NCBI GenBank assembly: GCA_947302355.1
Contig: CAMYUU010000002.1
Location: 40,834-104,833 of the forward strand
DNA: 64,000 nt
Direction of reading: 5' to 3'
Source of the DNA: an uncultured Candidatus Saccharibacteria bacterium
Lineage (GTDB): Bacteria > Patescibacteriota > Saccharimonadia > Saccharimonadales > Saccharimonadaceae
The notes under the pieces were generated by a model. That model worked only from the letters and a program-made list of their open reading frames with translations, was not told where the DNA came from and made no database searches. Made by a program: the position numbers and the translations under genes. This document shows, piece by piece, positions 1 through 64,000 of this stretch (positions within the stretch are counted from its first letter, which is position 1; each line of letters begins with the position of its first letter).

Positions 1-1351
1 TGGCATATTCGGCTAAAATGCGGCAGTTTTCCTGGATTGCCATGTCTGTAGGAGTAATGATATCTCCTTTCTCGTCAAGACGAATTTCGAAGGCTGCTCT
101 CCATTTTGCAAAGCGGAGTCCGGCATCGTAGTACGATTTTAATCTTTGGTCGAGCTCTTCGAGGCCTTTGGTATAGGTTTCTTCGGAATTGTCAAATTGG
201 GTGAGGCCTTGATCTACTTTAATGCCTGGTATGATGTGGCGGGAAATTAGGAAGTCGACAAAGTTTCTACCATCGTCGGCGAGTTGATGTGTGGTTTCAT
301 CGAAGAGGATTACGCCGTTGACGTATTTTTCGAGATCTGGCGTGGTGAAGAAAATGTTTCGATAATCACGCCTATTATCGTAGGTATCATCGATGTTTAG
401 CTGTTCGAATTTTTTGTGGATACTGCCACCAGATTCATCTGCGGCTAGGATACCTTTGCCGGTTAGCACGAGGCTAGCGGCATTTAATTCGATGTCATTA
501 TCGGAGTTTGATTTAGTTGAGAGTTCTTTTAGCTCATTTATGGATAAGACGGAGTCGAGTCTGGAGTTTTCGACATTCGCACGGGCCATTTTCAGGCTTT
601 TTTCTACTGATTCTCCAAGCACGAAGCTTCCTACAACGGTGGCGGCGGCAATAGAATATAGGGAAAGATGAGTCATTCTATCTATACGATCTACTGAGAG
701 GTGCTCGGTGATTTTGAGGTAAGAAATGTTTTTTTCGGTTAGATAGATGGTCTTTTCGGGCGGAATCTCGGGTAATTGAATCGCGTGGGTTTGTTCCGAA
801 ACTGGGGTGGTGGTTTGCTCCATGAAGATTAAATTGGCTCGTTCGATTAGGCTGTTTGAGTATTGATTTTCTAGGTTTCTAAGATAAAGAATTAATTTGG
901 TTTGTCTGGATTGATTTAGGTAAGTATTGATTTTGCCCGTGGTCTCTGAATTAAGCTCGGCTGAACGATCGATAAAAAGATAGTCGTAAGATGTGGTGGG
1001 TGGGTTAAATGTGGTGGGCTTGAAATCGGTGGGAGTGAGATAGCATACGCCATTATCTGATACTAAGATGTAACGGTGAATTTCGGTGGGATTTTGGGTT
1101 TCGAGTTCATTGTCAGTAAAAGCGATGGACTGATCAGCGACGGAAGCGTCTAGCCCCATTTTTTTGAAAACTTCTAACGAGATTGCGGCGCCACCGAGGC
1201 TACTGCCGCGATTAAAAAAGTGGTGCTCGCTTGCATTGAAACTGAGGTCAAGCCAGGCTGTGCCGGATTTGTCGGTTTCGAACTTCTCCGTTCTACTGTC
1301 CAGATTAAGGTAAACGTCTTTTAAGACGTTGCCCACTACCAAAATATTCAT
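1..1351 (-). CDS. PfkB-like carbohydrate kinase domain fused to class I fructose-bisphosphate aldolase (C-terminus runs off window)
   Basis: Reverse-strand translation from ATG at 1351 is open to base 1: MNILVVGNVLKDVYLNLD...GGAAISLEVFKKMGLDASV... then ...LTGKGILAADESGGSIHKKFEQLNIDDTYDNRRDYRNIFFTTP...GVILFDETTHQ...IPGIKVDQGL...FAKWRAAFEI, typical of class I FBP aldolase. Absent from the ORF track because it has no stop in the window. Confidence 0.85.
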   Translation of the reverse strand, partial: MNILVVGNVLKDVYLNLDSRTEKFETDKSGTAWLDLSFNASEHHFFNRGSSLGGAAISLEVFKKMGLDASVADQSIAFTDNELETQNPTEIHRYILVSDNGVCYLTPTDFKPTTFNPPTTSYDYLFIDRSAELNSETTGKINTYLNQSRQTKLILYLRNLENQYSNSLIERANLIFMEQTTTPVSEQTHAIQLPEIPPEKTIYLTEKNISYLKITEHLSVDRIDRMTHLSLYSIAAATVVGSFVLGESVEKSLKMARANVENSRLDSVLSINELKELSTKSNSDNDIELNAASLVLTGKGILAADESGGSIHKKFEQLNIDDTYDNRRDYRNIFFTTPDLEKYVNGVILFDETTHQLADDGRNFVDFLISRHIIPGIKVDQGLTQFDNSEETYTKGLEELDQRLKSYYDAGLRFAKWRAAFEIRLDEKGDIITPTDMAIQENCRILAEYA

Positions 1352-1387
1352 GGTTTAATTATACATCAATAAGCATAAAAAAATAAG

Positions 1388-1410
1388 AGCAAGCTCTCAT
1401 TTTTTACTTT
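1388..1410. terminator. Hairpin AAAAAATAAGAGC-AA-GCTCTCATTTTTT, terminator for the minus-strand tRNAs
   Basis: inverted repeat with A/T-rich tails on both sides; coordinates approximate. Confidence 0.5.
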
Positions 1411-1499
1411 TTTTGTGCGGGCATGGAGGGGAGGGCCCTCAGGCATCCACCCCCATAAAAACTAAAAACAACCATAAACGGTTGTTTTTACTTTTTTGG

Positions 1500-1571
1500 T
1501 GCGGGTATGGAGGGTCGAACTCCAATCCTCAGTTTGGAAAACTGATATACTAACCGCTGTACTATACCCGC
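1500..1571 (-). tRNA. tRNA-Gly(TCC)
   Basis: Cloverleaf on minus strand GCGGGTATAGTACAGCGGTTAGTATATCAGTTTTCCAAACTGAGGATTGGAGTTCGACCCTCCATACCCGCA; anticodon loop TTTCCAA. Confidence 0.93.
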
Positions 1572-1572
1572 A

Positions 1573-1650
1573 TGGGGTGGGATATGGGAATCGAACCCAC
1601 GACCTTCTGGACCACAATCAGACGCTCTAACCATCTGAGCTAATCCCACC
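1573..1650 (-). tRNA. tRNA-His(GTG), CCA encoded
   Basis: GGTGGGATTAGCTCAGATGGTTAGAGCGTCTGATTGTGGTCCAGAAGGTCGTGGGTTCGATTCCCATATCCCACCCCA; anticodon loop TTGTGGT; extra 5' G. Confidence 0.93.
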
Positions 1651-1674
1651 GAGAAACATTATATCAATATTGTC

Positions 1675-2280
1675 TTATTTTGGCAAGAGAAGGAAAGCGA
1701 CTGTGCCAGCGGCGGCGCCTAAAATAATTGTTAGAATGATAGTGATAATTAAGCCGATATGAGAATCTTTTTCGGGTTTGTTGATAATCGTGACTGGACC
1801 CTTGGGCTCTTCTTTGGGGGTGTCGACCTTTTTCTGATAGACATTTTTAGAAAGGGGACGCTTAGTAACTTTGTCTAGATTGATGAATGGAGATTTAGGC
1901 GTCTTGTATTTGGATTTTGTAGATGTCGATTTGGTCTTTTGGACGGTAGGTGCAGTTTGTTTTTTGGCTTTATTGCCGACTTTTTGGGCTTTTGCTTTTG
2001 CGGGTGATTTTTCCGGTGTGGCGATTTTGCTGTTATCATTTAATGGGCGTTTTGGGGTGTCGGTATTAATAAATTTAGGGGAAAGATCTTCGATTACGCC
2101 AAGCTCAACTTTAGAAGGAGTGTGTGCATTAAAATTAACACTATTAATGGGCTGCTTTTCGGCGCGGACAACACGGTGCGTGGTGTTTACCTTTTTGGTA
2201 GTTTTTACGACCTGTTGGCGGCTAGGGGTAGCCTTCATGGTTTGTTTTGGTGGCACAAAATCTATGTAACGTCTATTCAT
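1675..2280 (-). CDS. Lys/Pro-rich protein with single C-terminal transmembrane helix, hypothetical
   Basis: ORF track; C-term IGLIITIILTIILGAAAGTVAFLLLPK; overlaps the tpiA end by a few bases. Confidence 0.6.
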   Translation of the reverse strand: MNRRYIDFVPPKQTMKATPSRQQVVKTTKKVNTTHRVVRAEKQPINSVNFNAHTPSKVELGVIEDLSPKFINTDTPKRPLNDNSKIATPEKSPAKAKAQKVGNKAKKQTAPTVQKTKSTSTKSKYKTPKSPFINLDKVTKRPLSKNVYQKKVDTPKEEPKGPVTIINKPEKDSHIGLIITIILTIILGAAAGTVAFLLLPK

Positions 2281-3047
2281 GCTTGCACTTTCTTAGCTAT
2301 TTCTATTATATCAATAAATTCATGCAAAATCAAACTAGCTCCACCCACTAGTAGGCCATTTACGCCGGGAATCGTAAGATATGCGCCGGCATTAGACGGG
2401 GAAACGCTTCCGCCAAACAGGACGCTGACTTTCTCGGCTGATTCTGGACCGTAGGTATCACTTAAAGTTTGGCGAATTATATTAATGACTTCTGAAATTT
2501 CGTCTGGGGAGGCAAGTTTGGCACCTTTGACACTAGAGATGGCCCAAACTGGTTCGTAGGCGATGATTACTTTGGATAAATTGTCATCTGCGACTTCGGC
2601 GAGCCCGCCTAGCAGTTGATCTTTAATGACGTCGGCGGTTTCCCCAAAAGCTCTCTCTGATTCGATTTCGCCGATGCAGAGAATTGGCTTGATTTTGTTT
2701 CTTAAGGCGGCGGCTACTTTTTTCTGGATAGTTTTGTCGTCTTCTTTGAAAACGTAGCGACGTTCGGAGTGGCCAATGATGGCGTAATCTGCTAAACCCC
2801 TGAGTTGAGAGAATGAAACTTCTCCGGTGTAGGCTCCATAATCGCGATAAAAGCCGTCTTGTGCGGCGAGTTTGATTCTGCGACGGTCTACTTGTAAGGA
2901 TAGTGGTTGTAATGCGAGCATAGAAGGCGCTACTACCACTTCTAGATTGCGGTAGTTTGGTAACGATTTGGATAATTTATGGAGATAAATAGAAGCTTCA
3001 CCAACTGTAAAATTTAACTTCCAGTTGCCCACGACGTATGTTTTCAT
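2277..3047 (-). CDS. tpiA: Triosephosphate isomerase
   Basis: NWKLN, IGHSERR, IIAYEPVWAI, LFGGSVSPSNA motifs. Confidence 0.96.
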   Translation of the reverse strand: MKTYVVGNWKLNFTVGEASIYLHKLSKSLPNYRNLEVVVAPSMLALQPLSLQVDRRRIKLAAQDGFYRDYGAYTGEVSFSQLRGLADYAIIGHSERRYVFKEDDKTIQKKVAAALRNKIKPILCIGEIESERAFGETADVIKDQLLGGLAEVADDNLSKVIIAYEPVWAISSVKGAKLASPDEISEVINIIRQTLSDTYGPESAEKVSVLFGGSVSPSNAGAYLTIPGVNGLLVGGASLILHEFIDIIEIAKKVQA

Positions 3048-3086
3048 AAGCTTATTATACCTTAGTTATGATAAGTCAACAAGTGC

Positions 3087-3854
3087 TTAGTTGATGATGC
3101 CTAATATGCCTTTTAAGGCGAAAGCAGTATCTTCGTGATTTCTTACGGTGATGGTGTCAATACCCATTTCGACAACTGGATAATCGTTGCCGCCGGGTTG
3201 GGTCATGTCGCCGAAATAGAGTATATCTGATTTGTCTACGTTTAATTGTTCGAGTAAGTGTGTCATACCGAATGTCTTGTTCATGCCGGGAATAACGGCA
3301 TTTATAGAGGTAGTGCCGGCGACTTCATACTCAAATTCTGGAGCTAATTCCTTGCATTTTGCGGCGATTTGGTCGCGTTTTTTATGGTCTGGATCCCAGG
3401 CGTATTTGGCCTTAGTACTAGCTTTTTGGCCGAGAGCCGAGAATGTGACTTGCGACAAGCGGTTTTCGATTATTTCATCTCCTGGAGTTAGCTTATCTTC
3501 TTCCCAGAGACCAAGTTCTCGTGCGGCTTGCTCGATTGTGGTGGTTATTTTGGCTATTTGTTCATCGGTCAATGGATAATTGTAAATTTCTGTCCATTCC
3601 TTCTTGATGGGGTCGTAACGGTAATATTGGGTGCCTTGAGCTACAAATAAGTGCAAGTGTGAGAGTTGTTCTGGGGTGGGGTTCGGTAAGCGATCCACGA
3701 TTTGAATCATGAATTGGTCGAATTTCTGGCCGGAGATAGGGCAGATTTCGAAATGGTCGAGACATTTTAGCAAAAGCTCTGCGATTTCGTCAGTGATGGG
3801 TGTTTTGGCTACGTTGATTGTTTGATCAACGTCAAATGATAGTACTTTTTTCAT
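3087..3854 (-). CDS. HAD-superfamily hydrolase, eukaryotic-type phosphomannomutase-like
   Basis: DxDxT (DVDQT) near N-terminus; ILYFGDMTQPGGNDYPVVEMGIDTITV resembles the PMM C-terminal motif. Confidence 0.7.
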   Translation of the reverse strand: MKKVLSFDVDQTINVAKTPITDEIAELLLKCLDHFEICPISGQKFDQFMIQIVDRLPNPTPEQLSHLHLFVAQGTQYYRYDPIKKEWTEIYNYPLTDEQIAKITTTIEQAARELGLWEEDKLTPGDEIIENRLSQVTFSALGQKASTKAKYAWDPDHKKRDQIAAKCKELAPEFEYEVAGTTSINAVIPGMNKTFGMTHLLEQLNVDKSDILYFGDMTQPGGNDYPVVEMGIDTITVRNHEDTAFALKGILGIIN

Positions 3855-4028
3855 AGTTTAATTGTAGCATGGATCAGCGGTGGTGTTGGTAATGATTTAG
3901 TTCCTGTGGGGAATTTAGTTTTGTTCGGATGGGGACGGATTCTGATCTTTGAGGAGGCAAGTTGACAAAAATAAGATAAGTGGTATAATTTATGAAAATT
4001 GGCCTCCAAAGATAGGAAGGGGAAAACT

Positions 4029-4283
4029 ATGGAGGAGAACCTTACGAATTGGGAACGGCTTCAGAAGCTATTCCCTGGGATTGTTCTTCGTCAAGCGGTT
4101 TCGTTGCCTAGCGACGAGGAACCCATCGTGACTCAGGATCCCATTGCGGATTCTGAGCTACGTGAATGGGCAGCAGGCGTAGTCCTTCAGGACTTCGAGT
4201 TTTGCGGTGAGCTACAGCCGGTGTCAACTGGCGCCTATAAGGAGAGAGGGGTGTATAAGGTGGTGTACATCGTCACCGATTAG
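4029..4283 (+). CDS. Small hypothetical protein
   Basis: ORF with upstream purine-rich SD (ggaagggg) and TTGACA-16-TATAAT promoter, followed by a GC hairpin terminator; start chosen at the internal ATG 4029. Confidence 0.5.
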   Translation: MEENLTNWERLQKLFPGIVLRQAVSLPSDEEPIVTQDPIADSELREWAAGVVLQDFEFCGELQPVSTGAYKERGVYKVVYIVTD

Positions 4284-4298
4284 CTCCTTCTCCCTTCC

Positions 4299-4328
4299 CA
4301 AGAGCTCGGCTTCGGCCGGGCTCTTTTC
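4299..4328 (+). terminator. Rho-independent terminator GAGCTCGGCTTCGGCCGGGCTCTTTT
   Basis: GC stem with TTCG loop followed by T run; coordinates approximate. Confidence 0.65.
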
Positions 4329-4386
4329 GTGGGTATCAGTGTTTTGTGAATGATATAAATTAGCGTAAGCGTCAAAGAAGTGTTTC

Positions 4387-4422
4387 TCATATTGACAAAA
4401 AAGCTAAAGTGTGATAGAATGT
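4387..4422 (+). promoter_or_regulatory. Promoter TTGACA-17-TAGAAT
   Basis: ttgaca aaaaagctaaagtgtga tagaat upstream of the 534-aa CDS; coordinates approximate. Confidence 0.55.
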
Positions 4423-4551
4423 AATCAGTCTAGGTTTTGGTGTGTTATCAAATAACAAGAAGACCATTAACAACCAAATCATCTCAGATTTCAAATGAAA
4501 TCTGAAGCTATCCATTCTAACCTCCCTCCCAAAAAATATTGAAGAAAGGAG

Positions 4552-6156
4552 GTGCTTTCGATGAGGAAGCGCCGTGAAGAATTAGATTGGCTGTACTGCG
4601 ATGATCCAGAGCAGGATGACGATGGAGTGTACACCAAGAGGGGCGAAGACCCTGAAGAAGATCACCTTGCTTTTGATGGCAAGGTGGAGGCCAAAGAGGT
4701 GTCTGATTCCTCTGGTGGCTATCTGCCCATCAATGGCGGCTACAAGCGTGTCGCTAAGCGGCGTGGTAGGGGATGCGTTCCCTACGTGCTTGCGGCCATC
4801 GTCGCAATTGCGACGCTTGGCGTCCTGGCGTGGGGGCTTAAGTCTTGTAGTGGTCTCGATAGCTCCTCGTTGCTTCGTGGCAGCATTGTCGCGAAGGCGG
4901 ACGAGCTCGAGGACGCTATTAATGACCTTACTGTCGCGAAGGTCACGGAGGAGGAGCTTGAGGCTTTGACTACGGGTAAGTACAAGGACGTGTCTTGGGT
5001 TTTCCTGGATTCGTCCCTGTCGCCACAGGATAAGGCTCGTACCAGTAGGACTGGCTTTTCCGATGCGCTGACCTTCGGGTTTACTGCTTCGGATGAGTCA
5101 GGGCGATTCGCCGAGCTTGAGGAGGAAATCCTCCGTAACCCAGTATTTGGGGTTACCGTCGCGAACGCCATCAAGGATAAGAAGATTGGCAATAGGGCCA
5201 TAGGTTCTTTTAATCCTTGGATGGCTGAGATGGTCAAGCTAAACAGCCAGCACGGAGTTGCCTATTGGCTGGAGAAGGACAGCCAGGATACGTTCTATGT
5301 CACGGACGAGTATCGTTGCTATGCGGCGACGCTCTGCACGTGGCTTGAACTCCTGATTTATCAGGGTCAGTATTCGTGGCAAACGGTCGAAAATTGGTGC
5401 CTCAATGGGGCGGCTAAGAATAATGACCGTGCCGGTGTGCCGGCTTCCTACCAGTATGCAAAAGACGCTATAGTCTATGCATACGTAGGTAAGGACGCTG
5501 CCAATACTGGCTCCGATTCCGGCTCTGGTTCTGGCAACAAGGCCATCAGTGACAAGGGACTTTTTGTTATTGGATTCAACATCCATGATAAGCGTCCCGA
5601 GTTCTATGGTGGAACGCCGGAGAATCCGACGCCTAGTGGGCCGACGACTCCGGTAACGCCGGACAATCCGAAGCCGAAGCCAGATCCTGACCCGAAGCCC
5701 GATCCTGACCCGAAGCCGAAGCCAGATCCTGATCCGAAGCCTGATCCCGATCCGGATCCTCCTTACAATAAGGACCCGAATGACGCTCCGACGACGTATA
5801 CGGAGCCGAACGACGACCCTGGTCCTGGCCCTAGCACCAATAACGGGGTTGGGGCTACCGAGTCGCCTGCAGACCAGCCGACCAATTCCAATCACGAGAG
5901 TTATCCTGATTATCAGGACGACGTCAAGGAATTGGAAGAGATTAATCAATCTCAGTCGACAGGTTCTGAGCCGAGTACGCCATCCACGCCGGCGCCATCT
6001 CCAAGTACCAACGTGGACAACAACGGCGATTCGGGAACCGAGACATCGGCTCCCATCAATGAAGCCACACCCGTGGCACCTCCTGCAACGGAGGCTGGTT
6101 CGGGTGAGCCAATAAACTCTAGTCCAGGTGAGGCTTGGGAGGGCCCTACGGACTAG
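4552..6156 (+). CDS. Membrane-anchored protein with long PKPDPDP/Ser-Thr-Pro-rich C-terminal tail, hypothetical
   Basis: One TM helix (VPYVLAAIVAIATLGVLAWGL) in the N-terminal quarter; low-complexity P/D repeat tail; start may be 4561 rather than 4552. Confidence 0.65.
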   Translation: MLSMRKRREELDWLYCDDPEQDDDGVYTKRGEDPEEDHLAFDGKVEAKEVSDSSGGYLPINGGYKRVAKRRGRGCVPYVLAAIVAIATLGVLAWGLKSCSGLDSSSLLRGSIVAKADELEDAINDLTVAKVTEEELEALTTGKYKDVSWVFLDSSLSPQDKARTSRTGFSDALTFGFTASDESGRFAELEEEILRNPVFGVTVANAIKDKKIGNRAIGSFNPWMAEMVKLNSQHGVAYWLEKDSQDTFYVTDEYRCYAATLCTWLELLIYQGQYSWQTVENWCLNGAAKNNDRAGVPASYQYAKDAIVYAYVGKDAANTGSDSGSGSGNKAISDKGLFVIGFNIHDKRPEFYGGTPENPTPSGPTTPVTPDNPKPKPDPDPKPDPDPKPKPDPDPKPDPDPDPPYNKDPNDAPTTYTEPNDDPGPGPSTNNGVGATESPADQPTNSNHESYPDYQDDVKELEEINQSQSTGSEPSTPSTPAPSPSTNVDNNGDSGTETSAPINEATPVAPPATEAGSGEPINSSPGEAWEGPTD

Positions 6157-6392
6157 TGGATAGCTTAGCCCCATGCGTGGGGCTGCTCCTTTAGGGGGCT
6201 TTGAGCTGAAAGGCTCAAGGGTGGAGCCCATGGGTGGGACGCCCACGTACCTTAAAAAAGTCCGGCGGTGCAATCAATGCGCTGCCGGGCTTCACCCCAT
6301 GATTTGAGACTGAGATGATTTGGCTGTTTAGACGAAAGTTAACAATTCGACTAGCAAGAATGAACTTAATCAATTATTAAGAAAGGATTATT

Positions 6393-7730
6393 ATGAAAAA
6401 AGTTTATAAATCGGTGCTTAGCGTGTCTGCCGCAGCAGTTGTGCTTGCAGCTACGCTTACGCCTGTGCTGGTGAATGCTTGGGGCGATTCTAGCAATGGC
6501 CGCAAGAGCTACACTTTAGCGCAAATTAACAATGGTGATCTTGGTGACACCATTACGTTTAACTCGATTTCTAACGGTAAAATCGGGGATGAAAAGAATT
6601 TCGTGGGTGCCAAGGTAGCTGGTGCTTCTGTAGACACCTGGAATGCTAATACTATTGACGTAAAAGACGGTGAAACTTATACGATTCGTCTTTTCGTTCA
6701 TAACAACAGCCCAAAGGGCATGGAAGCGATTGCAAAGGGTGTAAAAGCCACTTTCTCGATTCCTACTACAGTTGCTAAATCTCAAACGATTATTGGCTAT
6801 ATCGATTCTTCGAACGCTACCCCTAATCGTTATTGGGATGAAGTAACTTTGAATGCTAGTGAAAACATTTACCTCGAATACGTTAGCGGTTCTGCTAAAT
6901 TTACTAATAACAAGGGCACTTTTTCACTTCCTAACGAAGTAATTACTTCTGGTGCAACCTTAGGTTATACTTCAATGAATGGTGAAATCCCTGGTTGTTA
7001 TGAATATTCTGGTACTGTAACCATCGACGTGAAGGTGCATAGTTCGGTAGCCGCTAAGGTTTCGAAGCAAGTTCGCATTAAGGGTACTAAAACTTGGGGC
7101 GAATCTGTAGAAGCTAAGGTTGGTGATGAAGTAGAATATCAAATTGAATATGTTAACTTGCTATCTGAACAGGTCAAAGATGTAATGATTAGGGACGTGC
7201 TTCCTACTAACGTTGAGTATGTAAATGATTCTACGTATCTTTACAACTCAAATTATCAGAGTGGCGTACTACTAAAGGATAATACTCTTACTACGACTGG
7301 TATCAATATCGGTTCTTACAATGCTAAGGGTAATGCTTACGTGCGCTTTACTGGTAAAGTAGTAGATAAGTCTATGGCTTGTGGCAATAACCAGTTAGTT
7401 AACTGGGCAAGTGCTACTGTGTCTGGTTCTACTATTAAGAATGCAGTCTATAAAGACGATGCATCTGTAATGGTAAACAAGGATGATGAGATTTGTAAAA
7501 AGACTCCTGATCCAGATCCAACTCCGGATCCAGACCCAACGCCTGATCCAGATCCAACTCCGGATCCAGACCCAACGCCTGATCCAGATCCAACTCCGGA
7601 CAATCCAGGCGAAACTCCTACGGTTATCGTGAGCACTGGTCCTGAAACTATTGTATCTGGTGCAGTTGGTGCCGGTTCTGTGGTGACCACTCTTGGTTAC
7701 TACATTGCTAGTCGTAAAAAATTAATGTAA
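6393..7730 (+). CDS. Secreted surface protein, DUF11-like repeat, PDPTPDPDP spacer and C-terminal TM anchor
   Basis: Signal peptide MKKVYKSVLSVSAAAVVLAATLTPVLVNA; KVGDEVEYQIEYVNLLSEQVKDVMIRDVLPTNVEYV; C-term STGPETIVSGAVGAGSVVTTLGYYIASRKKLM. Confidence 0.75.
   Translation: MKKVYKSVLSVSAAAVVLAATLTPVLVNAWGDSSNGRKSYTLAQINNGDLGDTITFNSISNGKIGDEKNFVGAKVAGASVDTWNANTIDVKDGETYTIRLFVHNNSPKGMEAIAKGVKATFSIPTTVAKSQTIIGYIDSSNATPNRYWDEVTLNASENIYLEYVSGSAKFTNNKGTFSLPNEVITSGATLGYTSMNGEIPGCYEYSGTVTIDVKVHSSVAAKVSKQVRIKGTKTWGESVEAKVGDEVEYQIEYVNLLSEQVKDVMIRDVLPTNVEYVNDSTYLYNSNYQSGVLLKDNTLTTTGINIGSYNAKGNAYVRFTGKVVDKSMACGNNQLVNWASATVSGSTIKNAVYKDDASVMVNKDDEICKKTPDPDPTPDPDPTPDPDPTPDPDPTPDPDPTPDNPGETPTVIVSTGPETIVSGAVGAGSVVTTLGYYIASRKKLM
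7500..7604 (+). repeat. Tandem DNA repeat encoding (PDPDPTPDPDPT)n, ~36-bp unit
   Basis: cctgatccagatccaactccggatccagacccaacg repeated in tandem. Confidence 0.85.
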
Positions 7731-7765
7731 AAGTGACCGCTTTCGTTAGAGTGGGAACTTAAAAA

Positions 7766-7802
7766 AGTGAGCCGGGCTTTAAGCCTTGGCTCACTTTTTG
7801 TC
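7766..7802 (+). terminator. Terminator GTGAGCCGGGCTTTAAGCCTTGGCTCACTTTTT
   Basis: hairpin plus T run. Confidence 0.75.
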
Positions 7803-7885
7803 TTATTGATTCGGGAAGATTTTCGGACCAGTAGATTGGTTTTTTTTAGTTTTTAAAAAATGTTTATGTTATAATGGTGATATAT

Positions 7886-10213
7886 ATGAATTCATCACGT
7901 GATAATTGTTTTGGTTTGATGAAAAAACTCATTCATAGAGGTGCAGCTGTTTTTACGGCTGTGGTGGTTTTTGGTGGATTAATATCGGTAATAGGAAATG
8001 TATTGGTACCGAGTGGTGAAGCTTGGGCAGAGTATGGTGGTACCTGGAAAGGTTTACCGGATTGCAAGGATGGTTGGGAAATATTAGAGAAGGTTGAAAA
8101 ACGTACAGGCCAGAGAGCGGATAAACCAGAGGGTGATGTTGCTGGTTATTATGTTGATGTAAAGTGCGCAGCGACAAACAAGACGGTGAAAAATGTTTTT
8201 GCTGCACCAGAAGATATGCCAAATAACCATGACGACAATGGAGTAAAGTGTATTATTATTTCTTTAGCCCAAGGCAAGGCCGTGTCGTGTGATGGCACCG
8301 TTGGTCAGCTTTATACGGGAGAAGTGCCTGAGGATGCAATTGAGGAGGCGAGAAAAAAGGCTGAAGAGAATAAGCGATATTGTTGGGATAATTCGGGTAG
8401 CTTGGGTTGGCTAATATGTCCAATTATAGAAGGTGCGAGTTCAGCCCTTAGTACTATTTATGAAAATATTATAGAGCCATTCCTCGTTATTGATCCCGCC
8501 CTGATTGATGATTCGGATTCGAGTGGGGTATATATAGCTTGGAGTATTTTTAGGAATATAGCAAACTGGATATTTGTAATATTGCTACTTGCTGTAATCT
8601 TTTCACAAATTACTGGCTGGGGAATTGATAATTATGGAATAAAGAAGATATTGCCGAAGTTGATTGTGGCTGCTATTCTTATTAATCTTTCTTTTGTAAT
8701 TTGCCAGTTGGCAGTTGATTTATCTAATATATTTGGGAATGGCTTGAATTCAATGCTTACCGGAATAGCTGCTCAGGTAAACGCGCAGGCTTCTTCTGCG
8801 TCTGCCTATTTTAGCTCTTTGGTTTATGTTGTGGCTGCGGCTCTTGGAATTGTGGTTGCTGCTGGAGCGGCAGGTGCAGCGTTTTTGACCGTTACGACGT
8901 TGATAGGTAGTGGCTGGGCGATAATTGTGCCAGTTCTAATGAGCCTTGTGTCTGCCTTATTGTCTGTATTATTTATGTTTGCAGTTTTAATCGTGAGAAA
9001 GGCTTTGGCTGTATTATTGGTCGCGGTCGCGCCACTGGCTTTTGCTTCTTATATCTTTCCCAATACAAAGAAAATCCTTTTTGATAGGTGGTTGAGTATA
9101 TTTAAGGGGGTATTGCTGCTGTATCCATTGGCTGGCCTTTTGATTGGTGGCGGACTATTGGCGTCGGTGATTATTGTGACTACGGCGCAGGAGGGGAGTG
9201 TAGATGCATCTAGTGATGTGCAGCTATTCTTTACATACCTAGGTGGAGTATTGTTGCAAGTAGTTCCTTTCTTCTTCTTGCCTTCTCTGTTTAGGAAATC
9301 TCTTAGTGCTGTTGGTGATATCGGTAATAAGATTACTGGATTTGGAAGGGGTGTCAATGCTGGACTTTCTAAGCGAGTCAATGAAAGTGAAGGCATAAGG
9401 GCTTGGCAAGCTGAGCAGGCGGCTGGAACGCCTAATGGATTACGCGAAAGAGTAGCGTCGGCGATGGCTGGAAACAAAAGATTGCCAGGTGGTCAAATAG
9501 CAAGAAATGCTCTTGCACGCAGTAGGATGAAGCACGAGAGAATGACGTCAATGCTGGGCGCTTATGATGCGATGTTTGGTAAGGATTATTTATTGCAAGC
9601 TGAGACAGCTAACGAGATGAAGCGCATAACGTCTTCTGGTGAAATTAATAATTTGGGATTCAATCCCAAGACTGAAGAAATTACTGACGAAAAAGGCCTT
9701 GCGGCTGGATTTCGGAAGGCTTTGCGGAAAAATGACGCAGCTGGGATACGAGCTTACACGGACGCATTGGCGACAAAGGGAAGTGCTGGAAGGCAGGCGA
9801 TTCAAGATATTTGGGATAAGGAAGTGGAGACTGGGACCGTAACAGGGTCTGCAGCGAAAACTTTTGCTGATAATGTTTTGTCGAATCATGCAGACTTTAA
9901 AGTGACTAATGATAGTATGTACGAGTTAGCAAAAGGTGTTAATAGTAAGCCTGAGGAGAGTCTTAAGACGACTGAACAATGGCTTCAAGATAATGGAACA
10001 GCATTAGTTGATAACGTTACGGCGGCGTCTTTGGGTAGTATGGATGATAAGGAATATAAGAGAATAATTAGATTGGCTCAATCGCATCCTATAATCCGAG
10101 AATTGGCAAATGAGGCATTGACGGGTCCAAACATTGCAAGTATAAATGCTCAAAGAGTGAAAGAGCTGAAAGATCTTGCTAATGGGTCTACTCCTCCTAC
10201 TTCGACTACTTAA
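7886..10213 (+). CDS. Polytopic membrane protein, TrbL/VirB6-like (type IV secretion-like)
   Basis: Signal-like N-term, several TM helices, long hydrophilic C-terminal region; start at 7886 preferred because ATG 7874 overlaps the TATAAT box. Confidence 0.5.
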   Translation: MNSSRDNCFGLMKKLIHRGAAVFTAVVVFGGLISVIGNVLVPSGEAWAEYGGTWKGLPDCKDGWEILEKVEKRTGQRADKPEGDVAGYYVDVKCAATNKTVKNVFAAPEDMPNNHDDNGVKCIIISLAQGKAVSCDGTVGQLYTGEVPEDAIEEARKKAEENKRYCWDNSGSLGWLICPIIEGASSALSTIYENIIEPFLVIDPALIDDSDSSGVYIAWSIFRNIANWIFVILLLAVIFSQITGWGIDNYGIKKILPKLIVAAILINLSFVICQLAVDLSNIFGNGLNSMLTGIAAQVNAQASSASAYFSSLVYVVAAALGIVVAAGAAGAAFLTVTTLIGSGWAIIVPVLMSLVSALLSVLFMFAVLIVRKALAVLLVAVAPLAFASYIFPNTKKILFDRWLSIFKGVLLLYPLAGLLIGGGLLASVIIVTTAQEGSVDASSDVQLFFTYLGGVLLQVVPFFFLPSLFRKSLSAVGDIGNKITGFGRGVNAGLSKRVNESEGIRAWQAEQAAGTPNGLRERVASAMAGNKRLPGGQIARNALARSRMKHERMTSMLGAYDAMFGKDYLLQAETANEMKRITSSGEINNLGFNPKTEEITDEKGLAAGFRKALRKNDAAGIRAYTDALATKGSAGRQAIQDIWDKEVETGTVTGSAAKTFADNVLSNHADFKVTNDSMYELAKGVNSKPEESLKTTEQWLQDNGTALVDNVTAASLGSMDDKEYKRIIRLAQSHPIIRELANEALTGPNIASINAQRVKELKDLANGSTPPTSTT

Positions 10214-10283
10214 TATATAAAAGACGGAGATTAATTTTTGTCGTTCATATCGAATTGGTTGGCACCATTTGAGATTAGCTGGT

Positions 10284-11054
10284 TTAGATTACATGGTCGA
10301 ATAAACAAGCAATGGTTAGCGGGCCGACGCCGCCGGTGGGGGGCGTGATGGCGGCGAGGTCGGTGCGGGCGCGGACGTCGCTGGAAAGGTCGCCTTTTAG
10401 GACGCCGTTTTCGCTGGCTGTGCCGGCATCTACAACTACGGCACCAGGCTTAATCATTGAGCTATTGATTAAGCCTGCTACGCCGGTAGCCGTAATAATA
10501 ATATCGTATTGGTTGAGCATTGTAAGGTTGGAACCACGGTGGAATAAATTTACATTAAGCCCAGAATCACTAAACATTTTAAATAATGGAGCGCCTACGA
10601 GTTTTCCGCGACCAACGATGGCGATTTTCTGATTTTTTAATTCGATATTATAGCCGGTGAGAAGCCAGTTAATAGCAGTGGCGGTGGCTGAATCGTAATT
10701 GGCGTGTTCGCCTAGGCCATCTACGTCTTTTTCAGGTGCGATTAGATTACAAAGTTCATCGGTGCGTTCTTTTTCCTGAATTGGAAGCTGAATGATAATA
10801 CCAGAAACTGATGGATCGCTACTAGCACGAATGATTTCTTCTTGGAGGGCGTCAGAATTTTGTGCACGATAGTCAATCACTTCTACGCCGATATCTTCGC
10901 CGTATTTAATTTTAAGATTGACATATTTAAGAATGACAGGGTTATCACTATCGCGAAGAATGAGAAGTTTAGGTTTTTTAGCCATTTTGCGGATTTGCTG
11001 GGCTTGACGTTCTTTGATGAAGCCGGCCAGTTCGCGACCATCTAAGATCTTCAT
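10284..11054 (-). CDS. folD: Bifunctional methylenetetrahydrofolate dehydrogenase/cyclohydrolase
   Basis: MKILDGRELAG..., SGIIIQLPI, DVDGLG, VGRGKLVGAPL, TPPTGGVGPLTIACL. Confidence 0.93.
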   Translation of the reverse strand: MKILDGRELAGFIKERQAQQIRKMAKKPKLLILRDSDNPVILKYVNLKIKYGEDIGVEVIDYRAQNSDALQEEIIRASSDPSVSGIIIQLPIQEKERTDELCNLIAPEKDVDGLGEHANYDSATATAINWLLTGYNIELKNQKIAIVGRGKLVGAPLFKMFSDSGLNVNLFHRGSNLTMLNQYDIIITATGVAGLINSSMIKPGAVVVDAGTASENGVLKGDLSSDVRARTDLAAITPPTGGVGPLTIACLFDHVI

Positions 11055-12175
11055 TGGATCTCCATAGGTTCTTGTTCGAGCCAATAACCAAATTTGTCGT
11101 AGACTTTGCCAACTATTTCACTACGAGCGGCTTTTAGATCATTATAACCTTTGGCGGATTCATTGATGAGAACTAGTGGGGCTTTGTCGCTAACGCGCAT
11201 CCCATGTAAGAGCGCGCCTTTAAGACCAGCTTGTTCGATTAGCCAACCGGAATTGATTTTGTTGCCATCTTTGCCGTGATAAACTGGGTAACCTTTGGAT
11301 TCGGCTAGCTTGGCATCGGCATCGTTTAGGTAGATATTTTTAAAGAATGATCCGGAACTAGCTTGGCTTAAAGGGTCTGGCAATTTGCTGTCACGGATAT
11401 CGCTTACGATTTGACGGATGCTCTGAGGACTGTAATCGGTAATATTGTTGGCTGATATGTATTGCTCGATAGAATTATAAAATGGGCGAGACATTTCGCC
11501 AGATCTAAGATGGAGGGTGAGAGAGATAACGAAATAGCGATTTTTGTCGGTAGTATTTAGAATGCTTTTGCGATAGGAAAAATGAAGATCGGATTTTGAG
11601 AGGGTTTTATAAGTATGGTCAGTGGTGTCGTAAACTTCGATTTCGACTAATGTATCTGCGATTTCTTGGCCGTAGGCTCCGATGTTTTGGACTGGAGCTG
11701 CGCCAGCTAGGCCAGGTATTTTGCTCAAAGCTTCAATCCCAGTGAGGTTTCTTTTGCAGGCGTAGTCGACGACATCGTCCCAGTATTCGCCACCCATCAC
11801 TTTAATATAAATCGTGGAACGACTAGGCACCTCTTTTTCGGACACACTTGAGGCCGTTCGGCCAAGCTTATGGTCCTCAAAAGAGGTACCTGAGTCGCTC
11901 TGTGACTCATATTTAGATTTAAGGATGTCTGTCGGTGTCTGGGTAATCTCGATGCCTTTCATGCGGTTAATGATGATGACGCCGTTAAATCCTTCATCGT
12001 GACCGATGGTGTTGGCGCCGTAGCCAAGTACGAAAGTAGGCAAATGGGCTTGTTCGGCAAAGCTATAAGCATCAGCAACTTCGTCGTGGTTTTCAACTTC
12101 AATTACGTAGCGTGCTGGACCGCCAAGTCGCATGGTGGTGAGACTGGAAATTAAGATATTTTCATTAATCCTCAT
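11051..12175 (-). CDS. murB: UDP-N-acetylenolpyruvoylglucosamine reductase with a palindromic-element insertion
   Basis: TTMRLGGPARYVIEV, LGYGANTI, IPGLAGAAPVQNIGAYGQEI, SGSFFKN; additional segment after MKGIEITQ. Confidence 0.93.
   Translation of the reverse strand: MRINENILISSLTTMRLGGPARYVIEVENHDEVADAYSFAEQAHLPTFVLGYGANTIGHDEGFNGVIIINRMKGIEITQTPTDILKSKYESQSDSGTSFEDHKLGRTASSVSEKEVPSRSTIYIKVMGGEYWDDVVDYACKRNLTGIEALSKIPGLAGAAPVQNIGAYGQEIADTLVEIEVYDTTDHTYKTLSKSDLHFSYRKSILNTTDKNRYFVISLTLHLRSGEMSRPFYNSIEQYISANNITDYSPQSIRQIVSDIRDSKLPDPLSQASSGSFFKNIYLNDADAKLAESKGYPVYHGKDGNKINSGWLIEQAGLKGALLHGMRVSDKAPLVLINESAKGYNDLKAARSEIVGKVYDKFGYWLEQEPMEIQ
11820..11897 (+). repeat. Palindromic element copy D, in-frame inside murB
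   Basis: arms GACTAGGCACCTCTTTT / AAAAGAGGTACCTGAGTC around core ggacacacttgaggccgttcggccaagcttatggtcc. Confidence 0.85.
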
Positions 12176-12256
12176 GAGTTGATTATAGCATGAGAAAAGA
12201 GTTTTTAAAATGAAAGGAGAGGGGGTTGAAAGTGGTTTCTATGCTATAATTATATT

Positions 12257-12760
12257 ATGAAGAAAAAGTGTAGAATTCTGTGTTGTGCGATGACCGCGTT
12301 TTTTTGTCAGCCAATTCTAAATGTGGTTGCAATTTCTGAAGATCAGGAAGCTATGATTGTGAAGCGTTGTGATGCTATTAAGGAGGATCTTAGAACGGTG
12401 CAACGCGATGACGCTAAATCTAGAGTGCATTTAGGTACTTATTATGATGATATTTTGTCGAATTATATAACACCACTAAATGTAAGGTTAGTTGAAAAAA
12501 ATCTTTCTAATGCTGGTTTTATTGATAATCAGAATGAATTTGTAAAAACGAAGACTACATTTGTAAATGATTTTACTAAGTATCAACAAATGCTTGAAGA
12601 GCTAGTAGCGATGGATTGTAAAAATGAACCGGAAAAGTTTTATGATGAATTGGTGAACGTTCGGCAGCGACGCAAGACTATGGAACAGGATGTATTAAAA
12701 ATGAGGCGTTTAATATCTGAGCACATTAGCTTAGTGGAGAGCATGAGGAATAAACTATGA
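12257..12760 (+). CDS. Secreted helical protein, hypothetical
   Basis: Signal peptide, charged helical body; TATAAT 6 nt before ATG. Confidence 0.65.
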   Translation: MKKKCRILCCAMTAFFCQPILNVVAISEDQEAMIVKRCDAIKEDLRTVQRDDAKSRVHLGTYYDDILSNYITPLNVRLVEKNLSNAGFIDNQNEFVKTKTTFVNDFTKYQQMLEELVAMDCKNEPEKFYDELVNVRQRRKTMEQDVLKMRRLISEHISLVESMRNKL

Positions 12761-13125
12761 CAGAAGAGAGAAAGCGTAGCAGAAGTAGGAAACTAACAAA
12801 TGGGGGTAGGAATCTCGTTCTATTGGGTGTATTTTCTACGATTGTAGCGCTGACGACGACGGGTATTTCTTTAGCGGTCTATCATAATTCTGGCGATATA
12901 TATCTCGACCGCTCGCGCCCGGGTTATTTGCCTGATGAAGAAGAAATTGAAAGTGAGGACGTAGAAGAGGAAGAATATGATTTTGGTAAGATTGAGACTT
13001 TGGATGCTGAAACGGTTGAGGTGTATCTAGAGAATCTGAATGCGGAGGCGAGGTCGCTTGATGAGTATAGTGATTCATTTGACGCAAGTGCGTTGTCGGA
13101 TGAGAAGCTAGGTATTTCTGAGTAG
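12757..13125 (+). CDS. Single-TM acidic protein, hypothetical
   Basis: Overlaps the previous ORF by 4 nt; TM helix LVLLGVFSTIVALTTTGISLAVY. Confidence 0.6.
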   Translation: MTEERKRSRSRKLTNGGRNLVLLGVFSTIVALTTTGISLAVYHNSGDIYLDRSRPGYLPDEEEIESEDVEEEEYDFGKIETLDAETVEVYLENLNAEARSLDEYSDSFDASALSDEKLGISE

Positions 13126-13171
13126 GTTAGCTATTGATTTTTTTAGGAAAAGCATTATACTTGAAATTAGC

Positions 13172-14296
13172 ATGGATAAAAAGCGCAAGCAACATGGACA
13201 AAAACTGAAGGTTTTTGGAGTAGTTTCGCTAATAGCGTTAGCTGTTGGGGGCACGTTGGCGACCGTGGGGATGTCGCGGGCGGTGAAAGAAATTCATGGA
13301 ATTGAAATGTCTAGGACGCCCGATGCGATTCTAGCGAGCGCGGGCGTGGATGATGGCAGTGAGGTAACACTTAATGTCATTTTTTTTGACCAGCTGGCTG
13401 ATGAATGTGTAAATATTTATGATTTAGATCAAAACCAGGCTTTGAAAGTTCGTCAGTTTGAGTGGTCTGAATGTGATTATTATAATAGTAAGCTAGAACA
13501 AGGCTTGGTGGATTATTATCTAAATGACGAATTTATGCCAGTAGGACTGGGTGGCTCGTATATAACGAATCGTGGTATGGCGGATCTTTCAAGATGGTAT
13601 TCAAATGTGGATGGTAAGAGTCAAAGCTATATGGGTCAGTTGAAATTGGAATATAGTAGAAGTAATGCACTTTTTTCTTATAGGAATGATGAGTTTTATC
13701 CATTGGATGAAGTTAAGTTTAGTGCTGATGACTTTACGAATCAGGACGGACACAACCATCTTTTTACGATGAGTTTCGCAGTGCCGTTTAGTCCAAGGGT
13801 TAATGGTGAAGAACATTTTATTATTGATGCCGATGATGATACGTTTGTATTTATAGGTGATAGGTTAGCCTTGGATTTAGGGGGAATTCATGAAGCGATG
13901 CGTGGTCAGTTCATAATAAATAAAAAAGGTGAAGTTATGACTGCTGTGGGTGACGAGGACTATGCTTATTCGGGCATAAATGTGAAATCTGATGAGAGTT
14001 CCATCGTGAGGATTTTTCACGCCGATCGTGATTCCAAGGATTCAGTTTTTGGGGTGGCATTTAGTAATATGAATTTGGAAGTAGCAAATTCGCAGTTAGC
14101 CGATGCTAGCGATATACAGATTGCTTATGATCCAACTGATCCGACTTTTGTTAAGCCACTAGGGAAAAGCATGACTGTTCGTCCGGACAATACTAAAGGA
14201 TATATGATTATGGCCACCATTGAGGGTATTGCGCTGGCTGTAGTGGCTATACTTGTAGCAATGGTTGCGCATGCCTTAATAAGGGGCAATTCTTAA
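13172..14296 (+). CDS. Fibro-slime/PA14-like domain protein with N- and C-terminal TM segments
   Basis: FIIDADDDTFVFIGDRLALDLGGIHEAMRGQFII resembles the fibro-slime domain. Confidence 0.7.
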   Translation: MDKKRKQHGQKLKVFGVVSLIALAVGGTLATVGMSRAVKEIHGIEMSRTPDAILASAGVDDGSEVTLNVIFFDQLADECVNIYDLDQNQALKVRQFEWSECDYYNSKLEQGLVDYYLNDEFMPVGLGGSYITNRGMADLSRWYSNVDGKSQSYMGQLKLEYSRSNALFSYRNDEFYPLDEVKFSADDFTNQDGHNHLFTMSFAVPFSPRVNGEEHFIIDADDDTFVFIGDRLALDLGGIHEAMRGQFIINKKGEVMTAVGDEDYAYSGINVKSDESSIVRIFHADRDSKDSVFGVAFSNMNLEVANSQLADASDIQIAYDPTDPTFVKPLGKSMTVRPDNTKGYMIMATIEGIALAVVAILVAMVAHALIRGNS

Positions 14297-14629
14297 TTAT
14301 TTGACTGGTTTAGAGATATTGGCGCCATGTCCATATTCGGGAATAATGATGGGGTGTTTTTTACCATGATGATCGTAGAGCGGAATGCTTAGCTCGGAGG
14401 CTAGAGTATTAACTATGGCTGCGCCAATACGAAGGCCAGTGAATGATCCAGGGCCAGACATGAAGGTGATTTCGGTGATATCTTTAAAATCTTTGTTGTT
14501 TTCTTGTAATTTATCGTGAATGAATTTAAGTAATTTTTCGGCTAAATCGCGATCAAAATTATAACGATATTCGTGATCGTCGAGTTTTAGAATAGTTTCG
14601 GGGGAACTGGTATCTAGATATAATTTCAC
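14297..14629 (-). CDS. tsaB: tRNA threonylcarbamoyladenosine biosynthesis protein TsaB (short form, GTG start)
   Basis: MKLYLDTSS...FMSGPGSFTGLRIGAAIVNTLA. Confidence 0.85.
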   Translation of the reverse strand: MKLYLDTSSPETILKLDDHEYRYNFDRDLAEKLLKFIHDKLQENNKDFKDITEITFMSGPGSFTGLRIGAAIVNTLASELSIPLYDHHGKKHPIIIPEYGHGANISKPVK

Positions 14630-14651
14630 GTAGACAATTATACTCTAAAAT

Positions 14652-14756
14652 ATGTAATAAGAAAATATTTTAAACGTGCCCTTCGGACACGCTCCAAGGC
14701 CGCTCTGGCCAGTCTTTATGTCCCGCAGAGCAGATTAAAATATATTCTTATTACAT
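14652..14756 (+). repeat. Palindromic element copy C
   Basis: arms ATGTAATAAGAAAATATTTTAA / TTAAAATATATTCTTATTACAT around acgtgcccttcggacacgctccaaggccgctctggccagtctttatgtccc. Confidence 0.9.
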
Positions 14757-15179
14757 AGATAGATTTGTTTCTATCTCGCGGGTGCCATCGTCATTATAAG
14801 AAATTGATATCTTGAAGTGATTTTCAGGAAGAAGATTAGCGACGGATTCGCCCCACTCGATTACGATGATATTTTTTGGGTTTTTAAGATTTTCTTCTAA
14901 ATCTTCGATCATGAGACCTGGTTCAGGGAGTCGGTAAAAGTCGTAGTGTGTGAAAGTTCCGCCATTTGGTAAAGCATATGATTTAGCAATGGTGAAACTG
15001 GGGCTAGTGATGGGTTTTTCAATTTGCAAGCCGTTCGCTAAACCACGCGTGAAAGTGGTTTTGCCGACGCCGACATCACCAATCAATTCGATTACCGTAG
15101 CGGAATCTTTGGATAATTGGCATTTTTTTGCAAATTCTTTGCCGAAGTCTAGCATTTCTTGTTCGGAATTTATTTTCAT
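14751..15179 (-). CDS. tsaE: tRNA threonylcarbamoyladenosine biosynthesis ATPase TsaE
   Basis: GDVGVGKTTFTRGLANGL, SPSFTI, HYDFYRL, VIEWGE. Confidence 0.93.
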   Translation of the reverse strand: MKINSEQEMLDFGKEFAKKCQLSKDSATVIELIGDVGVGKTTFTRGLANGLQIEKPITSPSFTIAKSYALPNGGTFTHYDFYRLPEPGLMIEDLEENLKNPKNIIVIEWGESVANLLPENHFKISISYNDDGTREIETNLSM

Positions 15180-15197
15180 TGTATAATAAATTATATC

Positions 15198-16415
15198 ATG
15201 AAAGTATATATATCAGGTATATCTGGGACTGGCATGGGGCCGCTAGCGCTTATGGCGAAGCAAGCCGGCTACGATGTGTGTGGCTCAGATCTTAGTAAGG
15301 GTGCAATTTATGATGAGCTTATCAAGGCTGGAATAGAAGTTAAAATAGGTAAGCAAGATGGAGAATTCTTAAAACAAAAATTAGAAAAGGGACTAGATTG
15401 GTTTGTATATACGTCGGCTTTGCCACTAGATCATGCGGAATTGGTTTTGGCGAGTGAGTCTGGAATTAAATGCACTAAGCGTGATGATTTTACTGCGCAT
15501 TTAGTAGAACAGTTGGGCTTAAAAATGGTGGCGGTAGCTGGTACGCATGGTAAGACAACGACTACATCCATGATTATTTACGTGGCGCGAGAGGCTAAGT
15601 TGCCAGCATCTTATATCGTGGGGACTACTTTAGGCTTTGCGCCGAGCGGTGCTTACCACAAAGATGATGTCTATTTTATATATGAAGCCGATGAATATGA
15701 CCGTAATTTTCTAAAGTATCATCCATGGTTGTCTGTGATTCCGGCGGTCTCATATGATCATCCTGATATTTATCCTACGAGACAAGAATACTTGGAGGCA
15801 TTTGAACAATTTAAATTGCAAAGCCAAAAAGTTATAGAAGAGGGGGTTTATGAAAAAGACATAAAGTTGGCAGGCGAGAAGCGACGCAAAGATGCGAGTT
15901 TAGCGGCGGCGGCGATTATAGAGATGGCACCGAGGATTTCGCGTGATGAGGTTATAGGGTTGCTAAATAAGTTTCCGGGTGTGGGTAGAAGGTTTGAGAA
16001 GATAGCTGATGGTGTATACACCGATTACGCACACCATCCAGAAGAAATTGTGGCTACAATTGATGTGGCTAAAGATGAAGCTAGGATTAATCATAAGAAA
16101 GGCATAGTGGTGGTTTATCAACCGCATCAGAATACTCGTCAACATAAAGTATTTGATGGATATAAGAATGCTTTTGTTGGTGTAGATAAGGTTTTTTGGC
16201 TGCCGACTTATTTGACGAGGGAAGACCCGAACCTGGACATCTTGGGACCAAGTGATTTTATTGCAACTTTATCCAATTCGGAAGTGGCCGAAGTAGCGGA
16301 AGCTAACGATGATTTGTCTGAAAAATTGCATAAGTATCTAGAAGATGGTTATTTGGTATTGTTGATGTCGGCTGGGCCGGCTGATTTGTGGATTCGGGAA
16401 AATTTTGCGGATTAG
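15198..16415 (+). CDS. murC: UDP-N-acetylmuramate ligase (MurC/Mpl family)
   Basis: ISGTGMGPLA, AVAGTHGKTTTTSM, YEADEYDRNFL, DYAHHPEEI. Confidence 0.85.
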   Translation: MKVYISGISGTGMGPLALMAKQAGYDVCGSDLSKGAIYDELIKAGIEVKIGKQDGEFLKQKLEKGLDWFVYTSALPLDHAELVLASESGIKCTKRDDFTAHLVEQLGLKMVAVAGTHGKTTTTSMIIYVAREAKLPASYIVGTTLGFAPSGAYHKDDVYFIYEADEYDRNFLKYHPWLSVIPAVSYDHPDIYPTRQEYLEAFEQFKLQSQKVIEEGVYEKDIKLAGEKRRKDASLAAAAIIEMAPRISRDEVIGLLNKFPGVGRRFEKIADGVYTDYAHHPEEIVATIDVAKDEARINHKKGIVVVYQPHQNTRQHKVFDGYKNAFVGVDKVFWLPTYLTREDPNLDILGPSDFIATLSNSEVAEVAEANDDLSEKLHKYLEDGYLVLLMSAGPADLWIRENFAD

Positions 16416-16444
16416 AAAAAAGACTTAAACATAGTGATAATGTG

Positions 16445-16475
16445 TTGACAATGAAAATGCCTTTGTTTATAATAA
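16445..16475 (+). promoter_or_regulatory. Promoter TTGACA-17-TATAAT
   Basis: ttgaca atgaaaatgcctttgtt tataat upstream of the 16494 CDS. Confidence 0.7.
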
Positions 16476-16493
16476 AAGGCATAAGGATTTTGG

Positions 16494-19400
16494 ATGGTGA
16501 ATTTAAAAGTATTTAGATTATTGCGCAAAAAAACTTTGTTACGATTATCTGTCTTTAGTTTGGCGATTGTGATGTTTTGTTGCTTGATTGGGAATATGTT
16601 TTTACAGCAAGGGCAAAATGTTTTTGCTGATGATGTTCCTAAATGGGCTAGAATTTGGTATAGCGAAGACTCTGATGACAAGGCATGGTTTTATAATAGC
16701 TATGGGAACTGGGACTACACCCATCTTTATTATGTTTGCTTTAGCCAAAATAGAAACGATACGAGCTGTACTTCTAATTATACGCTAGCTTTTTGTTCTC
16801 AGCCAAATTCATTAATTCCGGCCAATATCGAGTATAGTCCTGATACTTGGTACAGCACAGAGACATATAGTCATAATAAGGTGAAATTGTTGTTGTATAT
16901 CTATTACTATCGTGGTAGTGTAACTGCGGCGGGCCAGGCAAAGAAGGAGATATTTGATGATGGGGGTTGGGATGTCAGCAACTGGAAGAAGTTGTATGGC
17001 TATGTACATGCGGCGCTCGGATATCTATACGATGGTGGGGCAGGTGGCTTAGAGGACGGATATATGGATAATGCGTCTTGGCTTGACGATTTTAGGAGAA
17101 TTTCTAATATGCTCGGAAATTATATTAATAACAATGCTACGGTTTGGCAGCAAGCGAAAACTTTTACTTTGTATAGGACGAAAGGAGGGGATGATTATCA
17201 GGATATTATGTGGATTGAGCCGGGGGATGTGACTTTGACTGGCGTAGCAGTGGATACTGATGGAAATAGGATTTCTGGGCTTAGTAATGTTACTTCTACT
17301 GTAGAGTTTAATAGCTCAGCGTCGATTACTGCGGGCTCCAAGGCTGGTTGGACATTTAAGGGATGGCGGACGAGTGCTGAGAGTGGTACACCTTCTGGTA
17401 GTTCGAGTTATACCGTGAGTCATTTAACTGCCAATACTACTGTTTATGCGGTGTATGAATATAAGGCTTTTCAAGCAAAGGCTGAAGTTTCTGATGCTTC
17501 GACCGGATATGTAGTTGAAAATAGTACATCTAAAACTATGACTTGCACTGATACTGGAGATGGTTGTTCGGTCAGTTTTTCCTTTTATCTAAAAAGGGTA
17601 GCTGGTTCGGATGGCGATGGTACTAAATATAGTACGGATAGAGTAGGTACATCTGGTTCTTGGGCTGATAAAGATACTGATAAGTCAGTGACCCCATCTA
17701 GTAGTGGTGATAAAGTAGTGACATATAATGAAAAGATAAAAGCCGGTCAGAGGATATGCTATAGAATGGTTTATTATCCACACGGAAGTTACGGTGCAGA
17801 TACGACGAAGACGGTTTCGGCTTGTGCTTATGCGGTAGGGACTTTTGAGTCGAGCATAAAGATTGAGGCGAAAAAGAATAATGATCCATATCGGATAACT
17901 GACATTTATGCAAAACCTACTGATAAGATTTATTTGAAAGGAACGTATACACCGACGGCACAATATGGATCCGATTTAAAGCCGGCTATTGTGAGTGTGG
18001 GGAATAGTAGTAACAAGGAAAGCTCGAAGGTGGTTAAAGCTAGGTTTAATACATTGATGGGCACTAATCCGGGGTGGAAAAATGCTTTTTCCGTAACTTT
18101 CAATAGGAGTGGATTTAGTACGCGTAATATTACTGGAACTGATGGCAGTGTAGCTGCGTATGCATCTGGTGATGATGTTTATTCTACAATAGGATATAGT
18201 GATCCGGGTAGCACTTTTACGGCCAAGGCAAAAACCAATGTTAATAATAACACAAAAACCACTCCTAAAAAAACTGAAATTACTTACAATAGTACAAATG
18301 GATTTGTCGTGACAATTAATAATGGATCGATTGAAGCTGCGCTTCAGGTGATGGTGCCATATAACTTTACGAATTCTACGGAAGTGACGTTTGATCAAGA
18401 TTTGCCTTTGTATGCTGGGGAGGATATGTCTATTTCTTATGATATTACGACAGGGGTAAGAGACAATCCGACGGTCGGTGGTAGTTACGCTACGATTGCG
18501 AAAGACGCAAAATGGAAAATACAGATGAGTGTGAATAATGGTCCTTGGCAAGATTTTGGATTGGTAGAAAATCAAATACTGAATGAAAATGATGCCGAGC
18601 TAGACGGTTCTACTAGACATGCTAGTTCTACGGTTGAGATACCCGATGTCAAGGCTGGTACTATGGTATGTTTCCGTTCGGCTGTATACCCAGCTTCAAG
18701 TGGTGGAGATACTAATATTGACAAAGGTGGCGATAAGGAATGGGCTTACTCTGATTCGAAGTGTTACACCGTAGCCAAAAGACCATCTCTTCAGGTCTGG
18801 GGTGGTAACATTTACTCCAATGGCGCAATCACAACTAGCGTAGCAGTAAAGAAAAGGTTGGCTGGCGAAAGTGACGGTACACATGTCTTTGGCTCATGGG
18901 GTGAGTTAGGTATCATTGCGAACGGACAAGTAAAGGGCCTAGCTAGCGGAGCTGGCTATGCTTATAATACTGGGGCCAATAATACTGGATTTTGCTTCGT
19001 GAGTACATTGTCATTTGCTAACGATAAATGTAATAGTGAAACAACTGGCTCACTAGGAGTTTCATTTGGAGTACTAGATGATGAAAAGAAATTGATAATA
19101 GAAAAGCTAACTAACGCTGAAGACGTTACAAAATATAGTAGCACTGACGAACTTGAAGAAAGAATAGGTGGAGATTCCGGAATAATACTGGTTGAAAATG
19201 ATGAAACAGTTAACATAACGAAGCCTATAATATACGACGATACTTATACTAGTTTTGAGTCAATGCCTAAAGTTGTAATATACGCTAAGAACGTTAATAT
19301 TAATTGCAATGTAACCCAGATAGATGCCTTAATAATCGCAGAAGATGCAGTAAACACTTGTAGCAATATTTCGGATGTAAATGATCAAGGAAGATCTGTG

Positions 19401-19607
19401 CAATTGAAAGTTAATGGTGCCATTGTAGCTGATAAACTAATCGCTGGACGTACTTATGGTGCGGGTACTGGCACAAATTCTGGTATCCCAGCTGAGATTA
19501 TTAACTTTGATCCTTCACTTTATTTGTGGGGCGGAAGTTCGGCGGATGCCAATACTAGTTCTTCTTATGAGAATGTATATTCTCGTGAGCTATCGCCTAG
19601 ATATTGA
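16494..19607 (+). CDS. Large secreted surface protein with InlB B-repeat-like segment; paralogue of the 20180 CDS
   Basis: Signal sequence; GWTFKGWRTSAESGTPSGSSSYTVSHLTANTTVYAVYEY; C-term RELSPRY. Confidence 0.75.
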   Translation: MVNLKVFRLLRKKTLLRLSVFSLAIVMFCCLIGNMFLQQGQNVFADDVPKWARIWYSEDSDDKAWFYNSYGNWDYTHLYYVCFSQNRNDTSCTSNYTLAFCSQPNSLIPANIEYSPDTWYSTETYSHNKVKLLLYIYYYRGSVTAAGQAKKEIFDDGGWDVSNWKKLYGYVHAALGYLYDGGAGGLEDGYMDNASWLDDFRRISNMLGNYINNNATVWQQAKTFTLYRTKGGDDYQDIMWIEPGDVTLTGVAVDTDGNRISGLSNVTSTVEFNSSASITAGSKAGWTFKGWRTSAESGTPSGSSSYTVSHLTANTTVYAVYEYKAFQAKAEVSDASTGYVVENSTSKTMTCTDTGDGCSVSFSFYLKRVAGSDGDGTKYSTDRVGTSGSWADKDTDKSVTPSSSGDKVVTYNEKIKAGQRICYRMVYYPHGSYGADTTKTVSACAYAVGTFESSIKIEAKKNNDPYRITDIYAKPTDKIYLKGTYTPTAQYGSDLKPAIVSVGNSSNKESSKVVKARFNTLMGTNPGWKNAFSVTFNRSGFSTRNITGTDGSVAAYASGDDVYSTIGYSDPGSTFTAKAKTNVNNNTKTTPKKTEITYNSTNGFVVTINNGSIEAALQVMVPYNFTNSTEVTFDQDLPLYAGEDMSISYDITTGVRDNPTVGGSYATIAKDAKWKIQMSVNNGPWQDFGLVENQILNENDAELDGSTRHASSTVEIPDVKAGTMVCFRSAVYPASSGGDTNIDKGGDKEWAYSDSKCYTVAKRPSLQVWGGNIYSNGAITTSVAVKKRLAGESDGTHVFGSWGELGIIANGQVKGLASGAGYAYNTGANNTGFCFVSTLSFANDKCNSETTGSLGVSFGVLDDEKKLIIEKLTNAEDVTKYSSTDELEERIGGDSGIILVENDETVNITKPIIYDDTYTSFESMPKVVIYAKNVNINCNVTQIDALIIAEDAVNTCSNISDVNDQGRSVQLKVNGAIVADKLIAGRTYGAGTGTNSGIPAEIINFDPSLYLWGGSSADANTSSSYENVYSRELSPRY
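18642..19532 (+). repeat. Direct repeat copy 1 (~891 bp), near-identical to 21944-22834
   Basis: Line-by-line reading at constant offset 3302; one difference noticed (tatacccagc / tatatccagc). Confidence 0.95.
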
Positions 19608-19670
19608 TTTATCCAATTTAATTCTGAGAAAAAGTTGGAAAAATGATGTTGGTTATGCTAATATAGAAGC

Positions 19671-20183
19671 ATGAGCAAAGGTAAGGTTATATTGGGCAAC
19701 AGATGGCTGGTTGTTTGTTTTTGCGTTCTTGGTGGTTTGGCTATATTTTTAGCAGTAATAAACATTACGATTTGGGTTACAAATTCAAATTATGACGATG
19801 GCGGTGAGTTGTCAGAAGAAGAGACTGTGGTAATTGATGATTCGTTTGATGATGGTGTTATTACTGATGAAGATTTGCAAGCGTATATCGAAGAAACAAG
19901 TCGTAAAATATCGGAAGTTGTAATAGATGATGAAAAGGTAAATATATATAAGGAGAGAGTTGATTATCTTGCTAGTAATAGTGAGTTTGGGGTGTTCGCT
20001 GACCAGATGATTGCGGATTGCATTGCAATAGACGATATTGAGCAAAGTGTGGATTCTGCAGCTCAGGTAGCTAATACGGCAAGTGTTTATGGAAAAGATG
20101 AAATTGCTGAAAAATATCTGCATATTATGAAACAGAGGATGAAAGATCAGGGTATAAACGAGGAGGTACAAGGAATAGGATGA
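19671..20183 (+). CDS. Single-TM acidic protein, hypothetical
   Basis: TM helix WLVVCFCVLGGLAIFLAVINITIWV. Confidence 0.6.
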   Translation: MSKGKVILGNRWLVVCFCVLGGLAIFLAVINITIWVTNSNYDDGGELSEEETVVIDDSFDDGVITDEDLQAYIEETSRKISEVVIDDEKVNIYKERVDYLASNSEFGVFADQMIADCIAIDDIEQSVDSAAQVANTASVYGKDEIAEKYLHIMKQRMKDQGINEEVQGIG

Positions 20184-22909
20184 AAAAGTGGTGTTTGCTA
20201 GTTATATTAATAGTAGGATTCTTAGGGGTCTGCATGTCAGCTCCGAGAGTATCAGCAAGTCAATTTAATAGTAAGGAGGAGTGTTTAAACGCTAGTGGTG
20301 GCAGGCGTGATATCAGTTCGGTAGATTGGGCTTGCGACTGGGTTGGTACTGCTACGGAAACAGTGTGTGCCTTATGGATTGGCTCCGCTACGAATACTGT
20401 TGATCCTATTATTTATACTGATAAAACTTCTGGTAAGGTGACAATAAGATATTATAGAATGTGTTATGATGGGACGCTTGGTACGGCGCATATATGGGTA
20501 GAAAATGATAATGGCGCGATAGATGATAGCATGAATATGAATGGAGGGACTTGGAATAATCCTAAACATATTGATACCCAGCTTGATGTAGGTAAGTTTA
20601 TTAGTGGTATTAGTAGTACCGAAGTGACACACGACGGCAAAGTGTATAATGAATATTCCCGCTGGGTAAAGGTGGGAAGGCAGAGTGAGACTGCATCTAG
20701 CTGTGACGCTTACTCGGGGGCTTGTTCAGAGATGAATGAGCTAGTGCGAGTGCGGATATTAAAAAAATCATTTCAGGCGAAAGCGGATGTATCTGATTCT
20801 TCAACTGGATACGTAGTTAATGGAAGTACATCTAAAACCGTGACTTGCAATAATGCGATGGACGGTTGCTCGGTTGGTTTTTCTTTTTATATAAAAAAGA
20901 TTTCTGGGTCGAGCAGCGATGATACTACTTATGGTACGGAAAAAATAGGTCCGTCTGGTTCTTGGACTGGTGTTGAATCGAATAAATCATCTACCGCTTC
21001 TAGTGGTGGTACGGAAGTGGCGACGTACAGTGCGACAATAAAGGCTGGTCAGAGGATATGCTATAGAATGAACTATCATCCGCACGGAAGTTACGGTGAA
21101 AATACGACGAAGACAGTTACGGCTTGCGCCTATGCGGTGGGGGAGTTTAGCTCGAGTATAGATATAAAAGCAAAAAAACAAAGTAGCAGAAATTATTCTG
21201 ATAATATGATATATGCAAGGCCTGACGATAAAATTGATTTGCAGGGAACGTATGCGCCGAGGGCTCAATATGCAGCTAGTTTGCGCCCGAAAATTGTTGA
21301 AGTAAATGGGACTACGAATAGTAGCTCTGGTACTGTGCAATCTAGGTTCAACAGCATAGTGGGTTCAAATGGATGGAAAAATACTTTTTCGATTAGATTG
21401 GACAGGGGCTCTACTGGGTTACTTGTTCAACATAAAGGTGGCACTATTGGCGCTATTGATACCTATAAATTCATAGCAGGTTATAGCATTAACGCTAAAC
21501 AGGATCCTGGAAATGCATTAAAGGCTAAAGCGCTTACAAACAATGATGATAGCCATAAGACTGCTCCTAAAAAATCTACTATTTCTTATGATAAAACGAC
21601 TGGATTTAAGGTGACGGTTGACCCGAATAGAATTAGTGATGAACTACAAATAGTGGTACCTTATAATTTTATTAATTCTACGAAGGTGACTCTTGATGAT
21701 AATGTGTCTTTATATGCTGGAGAGGCTATGTCCATTTCTTATGATATTGAGACGAGGACGAGGAAGAACAATAAGATTGGAAGTACTTACGCTACGATTG
21801 TGAGGGGGGCGCAGTGGGAATTACAGATGAGCGCAGATGGTGGTAAGACATGGGAGAAATACGGAAAGAAGACTAATCAGGTTTTGAATAAAAATGGGAA
21901 AATTGATGGTGATTCTATTTCGCTTAAGTCTACTGCTATAGTTCCCGATGTCAAGGCTGGTACTATGGTATGTTTCCGTTCGGCTGTATATCCAGCTTCA
22001 AGTGGTGGAGATACTAATATTGACAAAGGTGGCGATAAGGAATGGGCTTACTCTGATTCGAAGTGTTACACCGTAGCCAAAAGACCATCTCTTCAGGTCT
22101 GGGGTGGTAACATTTACTCCAATGGCGCAATCACAACTAGCGTAGCAGTAAAGAAAAGGTTGGCTGGCGAAAGTGACGGTACACATGTCTTTGGCTCATG
22201 GGGTGAGTTAGGTATCATTGCGAACGGACAAGTAAAGGGCCTAGCTAGCGGAGCTGGCTATGCTTATAATACTGGGGCCAATAATACTGGATTTTGCTTC
22301 GTGAGTACATTGTCATTTGCTAACGATAAATGTAATAGTGAAACAACTGGCTCACTAGGAGTTTCATTTGGAGTACTAGATGATGAAAAGAAATTGATAA
22401 TAGAAAAGCTAACTAACGCTGAAGACGTTACAAAATATAGTAGCACTGACGAACTTGAAGAAAGAATAGGTGGAGATTCCGGAATAATACTGGTTGAAAA
22501 TGATGAAACAGTTAACATAACGAAGCCTATAATATACGACGATACTTATACTAGTTTTGAGTCAATGCCTAAAGTTGTAATATACGCTAAGAACGTTAAT
22601 ATTAATTGCAATGTAACCCAGATAGATGCCTTAATAATCGCAGAAGATGCAGTAAACACTTGTAGCAATATTTCGGATGTAAATGATCAAGGAAGATCTG
22701 TGCAATTGAAAGTTAATGGTGCCATTGTAGCTGATAAACTAATCGCTGGACGTACTTATGGTGCGGGTACTGGCACAAATTCTGGTATCCCAGCTGAGAT
22801 TATTAACTTTGATCCTTCACTTTATTTGTGGGGCAATGATGCAATAAAAACTGATCCTAATTCATCTTTGGTAAATGTATACCTACGTGAGCTATCGCCT
22901 AGATATTAG
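20180..22909 (+). CDS. Large secreted surface protein, paralogue of the 16494 CDS
   Basis: Signal sequence MKKWCLLVILIVGFLGVCMSAPRVSA; FQAKADVSDSSTGYVVNGSTSKTVTC parallels the paralogue; C-term RELSPRY. Confidence 0.75.
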   Translation: MKKWCLLVILIVGFLGVCMSAPRVSASQFNSKEECLNASGGRRDISSVDWACDWVGTATETVCALWIGSATNTVDPIIYTDKTSGKVTIRYYRMCYDGTLGTAHIWVENDNGAIDDSMNMNGGTWNNPKHIDTQLDVGKFISGISSTEVTHDGKVYNEYSRWVKVGRQSETASSCDAYSGACSEMNELVRVRILKKSFQAKADVSDSSTGYVVNGSTSKTVTCNNAMDGCSVGFSFYIKKISGSSSDDTTYGTEKIGPSGSWTGVESNKSSTASSGGTEVATYSATIKAGQRICYRMNYHPHGSYGENTTKTVTACAYAVGEFSSSIDIKAKKQSSRNYSDNMIYARPDDKIDLQGTYAPRAQYAASLRPKIVEVNGTTNSSSGTVQSRFNSIVGSNGWKNTFSIRLDRGSTGLLVQHKGGTIGAIDTYKFIAGYSINAKQDPGNALKAKALTNNDDSHKTAPKKSTISYDKTTGFKVTVDPNRISDELQIVVPYNFINSTKVTLDDNVSLYAGEAMSISYDIETRTRKNNKIGSTYATIVRGAQWELQMSADGGKTWEKYGKKTNQVLNKNGKIDGDSISLKSTAIVPDVKAGTMVCFRSAVYPASSGGDTNIDKGGDKEWAYSDSKCYTVAKRPSLQVWGGNIYSNGAITTSVAVKKRLAGESDGTHVFGSWGELGIIANGQVKGLASGAGYAYNTGANNTGFCFVSTLSFANDKCNSETTGSLGVSFGVLDDEKKLIIEKLTNAEDVTKYSSTDELEERIGGDSGIILVENDETVNITKPIIYDDTYTSFESMPKVVIYAKNVNINCNVTQIDALIIAEDAVNTCSNISDVNDQGRSVQLKVNGAIVADKLIAGRTYGAGTGTNSGIPAEIINFDPSLYLWGNDAIKTDPNSSLVNVYLRELSPRY
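21944..22834 (+). repeat. Direct repeat copy 2 (~891 bp)
   Basis: see 18642-19532. Confidence 0.95.
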
Positions 22910-22926
22910 TGTGTTATAATTAACGG

Positions 22927-24276
22927 ATGAAGGCAAAAACACAATTCGTCTGTCAGCAGTGTGGTGCCACCTATGCGAAATGGGTAGGGCAGTGTACGAA
23001 TTGTCAGGCTTGGAATTCTTTGGTTGAGCAGGTATTGGAATCCGAAAGTGCGAAAAAGACGGCTCTAGCTAAGGGACAGGTTTCTGGGAAGAAATTAGAT
23101 TTTGTAAAAATATCTACGGTAGTACCTTCTGATGCCAAGGCTAGACTATTGACAGAGTTTCCGGATTTAAATGCGGTGCTTGGTGGTGGGATTTTGATGG
23201 GCTCGGTATCACTTCTTGCCGGGCAGCCGGGAATTGGAAAATCTACACTCCTTATGCAGATCTGTGCTGAAGTTGCCAAAAACCATAACGTGCTATATAT
23301 TTCGGGTGAGGAATCGGCGGGACAGGTAAAGCTAAGAGCTATTAGGCTTGGCGCGGAGGCGGAGAAACTGAGTTTTGCGGCGTCAACTTCATCTAATGAC
23401 ATTGCTAAAACGATTGAATCTGGTGAGTTTGACCTAGTAATTGTAGATTCGATTCAGACTTTGGCGATGGACGAGATTTCGTCTGCGCCGGGTACCGTAT
23501 CGCAGGTTACGAATTCGGGAAATTTGATTATTCGGGCGGCAAAAAGTACTGATACGGCTGTTATCATTGTGGGGCACGTGACTAAAGATGGAACTCTAGC
23601 TGGACCGAAGGTATTAGAGCATTTAGTGGACGTGGTGCTGAATTTTGAAGGCGATAGATATGGTGGATTTAAGACGGTACGTGCTGTGAAGAACCGTTTT
23701 GGTTCTACGAACGAAGTGGCGATTTTTGCAATGGCCGAAAAGGGGCTAAGTGAAGTACAGAATCCTTCGGCGGCGTTGCTGGCTGAGCGCACAAACACGG
23801 ATGGCTCAATAATTCTCGCTACGCTTGAAGGGAATCGGCCGATTTTGGTGGAGATTCAGGCGCTCGCCACTAAGACTAATTTTGGCTATCCTAAGCGTAC
23901 GGCTAGTGGGTTTGATATTAATCGTTTGAATTTATTAATTGCAGTACTTGAACGACGCACTAAGTTGAAGTTAAACGATAAAGATATATTCATTAATGTG
24001 GTGGGCGGCATGCGGATTAACGATTCGGCGGCGGATTTAGCTATTTGTATGGCGATTGCTTCGGCGGTGGCTGGACGAAAATTAGGCGAGGAATATGTGG
24101 TGTTTGGTGAAATTGGACTTGGTGGCGAGATTCGTTCAGCTTTTCGTGCTGATCAGAGAATTGCCGAGGCAAAGAAGCTTGGTTTCAAGCATGCTATCGG
24201 GCCAGCTACGATCCGTGATAAGTTTGTGATCCCGGCTAAAGATTTGAGGGAAACGCTTATAAAGTATGTAAAATAG
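22927..24276 (+). CDS. radA: DNA repair protein RadA
   Basis: FVCQQCGATYAKWVGQCTNCQAWNSL zinc finger, GQPGIGKST, KNRFGSTNEVAIF. Confidence 0.96.
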   Translation: MKAKTQFVCQQCGATYAKWVGQCTNCQAWNSLVEQVLESESAKKTALAKGQVSGKKLDFVKISTVVPSDAKARLLTEFPDLNAVLGGGILMGSVSLLAGQPGIGKSTLLMQICAEVAKNHNVLYISGEESAGQVKLRAIRLGAEAEKLSFAASTSSNDIAKTIESGEFDLVIVDSIQTLAMDEISSAPGTVSQVTNSGNLIIRAAKSTDTAVIIVGHVTKDGTLAGPKVLEHLVDVVLNFEGDRYGGFKTVRAVKNRFGSTNEVAIFAMAEKGLSEVQNPSAALLAERTNTDGSIILATLEGNRPILVEIQALATKTNFGYPKRTASGFDINRLNLLIAVLERRTKLKLNDKDIFINVVGGMRINDSAADLAICMAIASAVAGRKLGEEYVVFGEIGLGGEIRSAFRADQRIAEAKKLGFKHAIGPATIRDKFVIPAKDLRETLIKYVK

Positions 24277-24384
24277 CACTAAGTGTTAGTTTCGGGACAC
24301 ACGTCGCTTTGCTCCAGCGTCCCAAGGGGCTTTCAAGACCGTTCGGCCAAGCTTATGGCCTCGAAGCTAATACTTAGTTGCTAT
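24273..24384 (+). repeat. Palindromic element copy G (longer core)
   Basis: arms ATAGCACTAAGTGTTAGTTTCG / CGAAGCTAATACTTAGTTGCTAT; core ...caagaccgttcggccaagcttatggcc. Confidence 0.85.
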
Positions 24385-24408
24385 GTTATTATATTGTATA
24401 ATTGTTTT

Positions 24409-24933
24409 ATGAAGATATTAGGGATTGATCCGGGGATTGGCATTACGGGATTTGGGTTAATTGAGACGACTAGTCGTGCTGGGGCGCGAGCGCTAGATTA
24501 CGGTGCAGTGACTACTAAGGTAGATGCTCCGATGGCGGAGCGTCTGCATGAGTTATATGATTCGCTAAGTGAAGTTTTTGACGAGACTAAGCCTGAAATA
24601 GTGGCAATTGAGAAATTGTTTTTTTCGAAAAACATTACTACTGGTATCGCTGTAGCGGAGGCGCGTGGAGTGATTCTGCTCGTGGCAGCGCAAAAGGGAG
24701 TAAAGATTCGCGAATATACGCCGAATGAAATTAAGAAATCTCTTACTGGCTATGGGTCTGCGACTAAGACACAAATGGAAGAAATGGTTCGAGTACATCT
24801 AGGGCTAGACAAAAAGCCGAAGCCTGACGATGCGGCAGATGCGCTAGCGGCTGCGATTACGTGTGGGTTCTTGTATCGTGAGAATGAAGTGATTGAAGTA
24901 GATAAGTTTTCTAATTCTAGAAAAGAGAAATAG
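24409..24933 (+). CDS. ruvC: Holliday junction resolvase RuvC (start moved from ORF-track 24283)
   Basis: MKILGIDPGIGITGFGLIE, AIEKLFFSKN, DDAADALAAAI; upstream part of the ORF is element G. Confidence 0.95.
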   Translation: MKILGIDPGIGITGFGLIETTSRAGARALDYGAVTTKVDAPMAERLHELYDSLSEVFDETKPEIVAIEKLFFSKNITTGIAVAEARGVILLVAAQKGVKIREYTPNEIKKSLTGYGSATKTQMEEMVRVHLGLDKKPKPDDAADALAAAITCGFLYRENEVIEVDKFSNSRKEK

Positions 24934-24970
24934 AATTTTTATTGTCCCGAATAAATGATATAATATCAGA

Positions 24971-25549
24971 ATGATATCTCATCTGAAGGGAATAATTGAA
25001 GAGAAGTTTGGAAGTTCATTGATTATAGATGTGAATGGTGTGGGTTATGAAGTGATGGTGCCGACGCCGGATTTTGAAAGTGTGAAGCTTGGTGAAGAGC
25101 GGAAATTTTATACTTACCATCAGGTACGAGAGAATGCTGAAGAATTATATGGGTTTTTGTCGCTATCGGCGAAAAAGATTTTTGAGCTGTTAATTGGCGT
25201 GCAGGGGATTGGCCCGAAAGCCGGCATTGCGATTTTGTCACTTGCTGAGGCGGAGGAAGTGCGTAACGCTATCGCTAATGCAGATGCGGCGTTTATCGCC
25301 AAAGCTTCTGGAGTGGGGAAAAAGAGTGCTGAGCGAGTGATTGTGGATCTTCGAGATAAGGTGGGCACGCCTTCGCATTATGGAGCTAGTAGGCTGGCTA
25401 CAGTTAAAGATGTAGATGTGCAGCCAGATGAAGCTCTAGATGCGCTAATTGCATTAGGTTTTCCTTTGAAAGAGGCTACTGCGGCACTAGAGAAGGTGGA
25501 TAAAAGTTTGCCTGTGGAAGAACGGATAAAATTGGCACTTAAAGAGTAA
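24971..25549 (+). CDS. ruvA: Holliday junction DNA helicase RuvA
   Basis: GIIEEKFGSSLIIDVNGVGYEV, GVQGIGPKAGIAIL, GVGKKSAERVIVDL. Confidence 0.95.
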   Translation: MISHLKGIIEEKFGSSLIIDVNGVGYEVMVPTPDFESVKLGEERKFYTYHQVRENAEELYGFLSLSAKKIFELLIGVQGIGPKAGIAILSLAEAEEVRNAIANADAAFIAKASGVGKKSAERVIVDLRDKVGTPSHYGASRLATVKDVDVQPDEALDALIALGFPLKEATAALEKVDKSLPVEERIKLALKE

Positions 25550-25639
25550 AAGAACCTTGTCTTTTTATCATAAGCGCTATATAATATATAGTGACGCGAG
25601 GGAGATTATTAACATAAAAGGTGTGATAAAAAAGACAGA

Positions 25640-28600
25640 ATGTTTTTTTGTAAAATAAAGAGGTTTGGAATTGTAGTAACGACGGCATTTTTGCTGGCTT
25701 TTTTGTACTCTCTAAGTTTTAATACTGCCTCCGTCTCCGCCTATTCCTTAAGTATGTCTACTAACAATTCTATAGAACTAGATGCCGTAGTAGATAATGA
25801 TGGTGTAACTATTAAGGATGAATCTATTAATGTAATATCAGATTGTCGTAGTGGATATAATCTATCTATTGCTACACCACAGGGTAGTGATCTATATGAA
25901 TATAGTAATAATACACAATCTAGTAATACTGCTTCCTTTACCGCAGTAGATGGTACTTCAGATCTAAGTAGTAGTAATAATACTAATAAATGGGGATATA
26001 CACTAACAAGTAATCCTACTAGCTCTACCATCTTCTCTCCACTATCTACTACAGCATCTACATTAAAGACCTCATCTCAAACAGCTAGCCCTAGTAGTGA
26101 TATTAATGATACCTTCCATATTTACTATGGTGTAAAGGTAGATACTTCCATCGTTCCAGGTACTTATAAGATGGCAAATAACGGCACCATCCTTTATTAC
26201 CTCACTATGGATACTACTTGTACACAATATACTGTAGTCTTTAATCCAAATGGCGGCACAGTAACTAGCGGCGGCAGTAATCCTACTCAAGGTATTCAAA
26301 TTGGTGAACCTACTAAACTTGCCAGTGCAGATTCCTTAACTGCTCCTACTGGAACATCCTATATTGATGCAAATAACAATACCATTACTGGACAAGCAGA
26401 TAAACTCTGGGCTTTCTGGGGCTGGAATACACAAATAGATGGTACTGGTGATTGGTATAAAGATAGGGAGTCCGTAACGGATCTAACTAATGTAGGTAGT
26501 ACTATTACCCTTTATGCTCAATGGAAACAAGCTACTTTAGCTGACCTCACTACTTCTACTCCAGCAGGTACCGAAAAAGTGATAGACCATAATGAAATGC
26601 AAGATATGCGTCCTGAAGTCTGCTATAACTCACCTATCACTACCGCTGCTGATGCTCCTGCTGCTACGCTTTTAGATTATCGTGGTAAAGTTACTACTGG
26701 AAGTAATCCAGAACAACCAGAACAATATACTGTATCTAAACTAGCTGATAATCTATGCTGGATGACTACGAACTTAAATCTCGGTCGCACCGGTACCGAT
26801 GGCCCTAATGGTGATGGAACTGTTACTTTAACTAGTGATGACACAGATCTGGCGGATAATACTACTTTTACGCTTCCAGCTAGCACTACGACATCTAATA
26901 CTACAACTACGGCTGCTACTATTCGCACTGCTAACAACAGCGGTACCAATGCTAATGGCACTTATTATTCTTGGGCGGCCGCTGTAGCTAATACTAACTC
27001 AATTAGCACTAGTCCATCTACATCCATTTGTCCAAGAAATTGGGATTTACCTGCTAGTAATCAGTACACTAACTTAAGTACTAAGTCCAGCTATACTTCT
27101 ACAAATCCAACCACTGCGGCTCCTAGTAGTTTCCTGATAAACGGTGGCTTTACTCAGGGTTCATCCTTCTACCAAACTAGCTATAGCCATTTTTGGACCA
27201 ATGTATCATCCTCTACGTCTGCCGCTTATGGAGCTAGGGTAAATAGTACTGCTATGACTACGAGTGCAACCACTAGTTCTACCTATGGTGGTAACAAATA
27301 CTACAGGAAGAATATTCGTTGTGTGGCATCTAATGGTAAAGTCACCATTAACTACGACGGTAACAATAATGATGGTGGTTCTATGACAAGTCAAACTAAT
27401 GTAGAAATCAATTCCACCAACCTCACCAGCAACTCATTCACTAGAACCCACTATGCTTTCAAAAACTGGAATACCGAAGCCAACGGTACGGGTACCACTA
27501 TTGCGAATTCCGCTGCACTTTCCAGCCTAAATCTCGCTCCCGGCTCCACCATCACCCTCTATGCCCAATGGACTCCACAGCGCCAAATCATCTACAACGA
27601 TAACTGTAGCTATAATAATGCTGGCTGTGCTACTAATACTGATACCACTAATACTAGTAGATGGACTAACACTGGCAGCAATATTACTCTCGGTAGCGAT
27701 ACCTACTTCACCACCAGATCTGGCTATGCTATCACTTCCTGGAATACCGCCCGAGATGGTAGCGGTACTAGCTACAATACCTCATCTAGCTACACGGTAC
27801 CATCTGACCTCGCTTCGCCAGACCAAGTCACTCTCTATGCTCAGTGGTCCCCCGCTCTTACCATTAACTACAATAGCAATGGCGGTACCGGTACTATGAC
27901 TGCTCAACGTATCCCAGAAAACACTTCCAAAGCTTTAAAGAGCAATAACTTCACCGCTCCATCTGGTAATTACTTCATTGGTTGGATGACCGAAGAAAGT
28001 AGAGCTACTAATACTGTAGTCTATACTAATGGAGCCACTTACACTACTCCTACTACCGTTACTCCCGGCGATTCTATCACTCTCTACGCCAAATGGGGTC
28101 CTAGATATACTATCGTCTATAACGGCAATAATGCCACAGGTGGCAGTATGGTAAGCAGTGGTACAGAACTAAAACACACCAATATCAATGAAGGAAACAC
28201 CGTAAATCTCTACGCACCTAACTATTACAAGACCAATTACGGTTTCGTCGGTTGGTCACCTAGCGCCACCGCTACCGTAGGTGGTACAGACCCCATCTAT
28301 GGTCCTAATGAATCCATCTCCGCTCCTAGCTACGATGCTTATGGTGAAGAAATCAGTGGCACTAAGACTATCACCCTCTACGCTGTCTGGCTAGAAGCTG
28401 ACTCCACTAAGACTATGCAGACCTTCACCGCTTCGGATTGCCAGAACTTAGCCCAAACTACTTTTGATGTAAACACTAGCAAGATCACCGCTCCAGCTGG
28501 TAGTGTGATAGCCTTAAAAGATCGGCGTGATAATAATGTCTATACAGTAGCCAGACTAGCTGACGGTAACTGTTGGATGACGGAAAACTTACGACTAGAA

Positions 28601-29299
28601 GCTGCAAATACTGTAGGCAATAACCAAACAGACCCATCAGTCACTAACCAGAGTCTAGCCCAAGGTTACGGTGGAGTATTTACCGGCCTAGATAGCACAG
28701 AAAACTCTAACTTCACTAGCACAACTAATGCTACTCCGAACAACTTATATAATAGCACCAATATTACGGGTAGCTACACTGGCTATCGTTTCCCCCGCTA
28801 TAACAACAATAACACCAACACTAGCCTTACTGCCAGCTATAATGGCACAGGAAGCGGCACATACTATAGTTGGTACAGTTACGGCAATTACTACACTTGG
28901 GCTGCCGCTATGGCCAATACTGAATATTATAGCTTTGCTTCCACCGCATCGGGTTCCGAGTCTGCTGGTACCTCCCTCTGTCCCACCAACTGGAGCCTTC
29001 CTACCATTGGTACTACTGAGAAAGATTCTGGCATTCTTTTCCAAAGATATAGTAGCAGTGGTAGCACCAGTAGTGATATGAGTAATCGTTTCCGCACTTT
29101 CCCCAACAATTTCCTCTACTCCGGCAACTTTAGCGACTCGTCCGCGAGCGGTCGTGGCACGCACGGCATCTACTGGAGTAGGTCGGCGTACAGCAGCAAC
29201 AACTCTTACGCTATGCGCCTGGACTCTATGGCTCTCTTCTCGTCCACCAGCGCTAATAAGTACGGCGGTTATAGCGTTCGCTGCCTTATTGGTTCTTAG
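25640..29299 (+). CDS. Large secreted protein with several InlB B-repeats and two FISUMP-type domains
   Basis: Repeats such as FKNWNTEANGTGTTI...LYAQW; LADNLCWMTTNLNLG...YYSWAAA...ICPRNWDLP and LADGNCWMTENLRLE...YYTWAAA...LCPTNWSLPT. Confidence 0.8.
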   Translation: MFFCKIKRFGIVVTTAFLLAFLYSLSFNTASVSAYSLSMSTNNSIELDAVVDNDGVTIKDESINVISDCRSGYNLSIATPQGSDLYEYSNNTQSSNTASFTAVDGTSDLSSSNNTNKWGYTLTSNPTSSTIFSPLSTTASTLKTSSQTASPSSDINDTFHIYYGVKVDTSIVPGTYKMANNGTILYYLTMDTTCTQYTVVFNPNGGTVTSGGSNPTQGIQIGEPTKLASADSLTAPTGTSYIDANNNTITGQADKLWAFWGWNTQIDGTGDWYKDRESVTDLTNVGSTITLYAQWKQATLADLTTSTPAGTEKVIDHNEMQDMRPEVCYNSPITTAADAPAATLLDYRGKVTTGSNPEQPEQYTVSKLADNLCWMTTNLNLGRTGTDGPNGDGTVTLTSDDTDLADNTTFTLPASTTTSNTTTTAATIRTANNSGTNANGTYYSWAAAVANTNSISTSPSTSICPRNWDLPASNQYTNLSTKSSYTSTNPTTAAPSSFLINGGFTQGSSFYQTSYSHFWTNVSSSTSAAYGARVNSTAMTTSATTSSTYGGNKYYRKNIRCVASNGKVTINYDGNNNDGGSMTSQTNVEINSTNLTSNSFTRTHYAFKNWNTEANGTGTTIANSAALSSLNLAPGSTITLYAQWTPQRQIIYNDNCSYNNAGCATNTDTTNTSRWTNTGSNITLGSDTYFTTRSGYAITSWNTARDGSGTSYNTSSSYTVPSDLASPDQVTLYAQWSPALTINYNSNGGTGTMTAQRIPENTSKALKSNNFTAPSGNYFIGWMTEESRATNTVVYTNGATYTTPTTVTPGDSITLYAKWGPRYTIVYNGNNATGGSMVSSGTELKHTNINEGNTVNLYAPNYYKTNYGFVGWSPSATATVGGTDPIYGPNESISAPSYDAYGEEISGTKTITLYAVWLEADSTKTMQTFTASDCQNLAQTTFDVNTSKITAPAGSVIALKDRRDNNVYTVARLADGNCWMTENLRLEAANTVGNNQTDPSVTNQSLAQGYGGVFTGLDSTENSNFTSTTNATPNNLYNSTNITGSYTGYRFPRYNNNNTNTSLTASYNGTGSGTYYSWYSYGNYYTWAAAMANTEYYSFASTASGSESAGTSLCPTNWSLPTIGTTEKDSGILFQRYSSSGSTSSDMSNRFRTFPNNFLYSGNFSDSSASGRGTHGIYWSRSAYSSNNSYAMRLDSMALFSSTSANKYGGYSVRCLIGS

Positions 29300-29322
29300 T
29301 TCCCCTGGCAGATGCAGGCAAC

Positions 29323-29383
29323 GAAATTACTGTTACTCCGACCAAAGCGAGCCATGCGAGCCGAAGGAGTGATGGTAATTTTC
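29323..29383. repeat. Inverted-repeat element K after the 25640 CDS (same arm architecture, different core)
   Basis: arms GAAATTACTGTTACTCC / GGAGTGATGGTAATTTTC, core gaccaaagcgagccatgcgagccgaa. Confidence 0.55.
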
Positions 29384-29751
29384 CTTAGCCCCGCGGGAAA
29401 TAACCATAAGCATTTTTTGAAACGGCAGAATCTGATATGATAATTATACGATAAGAGAGGTAGTGGATATGAAAGTAACACGCGAAAAGACTAGTGCCGA
29501 GAAGTTGAGTGGGATTATTTCTCATATGAAATGGAAACAGGTAGTATGTGTAGTGTCCAATAAATAGTATATTCTCCCGATAACCTATTAACTCTGGTTC
29601 TTGGTCTATTCCGAATTTTCTGCACATTATACACTTTTTCGGAATAGTCTTGTTTGAAATTCATCCTTAACTCTAGCTTATTTTGCATGGGTGACACCAG
29701 AGGAAAATTATAGCTAGTTTTAAGCTTATTTGTGGTATAATATATATACGG

Positions 29752-29824
29752 CTGGGTGTGGCGCAGTTGGTAGCGCGCGACTTTTGGGAAGTCGAGGCCG
29801 CTGGTTCGAGTCCAGTCACCCAGA
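29752..29824 (+). tRNA. tRNA-Pro(TGG), followed by encoded CCA
   Basis: CTGGGTG...CACCCAG acceptor, anticodon loop TTTGGGA. Confidence 0.93.
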
Positions 29825-29844
29825 CCATTTTTTATAAGTTAAAA

Positions 29845-29918
29845 CGGGGCTTGGCGCAGCCCGGTAGCGCGCACGCATGGGGTGCGTGAGGTCAGGAGTT
29901 CAAATCTCCTAGCCCCGA
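29845..29918 (+). tRNA. tRNA-Pro(GGG), followed by encoded CCA
   Basis: CGGGGCT...AGCCCCG acceptor, anticodon loop ATGGGGT. Confidence 0.93.
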
Positions 29919-30015
29919 CCATACCAGGAGCTGGGCGAAAAGAAAACTTGTTTTCTTTTCCGAAGCGACGCAGTATGGTCTGCCTTTGCGAAGCAAAGGA
30001 TGACCAGGTTCACGA

Positions 30016-30088
30016 CTGGGTGTGGCGCAGTTGGTAGCGCGCAGCGTTCGGGACGCTGAGGTCGTCAGTTCAAGTCTGATCACCCAGA
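30016..30088 (+). tRNA. tRNA-Pro(CGG), followed by encoded CCA
   Basis: CTGGGTG...CACCCAG acceptor, anticodon loop TTCGGGA. Confidence 0.93.
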
Positions 30089-30117
30089 CCATATCTAAAA
30101 TAAGGAGGCAATTAGTA

Positions 30118-32040
30118 GTGGCGGATAAAATTAAAAACAGCACAAGTGGTAAGAATGTAAATAAGAATGCTTCTAATCTTTCTAGAAGTTTTTTGTTTAC
30201 TTTGGTATTGATTGGTTTTGGCGCATTATTAATATATAGCTTTAATTCGAATACCGTAAAAAAGACTGAAGTTCCGATTTCCGAAGTGATTACTAGGGCC
30301 AACGACCCAAATGGCGACATTAAAAAAATCACCGTTACCGGCAACAATCTTGATATTACTTTAAAGGGCAAAGACCAACCTACCGAAACTTCCATTAAAG
30401 ATGGCTCTGGCACTTTGTATGACCAAGGCCTTGTAAACTACTGCGATAAACTTGTAGACGAAGAACTCACTAAATGCCAAGAAAAATATCCAGTTATAGA
30501 ATACAAAGAAGACATAAATACCTGGGGCATTATATTAGACGTTGCTTTAACGGTTTTGCCAATTATCGCTATAGTGATTTTCTTCTCCTGGATGATGAAG
30601 CAGGCCAATATGGCCAATAGTCAATCTATGTCTTTTGGCAAATCGCGCGCTAGGCTTTATGGACCAGATAAGAAAAAGGTTACTTTTAAAGATGTAGCAG
30701 GCAACGAAGCAGCGAAGCAAGATTTGACTGAGATTGTAGATTTCTTGAAGAGTCCTAAAAAATATGAGAAGTTGGGAGCTAAGATTCCACGTGGGGTACT
30801 TTTAGCTGGTGACCCGGGTACTGGTAAAACGTTGATGGCGCGGGCGGTGGCTGGTGAGGCTAATGTGCCGTTTTTCTCAATTTCGGGTTCGGAATTTGCT
30901 GAGATGTTTGTAGGCGTAGGCGCTTCTAGGGTGCGAGATCTATTTAATAAGGCTAAGAAGAATGCTCCTTCAATCATCTTTATTGATGAGATTGATGCTG
31001 TAGCGCACAAGCGTGATGCTAGGGGCGGGGCAGGTCGCGAGGATGAGCAGACTTTGAACCAAATTTTGGTAGAAATGGATGGATTTGATAACGATTCGGG
31101 CGTGATTGTGATGGCGGCGACTAACCGAGTGGATATGCTCGATAAAGCTCTTCTTCGCCCTGGGCGTTTTGATCGGCACGTAAATGTAACTTTGCCTGAA
31201 AGAAAAGATAGATTAGAAATTCTGAAGGTACATTTTAAGGGTAAGCCAGTAGAGGAGGATGTAGATCTTGAATCTTTGGCCAAGAAGACGGCTGGCTCAT
31301 CTGGGGCGGATCTGGCCAACATTGCGAATGAGGCGGCTATTACTGCGGCACGTGAAGGACATAAAGCGATTTCTAATAAGGATTTGACCGAAGCGTTTGA
31401 ACGTGTGGCGATTGGGCCAGAGCGCAAGAGTAAAGTCATGAATGAAAAAGAACGTAAAATTACAGCTTATCATGAGGCAGGTCACGCCGTAGTGGGACAT
31501 GTACTGCCAGATTCGGATCCGGTACACAAAGTGACTATTATTCCGAGGGGGCAAACTGGTGGTGTGACTTGGTTCTTGCCACCAGAAGACCGTAGCTACA
31601 AGAATATTTATGAATTAAAGGATATCTTGGCGCGGGCAATGGGTGGCCGCATGGCAGAAAAATTGATTTTTGGTAAAGACGCAATTACTACTGGTGCATC
31701 TTCGGATCTTAAGAATGTAGCAGAGCTAGCGAAGTCAATGATTGTGGAAGAAGGTATGGGTGAAGGAACGCGTAATTTGGTATTTCCTTCGGAAGCTACT
31801 GGCTATTATACTATTACAGCTGGCAAGCCGTATTCGGAAAAAACTTCAGAGGCAATTGACGCCGAGATAAAGAAATTGTCTGATGAGGCGGCTAAGAGGG
31901 CGGAGGAAGTATTGAAGGCCAATAAGTCAGTTCTAGATAAATTAGCTGAAGAGTTGCTCAAACATGAGACTTTGGAAGAGGCAGAGCTTGAGCCATTACT
32001 AAAACCAGCAAAATTACCTACTATCGTAAAGTTACATTAA
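30118..32040 (+). CDS. ftsH: ATP-dependent zinc metalloprotease FtsH (GTG start after AAGGAGG)
   Basis: [52 protein letters not shown]-track start 30022 reads through tRNA-Pro. Confidence 0.95.
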
Positions 32041-32050
32041 CATTATAAAC

Positions 32051-32160
32051 AATCACATAATACTTTTTGGGGACGGGTCGCTCGCGCCCGTCGTTACGGG
32101 GCTCGCGCCCTTCATCCTCGGCCGTAGCCTCCGGACACCCCAAAAAGTATTAATGTGATT
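32051..32160. repeat. Inverted-repeat element J between ftsH and the aminopeptidase (divergent core)
   Basis: arms AATCACATAATACTTTTTGGGG / CCCCAAAAAGTATTAATGTGATT. Confidence 0.75.
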
Positions 32161-32176
32161 ATTTAGGAGATAATAA

Positions 32177-34639
32177 ATGGAAAGGTTATTAGAATATTTC
32201 GTACCAGAAAAGTATAGTTTGGATTTAGGTGTAAATAAGTTTAACAAAAAGATAGGTGGGGTGATAATAATAGTTGGTGAAGCAAAATCGGAAATAATTA
32301 AGTTTCATGCGGTAGGGTTAAAAATAGCGCAAGTTTTTGTAAATGATGACGAAGCAAAATTTGAGAACAAAGATGATGTCTTGACGATTTTTGAAGTGCC
32401 CAAGGGGAAAATAGAAGTCACAGTGCGCTACGATGGAACTTTGAATGAAAACATGGAGGGGGTTTATTTGTCTACCTATGAGCATGATGGCGAGACGGAG
32501 CTAGTGGTGGCGACGCAATTTGAGAGCCATTATGCTAGGGAGGCATTTCCTTGTATAGACGAGCCGGCGGCAAAGGCGGAATTTAAATTGAAGTTGACCG
32601 TGCCGGAAGTTGAGGGTGAGATTGTACTCGCAAATACTCCGATAGAAAAAAACAAGAAACATTTCACAGTTCCGGATGGAAAGCATACGATTTTTTATGA
32701 AGATGATGGTAAAAAGGCGGCAAAAACGTATCGTGAATATGAGTTTGAAACGACGCCGAGGATGTCTACGTATTTACTTGCATGGGTAATTGGTAGATTC
32801 CATGGGAAGACTATTAAAAATGAGCATGGCGTGGAAATTACTACGTATTGCGCTTTGAATCAAGAACTAAATACCGTGGATTTCGCGAATGAAATTGCGG
32901 CAAAAAGTTTAGAGTTTTATGATGATAATTTTAAGGAACCTTATCCGTTGAAGAAATTAGATCAGGTAGCGTTACCAGATTTTGAGGCGGGAGCAATGGA
33001 AAACTGGGGATTAGTGACTTATCGGGAATCGATGCTTTTAGTCGGTAAGTCTGCGACTTTAGGTGCAAAGAAGGCGGTGGCGATTACGGTGGCGCATGAA
33101 CTTTCGCATCAGTGGTTTGGTGACCTTGTGACGATGGAGTGGTGGGATGATTTGTGGCTTAATGAATCATTTGCTAGTGTAATGGAATACTATGCAGTTG
33201 ATTTTGTTCATCCAGAATATAAGATTTTTGAAAGTTTCTTTACTGGTGATTGTTATGCGGCTTTGCTTCGTGATGCGCATCTAGGCGTACAATCTGTGCA
33301 CCAGGATGTGAAAACGCCGGAGGAAATTGCGACGTTATTTGATGGTGCGATTGTGTATGCGAAGGGAGCGAGATTGATGCTAATGATGATTCGCTTGATG
33401 GGCTGGAAGAATTTTTGCAAGGGAATTGCTGACTATTTTAATAAGTACAAGTATCAGAATACGGTGGGTGATGATTTGTGGGCGGCCTTGAAACCTTATG
33501 CAGATTTTGATCCTGGTAAATTGATGCATGCATTTATTGATAAGCCTGGGTATCCAGTAATTACCAACGAAGGCGATAATTTTAAGAGGTTCAGTCAAAA
33601 AAGATTTTTGCTAGATGGGCCATTGAAAAAAGAAGAATGGCCGATTCCGGAAGTTATGGAAGACATGAGTGGGCATTATGTACTAGATTTAGGCAAAACT
33701 GAATTTGATGAAAGGTTAAAGAAATTTGATGAGTTAGGGTTAGAGGAAAAGCTTAGGCTATTGATTGATCGAGATTTGATTACGCAGGCTGGACTTCAAA
33801 GCGCAGCGTCTTTGGTGCCTCTAGCTATGAGATTTAAAAATGAGAGCGCTCCAGCAGTTTGGAATAAAGTCGCAGCGTTAATAGCGAATTTAAGGATATA
33901 TTTTGATAATGATTCTGACGAGGAGAAGCTTCTTAAAAAATATGTATATAATTTGATAGATGGCAAGCTGAAAGAGGTTGGCATAAAGACGCAAAAAAAT
34001 GACGATGAAGATATGATTCGTTTACGGGCGAACTTGATGGGACTAGATTATTTTGCGGAAGATGAAACGCGTTTTAAAGAATTAGTAAAGCTTTATAATG
34101 ATGATCCTAAAAAAATGGATCCAGAAATTCGTGATGATATTTTGAGTGCGAAAGTATATTTGGAGCCAGAGATTGTAGATGTGTATTTGGAGAAATATAA
34201 GGCTGAGGTAGACCCAGATATTAAGTTTGATTATTTGGCGGCAGCTGCACTAGTGCGTGATGAAAAACAATTAGCGAAGGTTTTGGCTTTGCTTGGTAAT
34301 TTTGAAGTTGTGAAGCCACAAGATCAGCTTTATCTATTTATCTATCTTTATCGCAATCCGAAGTCAAAGGTGCAAACTTTTGATTGGATGGTAAATAATT
34401 GGGATTTGGTGAAAAAGACTGGTGGGGATAAGACTTTAAGTGATTATCCGATGCTGGTGGGGAGATTGGCTAGAACGGAAGAAGAGCTGGAAAAATATGT
34501 AAAATTCTTTGGGCCGATGCGAGATGATCCGGCGGTGGCGCGTGCTGTTACGATTGGCGAAAATGAAATTAGGGCCAGGATTAAGCTAATTTGCAAGAAT
34601 GCTCTGAAAGTACAAAAAGCACTTGAAAAACAATTATAG
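32177..34639 (+). CDS. M1-family aminopeptidase
   Basis: GAMENWGLVTYRE, HELSHQWFGDLVTMEWWDDLWLNESFA. Confidence 0.95.
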   Translation: MERLLEYFVPEKYSLDLGVNKFNKKIGGVIIIVGEAKSEIIKFHAVGLKIAQVFVNDDEAKFENKDDVLTIFEVPKGKIEVTVRYDGTLNENMEGVYLSTYEHDGETELVVATQFESHYAREAFPCIDEPAAKAEFKLKLTVPEVEGEIVLANTPIEKNKKHFTVPDGKHTIFYEDDGKKAAKTYREYEFETTPRMSTYLLAWVIGRFHGKTIKNEHGVEITTYCALNQELNTVDFANEIAAKSLEFYDDNFKEPYPLKKLDQVALPDFEAGAMENWGLVTYRESMLLVGKSATLGAKKAVAITVAHELSHQWFGDLVTMEWWDDLWLNESFASVMEYYAVDFVHPEYKIFESFFTGDCYAALLRDAHLGVQSVHQDVKTPEEIATLFDGAIVYAKGARLMLMMIRLMGWKNFCKGIADYFNKYKYQNTVGDDLWAALKPYADFDPGKLMHAFIDKPGYPVITNEGDNFKRFSQKRFLLDGPLKKEEWPIPEVMEDMSGHYVLDLGKTEFDERLKKFDELGLEEKLRLLIDRDLITQAGLQSAASLVPLAMRFKNESAPAVWNKVAALIANLRIYFDNDSDEEKLLKKYVYNLIDGKLKEVGIKTQKNDDEDMIRLRANLMGLDYFAEDETRFKELVKLYNDDPKKMDPEIRDDILSAKVYLEPEIVDVYLEKYKAEVDPDIKFDYLAAAALVRDEKQLAKVLALLGNFEVVKPQDQLYLFIYLYRNPKSKVQTFDWMVNNWDLVKKTGGDKTLSDYPMLVGRLARTEEELEKYVKFFGPMRDDPAVARAVTIGENEIRARIKLICKNALKVQKALEKQL

Positions 34640-34749
34640 ACTAACCACGAGCCACTCTAAAGTTGCCTAATCTCGAAGAACATGAGAGTAGTTTGAACTC
34701 CTCATATGTCTGGGTTAAAAATTCGGATTAGTAAAGTTTCCTATAAAAA

Positions 34750-34775
34750 ATCCCCCGAGCTGGTATCGGGGGCAA
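34750..34775. terminator. Hairpin CCCCCGAGCTGGTATCGGGGG
   Basis: GC stem with A run on 5' side; terminator for the minus-strand 34877 CDS. Confidence 0.5.
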
Positions 34776-34876
34776 ACCAGGAAGAGCAATTGCAGATTTC
34801 ATATCGACTACACTACGCTACGCGACTTATTTCCGGGTCGGTTTCCCGGCTGGTTTCTGAAATCGTCAGACGATGA

Positions 34877-35302
34877 TTACCAGATTATTGTTTCGCGTAA
34901 TACCGTTCTGTCGCAGCTACCGTGGCTCGCTATCATTTGAAAGGAAGTGGTGGGGTTATGAGGGTTGGGCCCTAACCATTCCCAAGCATAGTCATAATTG
35001 AGATGACTATTGTAGTGGCCGTAAGTCGGTGACGACATCTCGATTTCCCATTCTGCGGCGTCGTGCTGCCATTGGGCATCTTCGGTGACGTCTATCACCG
35101 CATACGCGCAGATTGCCTCTGCAAGCCTCTTCGTCAAGGCGCAGGGGTGAGTTTTGTCGAACTTCTCGACTATCTCCTTGGCTGTCCAGGCGATGGCGTC
35201 GAAGTCTTCGATAGACTTCATCTTTGAAGTCTGTTCCTCCATCTCGGTGACAGCCTCAAACATCGCATCAAATAGTTCATTTTTTTCTTGTTCCGTAGTC
35301 AT
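34877..35302 (-). CDS. Hypothetical protein, 141 aa
   Basis: Complete ORF with relatively GC-rich codons. Confidence 0.5.
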   Translation of the reverse strand: MTTEQEKNELFDAMFEAVTEMEEQTSKMKSIEDFDAIAWTAKEIVEKFDKTHPCALTKRLAEAICAYAVIDVTEDAQWQHDAAEWEIEMSSPTYGHYNSHLNYDYAWEWLGPNPHNPTTSFQMIASHGSCDRTVLRETIIW

Positions 35303-35521
35303 GATAGCTTTCCCTTGCTTTTCCGAGTTTTAAGGTGCCAGGCCTTTGCCTAGATAAACTCATTTTGAGCTTATGCTTTTATTGTATCATACTTTGTTAT
35401 ATTTGTCAATAGGCGCGTATTAACTCAACACCCTCTCAATAAAATCCTAAGATACCACCCAAACTGTATAACTCAAGAAGTCAATGGAAATAACAGATGA
35501 TTTTTTATGATAAATAGAAAC

Positions 35522-36045
35522 ATGACGAACGAAGAAAACCACAATCAAACATTTGCAGATGGCCAAAATCTTAAAGTTAGCACCATGAACGCGAAGTCTT
35601 CTTGGATTGTCGACTTGGAGCGTTTTAGGGTTTTCTTGGCGGAAAAATATAAGGTAAAAGAAGCCTATTATTTCATCGGTGCTTTTGATCCTAAAAAACC
35701 AAGATTTATATGATGCATTACAAAGGTATGGATATATTGTAGTTTTTCGTGAACATGCTGGAAGTGTTTTGAGCCATAAAAAAGGCAATGTCGATACCGA
35801 TATTGTTTTTCTATTATGAAAAAACTCGTAGAACGCGAAAAATTTGATAAGATTATTCTAGTTTCCGGAGATGGAGACTATTGACGAATGGTTGATTATC
35901 TAATAAAGAAAGATAGGTTTGAAAAATTACTAGTTCCAAACAAGAAAACTCTTTCTTCTCTTTATAAGTTAAGGACTTCGGATACTTTCAGGGCATATCT
36001 CGATGACGCTTCGACGAAAAAGAAAATCGCCCTAAAGAAACGATA
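35522..36045 (+). pseudogene. NYN-domain (LabA/DUF88-like) protein, disrupted
   Basis: FADGQNLKVS...AYYFIGAFDPKK / NQDLYDALQRYGYIVVFREHAGSVLSHKKGNVDTDIVFLL / MKKLVEREKFDKIILVSGDGDY*RMVDYLIKKDRFEKLLVPNKKTLSSL in three successive frames; two frameshifts and one in-frame TGA. Confidence 0.8.
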
Positions 36046-36249
36046 GCAAAAAAGCAGGTTCGCCTTAGGTATTTCTCCGTTTGGTGCATCCCTGCGTCGG
36101 AATATATTTCTGTTATAGCGCACCCTTGCAAAGTAATCAAGACTTCTTGTCAAAATTGTTAGGGCTAACAGGGGTGGCTTGTGAAAAACATAAGGACAAT
36201 AAGCAAAATCGCACTTCGTGCGAAAAATGCGGAAAAAGTTGTGATCTGG

Positions 36250-36333
36250 TGCCCGCGACTGGATTTGAACCAGCACATCCGTAAGGACACTAGCACCTGA
36301 AGCTAGCGCGTCTACCAGTTCCGCCACGCGGGC
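36250..36333 (-). tRNA. tRNA-Leu(CAG)
   Basis: GCCCGCGTGGCGGAACTGGTAGACGCGCTAGCTTCAGGTGCTAGTGTCCTTACGGATGTGCTGGTTCAAATCCAGTCGCGGGCA. Confidence 0.93.
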
Positions 36334-36353
36334 TCCCAAGTATTATAGCATAG

Positions 36354-36432
36354 GCAACCAAATAATACTATTCAAGACACACTCAAGGCCGTTCGCCCAA
36401 GCTTATGGTCCCGAATAGTATTATTTGGTTGC
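36354..36432 (+). repeat. Palindromic element copy E
   Basis: perfect 20-bp arms GCAACCAAATAATACTATTC / GAATAGTATTATTTGGTTGC around aagacacactcaaggccgttcgcccaagcttatggtccc. Confidence 0.92.
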
Positions 36433-36435
36433 TTG

Positions 36436-36515
36436 CATAACAAAAACTTGAGGCACGTTTCCAAGGTCGCTCGCCCAAGCTTATGGTCCCGAATAGTATT
36501 ATTTGTTTTTGGTAT
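36436..36515 (+). repeat. Palindromic element copy F, in tandem with E
   Basis: core ttgaggcacgtttccaaggtcgctcgcccaagcttatggtcccgaatagtattattt; left arm mostly lost. Confidence 0.85.
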
Positions 36516-36542
36516 GTTATAATTAAAGGAATTGGAGGTAGA

Positions 36543-37676
36543 ATGATAAAAGTAAATTGTAGCCCCGAAATTGATGAGCGTAGGACTGCGCATATTTTAA
36601 AAGAAATAGCTAAAGATAAAATGGGTGGGTGGCTTGGTTTGCCGCGCAAAATTGACATGGGGGAATTTGTCAGAATCAAGGAAGCCGCTAAGAAAATAAA
36701 CGAAGAGAGTGAGTATCTTGTATGCATTGGCATTGGGGGATCATATTTGGGGCATCGTGCAATTATTGAGGCTTTAAGACCGAAGTCTGAGACCAAAATA
36801 ATCTATGCTGGGAATTCTTTGTCACGACGTGAATTAGATTATGCGTTAAAGAGAGTGGGCGATCATGATTTTTCTATAAATGTGATTTCTAAATCTGGTA
36901 CAACGCTGGAGCCCGCAATTGCTTTTTCGGCTTTTAAAAAGAAATTGATTGAAAAATACGGAGAAGAGGAAGCAAATAGTAGAATTTATGCTACTACGGA
37001 TAAAAAAGAGGGAGCTTTGCACGATGAAGCGGTAGCAGTTGGATATACTAGATTTGTAGTGCCGGATAATATTGGTGGTAGATATTCGGTACTAACGGCA
37101 GTAGGACTTTTACCACTGTTGGTAGCTGGAGTGGATGTTGATAAGCTATTGGAAGGTGCCGCTGAGGCAGTAGAAACGGCGGTAGAACCGGCCACTAAAT
37201 ATGCATGGATGAGATATACTTTAGGCCAGAGGGGCTATGACACTGAGGTATTTGCGAGTTTTGAGCCGGCGACTTTGTATTTTAATGAATGGCTGAAGCA
37301 GCTATTTGGTGAGTCTGAGGGTAAGGGTGGACAAGGGATTTTCCCGGCTTCGGTAATATACTCTACTGATTTACATTCTCTGGGCCAATTCATGCAAGAT
37401 GGTCGGCGGAATCTGTTCGAGACGATTGTAGATTATCCTACTGATGAAATTAATGCTAGAGTAGTGCAAGCGGTGAGGATAGCGCATACGGATGGTGGTA
37501 TTCCGGTGCTTGATATTACGGTACCAACGTATGATGAAAAAGGTTTTGGTGAATTAATCTATTTCTTTGAACTTGCTTGTGCGTTGAGCGCTAAATTATT
37601 TGGCGTGAATCCTTTTGACCAGCCGGGGGTGGAAGCATATAAAAATGAATTAAGAAAATTGATGGCAAAGGAGTAG
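36543..37676 (+). CDS. pgi: Glucose-6-phosphate isomerase
   Basis: IGIGGSYLGHRA, NVISKSGTTLEPAIAF, VGGRYSV-like IGGRYSVLTAVGL; start at MIKVNCSPEID. Confidence 0.92.
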   Translation: MIKVNCSPEIDERRTAHILKEIAKDKMGGWLGLPRKIDMGEFVRIKEAAKKINEESEYLVCIGIGGSYLGHRAIIEALRPKSETKIIYAGNSLSRRELDYALKRVGDHDFSINVISKSGTTLEPAIAFSAFKKKLIEKYGEEEANSRIYATTDKKEGALHDEAVAVGYTRFVVPDNIGGRYSVLTAVGLLPLLVAGVDVDKLLEGAAEAVETAVEPATKYAWMRYTLGQRGYDTEVFASFEPATLYFNEWLKQLFGESEGKGGQGIFPASVIYSTDLHSLGQFMQDGRRNLFETIVDYPTDEINARVVQAVRIAHTDGGIPVLDITVPTYDEKGFGELIYFFELACALSAKLFGVNPFDQPGVEAYKNELRKLMAKE

Positions 37677-37677
37677 T

Positions 37678-38616
37678 ATGAAAAAACGGGTGGTATTAGC
37701 ATTGGGTGGTAACGCTTTGCAAAAGAAAGGTGAAACTACGGCTGAAGCACAGAAGCAGGTAGCGAAACAAGTAGGCGAGATGATAGCGGAGCTAGCTAGT
37801 GATTACGAAATTGTAGTGGCGCATGGCAATGGTCCGCAAGTGGGGAACATCCTGATTCATGAGGAAGCGGCTAGTACAAAAGAAGCTCCGGCAATGCCGC
37901 TAGAGACGGCAGTAGCAATGAGTCAGGGGCAGATTGGCTATTGGCTAACTCAAGCTATTAACAATGCTTTTGCGAAGAAGGGCAAGAGAAAGAAAGTGGC
38001 CACCGTGGTCTCGCAGGTGGTAGTAGATAAAAATGATTCGGCTTTTAAGAATCCGACAAAACCAATAGGGCAGTTTTATAGTGAAAAGGAAGCTAAGACG
38101 CTAGCCAAGAAAAATGGCTGGACCGTAAAGGAAGACGCGGGGCGTGGTTGGCGTAGAGTGGTGCCATCGCCAAAGCCGGTGGATATTGTAGAAAAGAAAG
38201 CAATTTCTGAACTAATGCATGATGGCGTAATTGTGATTGCGGCAGGCGGAGGTGGGATTCCAGTGTATCGCACTAAGGTGTTAAAAAGACTAAAGGGTGT
38301 GGATGCAGTGATTGATAAAGATTATGCAGCAGAAAAATTGGCAGAGTTAGTGAAGGCGGATGTCTTTGTATCTGTGACTGCGGTACCAAATGTATATTTG
38401 AATTATGGTACGTCAGAGCAGAGTGCGATTTCTAAAATAACAGCAAAAGAAATGGATGGATTAAAAAAATTTGGATACTTTAAAGCTGGGTCAATGTTGC
38501 CGAAGGTAGAGGCGGTAGTGGCGTTTGCAAAAAAAGGTGGGACGGGAATTATCACCGATATTAAGAATCTGAAGAATGCTTTGGTTGGTAAGGCCGGGAC
38601 AATAGTACGTAAATAA
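37678..38616 (+). CDS. arcC: Carbamate kinase
   Basis: LALGGNALQ, AHGNGPQVGNI, GQGRGWRRVVPSPKP-type motif, IAAGGGGIPV, DKDYAAEKLAE. Confidence 0.95.
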   Translation: MKKRVVLALGGNALQKKGETTAEAQKQVAKQVGEMIAELASDYEIVVAHGNGPQVGNILIHEEAASTKEAPAMPLETAVAMSQGQIGYWLTQAINNAFAKKGKRKKVATVVSQVVVDKNDSAFKNPTKPIGQFYSEKEAKTLAKKNGWTVKEDAGRGWRRVVPSPKPVDIVEKKAISELMHDGVIVIAAGGGGIPVYRTKVLKRLKGVDAVIDKDYAAEKLAELVKADVFVSVTAVPNVYLNYGTSEQSAISKITAKEMDGLKKFGYFKAGSMLPKVEAVVAFAKKGGTGIITDIKNLKNALVGKAGTIVRK

Positions 38617-38671
38617 GCTTGTGCTTAAAATAAAAATGATATATAATCTGTAGCTAGAAAGGGTAGCACAT

Positions 38672-39673
38672 ATGGATTTTACGGGTAGGGATTTTTTAAA
38701 AATCTTGGATTTTAGCGAAGATGAGCTTCGTTATATGTTGGCGACCGCCAAAAAATTCAAACAATTAAAGAAAGAAGGGCGAAATCATAAGTATTTCCCC
38801 GATAAAAATATCGTTATAGTTTTTGAAAAGACTTCAACTCGAACGAGGTGCTCGTTTGAGGTTGCTGGCTATGATCTTGGAATGGGTGTGACTTATCTTG
38901 ACCCAACGGGCTCACAAATGGGCCATAAAGAATCAATTGCGGATACGGCTAGAGTTTTGTCGCGTTTCTATGACGGGATCGAATACCGTGGATTTGATCA
39001 GAAGATAGTTGAAGATTTAGCTAAGTATGCAGATGTGCCGGTATGGAATGGATTAACTGATCAGTGCCACCCAACGCAAGTCTTGGCAGATTTCATGACA
39101 CTAGAGGAGCATTTTGGCAGCCTCAAAGGATTGACGCTAGCCTTTGTGGGGGATGCTAGGAATAACGTAGCAAATTCTCTGATGGCGATGAGCGCTAAAA
39201 TGGGCGTAAATTACATTGCTTGTGGTCCTAAAGAACTAAGGCCATCAGATGAGGTGATTGCCCAGTGTCTACCAATTGCTGAGAAAAACGGCTGCACAAT
39301 TACAGTGACGGATGATTTGAAAGAATTAGATGGTAAAGTAGATGCAATCTATGCAGATGTTTGGCTATCTATGGGTGAAGACAAAGAGAAATGGGGTCAG
39401 AGAATTGAGCTGTTAAGGCCTTATCAAGTGGATATGAATTTGATGCGTCGAATGAAGCCGACTACGGTATTTTTGCATGCATTGCCGTCATTCCATGATT
39501 TAAATACTTCGGTGGCGAGAGATGTATATGAGAAATTTGGTTTGAATGAAATGGAAGTCACGAATGAGGTGTTTGAATCGGAGCACTCAATTGTATTTGA
39601 TGAAGCCGAAAATAGAATGCATACTATTAAGGCTGTAATGTTCTTAACGCTATATAAAAGGGAGGAAAAATAA
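38672..39673 (+). CDS. argF: Ornithine carbamoyltransferase
   Basis: EKTSTRTRCSFEVA, YDGIEYRG, NGLTDQCHPTQVLADF, HALPSFHD. Confidence 0.95.
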   Translation: MDFTGRDFLKILDFSEDELRYMLATAKKFKQLKKEGRNHKYFPDKNIVIVFEKTSTRTRCSFEVAGYDLGMGVTYLDPTGSQMGHKESIADTARVLSRFYDGIEYRGFDQKIVEDLAKYADVPVWNGLTDQCHPTQVLADFMTLEEHFGSLKGLTLAFVGDARNNVANSLMAMSAKMGVNYIACGPKELRPSDEVIAQCLPIAEKNGCTITVTDDLKELDGKVDAIYADVWLSMGEDKEKWGQRIELLRPYQVDMNLMRRMKPTTVFLHALPSFHDLNTSVARDVYEKFGLNEMEVTNEVFESEHSIVFDEAENRMHTIKAVMFLTLYKREEK

Positions 39674-40902
39674 TGCGAAGTTCAATATGCAATTTTAGCG
39701 AGATAAAGCCTTTAAAGAAGGTCTTGATGCATCGGCCGGGTGATGAGTTTTTGAATTTGACGCCGAATACTCTAGAGAGATTGCTTTTTGATGATATTCC
39801 ATATCTAAAGATTGCCCAAGAAGAACACGACGCATATGCTAATGCCCTGAGAGCTGAAGGAGTGGAGGTAATCTACTTGGTTGATTTAGTGGCGGAAGCT
39901 TTGGAGAATGGTGGCAGAACAGTAAGGAAGAAATTCTTGGAGCAGTTTATTGCGGAAGCTGGTGTGACTTCACCGAAAGTGACTAAGCATTGTTTTGATT
40001 ATTTAAACTCTATTAAAGATACTCGTGACATGGTGAAAAAGTGTATTGCGGGTATTGATATTTCTGAACTCAAGAAGCTTGGTAAGGTTTCTGGATTCTA
40101 TGCGACTCGTGATACTGGTAGAATGATTATTGATCCCATTCCTAATGTTCTTTTCCAACGCGATCCGATGGCTACGGTGGGTCATGGTGCAACTTTGCAT
40201 CGAATGTGGTCAGTGACTAGGACAAGAGAGTCTATCTTTGCAGAGTATGTTTATAAGTATCATCCGTTTTATGATGATATTAAGATTTATTATGATCGTA
40301 CGGAGCCTTATTGTATTGAGGGTGGTGATATTCAGGTATTGTCAGATGAAGTAGTAGCGATTGGTATTTCGCAGAGGACCGAACCAGATGCAATCGCTAA
40401 CTTCGCGAAGAATTTGTTTAAGGATAAATCGAATAAATTCAAATACGTATTAGCAATTGATATTCCAGATGAGCGTTCTTTCATGCATCTAGATACGGTA
40501 ATGACGCAGGTAGATGTAGACAAGTTTGCGGTACAGGACGCAATTATGGATATCTCGACAATCTATGAAATTACGCCTGGACGGGGTGGTGAGATTGAAA
40601 TAATGGAAATCCATCAGGGGCTTCAGAAGGTGTTAGAAAAGTATTTGCATCTAAATAAGGTTGAACTTATCAAATGTGGTAACGGTAAAAGAATTGATGC
40701 AGAAAGAGAGCAATGGAGCGATGGCGTCAATCTTCTGTGTATTCGCCCTGGAGTAGTAGTTGCTTATGATAGGAATTTTGTAACCAACCAAGCTTTGAAG
40801 AAACATGGTATTCGGGTAATAGAGATACCTAGTTCGGAGCTTTCGCGTGGGCGCGGCGGTTCGCATTGTATGACTATGGCGATTGCCAGAGAGGAGGATT
40901 AG
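39673..40902 (+). CDS. arcA: Arginine deiminase
   Basis: LHRPGDEFLNLTP, PNVLFQRDPMATVG, EGGDIQVLS, ELSRGRGGSHCMTMAIAREE. Confidence 0.97.
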   Translation: MRSSICNFSEIKPLKKVLMHRPGDEFLNLTPNTLERLLFDDIPYLKIAQEEHDAYANALRAEGVEVIYLVDLVAEALENGGRTVRKKFLEQFIAEAGVTSPKVTKHCFDYLNSIKDTRDMVKKCIAGIDISELKKLGKVSGFYATRDTGRMIIDPIPNVLFQRDPMATVGHGATLHRMWSVTRTRESIFAEYVYKYHPFYDDIKIYYDRTEPYCIEGGDIQVLSDEVVAIGISQRTEPDAIANFAKNLFKDKSNKFKYVLAIDIPDERSFMHLDTVMTQVDVDKFAVQDAIMDISTIYEITPGRGGEIEIMEIHQGLQKVLEKYLHLNKVELIKCGNGKRIDAEREQWSDGVNLLCIRPGVVVAYDRNFVTNQALKKHGIRVIEIPSSELSRGRGGSHCMTMAIAREED

Positions 40903-40955
40903 CGGGAGGTAAGTTTTATTGTTTGAGAGACAAATGAAAATAAAAGGAGAAAAAC

Positions 40956-41099
40956 ATGAAAATAAATATAAGTGAAGTAAAGCGCATTGGCGTGAGAGAA
41001 GTCAAAACAATTAGTTTTAAGGCGGTAAGAACCATTAACCTGCCGGAAGTGAAATGGGTTGGATTGACTGAAAATAGTATTAAAGTTAAAAGGATATAA
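40956..41099 (+). CDS. 47-aa small protein between arcA and arcD
   Basis: MKINISEVKRIGVREVKTISFKAVRTINLPEVKWVGLTENSIKVKRI*, SD aaaggag upstream, ends 1 nt before the arcD ATG. Confidence 0.6.
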   Translation: MKINISEVKRIGVREVKTISFKAVRTINLPEVKWVGLTENSIKVKRI

Positions 41100-41100
41100 A

Positions 41101-42858
41101 ATGTTTAAGAAAAAAAATCGTAGTAAGAGACGCAGTCGAGCGATGCTCTCGGCGTACTCGATTATCATGGTTTTAATCATCTTGCTAGGACTTTTGTCAC
41201 ATGTTTTGCCAAAGGCGAAGTATGTTATGGCTCCTCTTGAAGAAGAAGCGAGCGTAGAGGTTGGTCCAGGCGAATGGGAAGGTGAAACACCGTCTGGTGG
41301 CTCAGACGAACTTAACAGTGAAGAATCCGAAGGGATTCAAGAAGAGTTGGCGTTGCCGGAAGATGAGTCATTGGATCCTGAAGTGGGTGACGAGGCAACG
41401 AATGAAGAGTCAGTAGACGGCCAAGAGGCTACCGAAGGAACAGGCGCTGAGGATGGGATAGTAGGTAGCGATATCGAAGAAACTTATGATACCCTTGAAG
41501 CTTGTGAGGAAATCTATGGTGAAGATGGCTGCGTCATAAAAGAAGGTTCGGGTGTGGTCGGAGCAGAACTTTATCAAATTTTGATGGCTCCGATTCTTGG
41601 GTTTGCTGATGCAATTGATGTTTGTATCTTCATCATGATGCTAGGTGGTTTGTTGGCAGTCGTATCTAAGACTAAGGCTCTTGAGACTGGCATTAAATTA
41701 TTGGTACAAAAGCTACATGGTAAAGAGTATTTATTAATTGTACTTTTGATGTTCATCTTTTCGATTTTGGGTACTACTTATTGCTTCATTGAAGAAAGCG
41801 TTGGTATTTACTTCCTAATTGCGGCTAAAATGGTTGCAGCAGGACTTGATCCATTAGTCGGTGTAGCAACTATTTTGCTAGGTGCAGGCTCTGGCGTGCT
41901 TGGCTCAACGATTAACCCGTTTGCGACTGGTGTGGCACTGTCGGCAATGAAAGATGCTGGAATTGAGTTTGAACAAGGTACGGTGATTTTGATTGCCGTT
42001 GTGCTTTGGCTCACTACTTTAGCAATTTCGGCATTCTTTGTAATTAGATACGCAAAGAAGGTACAGCGCGATAAGGGCTCGACTTTCTTGTCTCTTCGCG
42101 AAAAGGCGGCGGCCGAGAAAGCGTATGGTAAGTTTTTAAAGGCGCAGGGTGATGGAATTAAACTATCTGGTAGACAAACTGCCACGTTGATTGTATTTTC
42201 TATTACTTTCCTCGTAATGATTGTTGGGTTTATCCCGTGGGGCGAGTTTGGAATCACATTCTTTGATTCGTGGACAGGATGGCTGACTGGTGCATCGCTA
42301 GGCAATTGGTGGTTCTATGAAGCTGCGCTTTGGTTCCTCATCTGCGCAATCATCATTGCAATTATTAACCGTCAAGGCGAGCATGGCTTCGTGGATGCCT
42401 TCGTGGATGGCGCAGACGATATGATTGGTGTAATCCTAGTGATAGCAGTGGCACGTGGTGCATCGGTATTGATGGCCGAGACAAGCATTGATAACTTTAT
42501 CATTGTGAATGCAGCTGCCGGGTTGGCATCTTTGCCAGAGATGGTATTTGTGCCTTTGAACTACTTGCTTCACGTCGTGTTGTCGGTGCTGGTACCTTCT
42601 TCATCGGGCCTCGCAACGCTTTCCACTCCAATTATTGCGCCAGTGGCATCGACTCTTGGGTATAGCACTAATGTGGCGGCAATGACGATTGTTGCGGCAA
42701 ACGGTCTAGTCAATTTGATTACCCCGACTTGTGGTGCAATTATGGGTGGTCTTGCTCTAGCTAAGGTCGATTATTCGACTTGGTTTAAGTGGGGTTTGAG
42801 AGTGGTAGCTTGTATTGCAATTGCTAATATTGTAGTATTATGCTTATTCTCACTATAG
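41101..42858 (+). CDS. arcD: YfcC/ArcD-type basic amino acid (arginine/ornithine) transporter with acidic insertion
   Basis: Polytopic; GGLLAVVSKTKALETGI, PSSSGLATLSTPIIAPVA, NLITPTCGAIMGGLALAKVDYSTWFKW; in arginine deiminase locus. Confidence 0.85.
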   Translation: MFKKKNRSKRRSRAMLSAYSIIMVLIILLGLLSHVLPKAKYVMAPLEEEASVEVGPGEWEGETPSGGSDELNSEESEGIQEELALPEDESLDPEVGDEATNEESVDGQEATEGTGAEDGIVGSDIEETYDTLEACEEIYGEDGCVIKEGSGVVGAELYQILMAPILGFADAIDVCIFIMMLGGLLAVVSKTKALETGIKLLVQKLHGKEYLLIVLLMFIFSILGTTYCFIEESVGIYFLIAAKMVAAGLDPLVGVATILLGAGSGVLGSTINPFATGVALSAMKDAGIEFEQGTVILIAVVLWLTTLAISAFFVIRYAKKVQRDKGSTFLSLREKAAAEKAYGKFLKAQGDGIKLSGRQTATLIVFSITFLVMIVGFIPWGEFGITFFDSWTGWLTGASLGNWWFYEAALWFLICAIIIAIINRQGEHGFVDAFVDGADDMIGVILVIAVARGASVLMAETSIDNFIIVNAAAGLASLPEMVFVPLNYLLHVVLSVLVPSSSGLATLSTPIIAPVASTLGYSTNVAAMTIVAANGLVNLITPTCGAIMGGLALAKVDYSTWFKWGLRVVACIAIANIVVLCLFSL

Positions 42859-42978
42859 GACAATAAAAATACCACTCGGGATACGCGTCCGGCCGGCCCA
42901 TTGCCATGGGACGGCCGGTGCTAATTCTCGCCTTGCCAGGCTGTGAAATGCTCCGTGATGGTGTTTTTTTATTGTCCT
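42857..42978. repeat. Inverted-repeat element I between arcD and gpmI (divergent core)
   Basis: arms AGGACAATAAAAATACCACTC / TGATGGTGTTTTTTTATTGTCCT. Confidence 0.75.
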
Positions 42979-42995
42979 TATGTTATAATATACAT

Positions 42996-44612
42996 ATGAA
43001 TAAGCTACAGTATGATGGGCCGGTAGTTTTGGCGATTCTTGATGGTGTAGGTTTGGCGCCGGATAGGGAGGGGAATGCGGTGGCGAGGGCTAGAATGCCA
43101 TTTATGTGGAATGCGGTTAAAAACTATTTGCATGTGGCGCTTGAGGCTTCTGGTGAAGATGTTGGATTATTGCCTGGGCAAATGGGTAATTCTGAAGTAG
43201 GACATAATGCTATGGGTGCAGGGTGCGTTTACAAACATGGAATTGCAAGGATAGAAGAAGCATTTGATTCTGGCGCGATTTATGAATCGGAGGCCTGGAA
43301 GGGCGCAATAACTAGAATATTAAGCGAGGGGCGTAGTGGTAATGAGGGTATAAATCAGCGCACTTTGCATTTTGCTGGTATTCTTTCCGATGGTGGAGTG
43401 CATAGTCATATTTCCCATTTAAAACAGATGGTAAAACGGGCCTATGATGAAGGCGTGCGACGAATGAGAATACATGCGATTTTTGATGGTCGCGATGTGC
43501 CGCCACAGTCGGAACCGAAGTTCATTCGTGAGCTTGAAGATTTTGCTCGGCAGTTTAAGGATGCCGATATTAAGATTGCTTCTGGCGGTGGCAGGATGAC
43601 TACGGTGGCGGATCGTTACGAAAACGATTGGGAGGTCGTGAAAAGAGGTTTTGACATGATGGTCAATGCTAAGGCGGACTATTATTTCTATTCGGCTGAA
43701 AAGGGGATAATGAGTTTGCGAGATGGTGATCCGGGTATACAGGATCAATATTTGCCGGCTTTTGTGGTGGTAGATAAGGATCAGAAACCGGTAGGTAAAA
43801 TTGAAAAAGGTGACGCTCTGATTTATTTTGATTTTCGTGCGGATCGGGCAATTGAGATAGCCCAAGCCTTCACTTACTTCGATTTTCCGTATTTCGATCG
43901 TGGAGACTATTCGCCGGTCGATGTCTATTTTGTGGGTATGACGGAATATAATTCGGACACGCATGTACCGGAACATAGATTAGTGGAGCCAGTGAAGATT
44001 GATGAAACTTTAAATCAATTCTTGGGATTGCATAATATTCCACAGTTAGCGGTGTCTGAGACTGTTAAGTTCGGACATGTAACTTACTATTTTGACGGAA
44101 ATAGTTATGATAAGGTTCCGGGCGAAGATTTCAAGCAGATAGAATCATATACTGAGCCGTTTGAGACTCGCCCATGGATGAAGTCGGCGGAGATTACGGA
44201 TGAAGTAGTAAAGGCGATGCCGAATTATAGATTTGTGAGAGTGAATTATCCTGGCGGTGATATGGTTGGGCATACGGCCGATTTCGATGCGACGGTAATT
44301 GCGCTTGAGGCAATTGATTTGTCATTAAAGAGGATTGCCGAACGCGTAGACGAACTGGGTGGATGTCTGATAATTGTGGCAGATCATGGTAATGCTGAAG
44401 AGCTTTTGGATGAGCATGGGGCTCCGAAGACAGCACATACTACTAATCTTGTACCTTGCATCTTTTACGATAATACCCCTAATAGAGATAGATATCAGTT
44501 GGCGGAAGTGCAGGGTCCTGGATTAAAGAATCTGACTGCTACGCTTGCCTTGCTATTGGGGCACGATGATTATCCAGAGTCTTGGTGTGAGCCGTTAATA
44601 TCCGTGATATAA
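42996..44612 (+). CDS. gpmI: 2,3-bisphosphoglycerate-independent phosphoglycerate mutase
   Basis: LAILDGVGLAPDREGNAVARA, GQMGNSEVGHNAMGAG, FDGRDVPPQS, NYPGGDMVGHT, ADHGNAEE. Confidence 0.95.
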   Translation: MNKLQYDGPVVLAILDGVGLAPDREGNAVARARMPFMWNAVKNYLHVALEASGEDVGLLPGQMGNSEVGHNAMGAGCVYKHGIARIEEAFDSGAIYESEAWKGAITRILSEGRSGNEGINQRTLHFAGILSDGGVHSHISHLKQMVKRAYDEGVRRMRIHAIFDGRDVPPQSEPKFIRELEDFARQFKDADIKIASGGGRMTTVADRYENDWEVVKRGFDMMVNAKADYYFYSAEKGIMSLRDGDPGIQDQYLPAFVVVDKDQKPVGKIEKGDALIYFDFRADRAIEIAQAFTYFDFPYFDRGDYSPVDVYFVGMTEYNSDTHVPEHRLVEPVKIDETLNQFLGLHNIPQLAVSETVKFGHVTYYFDGNSYDKVPGEDFKQIESYTEPFETRPWMKSAEITDEVVKAMPNYRFVRVNYPGGDMVGHTADFDATVIALEAIDLSLKRIAERVDELGGCLIIVADHGNAEELLDEHGAPKTAHTTNLVPCIFYDNTPNRDRYQLAEVQGPGLKNLTATLALLLGHDDYPESWCEPLISVI

Positions 44613-44622
44613 TCGGTTTATT

Positions 44623-45459
44623 ATGATTACGAAAGCTATTATACCGGTCGCTGGATGGGGTACTAGGCGACTGCCAATTACTAAAATTATTGAGAAATCA
44701 ATGCTCCCAGTGGGTAATCGTCCGCTTGTGGATTATTCAGTGCAGGAATTAATTGCGGCAGGAGTTAAAGATATCTATATGGTGATATCTAATGTTGAGC
44801 CTTGCCAGGTGCGCGAGTTTTATCGCGATAATTTGGCTCTTAATCAATATTTGATGGATCGTGGAAAAGAAGACAGCTTAAAATTGGCTAAGACTTTGCC
44901 GGATGATGTTAAAATCCATTACACCGTACAAGATCCAGCTGGCAAATATGGGACTGCTGTGCCGATAGCAATGGTGGTGAAGCAGTATAAAATTAATGAG
45001 CCAGTGTTGGTATTTATGGGTGATGATTTTATTTGGAATCCTGGCGGTGAATCTGCAGCGGAGTCTTTAATAAAAATAGTCGGCGAAGGTGAGTCGGCAA
45101 TATTAGGGGTTGAGATTCCGAGGGAAAATGTAGACAAATATGGTGTGCTTTCGGCTGAAGATGGAAAACTAGTTGGAGTAGTAGAGAAACCTGAGCCTGA
45201 GGAAGCGCCATCCAATTTGATTAATGTATCAAAATACATTATGAATCCAGATTTATTGAAGAGAATTGTGAAATATGTGGACGAGAACAGTTTTGGGCCG
45301 GGGGAGCAGGAATATATGGTGACGGACCCGATTGATGAGTATATAAAAGAAGGTGGAATTATGCGAGTGGCGCCGACGGATGGGGAATTCTTGGATGGCG
45401 GCTCGATAGAAGGTTGGTTGCATGCTAATAATGTGGTATGCAATAGTGAAATAGCATAA
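44623..45459 (+). CDS. galU: UTP-glucose-1-phosphate uridylyltransferase
   Basis: AIIPVAGWGTRRLPITKIIEKSMLPVGNRPLVDYSVQE, GDDFIWN, GVVEKP. Confidence 0.92.
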   Translation: MITKAIIPVAGWGTRRLPITKIIEKSMLPVGNRPLVDYSVQELIAAGVKDIYMVISNVEPCQVREFYRDNLALNQYLMDRGKEDSLKLAKTLPDDVKIHYTVQDPAGKYGTAVPIAMVVKQYKINEPVLVFMGDDFIWNPGGESAAESLIKIVGEGESAILGVEIPRENVDKYGVLSAEDGKLVGVVEKPEPEEAPSNLINVSKYIMNPDLLKRIVKYVDENSFGPGEQEYMVTDPIDEYIKEGGIMRVAPTDGEFLDGGSIEGWLHANNVVCNSEIA

Positions 45460-45553
45460 AAGAATTAAAAGCGTGTCCTTCGGACACGCTCCGGGCCGCT
45501 CAGGCCAAGTCTTTATGGTCCTTAGAACAGCTTTAATTCTTTTATGCTATTTC
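45448..45553 (+). repeat. Palindromic element copy B
   Basis: arms GAAATAGCATAAAAGAATTAAAAGC / GCTTTAATTCTTTTATGCTATTTC around gtgtccttcggacacgctccgggccgctcaggccaagtctttatggtcc. Confidence 0.93.
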
Positions 45554-47284
45554 TTTTGCCATGCGTTCGAGTTTGCGGAAGTCGACTTTGTCGGCTTTGG
45601 TGAGAGGAAGTTGATCCATGAAGATAATTTTGCGGGGGATTTCGGAAGGTTTTAAGATGATATGATCGTGTCCGATACGATATGGTTCGGCGGCGGTTTT
45701 AGCGATAGCACGACGCGTAGCGTTATTTTTAGGTATCCCGTCTTTTAGCACTACGATGGCATAGGCAGCTTGTTCGTATTTTTTGTCTGGGCCTTTGACA
45801 ATCTGGCATGTTTTAATTAACTCGGAGCGCATGACGGCGCTGCGTACGTATTCGTAATAAACTTTAGCTGGAATGTTGTTGATAAAGAAGATGGAGCGAC
45901 CTACTAGCGTTACGAATCCTGTGGGACTAACGGAAGCGATATCGCCAGTAATAAGATAGCGTTTGCCTTTGATAGTAGCGAATTTGTTTTCGTTGATTTC
46001 TGGACGATTGTAGTATTCTTTTAGCATGTGCTTGCCATTGACGTAGATGATGCCTGCATGGCCAAAATCGAGCTCTTCGCCGGTTTCTGGGTCAACTATC
46101 ATCACGTTGACGCCGGCTGGAATTTTCCCAACTGTGCCAGGGTGATAAGTTTGTCCGACTGAGGTAGAAATAAGGCCCAGGACTTCGCCTAGACCATAAC
46201 CGTTGCAGATGACAGCGTGAGACTCGTGGTTTCTGAGTAGATCCATGAGTCGATTCGCCACTTCTGGATCTAGTCGCTCTCCTCCCGAGGCGAACATCTT
46301 AATGCTGCTGAGATCAATTTCTGGTGAAAGGTATTTTTCCAATTGTTCTACTAGAGCTGGCACGCCAAAGACGGTGTCAGGTTTTTTGCTGAAATAATAA
46401 TCAAAGTTAGTAGAGTTGATGTCTGGAGTGAGGATAACTTTGCCGCCACCGAGAATGGGGGACATTGTAGAAACCCAAAAACCATACGGGTAATTTAATT
46501 TGACAAATTGCATCCAGGAATGGATTTTTTTATCCCACATTTTAACGCCAGAAGCGGCTTTATTATAGATTGCCCCAGCGACTAGGGCTTTATTAGTGAA
46601 AGTCAGAGGCTTAGGGCCGGAGGTAGAGCCGGAGGTAAAGGTAACAAGGGCGACTTTGTTGGCCGAGAAGGTATTATGAGGGAGATGACCTTTATATTTT
46701 TCGGCAATTTTGGTGATACTGGTCTTACCAATGGAGGCTCCATCCATAGTAGATGTGCCATCAAAATTAATCACATTCTTGACAGTTTCGGCATCTTTCT
46801 TATAGTTTTTAAGTTTGCCCCTAGTCTTTTCGAATGTGACTAAGATCGGCGATTTGAATTCGTCTAAATAATGAATGAGAGTATCGCGCGGAGTGGACTC
46901 GTCGAAAAAAGCTACGGCGGCGCCGATTTGGTTGGCGGCAAGGAAGAATACGATGTTTTCGTAAACGGGACGCCCGGAGGCTACAGTAAGGATGTCGCCA
47001 GATTTTACTCCAAGTTGGAGTAGAACTTTAACCATAGTTTTGCGATCTTTTTTCATTTCACGCCTGGTAAAAGTCTGGTCTTTTTGATCTACAACGATAT
47101 CGTCATTATGACGGAAACAAGAGAGCGAGAAGAGAGCCGATATACTGATTAGCGGAACTAACGGAGCTCTCTTCTGATGCTTTATTTTTAACATAGTATC
47201 CGATTTTATTATATCATACGGGGAAATAGCGTCAATTCTTGGATTATTACTGTGTATTTTTAATTTGTGGTATAATCTAAACAT
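45542..47284 (-). CDS. AMP-dependent synthetase/ligase (acyl-CoA synthetase-like); start may be 47194 (MLKIKHQ...)
   Basis: VALVTFTSGSTSGPKPLTFTN, YGLGEVLGLIST, YLITGDIASVSPTGFVTLVGR. Confidence 0.8.
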   Translation of the reverse strand: MFRLYHKLKIHSNNPRIDAISPYDIIKSDTMLKIKHQKRAPLVPLISISALFSLSCFRHNDDIVVDQKDQTFTRREMKKDRKTMVKVLLQLGVKSGDILTVASGRPVYENIVFFLAANQIGAAVAFFDESTPRDTLIHYLDEFKSPILVTFEKTRGKLKNYKKDAETVKNVINFDGTSTMDGASIGKTSITKIAEKYKGHLPHNTFSANKVALVTFTSGSTSGPKPLTFTNKALVAGAIYNKAASGVKMWDKKIHSWMQFVKLNYPYGFWVSTMSPILGGGKVILTPDINSTNFDYYFSKKPDTVFGVPALVEQLEKYLSPEIDLSSIKMFASGGERLDPEVANRLMDLLRNHESHAVICNGYGLGEVLGLISTSVGQTYHPGTVGKIPAGVNVMIVDPETGEELDFGHAGIIYVNGKHMLKEYYNRPEINENKFATIKGKRYLITGDIASVSPTGFVTLVGRSIFFINNIPAKVYYEYVRSAVMRSELIKTCQIVKGPDKKYEQAAYAIVVLKDGIPKNNATRRAIAKTAAEPYRIGHDHIILKPSEIPRKIIFMDQLPLTKADKVDFRKLERMAKEIA

Positions 47285-47306
47285 AAGTATAATTTTGGAG
47301 GATTTT

Positions 47307-47951
47307 ATGCAACCACAGAATAATGTGCAAAATAGAACTCCGGTGGCGGTTCAGCCGGCGAAGACTGTGCCAGTAGCACCTCAGCCGGGAACAGTAACAC
47401 CGGCGACATCGGCGGAAGAAACATCTAAAAAGGACAATTTGTTTGAAAACACGCCAAAGAAGGCTGGTAAGGGTATGATGCTTGGTCTGGTTTTTTGTAT
47501 ACTTTTAGCGGCTGGTGGAATTGCGTTTGGTGTATGGACGATGATGGATAGTAAATCGCAAAAAGATAGCCTAAATGAGCAGATTAGTACTCTGAAGGCG
47601 CAGAATAATACATTACAAAGCACAATAGACGAGTTGCAAGCGGAAATAAAGGAATATCAGAATAATAAGTCGAAGAATGAGAATCAGGTAGATATTGTTG
47701 ACGTAGAATTGCCTGAACCAGGTGAAGCGCAAACGGAAATAATCGAAGGTGTGTTTTACGTTAAAAATCAAATGGGCGATATTGTCGCTAAGGATGATTC
47801 TGCGGAATTCATCGAAATTGTGACATGCGATTCCGGAACGGCGGACGCTTCTGCGCCATTGGTTTGCGATGTAACGACGGCAACTGGAGAGGGTAAGTTT
47901 GTGTATAACTACGAAGACGGCTCTTTGGTTTATTCTGCAATTTCTGAATAG
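47307..47951 (+). CDS. Single-TM coiled-coil protein, hypothetical
   Basis: SD ttggagg before ATG 47307; TM MLGLVFCILLAAGGIAFGVWTM then coiled coil. Confidence 0.65.
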   Translation: MQPQNNVQNRTPVAVQPAKTVPVAPQPGTVTPATSAEETSKKDNLFENTPKKAGKGMMLGLVFCILLAAGGIAFGVWTMMDSKSQKDSLNEQISTLKAQNNTLQSTIDELQAEIKEYQNNKSKNENQVDIVDVELPEPGEAQTEIIEGVFYVKNQMGDIVAKDDSAEFIEIVTCDSGTADASAPLVCDVTTATGEGKFVYNYEDGSLVYSAISE

Positions 47952-47968
47952 AGATAAAAATTAGCAAA

Positions 47969-47995
47969 TTAGCACTCTTGACATGGGAGTGCTAA
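47969..47995. promoter_or_regulatory. Perfect CIRCE (HrcA operator) overlapping the clpC promoter
   Basis: TTAGCACTC-N9-GAGTGCTAA; the spacer contains -35 TTGACA (47978-47983), -10 TACAAT at 48001-48006, 17-nt spacing. Confidence 0.95.
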
Positions 47996-48012
47996 TTTTG
48001 TACAATAGGGGT

Positions 48013-50481
48013 ATGCAAGCAGAATTTAGTGAAATTATGAGCAAATTGTCCGAAAATGCAAGATTTGCTTTGCAAAAGGCGGACTATTACAGTAAAAGAT
48101 ACAATAATGGCTACATGGGGACTGAACATTTGCTTCTTGGAATTATGTCAATGGATAATTCTACTGGGGCAAAAATGATTCGCGAAGAAGGCGCTACGGT
48201 AGAGGAGGTTGAAAAGGCGCTTAATAAGGTCGCGGTAGAGGTGCCCGGTAGCGATATGGCGATGATGTCGTTATCCGAATCGGTGATTTTGACACTGAGG
48301 ATGGCGCAAAATTATACGACAGAACAGGGGCTAACGGTGATTGGAACGGAGCATCTGTTATATGCATTACTAAGCCAGCCGAACTCGCGCGCGTCTTTGA
48401 TTTTGCAAGGTCTGAAAGTTGACAATGAGAAGATTTTAGATGAAATAGAAAAACTAGTTGAAGAGCAAACTAAAGACGAGAAGCTGAAAGCGGAAAAAGC
48501 TAAATATTTGAAGAAGTCGCCGTTAAAGTTCTTGAATCGTTACGGAAAAGATCTAACAGAAGAGGCAAGACAAGGTCATTTAGATACGGTGATTGGGCGC
48601 GAGAACGAGATTGAACGGGTAGTGACGGTACTGTCTAGACGTACAAAATCTAATCCAGTACTAATTGGTGAAGCTGGTGTGGGTAAGACGGCTATCGTAG
48701 AGGGGTTAGCTACGCGCATTGTGAAGAACGAGGTGCCTGGCAATTTGATTGGTAAGCATATTTATCAGGTAGATTTGTCGTCGGTGGTGGCTGGTACTAA
48801 GTTCAGAGGCGAATTTGAGGAGCGTATAAAAGGCATAATTGATGAAGCGATTAGTGATGATTCTATTTTGCTCTTTATTGATGAGATTCATTTGCTTTGT
48901 GGGGCGGGATCAGGAGAAGGATCGTTAGATGCGGCAAATATCTTGAAGCCGGCACTCGCGCGCAACTCTATTAACTTAATTGGTGCAACTACGCTTGATG
49001 AATATCGAAAAACCATAGAAAAAGACAAGGCGCTTTCTCGTAGGTTCCAATCGGTAATGATTGAAGAACCGAGCGCAGCAGTGACGCTTCGGATTTTGAA
49101 GGGAATTAAGGGCCATTATGAAAAGCATCATGGTGTAGTGATCCCGGATGAATGTTTAGAGACAGCTATCACTATGAGCCAAAGATACATTAATGATAGA
49201 TTTATGCCTGATAAGGTGATTGATATTATTGATGAGGCTTCAGCGATTGCGAAGGTGGCTGCGGATAAAAAAGGTGGTGGTAAATACAAGAAGCTTAAAA
49301 TTGAGAAATCTGCACTGGAAAATAAGGTGACTGAGGCGGCGGAGGCGGAAGATTACGAAAAGGCAGCTAATTATAAAACCGAGCTAGCTAAACTTGAAAA
49401 AGAGATCAAAGCTTTGGAAAAAGCTGGGGTAAAAAAGACCGAAAATCCGACATTAACGGAGGAGAATTTAGCGACAGCGGTTAGCTTAAAGACTGGTATT
49501 CCGGTATCTAAAGTGCACGGTAGTGAGATGAAAATGCTGATGAACCTAGAAGATGAGCTGAAAAAGTCTATAGTCGGCCAGGATGAGGCGATAAAGGCGG
49601 TATCCAAGGCGATTCGACGAGGACGTTCCGGAATAGCGGATGCTAGGCGTCCGATTGGCTCGTTTATCTTTATGGGGCCAACTGGTGTAGGTAAGACGGA
49701 GCTTGCTCGTGTGATAGCGAGAGAGGTATTTGGTGGTGAAAATGCGCTAGTCAAGATCGATATGAGTGAGTTTGGCGAAAAGCACAATGTATCACGACTC
49801 GTGGGGGCGCCAGCTGGATATATTGGATATGACGATGGTGGAAAACTAACTGAAGCTGTTCGACGTAAGCCTTACTCGGTAATCCTATTTGACGAGATTG
49901 AAAAAGCACATCCGGATGTATTTAATTTGCTTTTGCAGATTTTAGAAGACGGAGTACTAACTGATGGGCAAGGAAGTAAGATTAAGTTTAACAATACGAT
50001 TGTAATTTTGACTTCTAATCTTGGCTCGGCAGATATGTATCGCGAATCGGAGCTTGGATTCACGGCAAAAACCGCTAAGGATAAGAAGGCACTTCTGCAA
50101 GAATATGAAGAGAACAAAGAATACGCGATGAAGGCGCTGAAAAAGGTGATGCGCCCAGAGCTAATTAATAGATTAGACAATATCTTAGTGTTCCATGCTT
50201 TGACTCGCAAGAATGTAGAGAGAATCTTTGATAATTTGATTAACGAACTACAAAAGCGTTTGGCCACTAAGGGAATTGGATTAAAAGTAGAAGAGAAAGC
50301 AAAGGATTATTTGATTAAGGAAGGATACGATCCAAAGAATGGCGCTAGACCGCTTAGGAGAAAGATTGAAGATGAAGTGGAGTCACTACTTTCGGAAGGG
50401 ATTATTTCGGGTCAATTAAAGAAGGGCGACATTCCAACATTGAAATACGTTAATAAGAAATTGAAATTAGTAAAGGAGTAA
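48013..50481 (+). CDS. clpC: ATP-dependent Clp protease ATP-binding subunit ClpC
   Basis: Clp_N repeats, [18 protein letters not shown]-like middle, [15 protein letters not shown]. Confidence 0.94.
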
Positions 50482-50482
50482 A

Positions 50483-51064
50483 ATGAAAGATTATTTAGTA
50501 CCTACGGTGGTAGAAGAAACCAATAAGGGGGAGAGGGCATATGATATTTATTCAAGACTTTTAAATGACCGGATTATTTTCCTAGGTGAAGATGTGAATG
50601 CTCATACGGCTAATCTGGTAATTGCGCAGATGCTGTATCTTGCGCATGAAGATCCAAAGAAGCCAATCAAGCTTTATATTAATTCTCCAGGCGGGAGCGT
50701 ATATGATGGGCTGGCGATTATCGATACGATGAATTATATTGAGCCAGATGTAGAGACGATTGGGATTGGACTACAAGCTTCGATGGGTGCGATGCTACTT
50801 AGCTCTGGGGCAAAAGGTAAGAGATACTGCTTGCCGAATTCGCGCATCATGATTCATCAGCCATCTTCGGGTACGGAAGGTAAGATTACGGATCAGGAAA
50901 TAATGTTGCGCGAGGGGGTGTTCCTCAAGAAGCGTTTGGCGGAGATTTTTGCAGATAATACTGGGAAAGATCTGAAACAAGTAGAGAAAGATATGGATCG
51001 CGATAATTGGATGAGCGCCGAAGAAGCCTTGAAATATGGCATTATAGACGAGATTATCAAGTAA
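50483..51064 (+). CDS. clpP: ATP-dependent Clp protease proteolytic subunit
   Basis: [61 protein letters not shown]. Confidence 0.96.
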
Positions 51065-51130
51065 AACCCTTGAAAAGATACGTCATCTATGGTAAAATAA
51101 CGGGTAATCGTTAAATAATAAAGGTAAAAT

Positions 51131-51631
51131 ATGAGTTTTTCTATTCTAAAGCAAATTGGTGACGCGCAAAAAAAGAAGGCTGTTGTTGATGTGCGTTCTG
51201 GTGATACCGTGAAAGTCACCCAAAAAATCAAGGAAGGCGAGAAGTTCCGCTTGCAGGTGTTTGAAGGTGTAGTAATCCGTGTGGATCGCAAGGATTCGCA
51301 TACTGCACGTATTGTAGTGCGTAAGGTAACTTCTGGCGTAGGTGTTGAGAAATCTTATCTTATCCATTCGCCACTTGTAGAGAAGATTGAAGTTACTAAG
51401 CGCGCAAAGGTACGCCGTAATAATCTTTCGTATCTTCGTGAGCGTTCTGGTAAGTCAGCACGTCTTACTGGCAAGGATTTTGACCGCAATCTAGTAAACG
51501 ATGTAACTGTAGAGGAAGATCCTGAGGTGGCTGAGGCGCCAGCCGAAGAGGCTAAGGTGGAAGAAGCTCCAGTAGAAGAAGTTAAAGCGGAAGAAGTAAA
51601 AGAAGAGACTAAAGCCGAAGAGGCAAAATAA
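51131..51631 (+). CDS. rplS: 50S ribosomal protein L19 with acidic C-terminal extension
   Basis: VDVRSGDTVKVTQKIKEGEKFRLQVFEGVVI, GVGVEKSYLIHSPLVEKIEV. Confidence 0.92.
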   Translation: MSFSILKQIGDAQKKKAVVDVRSGDTVKVTQKIKEGEKFRLQVFEGVVIRVDRKDSHTARIVVRKVTSGVGVEKSYLIHSPLVEKIEVTKRAKVRRNNLSYLRERSGKSARLTGKDFDRNLVNDVTVEEDPEVAEAPAEEAKVEEAPVEEVKAEEVKEETKAEEAK

Positions 51632-51636
51632 GCCGA

Positions 51637-52593
51637 ATGGCGATTCTCGGTATAGATGAAGTAGGACGCGGGCCCTTAGCGGGCCCGCTTGTCGTGGGGG
51701 CAGTTATTTTGCCTGACGAAAAGCCAGAGTGGGTGGCAGAATTAAAAGACTCCAAGAAGCTGTCGGCTAAGAAGCGAGAAGAATTAAATAAACGGATAAT
51801 GTCTGAGGCGCCAGCTACCGGTTTAGGATGGGTGGCGGCTTCAGAGCTTGACAAAATAGGTATTAGTGAGGCCTTAAAACTAGCCACTAGAAGAGCGGTG
51901 GAAGAAGTGCAGAGTCATCATTTCTCGTTTTCGAAAATTGTGATTGATGGCAAAGTTAACTTTCTTCAGGGTACGAAGTTGGCAAATTATGTCTCGACGA
52001 TGGTGAAGGCTGATGACTTAGTAAAGGAGGTATCGGCTGCATCAATTATTGCCAAGGTGGCTAGGGATAATTATATGGTGAAGCTCGCGGAGAAGTATCC
52101 GCAATATGGATTTGAAAGTCATGTGGGCTATGGTACGGCGAAGCATAAAGCTGCAATTAATGAATTTGGGATTTGTCCGGAGCATCGTAAAAGTTTTGAG
52201 CCGATTAAGAGTATGGTGGAGTTTTCTAGGCCTGGTGGTGTTGTAAAAAATACAACAAAGATTGGTATGAAAGCGGAGGAAGCCGTAGCGGAACGATTGA
52301 TTCACGATGGGCATCGGATAGTAGCGCGTAATTTTAAAACTTCTAGTTGCGAAATTGATATTGTGTCAATTTTGGACCAGAACGTTTATTTTACTGAGGT
52401 TAAATATCGCAGAAATAAGGTTTGTGGTGGTGGGCTAGCGGCGATTACTCCTGTTAAGCAAAAACAAATGAAATATGCCGCTGAAGTGTTTTTAAAAATG
52501 AATCCACAATATACGAAGTTGCAGCCTTTACTGGCGGTAGCTGAAGTGAAGGGTGAAGATTTCATAGTTGAAGATTGGTTTGAGCTGACTTGA
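51637..52593 (+). CDS. rnhB: Ribonuclease HII fused to C-terminal UPF0102 (YraN) nuclease-like domain
   Basis: ILGIDEVGRGPLAGPLVVGAVIL, DSKKLS, SIIAKVARD; then GMKAEEAVAERLIHDGHRIVARNFKTSSCEIDIVSILDQNVYFTEVKYR. Confidence 0.9.
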   Translation: MAILGIDEVGRGPLAGPLVVGAVILPDEKPEWVAELKDSKKLSAKKREELNKRIMSEAPATGLGWVAASELDKIGISEALKLATRRAVEEVQSHHFSFSKIVIDGKVNFLQGTKLANYVSTMVKADDLVKEVSAASIIAKVARDNYMVKLAEKYPQYGFESHVGYGTAKHKAAINEFGICPEHRKSFEPIKSMVEFSRPGGVVKNTTKIGMKAEEAVAERLIHDGHRIVARNFKTSSCEIDIVSILDQNVYFTEVKYRRNKVCGGGLAAITPVKQKQMKYAAEVFLKMNPQYTKLQPLLAVAEVKGEDFIVEDWFELT

Positions 52594-52620
52594 TGTGATA
52601 CAATGAAAGAAAGGAGGTAT

Positions 52621-52815
52621 ATGGAACCATCTGAAGAAATGGTGGAAAAAATAATTAAAAAACTATTGGGGGCTTTACCAGAAGAGGCGGAAGCTGATTT
52701 CCAGGCTTGGGTAGAAGAACCGACTGAAGAAGGGCTAAATGCGCTACTAGCTAAATATAATATTGATGCAGATAAACTGACACGGAAGGCGGTTTTGGAG
52801 GAAAAAGATGCGTAA
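52621..52815 (+). CDS. Small acidic helical protein, hypothetical
   Basis: ORF with SD aaaggagg before ATG 52621. Confidence 0.55.
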   Translation: MEPSEEMVEKIIKKLLGALPEEAEADFQAWVEEPTEEGLNALLAKYNIDADKLTRKAVLEEKDA

Positions 52816-53515
52816 TTTTGAAAATAATTTTAACAATCAGTCTGAAGATAGAAATACTGATTGGGGGTCTATGGATGATAACGGGTTCAGTCAACTCGGA
52901 AACGAGATAGCCGAGGTTCCGTTAGCTGAGGCTAAGCAGGACGAAGCCGAGCGAGAGGCTGAATTTAAGCGACATCAGGCGGAGCGAGCTGCTAAACGTT
53001 TGGAAAAGCTGCAGGAGTCGGAGAGGGCGAAAGCTATTATGCAGAACGTAGTTTTACCTTTGTTCTTAACGGCGACTTTGGCGGTAGGTGCTGTAGGCGC
53101 AGTGATTGCTGACGCGCGTTCGACGCATGGCATTATGAATACTGATCATGCGGACAAAGTTGAGACTATCCACGTTCGTTCGTTTACTTTGGTGAATGGG
53201 CCAAATATTCGAACAAATCCCGGTGTAGGCTATCAGGACGATAATTTAATTATAGATTCTGGCGAAGAAGGGCAAAGGATGCATATTCCTTATGAAGGGA
53301 CAGTCTATTACTTTAATGATCAAATCGACCCAAATGGGGGGTGGTATGGATTTCCGGCAAAAGAATTTGCCAACACGTTATTTGAAAATGGCTATATCAG
53401 TCGAAAAGAAGCGGACAAACTAGTAAAAGAAGAAGAAAAGGATGATGGCGTGTTTTGGGTCAATGATGAATATGGAACACCTAATGAAGTAGAAGAAATA
53501 GAAAATATTGGCTAA
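52808..53515 (+). CDS. Single-TM protein with possible SH3-like extracytoplasmic part, hypothetical
   Basis: TM VVLPLFLTATLAVGAVGAVIA; NGPNIRTNPGVGYQDDNLI; overlaps the upstream ORF. Confidence 0.55.
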   Translation: MRNFENNFNNQSEDRNTDWGSMDDNGFSQLGNEIAEVPLAEAKQDEAEREAEFKRHQAERAAKRLEKLQESERAKAIMQNVVLPLFLTATLAVGAVGAVIADARSTHGIMNTDHADKVETIHVRSFTLVNGPNIRTNPGVGYQDDNLIIDSGEEGQRMHIPYEGTVYYFNDQIDPNGGWYGFPAKEFANTLFENGYISRKEADKLVKEEEKDDGVFWVNDEYGTPNEVEEIENIG

Positions 53516-53528
53516 ATTTTGGCGGGTT

Positions 53529-54617
53529 TTAGACGTTAAATTTAAATTCGACGACGTCGCCGTCTTGCATAATGTAAGTCTTGCCTTCAGTGCGGAGAAG
53601 GCCGGCTTCGCGGACGGCTTTTTCGGAACCGAGGCGAGCGAGGTCGTCAAATTTACAGACGTTAGCCGCGATAAAACCGCGTTCGAAATCGGTATGAATA
53701 GTACCGGCGGCTTCGGGGGCGGTGGAGCCTTTCTTGATTGTCCAGGCACGACATTCTTTTTTGCCGGCGGTAAGGAAGGATTGAAGACCGAGAGTCTCGT
53801 AGGCGGCTTTAATGAGCTCGCCGAGTGCATCATCTTTGACGCCGTAAGATTCGAGGAATTCTTTTCTTTCTTCACGATTCATGCCTGACATTTCTTCTTC
53901 CAATTTTGCATTAACAAAAATGCAGTTTACTAGGCGAGGGTCCTGTCCAAACGCCTCTTTCTCGGGCCGCTCCGGGGCGCTTGCCCAAGTCTTAGGCCCT
54001 TCGAAAGAGGCATTTTGGCCACCCTCGCCTACGATATTGCGAAGCTTGTTTTGTAAACCTTTATCGGTCAAGCCTTGTTCGTCTACATTAAACATATAGA
54101 TGACGGGTTTGTCGGTGAGATAGGGGACAAATTCGTCGGCGGGGTCTTTTTTGCGTTTGGCTTCAATTTTAGCTTTAGTTTCTTCGTCGGCAAGTTGGAG
54201 TTCAAGATTGATGATATCAATATCATCTTTGGCTTGAGCTAGGATGTCATCCTCGGGCTTGTTGTCGGCGCGGACGATGTCGTCGTTTTTGAAGGCTCTT
54301 ACTACATGGCAGATGGCCTGGCATTCGCGGATGTGGGCGAGGAATTTGTTGCCGAGACCTTCGCCTTTAGATGCCCCAGCGACGAGGCCGGCGATGTCGA
54401 CAAATTCTACAGTGGCTGGGACGATTTTGTCAGTTTCGTACATTTTGGCGAGGACGTCTAGACGCTCATCGGGGACGGGGACAATGCCGACATTTGGCTC
54501 AATGGTGGCAAAAGGATAGTTGGCGGCGAGTGCGCCAGCGTTGGTAAGTGCGTTAAACAGTGTAGATTTACCGACATTTGGTAAGCCGACGATTCCGATC
54601 TTCAAATTCAAAACCAA
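53529..54617 (-). CDS. ychF: Redox-regulated ATPase/GTPase YchF with a palindromic-element insertion
   Basis: GIVGLPNVGKSTLFNALTNAGALAANYPFATIEPNVGIVPVPDERLDVLA; C-terminal TGS domain; additional SFEGPKTWASAPERPEKEAF segment. Confidence 0.95.
   Translation of the reverse strand: MVLNLKIGIVGLPNVGKSTLFNALTNAGALAANYPFATIEPNVGIVPVPDERLDVLAKMYETDKIVPATVEFVDIAGLVAGASKGEGLGNKFLAHIRECQAICHVVRAFKNDDIVRADNKPEDDILAQAKDDIDIINLELQLADEETKAKIEAKRKKDPADEFVPYLTDKPVIYMFNVDEQGLTDKGLQNKLRNIVGEGGQNASFEGPKTWASAPERPEKEAFGQDPRLVNCIFVNAKLEEEMSGMNREERKEFLESYGVKDDALGELIKAAYETLGLQSFLTAGKKECRAWTIKKGSTAPEAAGTIHTDFERGFIAANVCKFDDLARLGSEKAVREAGLLRTEGKTYIMQDGDVVEFKFNV
53931..54031 (+). repeat. Palindromic element copy H, in-frame inside ychF
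   Basis: arms TAGGCGAGGGTCCTGTCCAAACGCCTCTTTC / GAAAGAGGCATTTTGGCCACCCTCGCCTA around tcgggccgctccggggcgcttgcccaagtcttaggccct. Confidence 0.85.
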
Positions 54618-54694
54618 CCTTTCGTTAAATTCTTATCTGTTATTATACCATATTTTAGTGTATAATTTAAACTAAGATAATAAAAGGATTAAAA

Positions 54695-54955
54695 ATGGAT
54701 AATACTAAAATTTGTCAAAGTTGCGCAATGCCACTTACTTCGGAAGATATGTATGCTACAGAAAAAGACGGTAGTGTAAACTCAGATTATTGTAAATGGT
54801 GTTATAAGGATGGTGAATTTGTCGATAAATGTTCAATGGAAGAATATATCGAGAAATGCTCTCAATTCGGTGAGCAGGCCGGAATGACTAACGAACAAAT
54901 GCGAGAATATTGTGCTAAGGTGTTTCCAACTTTGAAAAGATGGAAGAAAGCTTAA
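54695..54955 (+). CDS. Putative zinc-ribbon protein
   Basis: ICQSCAMPLTSEDMYATEKDGSVNSDYCKWCYKDGEF. Confidence 0.75.
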   Translation: MDNTKICQSCAMPLTSEDMYATEKDGSVNSDYCKWCYKDGEFVDKCSMEEYIEKCSQFGEQAGMTNEQMREYCAKVFPTLKRWKKA

Positions 54956-55002
54956 TATCTATAGCGGTGTTTTTACTAAATTAGATATGCTATAATCATT
55001 TC

Positions 55003-55878
55003 ATGAAGAAATTTTTAGACAAGATTTTTGGGGGACTTAATATTACTTGGCCGAGACTTATTGCTTTTGCGGTGGTGATGGGGGTATATACGGCGCTGAT
55101 GGCAATGCTTGTGCCAGATGGAAATTCTTTTCATGATATTGCTGTGACGCCAGAATGGTGGGTACTTCCGGCGATTTTGATTATCGTAAATTCAAAGAAG
55201 CCTCTCGATGCAGCGTTGAAGACCTTTGTCTTTTTCTTGATTTCGCAGCCGCTGGTTTATCTTGTGCAGGTGCCGTTTAATGAAATGGGCTGGGGATTAT
55301 TTGGCTATTATAAATACTGGTTTATCGTGACTCTATTTACATTTCCAGCTGGTTTCGTGGGCTGGTATATGAAGAAGGATAAATGGTATTCTGGGTTGAT
55401 TTTATCTGTAATGACGGTATTTTTGGCGTTGACCGGATACTTTTATGTTACGGGATTCAGTACTAATTTTCCGAATCATCTGATTTCTACGATTTATTGT
55501 TTTGGGATTATTCCGGTCTTCATTTTTGGAATATTTAAAAATAAGCAACCGCGGATTATTGCCGCCGTAATTACAATAGTGGCCGTTATTATTACTTTCT
55601 TTGTGGCTGGTACCGCAAAGCCATTTGAGACATATATGAATTCGTTTATTGAAGAAAATGATATTACTTTTGTGGGTGAGCCTTACATTTCTTTCTATAC
55701 TGGTGACGGACAGGGTAATATAGAAATAATAACGATTGAAGAAGGCGTATATAATTTTAAGCTAAATGGTCTAAAGGGTAAGAATTATAGCTTTACGGTT
55801 AGTGACGATGAGAATAGCTATAGTTTTAGATACTATTACGATTCGGATCAGGATACGGTCATAGTAGAAAAGGAATAA
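55003..55878 (+). CDS. Polytopic membrane protein, hypothetical
   Basis: Several TM helices followed by an extracytoplasmic C-terminal segment. Confidence 0.65.
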   Translation: MKKFLDKIFGGLNITWPRLIAFAVVMGVYTALMAMLVPDGNSFHDIAVTPEWWVLPAILIIVNSKKPLDAALKTFVFFLISQPLVYLVQVPFNEMGWGLFGYYKYWFIVTLFTFPAGFVGWYMKKDKWYSGLILSVMTVFLALTGYFYVTGFSTNFPNHLISTIYCFGIIPVFIFGIFKNKQPRIIAAVITIVAVIITFFVAGTAKPFETYMNSFIEENDITFVGEPYISFYTGDGQGNIEIITIEEGVYNFKLNGLKGKNYSFTVSDDENSYSFRYYYDSDQDTVIVEKE

Positions 55879-55882
55879 AAAA

Positions 55883-56860
55883 ATGACCAAGAGAGTACGA
55901 AATATTATTGGATGCACATTGCTAGTGATTTTGACGGCTATAGCGATAGCTATAGTGCTGAATCGGCAGTGGATTTATGATTTTTGGCGGGGGAGGACAT
56001 ATGTAGCTTCTACTGAAATGTCTGATATTCGTACGAGTCTTGGCCTGACGGGGCAAGGTGAATTTTTGTTTAATGCTAGCCAGCCGGAGCTAAGTACCCG
56101 AGAAGATTTTAATGAGCGATGCCGAAAAGAAGGTGATGAAATTGCGATTTTGGGATGTTATACAGAAGGTAATATTTACGTATACAATATTACCGATGCT
56201 GAACTGGATGGAATTAGGGAAGTAACTGCAGCGCATGAGCTGTTACACGCTGCGTTTGCTAGGATGAGTGATGATGAGAAGTCGGCCTTGCGACCGTATC
56301 TAGATCAAGTTTACAAAGATAACGAGCAAATCCTAAGCGAAGATTTAGCGAATTATAATGCCGCGGAGGAGTTTGAAGAGCTGTATGTGAGGGCTGGTAC
56401 AGAGGTGAAGGATTTACCGTCGGTACTAGAGAGCCATTACGCTAAAATCTTTAAAGATCAGGACCTAGTGGTGGGGTTTTACGAAAAGTACATTATCGTA
56501 TTTCGTGAGCTAAAGGCAGAGCTAGAAGCTTTGGAAGATGAAATGGCGAGCTTAACCGAGCAGATAGAGCAAAAGACTATAGAATATGAGAATCGCATTG
56601 AGGGCCTAAATGCGAGTATTATTAGCTTTAATAGTTGTGCTGAGGTGGCTGGATGTTTTGTTTCGGAGGCAGATTTCTATGCACGAAGAAATGTACTGGT
56701 AGGCGAGCAGAATGCTTTGGAGCGGATGTATGAAGAAATCAATGGCTTAATTGATGAATATAATGCAAAAGTAGAAATTTATAATGCAGATGTTTTAAGA
56801 AGCGAAAGATTAAATACGATAATTAATTCTAGTAACAAGCCTCAGGAAATAGGTGAATGA
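55883..56860 (+). CDS. Membrane-anchored putative HExxH zinc metallopeptidase with coiled coil
   Basis: N-terminal TM; VTAAHELLHAAFARMSDDEK ... EEFEELYVRAGTE. Confidence 0.6.
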   Translation: MTKRVRNIIGCTLLVILTAIAIAIVLNRQWIYDFWRGRTYVASTEMSDIRTSLGLTGQGEFLFNASQPELSTREDFNERCRKEGDEIAILGCYTEGNIYVYNITDAELDGIREVTAAHELLHAAFARMSDDEKSALRPYLDQVYKDNEQILSEDLANYNAAEEFEELYVRAGTEVKDLPSVLESHYAKIFKDQDLVVGFYEKYIIVFRELKAELEALEDEMASLTEQIEQKTIEYENRIEGLNASIISFNSCAEVAGCFVSEADFYARRNVLVGEQNALERMYEEINGLIDEYNAKVEIYNADVLRSERLNTIINSSNKPQEIGE

Positions 56861-57621
56861 AACTAAAGGTGCGGAGGCTATCGGTAGTAGTTTTTGCACT
56901 GGTGGGTGTGGTAATCTGGCTTTTTACTAATCCAGAAAGCTATGACCAGATATTTATACGAGTAGAAAATACTGGGGCAGAGGCGGGAATAAATTACGAT
57001 GAAGAGAATGATGATGGTAAAGAGATAGTATTAGCTGATGCTTCGGCTACGGATTCGGGACTAATAGCTTCGGAAGTATTGGAGCTATTAGATGTCAAAG
57101 GGCGAGCGCCCAAGACGGGATATAGCAGAGACCAATTCTACACAGAATGGCCGACGATTGACGGTTGCAATTTGCGCCAAAGAATTATAAAGCGAGAATT
57201 TGGCGACAAAGCAGTACTGGATGGGTGTAATGTGATTGCTGGTGAATATGACGAACCATATACTGGAGAGCACAAAGTGTTTTCGAGTCGTGATGAGATT
57301 TCTAAGGGGGTGCAGATTGACCATGTGGTGGCGCTTTCGGATGCTTGGCAGAAGGGGGCGCAATACCTGGATTCCGACACTAGATATAAAATAGCTACCG
57401 ATCCATTAAACCTACTAGCAGTAGATGCGGCGGCGAACGAGAAGAAGTCGGATGGGGATGCGGCTACGTGGTTGCCATCTAATAAGAAATTTAGATGTCA
57501 GTATGTGGCGAGGCAGGTGTCGGTGAAGTATAAGTATGGATTATGGGTGACACAGGCGGAAAAGGAGGCTATTAAGAGGATTCTTACAAATTGTCCCAAT
57601 GAGTCAATTATAGGCAATTAG
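56857..57621 (+). CDS. Membrane-anchored HNH nuclease, DUF1524/GmrSD C-terminal-like
   Basis: VQIDHVVALSDAWQKGAQYL...DPLNLLAVDAAANEKKSDGDAATWLPSNKKFRCQYVARQVSVKYKYGLWV. Confidence 0.8.
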   Translation: MKLKVRRLSVVVFALVGVVIWLFTNPESYDQIFIRVENTGAEAGINYDEENDDGKEIVLADASATDSGLIASEVLELLDVKGRAPKTGYSRDQFYTEWPTIDGCNLRQRIIKREFGDKAVLDGCNVIAGEYDEPYTGEHKVFSSRDEISKGVQIDHVVALSDAWQKGAQYLDSDTRYKIATDPLNLLAVDAAANEKKSDGDAATWLPSNKKFRCQYVARQVSVKYKYGLWVTQAEKEAIKRILTNCPNESIIGN

Positions 57622-57718
57622 GCAATTAAATATTGCAAGCGTGTCCTTTGGACACGCTCCAGGCCGCTCTGGCCAAGTCTTTATGGTCCTAAGAACACAT
57701 TTGCAATATTTAATTGCC
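57621..57718 (+). repeat. Palindromic element copy A
   Basis: arms GGCAATTAAATATTGCAA / TTGCAATATTTAATTGCC around gcgtgtcctttggacacgctccaggccgctctggccaagtctttatggtcctaagaaca. Confidence 0.93.
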
Positions 57719-57755
57719 CATGTGCTATAATCATATAAAAGTAAGTGGAGGAGTT

Positions 57756-58436
57756 ATGAAAAAATTATTGTGGAGCTTGATTATAGGGTCGGTATTGTTG
57801 GTGATCGGAGCTTTTTTGCTGGGGCGATATGCGTTTCCAAATACTATGCCGGCGCTTCCGGAGCCAGAATTATCTGAAGGGCAACGAGGTGAGCTTGGGA
57901 TTGACAAGAATATTAATGAATCTACGATTGACTCGTATCTAGGCCGTTCGGATGCGGTATACCGGGATCTTCGGATGCTAAAGGATCCTGGAAATTATGA
58001 GGCGATTGGTGGAGACTCGTATCTTTCGGGATTCGTGAGTGGGTTCTCTGTGGTGCCGTTTCCGTATATCGTAAATGTATCTGGACTACCGGAAGCGGTG
58101 GGTAGTACTTATACTGGTAAGACGTTATTTACAGAAGAGAATGGTGAATACAAAGCGAATTACAAGGAGTCGATGGAAATACTAGAAGGCTTATTCCCGA
58201 AAGATAAGATAATTTTCTTGATGTGTGGGGGTGGAGGATATTCAGGAATGATGAAGAATATGCTAGTCGCGCTAGGCTGGGATGAGTCTAAAATCTATGA
58301 TGTGGGCGGATATTGGTATTACGAAGGTGAGAATATGGTAGAAGTGAAGCGTGAAAACAGCGACGGCACGACGGTATATGATTTTTATAAAGTGCCTTTG
58401 CACGAGATTGATTTTGCGGAGCTGACGGAGATATAG
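57756..58436 (+). CDS. Membrane-anchored rhodanese-like protein
   Basis: SD ggagg before ATG; IIFLMCGGGGYSGMMKNMLVALGWDESKIYDVGGYW. Confidence 0.65.
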   Translation: MKKLLWSLIIGSVLLVIGAFLLGRYAFPNTMPALPEPELSEGQRGELGIDKNINESTIDSYLGRSDAVYRDLRMLKDPGNYEAIGGDSYLSGFVSGFSVVPFPYIVNVSGLPEAVGSTYTGKTLFTEENGEYKANYKESMEILEGLFPKDKIIFLMCGGGGYSGMMKNMLVALGWDESKIYDVGGYWYYEGENMVEVKRENSDGTTVYDFYKVPLHEIDFAELTEI

Positions 58437-58437
58437 C

Positions 58438-58926
58438 GTGAGTGCAGAAAAAAAGAAACAAGCGGGGGTACTGGGGCTAATAATCGCTCTAGTGGTGGTA
58501 TTATTTGGGGGACTACTATTTATGGCGGCGGTGAGTGGATGGTTTGACAATACGAAGGTGACTTTAGATACAGAATATTACGGCGATGGTACGGAATACA
58601 TGGAATTATCGGCAGAGCGATATGAGGACTTAATTGAAAATAAGAAATCTTTTGTAGTGCTGGTAGACCAAGGAGGATGCACGACGGCGGATAGGTTAAG
58701 AGAATATGGCCTAGAATATGCTAAGGAAAAAGGTATTTTAGTATACAGGATAATGTTTGACGAGATGAAGGAAACATCCATGCATAACACAGTAAAGTAT
58801 TATCCGTCGTTAGTGATTGTATCTAAGGGCAAGATAGTGGGATATTTAAGAGCCGATTCGGATGAAGATTCCCCCGCCTATAATGACTATACCGATTTCA
58901 AGACATGGGCAGAAAAGTATTTATAA
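58438..58926 (+). CDS. Membrane-anchored thioredoxin-like protein lacking CxxC (GTG or alternative start)
   Basis: SFVVLVDQGGCTTADRLREYGLEYAKEKGILVYRI...YYPSLVIVSKGKIVGYL. Confidence 0.6.
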   Translation: MSAEKKKQAGVLGLIIALVVVLFGGLLFMAAVSGWFDNTKVTLDTEYYGDGTEYMELSAERYEDLIENKKSFVVLVDQGGCTTADRLREYGLEYAKEKGILVYRIMFDEMKETSMHNTVKYYPSLVIVSKGKIVGYLRADSDEDSPAYNDYTDFKTWAEKYL

Positions 58927-58949
58927 AACGTTAGTGTATAATAATTAGC

Positions 58950-59858
58950 ATGAATGTATTAGACTATTCTAAGGGCGTAGAGAAATTAGTAGACCCGATG
59001 ATGGTGGGCAAGACCCACTATATGCAGACGAAGCTAAGTAAGTTGCCGGTGTTTTTGCAGCGTAAGATTGTGATGAGCGCCACTAAAAAGGCAGACAAGA
59101 TGCCTTTTGTGGTGGAGCCGTACTGTACTTTTTTGTTTTATAGGATTCCAGATCCAAAGAAGGTGGAGAAATTTATGCCGGAAGGGTTTAAGCCGGCAAA
59201 GTCGGCAGTTTTTGAAGGAGATGAAGAGAAATATTATGGGATTGTGTCGATGTTTCGGATTCATACTAGCGTGTTTTGGGGCGCACGGGCAGAGTATTAT
59301 TTAGTAGCTAAGAATACGAAAACGGGGCTACTTTCTTGGGTAATGATGGATTACATTAGCGATACGATTAGCTATGACGAGGTGAATGGGCTAAAATCAC
59401 CAGATTGCAAGGCGGCCGTAATGACTACGACATGCGAGGGCGATTTTGTCTGCGAGATGAGAGATGACGATGGCACAAAAAAGGTAGAATGTACGGCCAA
59501 TCTAATGAAGTCAAAGATGCGGCTTTTAAATGAGAAACTTTGGATTGAGGGAAATACATCTATCGCCTATGGGCGGCTAGCGGGGGAGCCAGATGGAGAT
59601 TTGTTCTCGCTAACTTTTTATCCTGAAGAAATGAAGCAGGCTCTAGACATTCCGTTAAAGAATGTAGCGCATTTTCATGTGGCGAGCTCTAGGACTGGTA
59701 AATTTGGCGCAGTATTAGATAAGGTCGTGAGTTTTCCTTTTGCGCAGCATATGCTATCTGATTCGCCAGGAATTCATACTCATTATAGTAGTGAGGCGGA
59801 ATTAAGGAAGGCTGTAGAAGCAGTGAATTTTAAAAAGATCAAGACGCTAGCGAAGTAA
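58950..59858 (+). CDS. Hypothetical protein, possibly acetoacetate-decarboxylase-like fold
   Basis: CTFLFYRIPDPKKVEKFMPEGFKPAKSAVFEGDEE...; weak resemblance only. Confidence 0.5.
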   Translation: MNVLDYSKGVEKLVDPMMVGKTHYMQTKLSKLPVFLQRKIVMSATKKADKMPFVVEPYCTFLFYRIPDPKKVEKFMPEGFKPAKSAVFEGDEEKYYGIVSMFRIHTSVFWGARAEYYLVAKNTKTGLLSWVMMDYISDTISYDEVNGLKSPDCKAAVMTTTCEGDFVCEMRDDDGTKKVECTANLMKSKMRLLNEKLWIEGNTSIAYGRLAGEPDGDLFSLTFYPEEMKQALDIPLKNVAHFHVASSRTGKFGAVLDKVVSFPFAQHMLSDSPGIHTHYSSEAELRKAVEAVNFKKIKTLAK

Positions 59859-60069
59859 ATTCGGCTCTCTAGCAGGCGTTAATTAGGCTGGTAATTACAG
59901 ATGTAAGGTTGTGGAAAAAATAAGGCACAAAAATCTTAAAAAAACCTGAAAGAATGCTTGACAACGCCATTATGCTTATGTAAAATAGAAGATGTTAAAG
60001 GTTATACAATCATCCATTAACATAAAATAACAACTAATTTTCCACTCGGAGTGGAAGGAGAAAAATAAT

Positions 60070-60663
60070 ATGAAAAAATTATTAGCAGGTGCAGGCGCAG
60101 TGGCGTTGGCAGCTATGCCTATGGCTGGTGTATTCGCTGCAGATTTGACTGTGACTGATACTCTTCAGATCACTGTTAACGCTTCTTGTTCAATAACAGA
60201 AGGTAGTAATACCGATGGTCTTGACAACAAGGATACCACTTATGCTGCTACGGTAGCAAACGGTGCTGAAGCGGACTTTAGCGGTACGCATTCTAGTAAC
60301 CACGTTTTCCACGTGACTTGTAACGATGCTGATGGTTGGTCTTTCTCGGCTACCCCAAATAATCTTGCTGGTTATACCGATAATACCAAGGCTACGACCA
60401 ATAACGATTCTATTAACTTCGTGGCTTCAGGTAGCTATTCGGCTACTGGTACTGCCGGCAAGTGGACTGCTACGATTACCGCGCCAAGTGGCATTACTGT
60501 GACGCAACCTTCTACGGCTGGTTCTTCTAATACAATTATTAACGCTACTGGTGCTCAAGCTGCTAATGTTGAAATCACTTCTGCCTATGCAGCTTATGTA
60601 GGTACTGAGACTGCAGCAGGTTATTACGAAGGTACAATCGCCTATACGTTGGCAGCTCTCTAA
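60070..60663 (+). CDS. Secreted WxL-like small surface protein
   Basis: Signal MKKLLAGAGAVALAAMPMAGVFA; beta-rich Thr/Asn/Ala body; C-term ETAAGYYEGTIAYTLAAL. Confidence 0.55.
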   Translation: MKKLLAGAGAVALAAMPMAGVFAADLTVTDTLQITVNASCSITEGSNTDGLDNKDTTYAATVANGAEADFSGTHSSNHVFHVTCNDADGWSFSATPNNLAGYTDNTKATTNNDSINFVASGSYSATGTAGKWTATITAPSGITVTQPSTAGSSNTIINATGAQAANVEITSAYAAYVGTETAAGYYEGTIAYTLAAL

Positions 60664-60684
60664 TATTAAAAGATTATGCAAATA

Positions 60685-60712
60685 ATCCTCCTGTAATGGG
60701 AGGATTATTTGT
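60685..60712 (+). terminator. Terminator AATAATCCTCCTGTAATGGGAGGATTATTT
   Basis: hairpin downstream of the 60070 CDS; coordinates approximate. Confidence 0.65.
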
Positions 60713-60759
60713 ATGGTTTTAATTATCTAATTGTGTTATTATAGGTGAAAAGGAGGTAA

Positions 60760-61326
60760 ATGAATAACAAGAAGGAAAAAAGATTCAGTTTGATTGCGGC
60801 TGTTTTTGTTGTGATGGCTATCGTTTTAGCATTGCTGATATTGGTTGTAGTATTTTTGAGTGGTGGGCAGTCGAACGATGTCAAGGTGTCTGGAGGTGGA
60901 AAGAACGTAGGTCTTAAATGTACTGATTCGGAAATATTGCATCCAGCCCTAAGGGATTATACTCCAATATCGCACACTAATACAATTATGGCGAATTTTG
61001 ACGAGGAAGGGTTATCAACTATCACTTTGTATTATGTTGGCGCTTATGGTTCACCTTCAGAAGCAAAGCAGGCAGAGGCGTATGCTCAAGCAGATTATGG
61101 TTTAATTTTAGCTAAAGAATATGGGGTCAGCACGGAATCTTTCTCTCATTCATTTACGATTGATGGTGAGAATGTTAATTTGACTATCACGGCCAAAAAT
61201 GGCGATGTTAATGATAAGACGGCGCCGTATTTCTTGCTAGAACAAAATAGAGTTTTCCCAAAAACTTTGGATGGACTGAAGCAGAGATACGAAGAGAGAA
61301 ATTTTTCTTGTGAAGTAGTTGACTAA
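60760..61326 (+). CDS. Single-TM extracytoplasmic protein, hypothetical
   Basis: N-terminal TM, SD aaaggagg. Confidence 0.6.
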   Translation: MNNKKEKRFSLIAAVFVVMAIVLALLILVVVFLSGGQSNDVKVSGGGKNVGLKCTDSEILHPALRDYTPISHTNTIMANFDEEGLSTITLYYVGAYGSPSEAKQAEAYAQADYGLILAKEYGVSTESFSHSFTIDGENVNLTITAKNGDVNDKTAPYFLLEQNRVFPKTLDGLKQRYEERNFSCEVVD

Positions 61327-61359
61327 ATGATATAATTAATTGTAAATAAAGGAGGAATA

Positions 61360-62337
61360 ATGATTTTGACCAGAAAAATGCTGCTAGGTTTGGCGGGAAT
61401 AATAATGATGATGTTTGGGGTTGTTTTATTCCAGGGGCCAGTTTCGGCTTTTTCCGTATCCCCTATGAAACAGACGGTGACATTAGTTCCTGGTCAGACT
61501 TATTCGAGTAGCGTAATGGTTGCCTTGCCACTTGATACTGCAAAGAATATGTATTATGAGGTCTCGGTGGTGCCATTCAAGGTGAATGACAAGGATGGAA
61601 ATTACAGCATTGATTTAGAGGGTTCAGATGAGCATAATGAAATAGTGAAGTGGGTTTCGTTATCCGATGGAACCAATAAAGTAAAAAGCGATGACGTCTT
61701 GACTGGAGAGTTGGCTCCCGGAAAAACAGTTGAGTTTATTTATACCATTGATGTACCCGAGTCAGTGATGGGTGGTGGTCAATATTTTGCGGTATTGGTT
61801 AAGTCGGTTCCGGGTTCAAACGACGATGGTGATGATAATTTGATGATTTCTGAGACACATGCTATTGCATCTGTTGTATATGCAGAGTTGCCTGGCGAGA
61901 TCAAATTAGACGGAGTTTTAAGGGAAAATAATATAAATGGATTCTTGTTTAATCCACCGATTACAACATCATTTGTAGCGGAGAATAACGGAAATACACA
62001 TTTTGCTGTTACTTACTTCTTGCAAGTCTATCCTTTGTTTTCTGGTGAAGAAGTTTATACGAACGAAGAAAATCCTTCGACGGATTACGTGTTGCCTGGG
62101 ACGTCAAGGCTTGTTACTCAAACTTGGAATGAAACGCCTTCGATTGGCATATTTAAGGTACGACAGACTGCCTATTATGATTTTGCGGAAGATAAACCAA
62201 GTATAGCGGAAAGAATTGTGATTATTTGCCCTATGTATTTACTATTTTTAATATTGTTCATCGTTGTCGCATTGGTGATTTGGATTATTATAAAGGTAAG
62301 AAATCGGAAAAGTTCACAAAAAAAGGATGACGAATAA
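61360..62337 (+). CDS. Secreted protein resembling DUF916-type WxL-associated proteins, C-terminal TM
   Basis: SVSPMKQTVTLVPGQTYSSSVMVALP...GGGQYFAVLVKSV; C-term TM and KVRNRKSSQKK tail. Confidence 0.55.
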   Translation: MILTRKMLLGLAGIIMMMFGVVLFQGPVSAFSVSPMKQTVTLVPGQTYSSSVMVALPLDTAKNMYYEVSVVPFKVNDKDGNYSIDLEGSDEHNEIVKWVSLSDGTNKVKSDDVLTGELAPGKTVEFIYTIDVPESVMGGGQYFAVLVKSVPGSNDDGDDNLMISETHAIASVVYAELPGEIKLDGVLRENNINGFLFNPPITTSFVAENNGNTHFAVTYFLQVYPLFSGEEVYTNEENPSTDYVLPGTSRLVTQTWNETPSIGIFKVRQTAYYDFAEDKPSIAERIVIICPMYLLFLILFIVVALVIWIIIKVRNRKSSQKKDDE

Positions 62338-62347
62338 GGTCTTGTGA

Positions 62348-62392
62348 TATTAAAAAAATACCACTCCGCAAGGGGTGGTATTTTTTCTGTTG
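62348..62392 (+). terminator. Terminator AAAAAATACCACTCCGCAAGGGGTGGTATTTTTT
   Basis: strong hairpin plus T run. Confidence 0.85.
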
Positions 62393-62506
62393 AACGATTG
62401 ATGTAGTTTCACTGGTGAATTGGCTGTAATTATGTATGATTTATGGCTTTATAGATTATATTTTCTTATGCGGGGGAGGCGGATTGATTTGTGATAAAAT
62501 AAAAAT

Positions 62507-62851
62507 ATGAGAATTATAGAGAAACAGATTAAAAAAACTGATTTAATCGAGTAATCGTCGAATTTTATTGATGAGAATACTATTAAGGCGGTCGTTGATA
62601 TTAAAAGAGGAATTATGGCGGTTGATTCTCCCATGCATTATGAATGCGGGCAGCTTTTGCTAGAAAATGGTTCTAAGCAGGAAGATCTTTGGGGGATTAA
62701 TCTATATTTAGACGAGGAAGATGTTGATAATTTGGTTGAATTTGACTCGATGATTAATATTCGCCCAGCTCAAGGCAATCGCAGTCGCTCCGTGGAGGGT
62801 CCCAAAACACAAGAAGAAATAAAGGCGGTAGTCTCGAAATGGCTAATTTAA
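62507..62851 (+). pseudogene. DUF5674-like protein with in-frame TAA near N-terminus (or re-started at ATG 62615)
   Basis: MRIIEKQIKKTDLIE*SSNFIDENTIKAVVDIKRGIMAVDSPMHYECGQLLLENGSKQEDLWGINLY...EFDSMINIRPAQGNRSRSV. Confidence 0.6.
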
Positions 62852-63183
62852 GCTATATACATAGCGAAGAAACTCGTTTAAACTGGAAAAATCATCCTAT
62901 CACCTACCAGATGGGAAATATCGGGAGCGAGGTTTCGCGTTCTTTGAAATGGATTGGTAAAAATCAACCTAGAGCGGATAAAGCGATTGACCGAGCGCTT
63001 GAATTATTTGATTTTACGATTGAGGCTAATATTCATAATCATGCGCGATTATCTGAAATTGTTAAAGCTCGGGATGAATTCTGTAATTATTTTTTTGACA
63101 ACAATTCTTATCATACAGATCCGGTAAAAATGCAAAAAAATTATGATGGATTCGTGATGATAGAAAAATTAAAAATGCGCTAA
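62839..63183 (+). CDS. Small helical protein, hypothetical
   Basis: Overlaps the upstream ORF end; translationally coupled arrangement. Confidence 0.5.
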   Translation: MANLSYIHSEETRLNWKNHPITYQMGNIGSEVSRSLKWIGKNQPRADKAIDRALELFDFTIEANIHNHARLSEIVKARDEFCNYFFDNNSYHTDPVKMQKNYDGFVMIEKLKMR

Positions 63184-63201
63184 AAAAGTCTAAAAAAAGT
63201 G

Positions 63202-63230
63202 TTGACATGGGGGTTAAAGTGCGATATAAT
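63202..63230 (+). promoter_or_regulatory. 23S rRNA promoter TTGACA-17-TATAAT
   Basis: ttgaca tgggggttaaagtgcga tataat directly upstream of the rRNA leader. Confidence 0.9.
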
Positions 63231-63421
63231 GGGGAAAGTTTAAGCAAGTCGACATTTTCGACCTCTACAAAAAGAAATGAAAAGCGAGGGAATCTTTTGA
63301 GGCCGCTTGTGAGGCTTCAGAATCTTTCTTTACGACTCTTCTATTAACAATTTGGAAACGATAAAGATTTAAAGACGGAACAAGCAGTCGAATGTCGATT
63401 GCTAGTTAAGTCAATGCATAA

Positions 63422-64000
63422 AAAGGTAATTAAGGGCACTGATAGTGGATGCCTTGACAATCAATACCGATGAAAGCCGTAGAAGTCTGCGATAAGCCTC
63501 GGGGATCTGACAACGAGAAATGATCCGGGGATTGCTGAATGGGGAAACCTAATACGAGTCATGTCGTATTGTCGCTACCTGAACACATAGGGTAGAGGAC
63601 GGGAACCGACCGAACTGAATCATCTTAGTAGGCCGAGGAAAAGAGAATAACCAATGATTCCGAAAGTAGTGGCGAGCGAAATTGGAGTATGCCTAAACCT
63701 TTCAAGTTCTATTTTGTGAACCTGCCTAGCAGGAGCGAGATAGTATGGTTTAACGACTAATGCTTGAAGGGGGTTGCGAGATTAGATAATTTTTATGCTG
63801 AGGAGCTTTTGGCTTTTCAGCATAAAGACCGACAGCGTTAACTGAGCGGGTAAAGATACAATCCTTTAGATCCTAGCAGAAGTAGTTGGAATGCTACACC
63901 AAAGGGGGTGAAAGTCCTGTACGCGAAAGGGTCTTAGGCTTTATTTATCTATTTTCAAGTAGGACGGGGCACGAGAAACCCTGTTTGAATCCGGCAGGAC
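63422..64000 (+). rRNA. 23S ribosomal RNA, 5' part (start approximate, runs off window)
   Basis: ggtaattaagggcactgatagtggatgccttgacaatcaataccgatgaaagccgtag...; ggaaacctaatacgag; gtagtggcgagcgaa; typical 23S domain I. Confidence 0.95.

Follow-up and report, generated by a model that had tools for sequence, protein, structure and literature searches.

IS608, an insertion sequence of the IS200/IS605 type, inserts with a polarity relative to the replication fork. To our knowledge, known transposons duplicate their targets in direct orientation, and an insertion signature with a mirrored flank would point to a mechanism other than theirs. The Rickettsia palindromic elements are approximately 100-150 bp in length; many are located in frame in conserved metabolic and housekeeping genes, several of their frames are readable, and they occur in bacteria with small genomes (PMC10969869). 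The families are defined by their own repeat sequence, and a conserved peptide is encoded (PMC10969869). In a quasi-palindrome or short-range template switch, the nascent strand reverse-copies nearby sequence, which makes or perfects an inverted repeat (PMC7954356).

The window analysed here is a stretch of 64,000 nt from an uncultured Candidatus Saccharibacteria bacterium. It contains a palindrome, element B, between galU and an AMP-binding gene (Table 1). Element B is probably (about 70%) a copy of a non-autonomous mobile palindrome whose insertion is linked to the replication fork and whose entry copies one flank in inverted form. A literature search found no published description of this element.

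Table 1. Positions of element B, its two neighbouring genes and the other copies of the element in the 64-kb window.
Feature	Position	Strand	Remarks
galU (UTP-glucose-1-phosphate uridylyltransferase-like)	44623..45459	+	PF00483; GAA ATA GCA and TAA within left arm
AMP-binding gene (acyl/aryl-CoA ligase-like)	45542..47284	-	PF00501, PF13193; convergent with galU
Element B, left arm	45448..45469	+	putative inverted copy of right arm; would add EIA and stop to GalU
Element B, conserved mobile core	45478..45525	+	model R1, 48 positions, type 2; cmsearch 68.5 bits, E 1.4e-13
Element B, right arm	45532..45553	+	probably native; 3' end of AMP-binding gene
Further copy, core, inside murB	11836..11880	+	murB on - strand, ORF 11054-12238; MurB_C
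Further copy	14651..14757, core 14681-14728	+	right arm includes tsaE stop codon
Long-core copy, core	24321..24365	+	upstream of gene read as ruvC
Further copy	36354..36432	+	intergenic, adjoins tRNA gene
Partial tandem copy	36447..36493	+	right arm common to it and the preceding copy (36354..36432)
Further copy, core, in frame in ychF	53960..54004	+	ychF on - strand, ORF 53532-54632; YchF-GTPase_C
Further copy	57614..57725, core 57646-57693	+	sits between two genes

The sequence-only reading had stated that the two convergent genes share their 3' ends and that these ends are the arms of element B. Both statements are correct. The arms are complementary at 22/22 positions around a 62-nt centre, and pairing goes on past 22 bp with a one-base offset (AAAAGC vs AAAGC). 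The gene galU ends in AGT GAA ATA GCA TAA (protein end VVCNSEIA) and the AMP-binding gene ends in GAA ATA GCA TAA (stop at 45542-45544, complement; protein end KEIA). The single-strand fold of the region has an energy of -53.8 kcal/mol (z = -8.7), and 0/200 shuffles were equally stable. The same reading expected one C-terminus to be changed where the element is present, and a comparison with relatives identifies that of GalU. None of 29 relatives has EIA at the end of GalU (0/29); the protein terminates in VVCG, VVCNS, VVCNN, VVCGV and similar sequences. The AMP ligases of relatives end in RMAKEIGEEHK or RMAKELAEEAEKA, and also in REMDEEKKK and KELGSVENTNK; the ligase end of genome G018, which was read directly, is KELAEEAEKA. 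Since the AMP ligase normally has KE[IL][AG] and EIA is absent from GalU of relatives, the galU end is likely to be the inverted copy and the right arm the native one. The end of the AMP-binding gene therefore seems to have been copied onto the end of galU, which would replace the GalU stop codon and add EIA. Relatives have a longer AMP ligase, so the stop of the ligase here may belong to the change as well.

Two relatives have other palindromes at this location. Genome G080 (locus L096) has the same convergent pair and belongs to a species without the core. Its GalU ends in NTNK and its AMP ligase in ENTNK. Both ends lie in a perfect repeat of 27 nt, which is part of a longer, imperfect palindrome whose centre resembles a terminator. 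This pair suggests that inverted copying of gene ends can happen without the core. The galU-AMP ligase intergenic region of G072 (L090) contains a long palindrome that is nested and has another centre (GGCATCTGCGCCGGAATTATCAGTTCCGTACTCGACC); it may represent a further family of elements.

The window has eight copies of the core. An earlier remark that the right arm of a "copy C" includes the tsaE stop codon holds if the copy at 14651-14757 is meant; tsaE (TsaE, PF02367) is the complement ORF 14754-15212. The gene downstream of the long-core copy is presumably ruvC, a name taken from its N-terminal sequence and not from a family search. Long-core variants, whose core includes an additional hairpin (CGTCGCTACGCTCCAGCGTCCCAAGGGGC), are located at window positions 24275-24345, in L008, and at C3:27681, C9:29494 and C4:37037. 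At positions 36354-36512, a partial copy stands in tandem behind a complete one and uses the right arm of that copy. The window also has repeats of other kinds. Two long homologous stretches in 17469-22228 are 3302 bp apart and reach 97% identity over 300 nt; they resemble paralogous genes in tandem. Two genes contain repeats rich in Pro-Asp/Pro-Lys codons (5650-5769 and 7494-7601) which resemble the linkers of surface proteins.

The element consists of a conserved hairpin core of 37-48 nt and locus-specific arms. The core folds into an imperfect hairpin (GGAC-AC-GCU-CAA-GGGC-loop-GCCC-A-AGC-UUAYG-GUCC) and has a GC content of 63%, vs 43% for the genome. Across 104 distinct copies 93.4% of the cells are paired and 38 are double-changed (0/500 shuffles as high), with covariation far above slid controls, in an alignment that was fitted to the model and thus favours the structure. 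There are 29-30 copies in this 727-kb genome and 0-17 per genome in congeners, 23/36 of which match the core model. A core-model search found the core absent from 24/24 genomes that belong to the order's other families. Among 295 sampled genomes of the class, the carriers are 35 genus members and one other member of the family. A pattern scan covered 84,980 species; among the matches listed, almost all are from Saccharibacteria and Bifidobacterium.

Ten Bifidobacteriaceae genomes have 2-60 copies each, and Saccharibacteria and Bifidobacterium share one 35-nt core without any difference. Actinobacteria are the phylum of the known Saccharibacteria hosts. The identical core marks DNA exchange between Saccharibacteria and this phylum. 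The Bifidobacterium copies are paired in inverted orientation at distances of 80-200 bp; their arms are near-perfect and their outer flanks are conserved (GRCCGC / GCTCCGTT). Examples are L260 3076-3325, L265 28-196, L267 6020-6194, L326 3481-3703 and L312 618-818. Their arms are partly alike from copy to copy, and in Bifidobacterium the element may carry its arms along when it moves.

The complementary arms, approximately 15-36 nt long, are particular to each copy. The 29 copies of this genome have a median arm score of 43; random positions have a mean of 14.7 and a 99.9th percentile of 40. In the Saccharibacteria copies conservation ends just outside of the core, and the arms differ by locus. 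Most of the orthologous sites in G010 and G003 do not have the element. The best inverted repeat at these empty sites scores 0-26, mostly control level (control means 14-17), vs 20-50 at filled sites. Filled sites exceed empty ones by a net length close to that of the core and a single arm (pyrG 70, leuS 74 and ileS 77 nt); these relatives have approximately 75-80% DNA identity, so the junctions are not base-exact. The core might instead have inserted into palindromes that already existed, such as terminators, in which case the arms would be older than the core. Several copies are between convergent genes, and at site C3:63242 the flanks are to some extent complementary far beyond the arms, as this explanation would have it. 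It is contradicted by the low scores at the sites with empty alleles, and the in-frame sites in leuS, pyrG, tsaD and lysS have no palindrome in relatives. It is the least credible of the alternatives considered here.

The native arm can be identified at in-frame copies by excising the core and one arm and scoring which version better fits the relatives. The left arm is the native one in leuS, pyrG, a glycosyltransferase, tgt and lysS, and the right arm in tsaD (by 29-45 points with three relatives), gatA, ychF and murB, with margins of only 2-8 points at several loci and no decision for ileS and a second tsaD copy. Since the native arm is the left one at some loci and the right one at others, either flank can be copied. 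Two species have a copy at one and the same position of an RNA-binding-protein-like gene, and both arms of these copies differ in concert by six double changes, as would be expected if one arm had templated the other. The copy upstream of ruvC and its G010 orthologue have arms altered on both sides by four paired changes. These paired changes in orthologous copies indicate that arms may rewrite each other after insertion, and part of the arm complementarity could date from such re-copying.

The same double changes are also compatible with arms that moved with the element, if selection on a hairpin RNA (a terminator or small RNA) kept their pairing and the differences between loci were compensatory. 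The covarying core pairs, the near-perfect and partly similar arms in Bifidobacterium and the location of several copies at gene ends agree with this. However, arms of different loci are alike only at the background level, except for a few long-core variants. Arms also contain conserved native protein sequence, such as PCFPLLALVV in TsaD, and many copies are within ORFs on either strand. Mismatches in the arms are G.T in 57 and A.C in 61 cases, numbers that do not point to selection favouring pairing on a single transcribed strand. In Rfam, the window had no match at the gathering score and element B alone had only weak, chance-level matches; one copy from Bifidobacterium is similar to hairpin microRNA models, yet below their gathering scores. 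Selection on a hairpin RNA is therefore an unlikely origin of the arms. A known RNA family was rejected on the Rfam result, and a terminator was rejected since in-frame copies occur on both strands.

These comparisons give good support to the view that the arms are local copies of one flank. The sequence-only reading had proposed local inverted duplication around the core. This stands for the arms, with one native and the other its inverted copy at the loci where coding sequence decides, and the empty sites free of palindromes. It does not apply to the core, which is a dispersed mobile repeat common to species and even phyla and not a local product. The fold-back/template switching that was proposed with it is still the mechanism that would fit best.

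About 14 of the 29 copies in this genome span intact ORFs. The genes affected are ileS, leuS, pyrG, tsaD (twice), tgt, lysS, gatA, gatB, ychF, murB and others, which were named by Pfam, except for pyrG, which was named by conserved sequence. In congeners, ileS and other genes have in-frame copies at these same positions, but the arms are different ones; thus some positions are repeatedly hit or tolerant. Essential enzymes of a lineage with minimal genomes gain peptides built from mirrored host sequence. Such peptides would be a source of protein novelty which is datable and can be tested in natural alleles.

The orientation of the copies follows GC skew, which was used as a proxy for fork direction. 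In this genome 28/29 copies read along the G-rich strand. All 14 copies in G001, G003 and G010 follow the skew (14/14), as do 55/63 copies in other rumen genomes (p = 1e-9; 40/43 where the skew exceeds 0.05). At one site shared with G010, the copy there is opposite relative to the gene, and its orientation agrees with the local skew of G010. Transcription was rejected as the determinant of orientation, since copies in coding sequences are co-directional with it in 17 cases and opposite in 18 (n=35), and the skew is followed even by 26/31 copies whose direction is opposite to that of most genes nearby. Insertion therefore seems tied to the direction of the replication fork, as far as GC skew reports it. 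This polarity suggests a single-stranded donor or target, and it makes the single-strand hypothesis directly testable.

A Y1 (HUH) transposase (PF01797) was not found in 22 congeners or 10 Bifidobacteriaceae genomes, while 5/14 controls were positive, and it was rejected as the mover since none of the carriers tested has it. A reverse transcriptase (PF00078) was rejected as well; it is absent from this genome (G000) and from four other carriers (G010, G018, G030 and G003). Genes for PF00078 reverse transcriptases are present in G001, G005, G007, G009, G035, G028, G017 and G022 and are uncorrelated with the element. A phage origin was rejected because viral contigs had 0 matches to the core. 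The transposase result also bears on the possibility that the element is an ordinary MITE or REP, mobilized in trans, whose terminal repeats have merely diverged. The element is short, multicopy, palindromic and patchy and is both intergenic and intragenic. In addition, the inverted pairs in Bifidobacterium look REPIN-like, and fork-biased orientation is familiar from IS200/IS605. The absence of a Y1 transposase from these genomes and the dissimilarity of arms between copies nevertheless make an ordinary MITE or REP very improbable.

The preferred reading, insertion with one flank copied inverted, can be put as a series of steps. The core would arrive at the replication fork as single-stranded DNA, and the hairpin would join one strand end. 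Its 3' end would then prime by fold-back on its own adjacent flank, after which the copying strand would switch back to the original template. On entry at a new site, one flank would thus be copied inverted across the core to give X-core-X'-Y or X-Y'-core-Y; action on one strand or the other would determine whether the left or the right flank is copied. We infer the fold-back step and the machinery from the products. The movers could be host replication and repair enzymes, or another enzyme.

Copies may also pass between species by homologous exchange of short tracts. The leuS copy is in a 248-nt tract (L128 19059-19306, C4:39059-39306) that is identical save for one base to G010 (C13:25424-25671), within sequence that is approximately 76% identical. 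A tract this similar in diverged surroundings suggests that copies spread through homologous short-tract exchange too. Judging from its identity, the tract is a recent transfer of a short element-bearing segment between two species. In its full form, the proposal is that a hairpin core without a transposase enters as single-stranded DNA at the fork, that fold-back copies a flank into an inverted target duplication, and that the element is exchanged between Bifidobacterium and the epibiotic Saccharibacteria, whose hosts Bifidobacterium may be. This wider account is tentative and has clearly less than an even chance of being correct. The element is most likely selfish.

The comparison with known systems places the element near several of them. 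Like the Rickettsia palindromic elements, it inserts in frame in conserved protein-coding genes. It lacks a defining feature of those elements, conserved arms: here the arms are made from each insertion site and only the central core is conserved; orientation also follows replication, and the core is common to another phylum. Imperfect hairpin repeats in tens of copies are a likeness to REP, BIME and REPIN sequences with RAYT (TnpA-REP). The inverted pairs of REPINs are seen for the Bifidobacterium copies and are not the rule in Saccharibacteria. Unlike that system, the carriers tested have no Y1 transposase, the arms are long and site-specific, and half of the copies are intragenic. A hairpin core and fork-relative polarity are shared with single-strand transposition of the IS200/IS605 type, from which the element differs in the lack of a detected Y1 transposase and in the inverted copying of a flank. 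It is unlike a MITE in that terminal inverted repeats are not common to the copies, the arms being locus-specific, and unlike a retron or other element dependent on reverse transcriptase in that the five carriers examined have no PF00078. Quasi-palindrome template switching has the same reverse copying of nearby sequence; it needs no mobile core, whereas here the copying is recurrent around one conserved exogenous core. The element is filed as a new variant among mobile palindromic repeats, one with locus-made arms.
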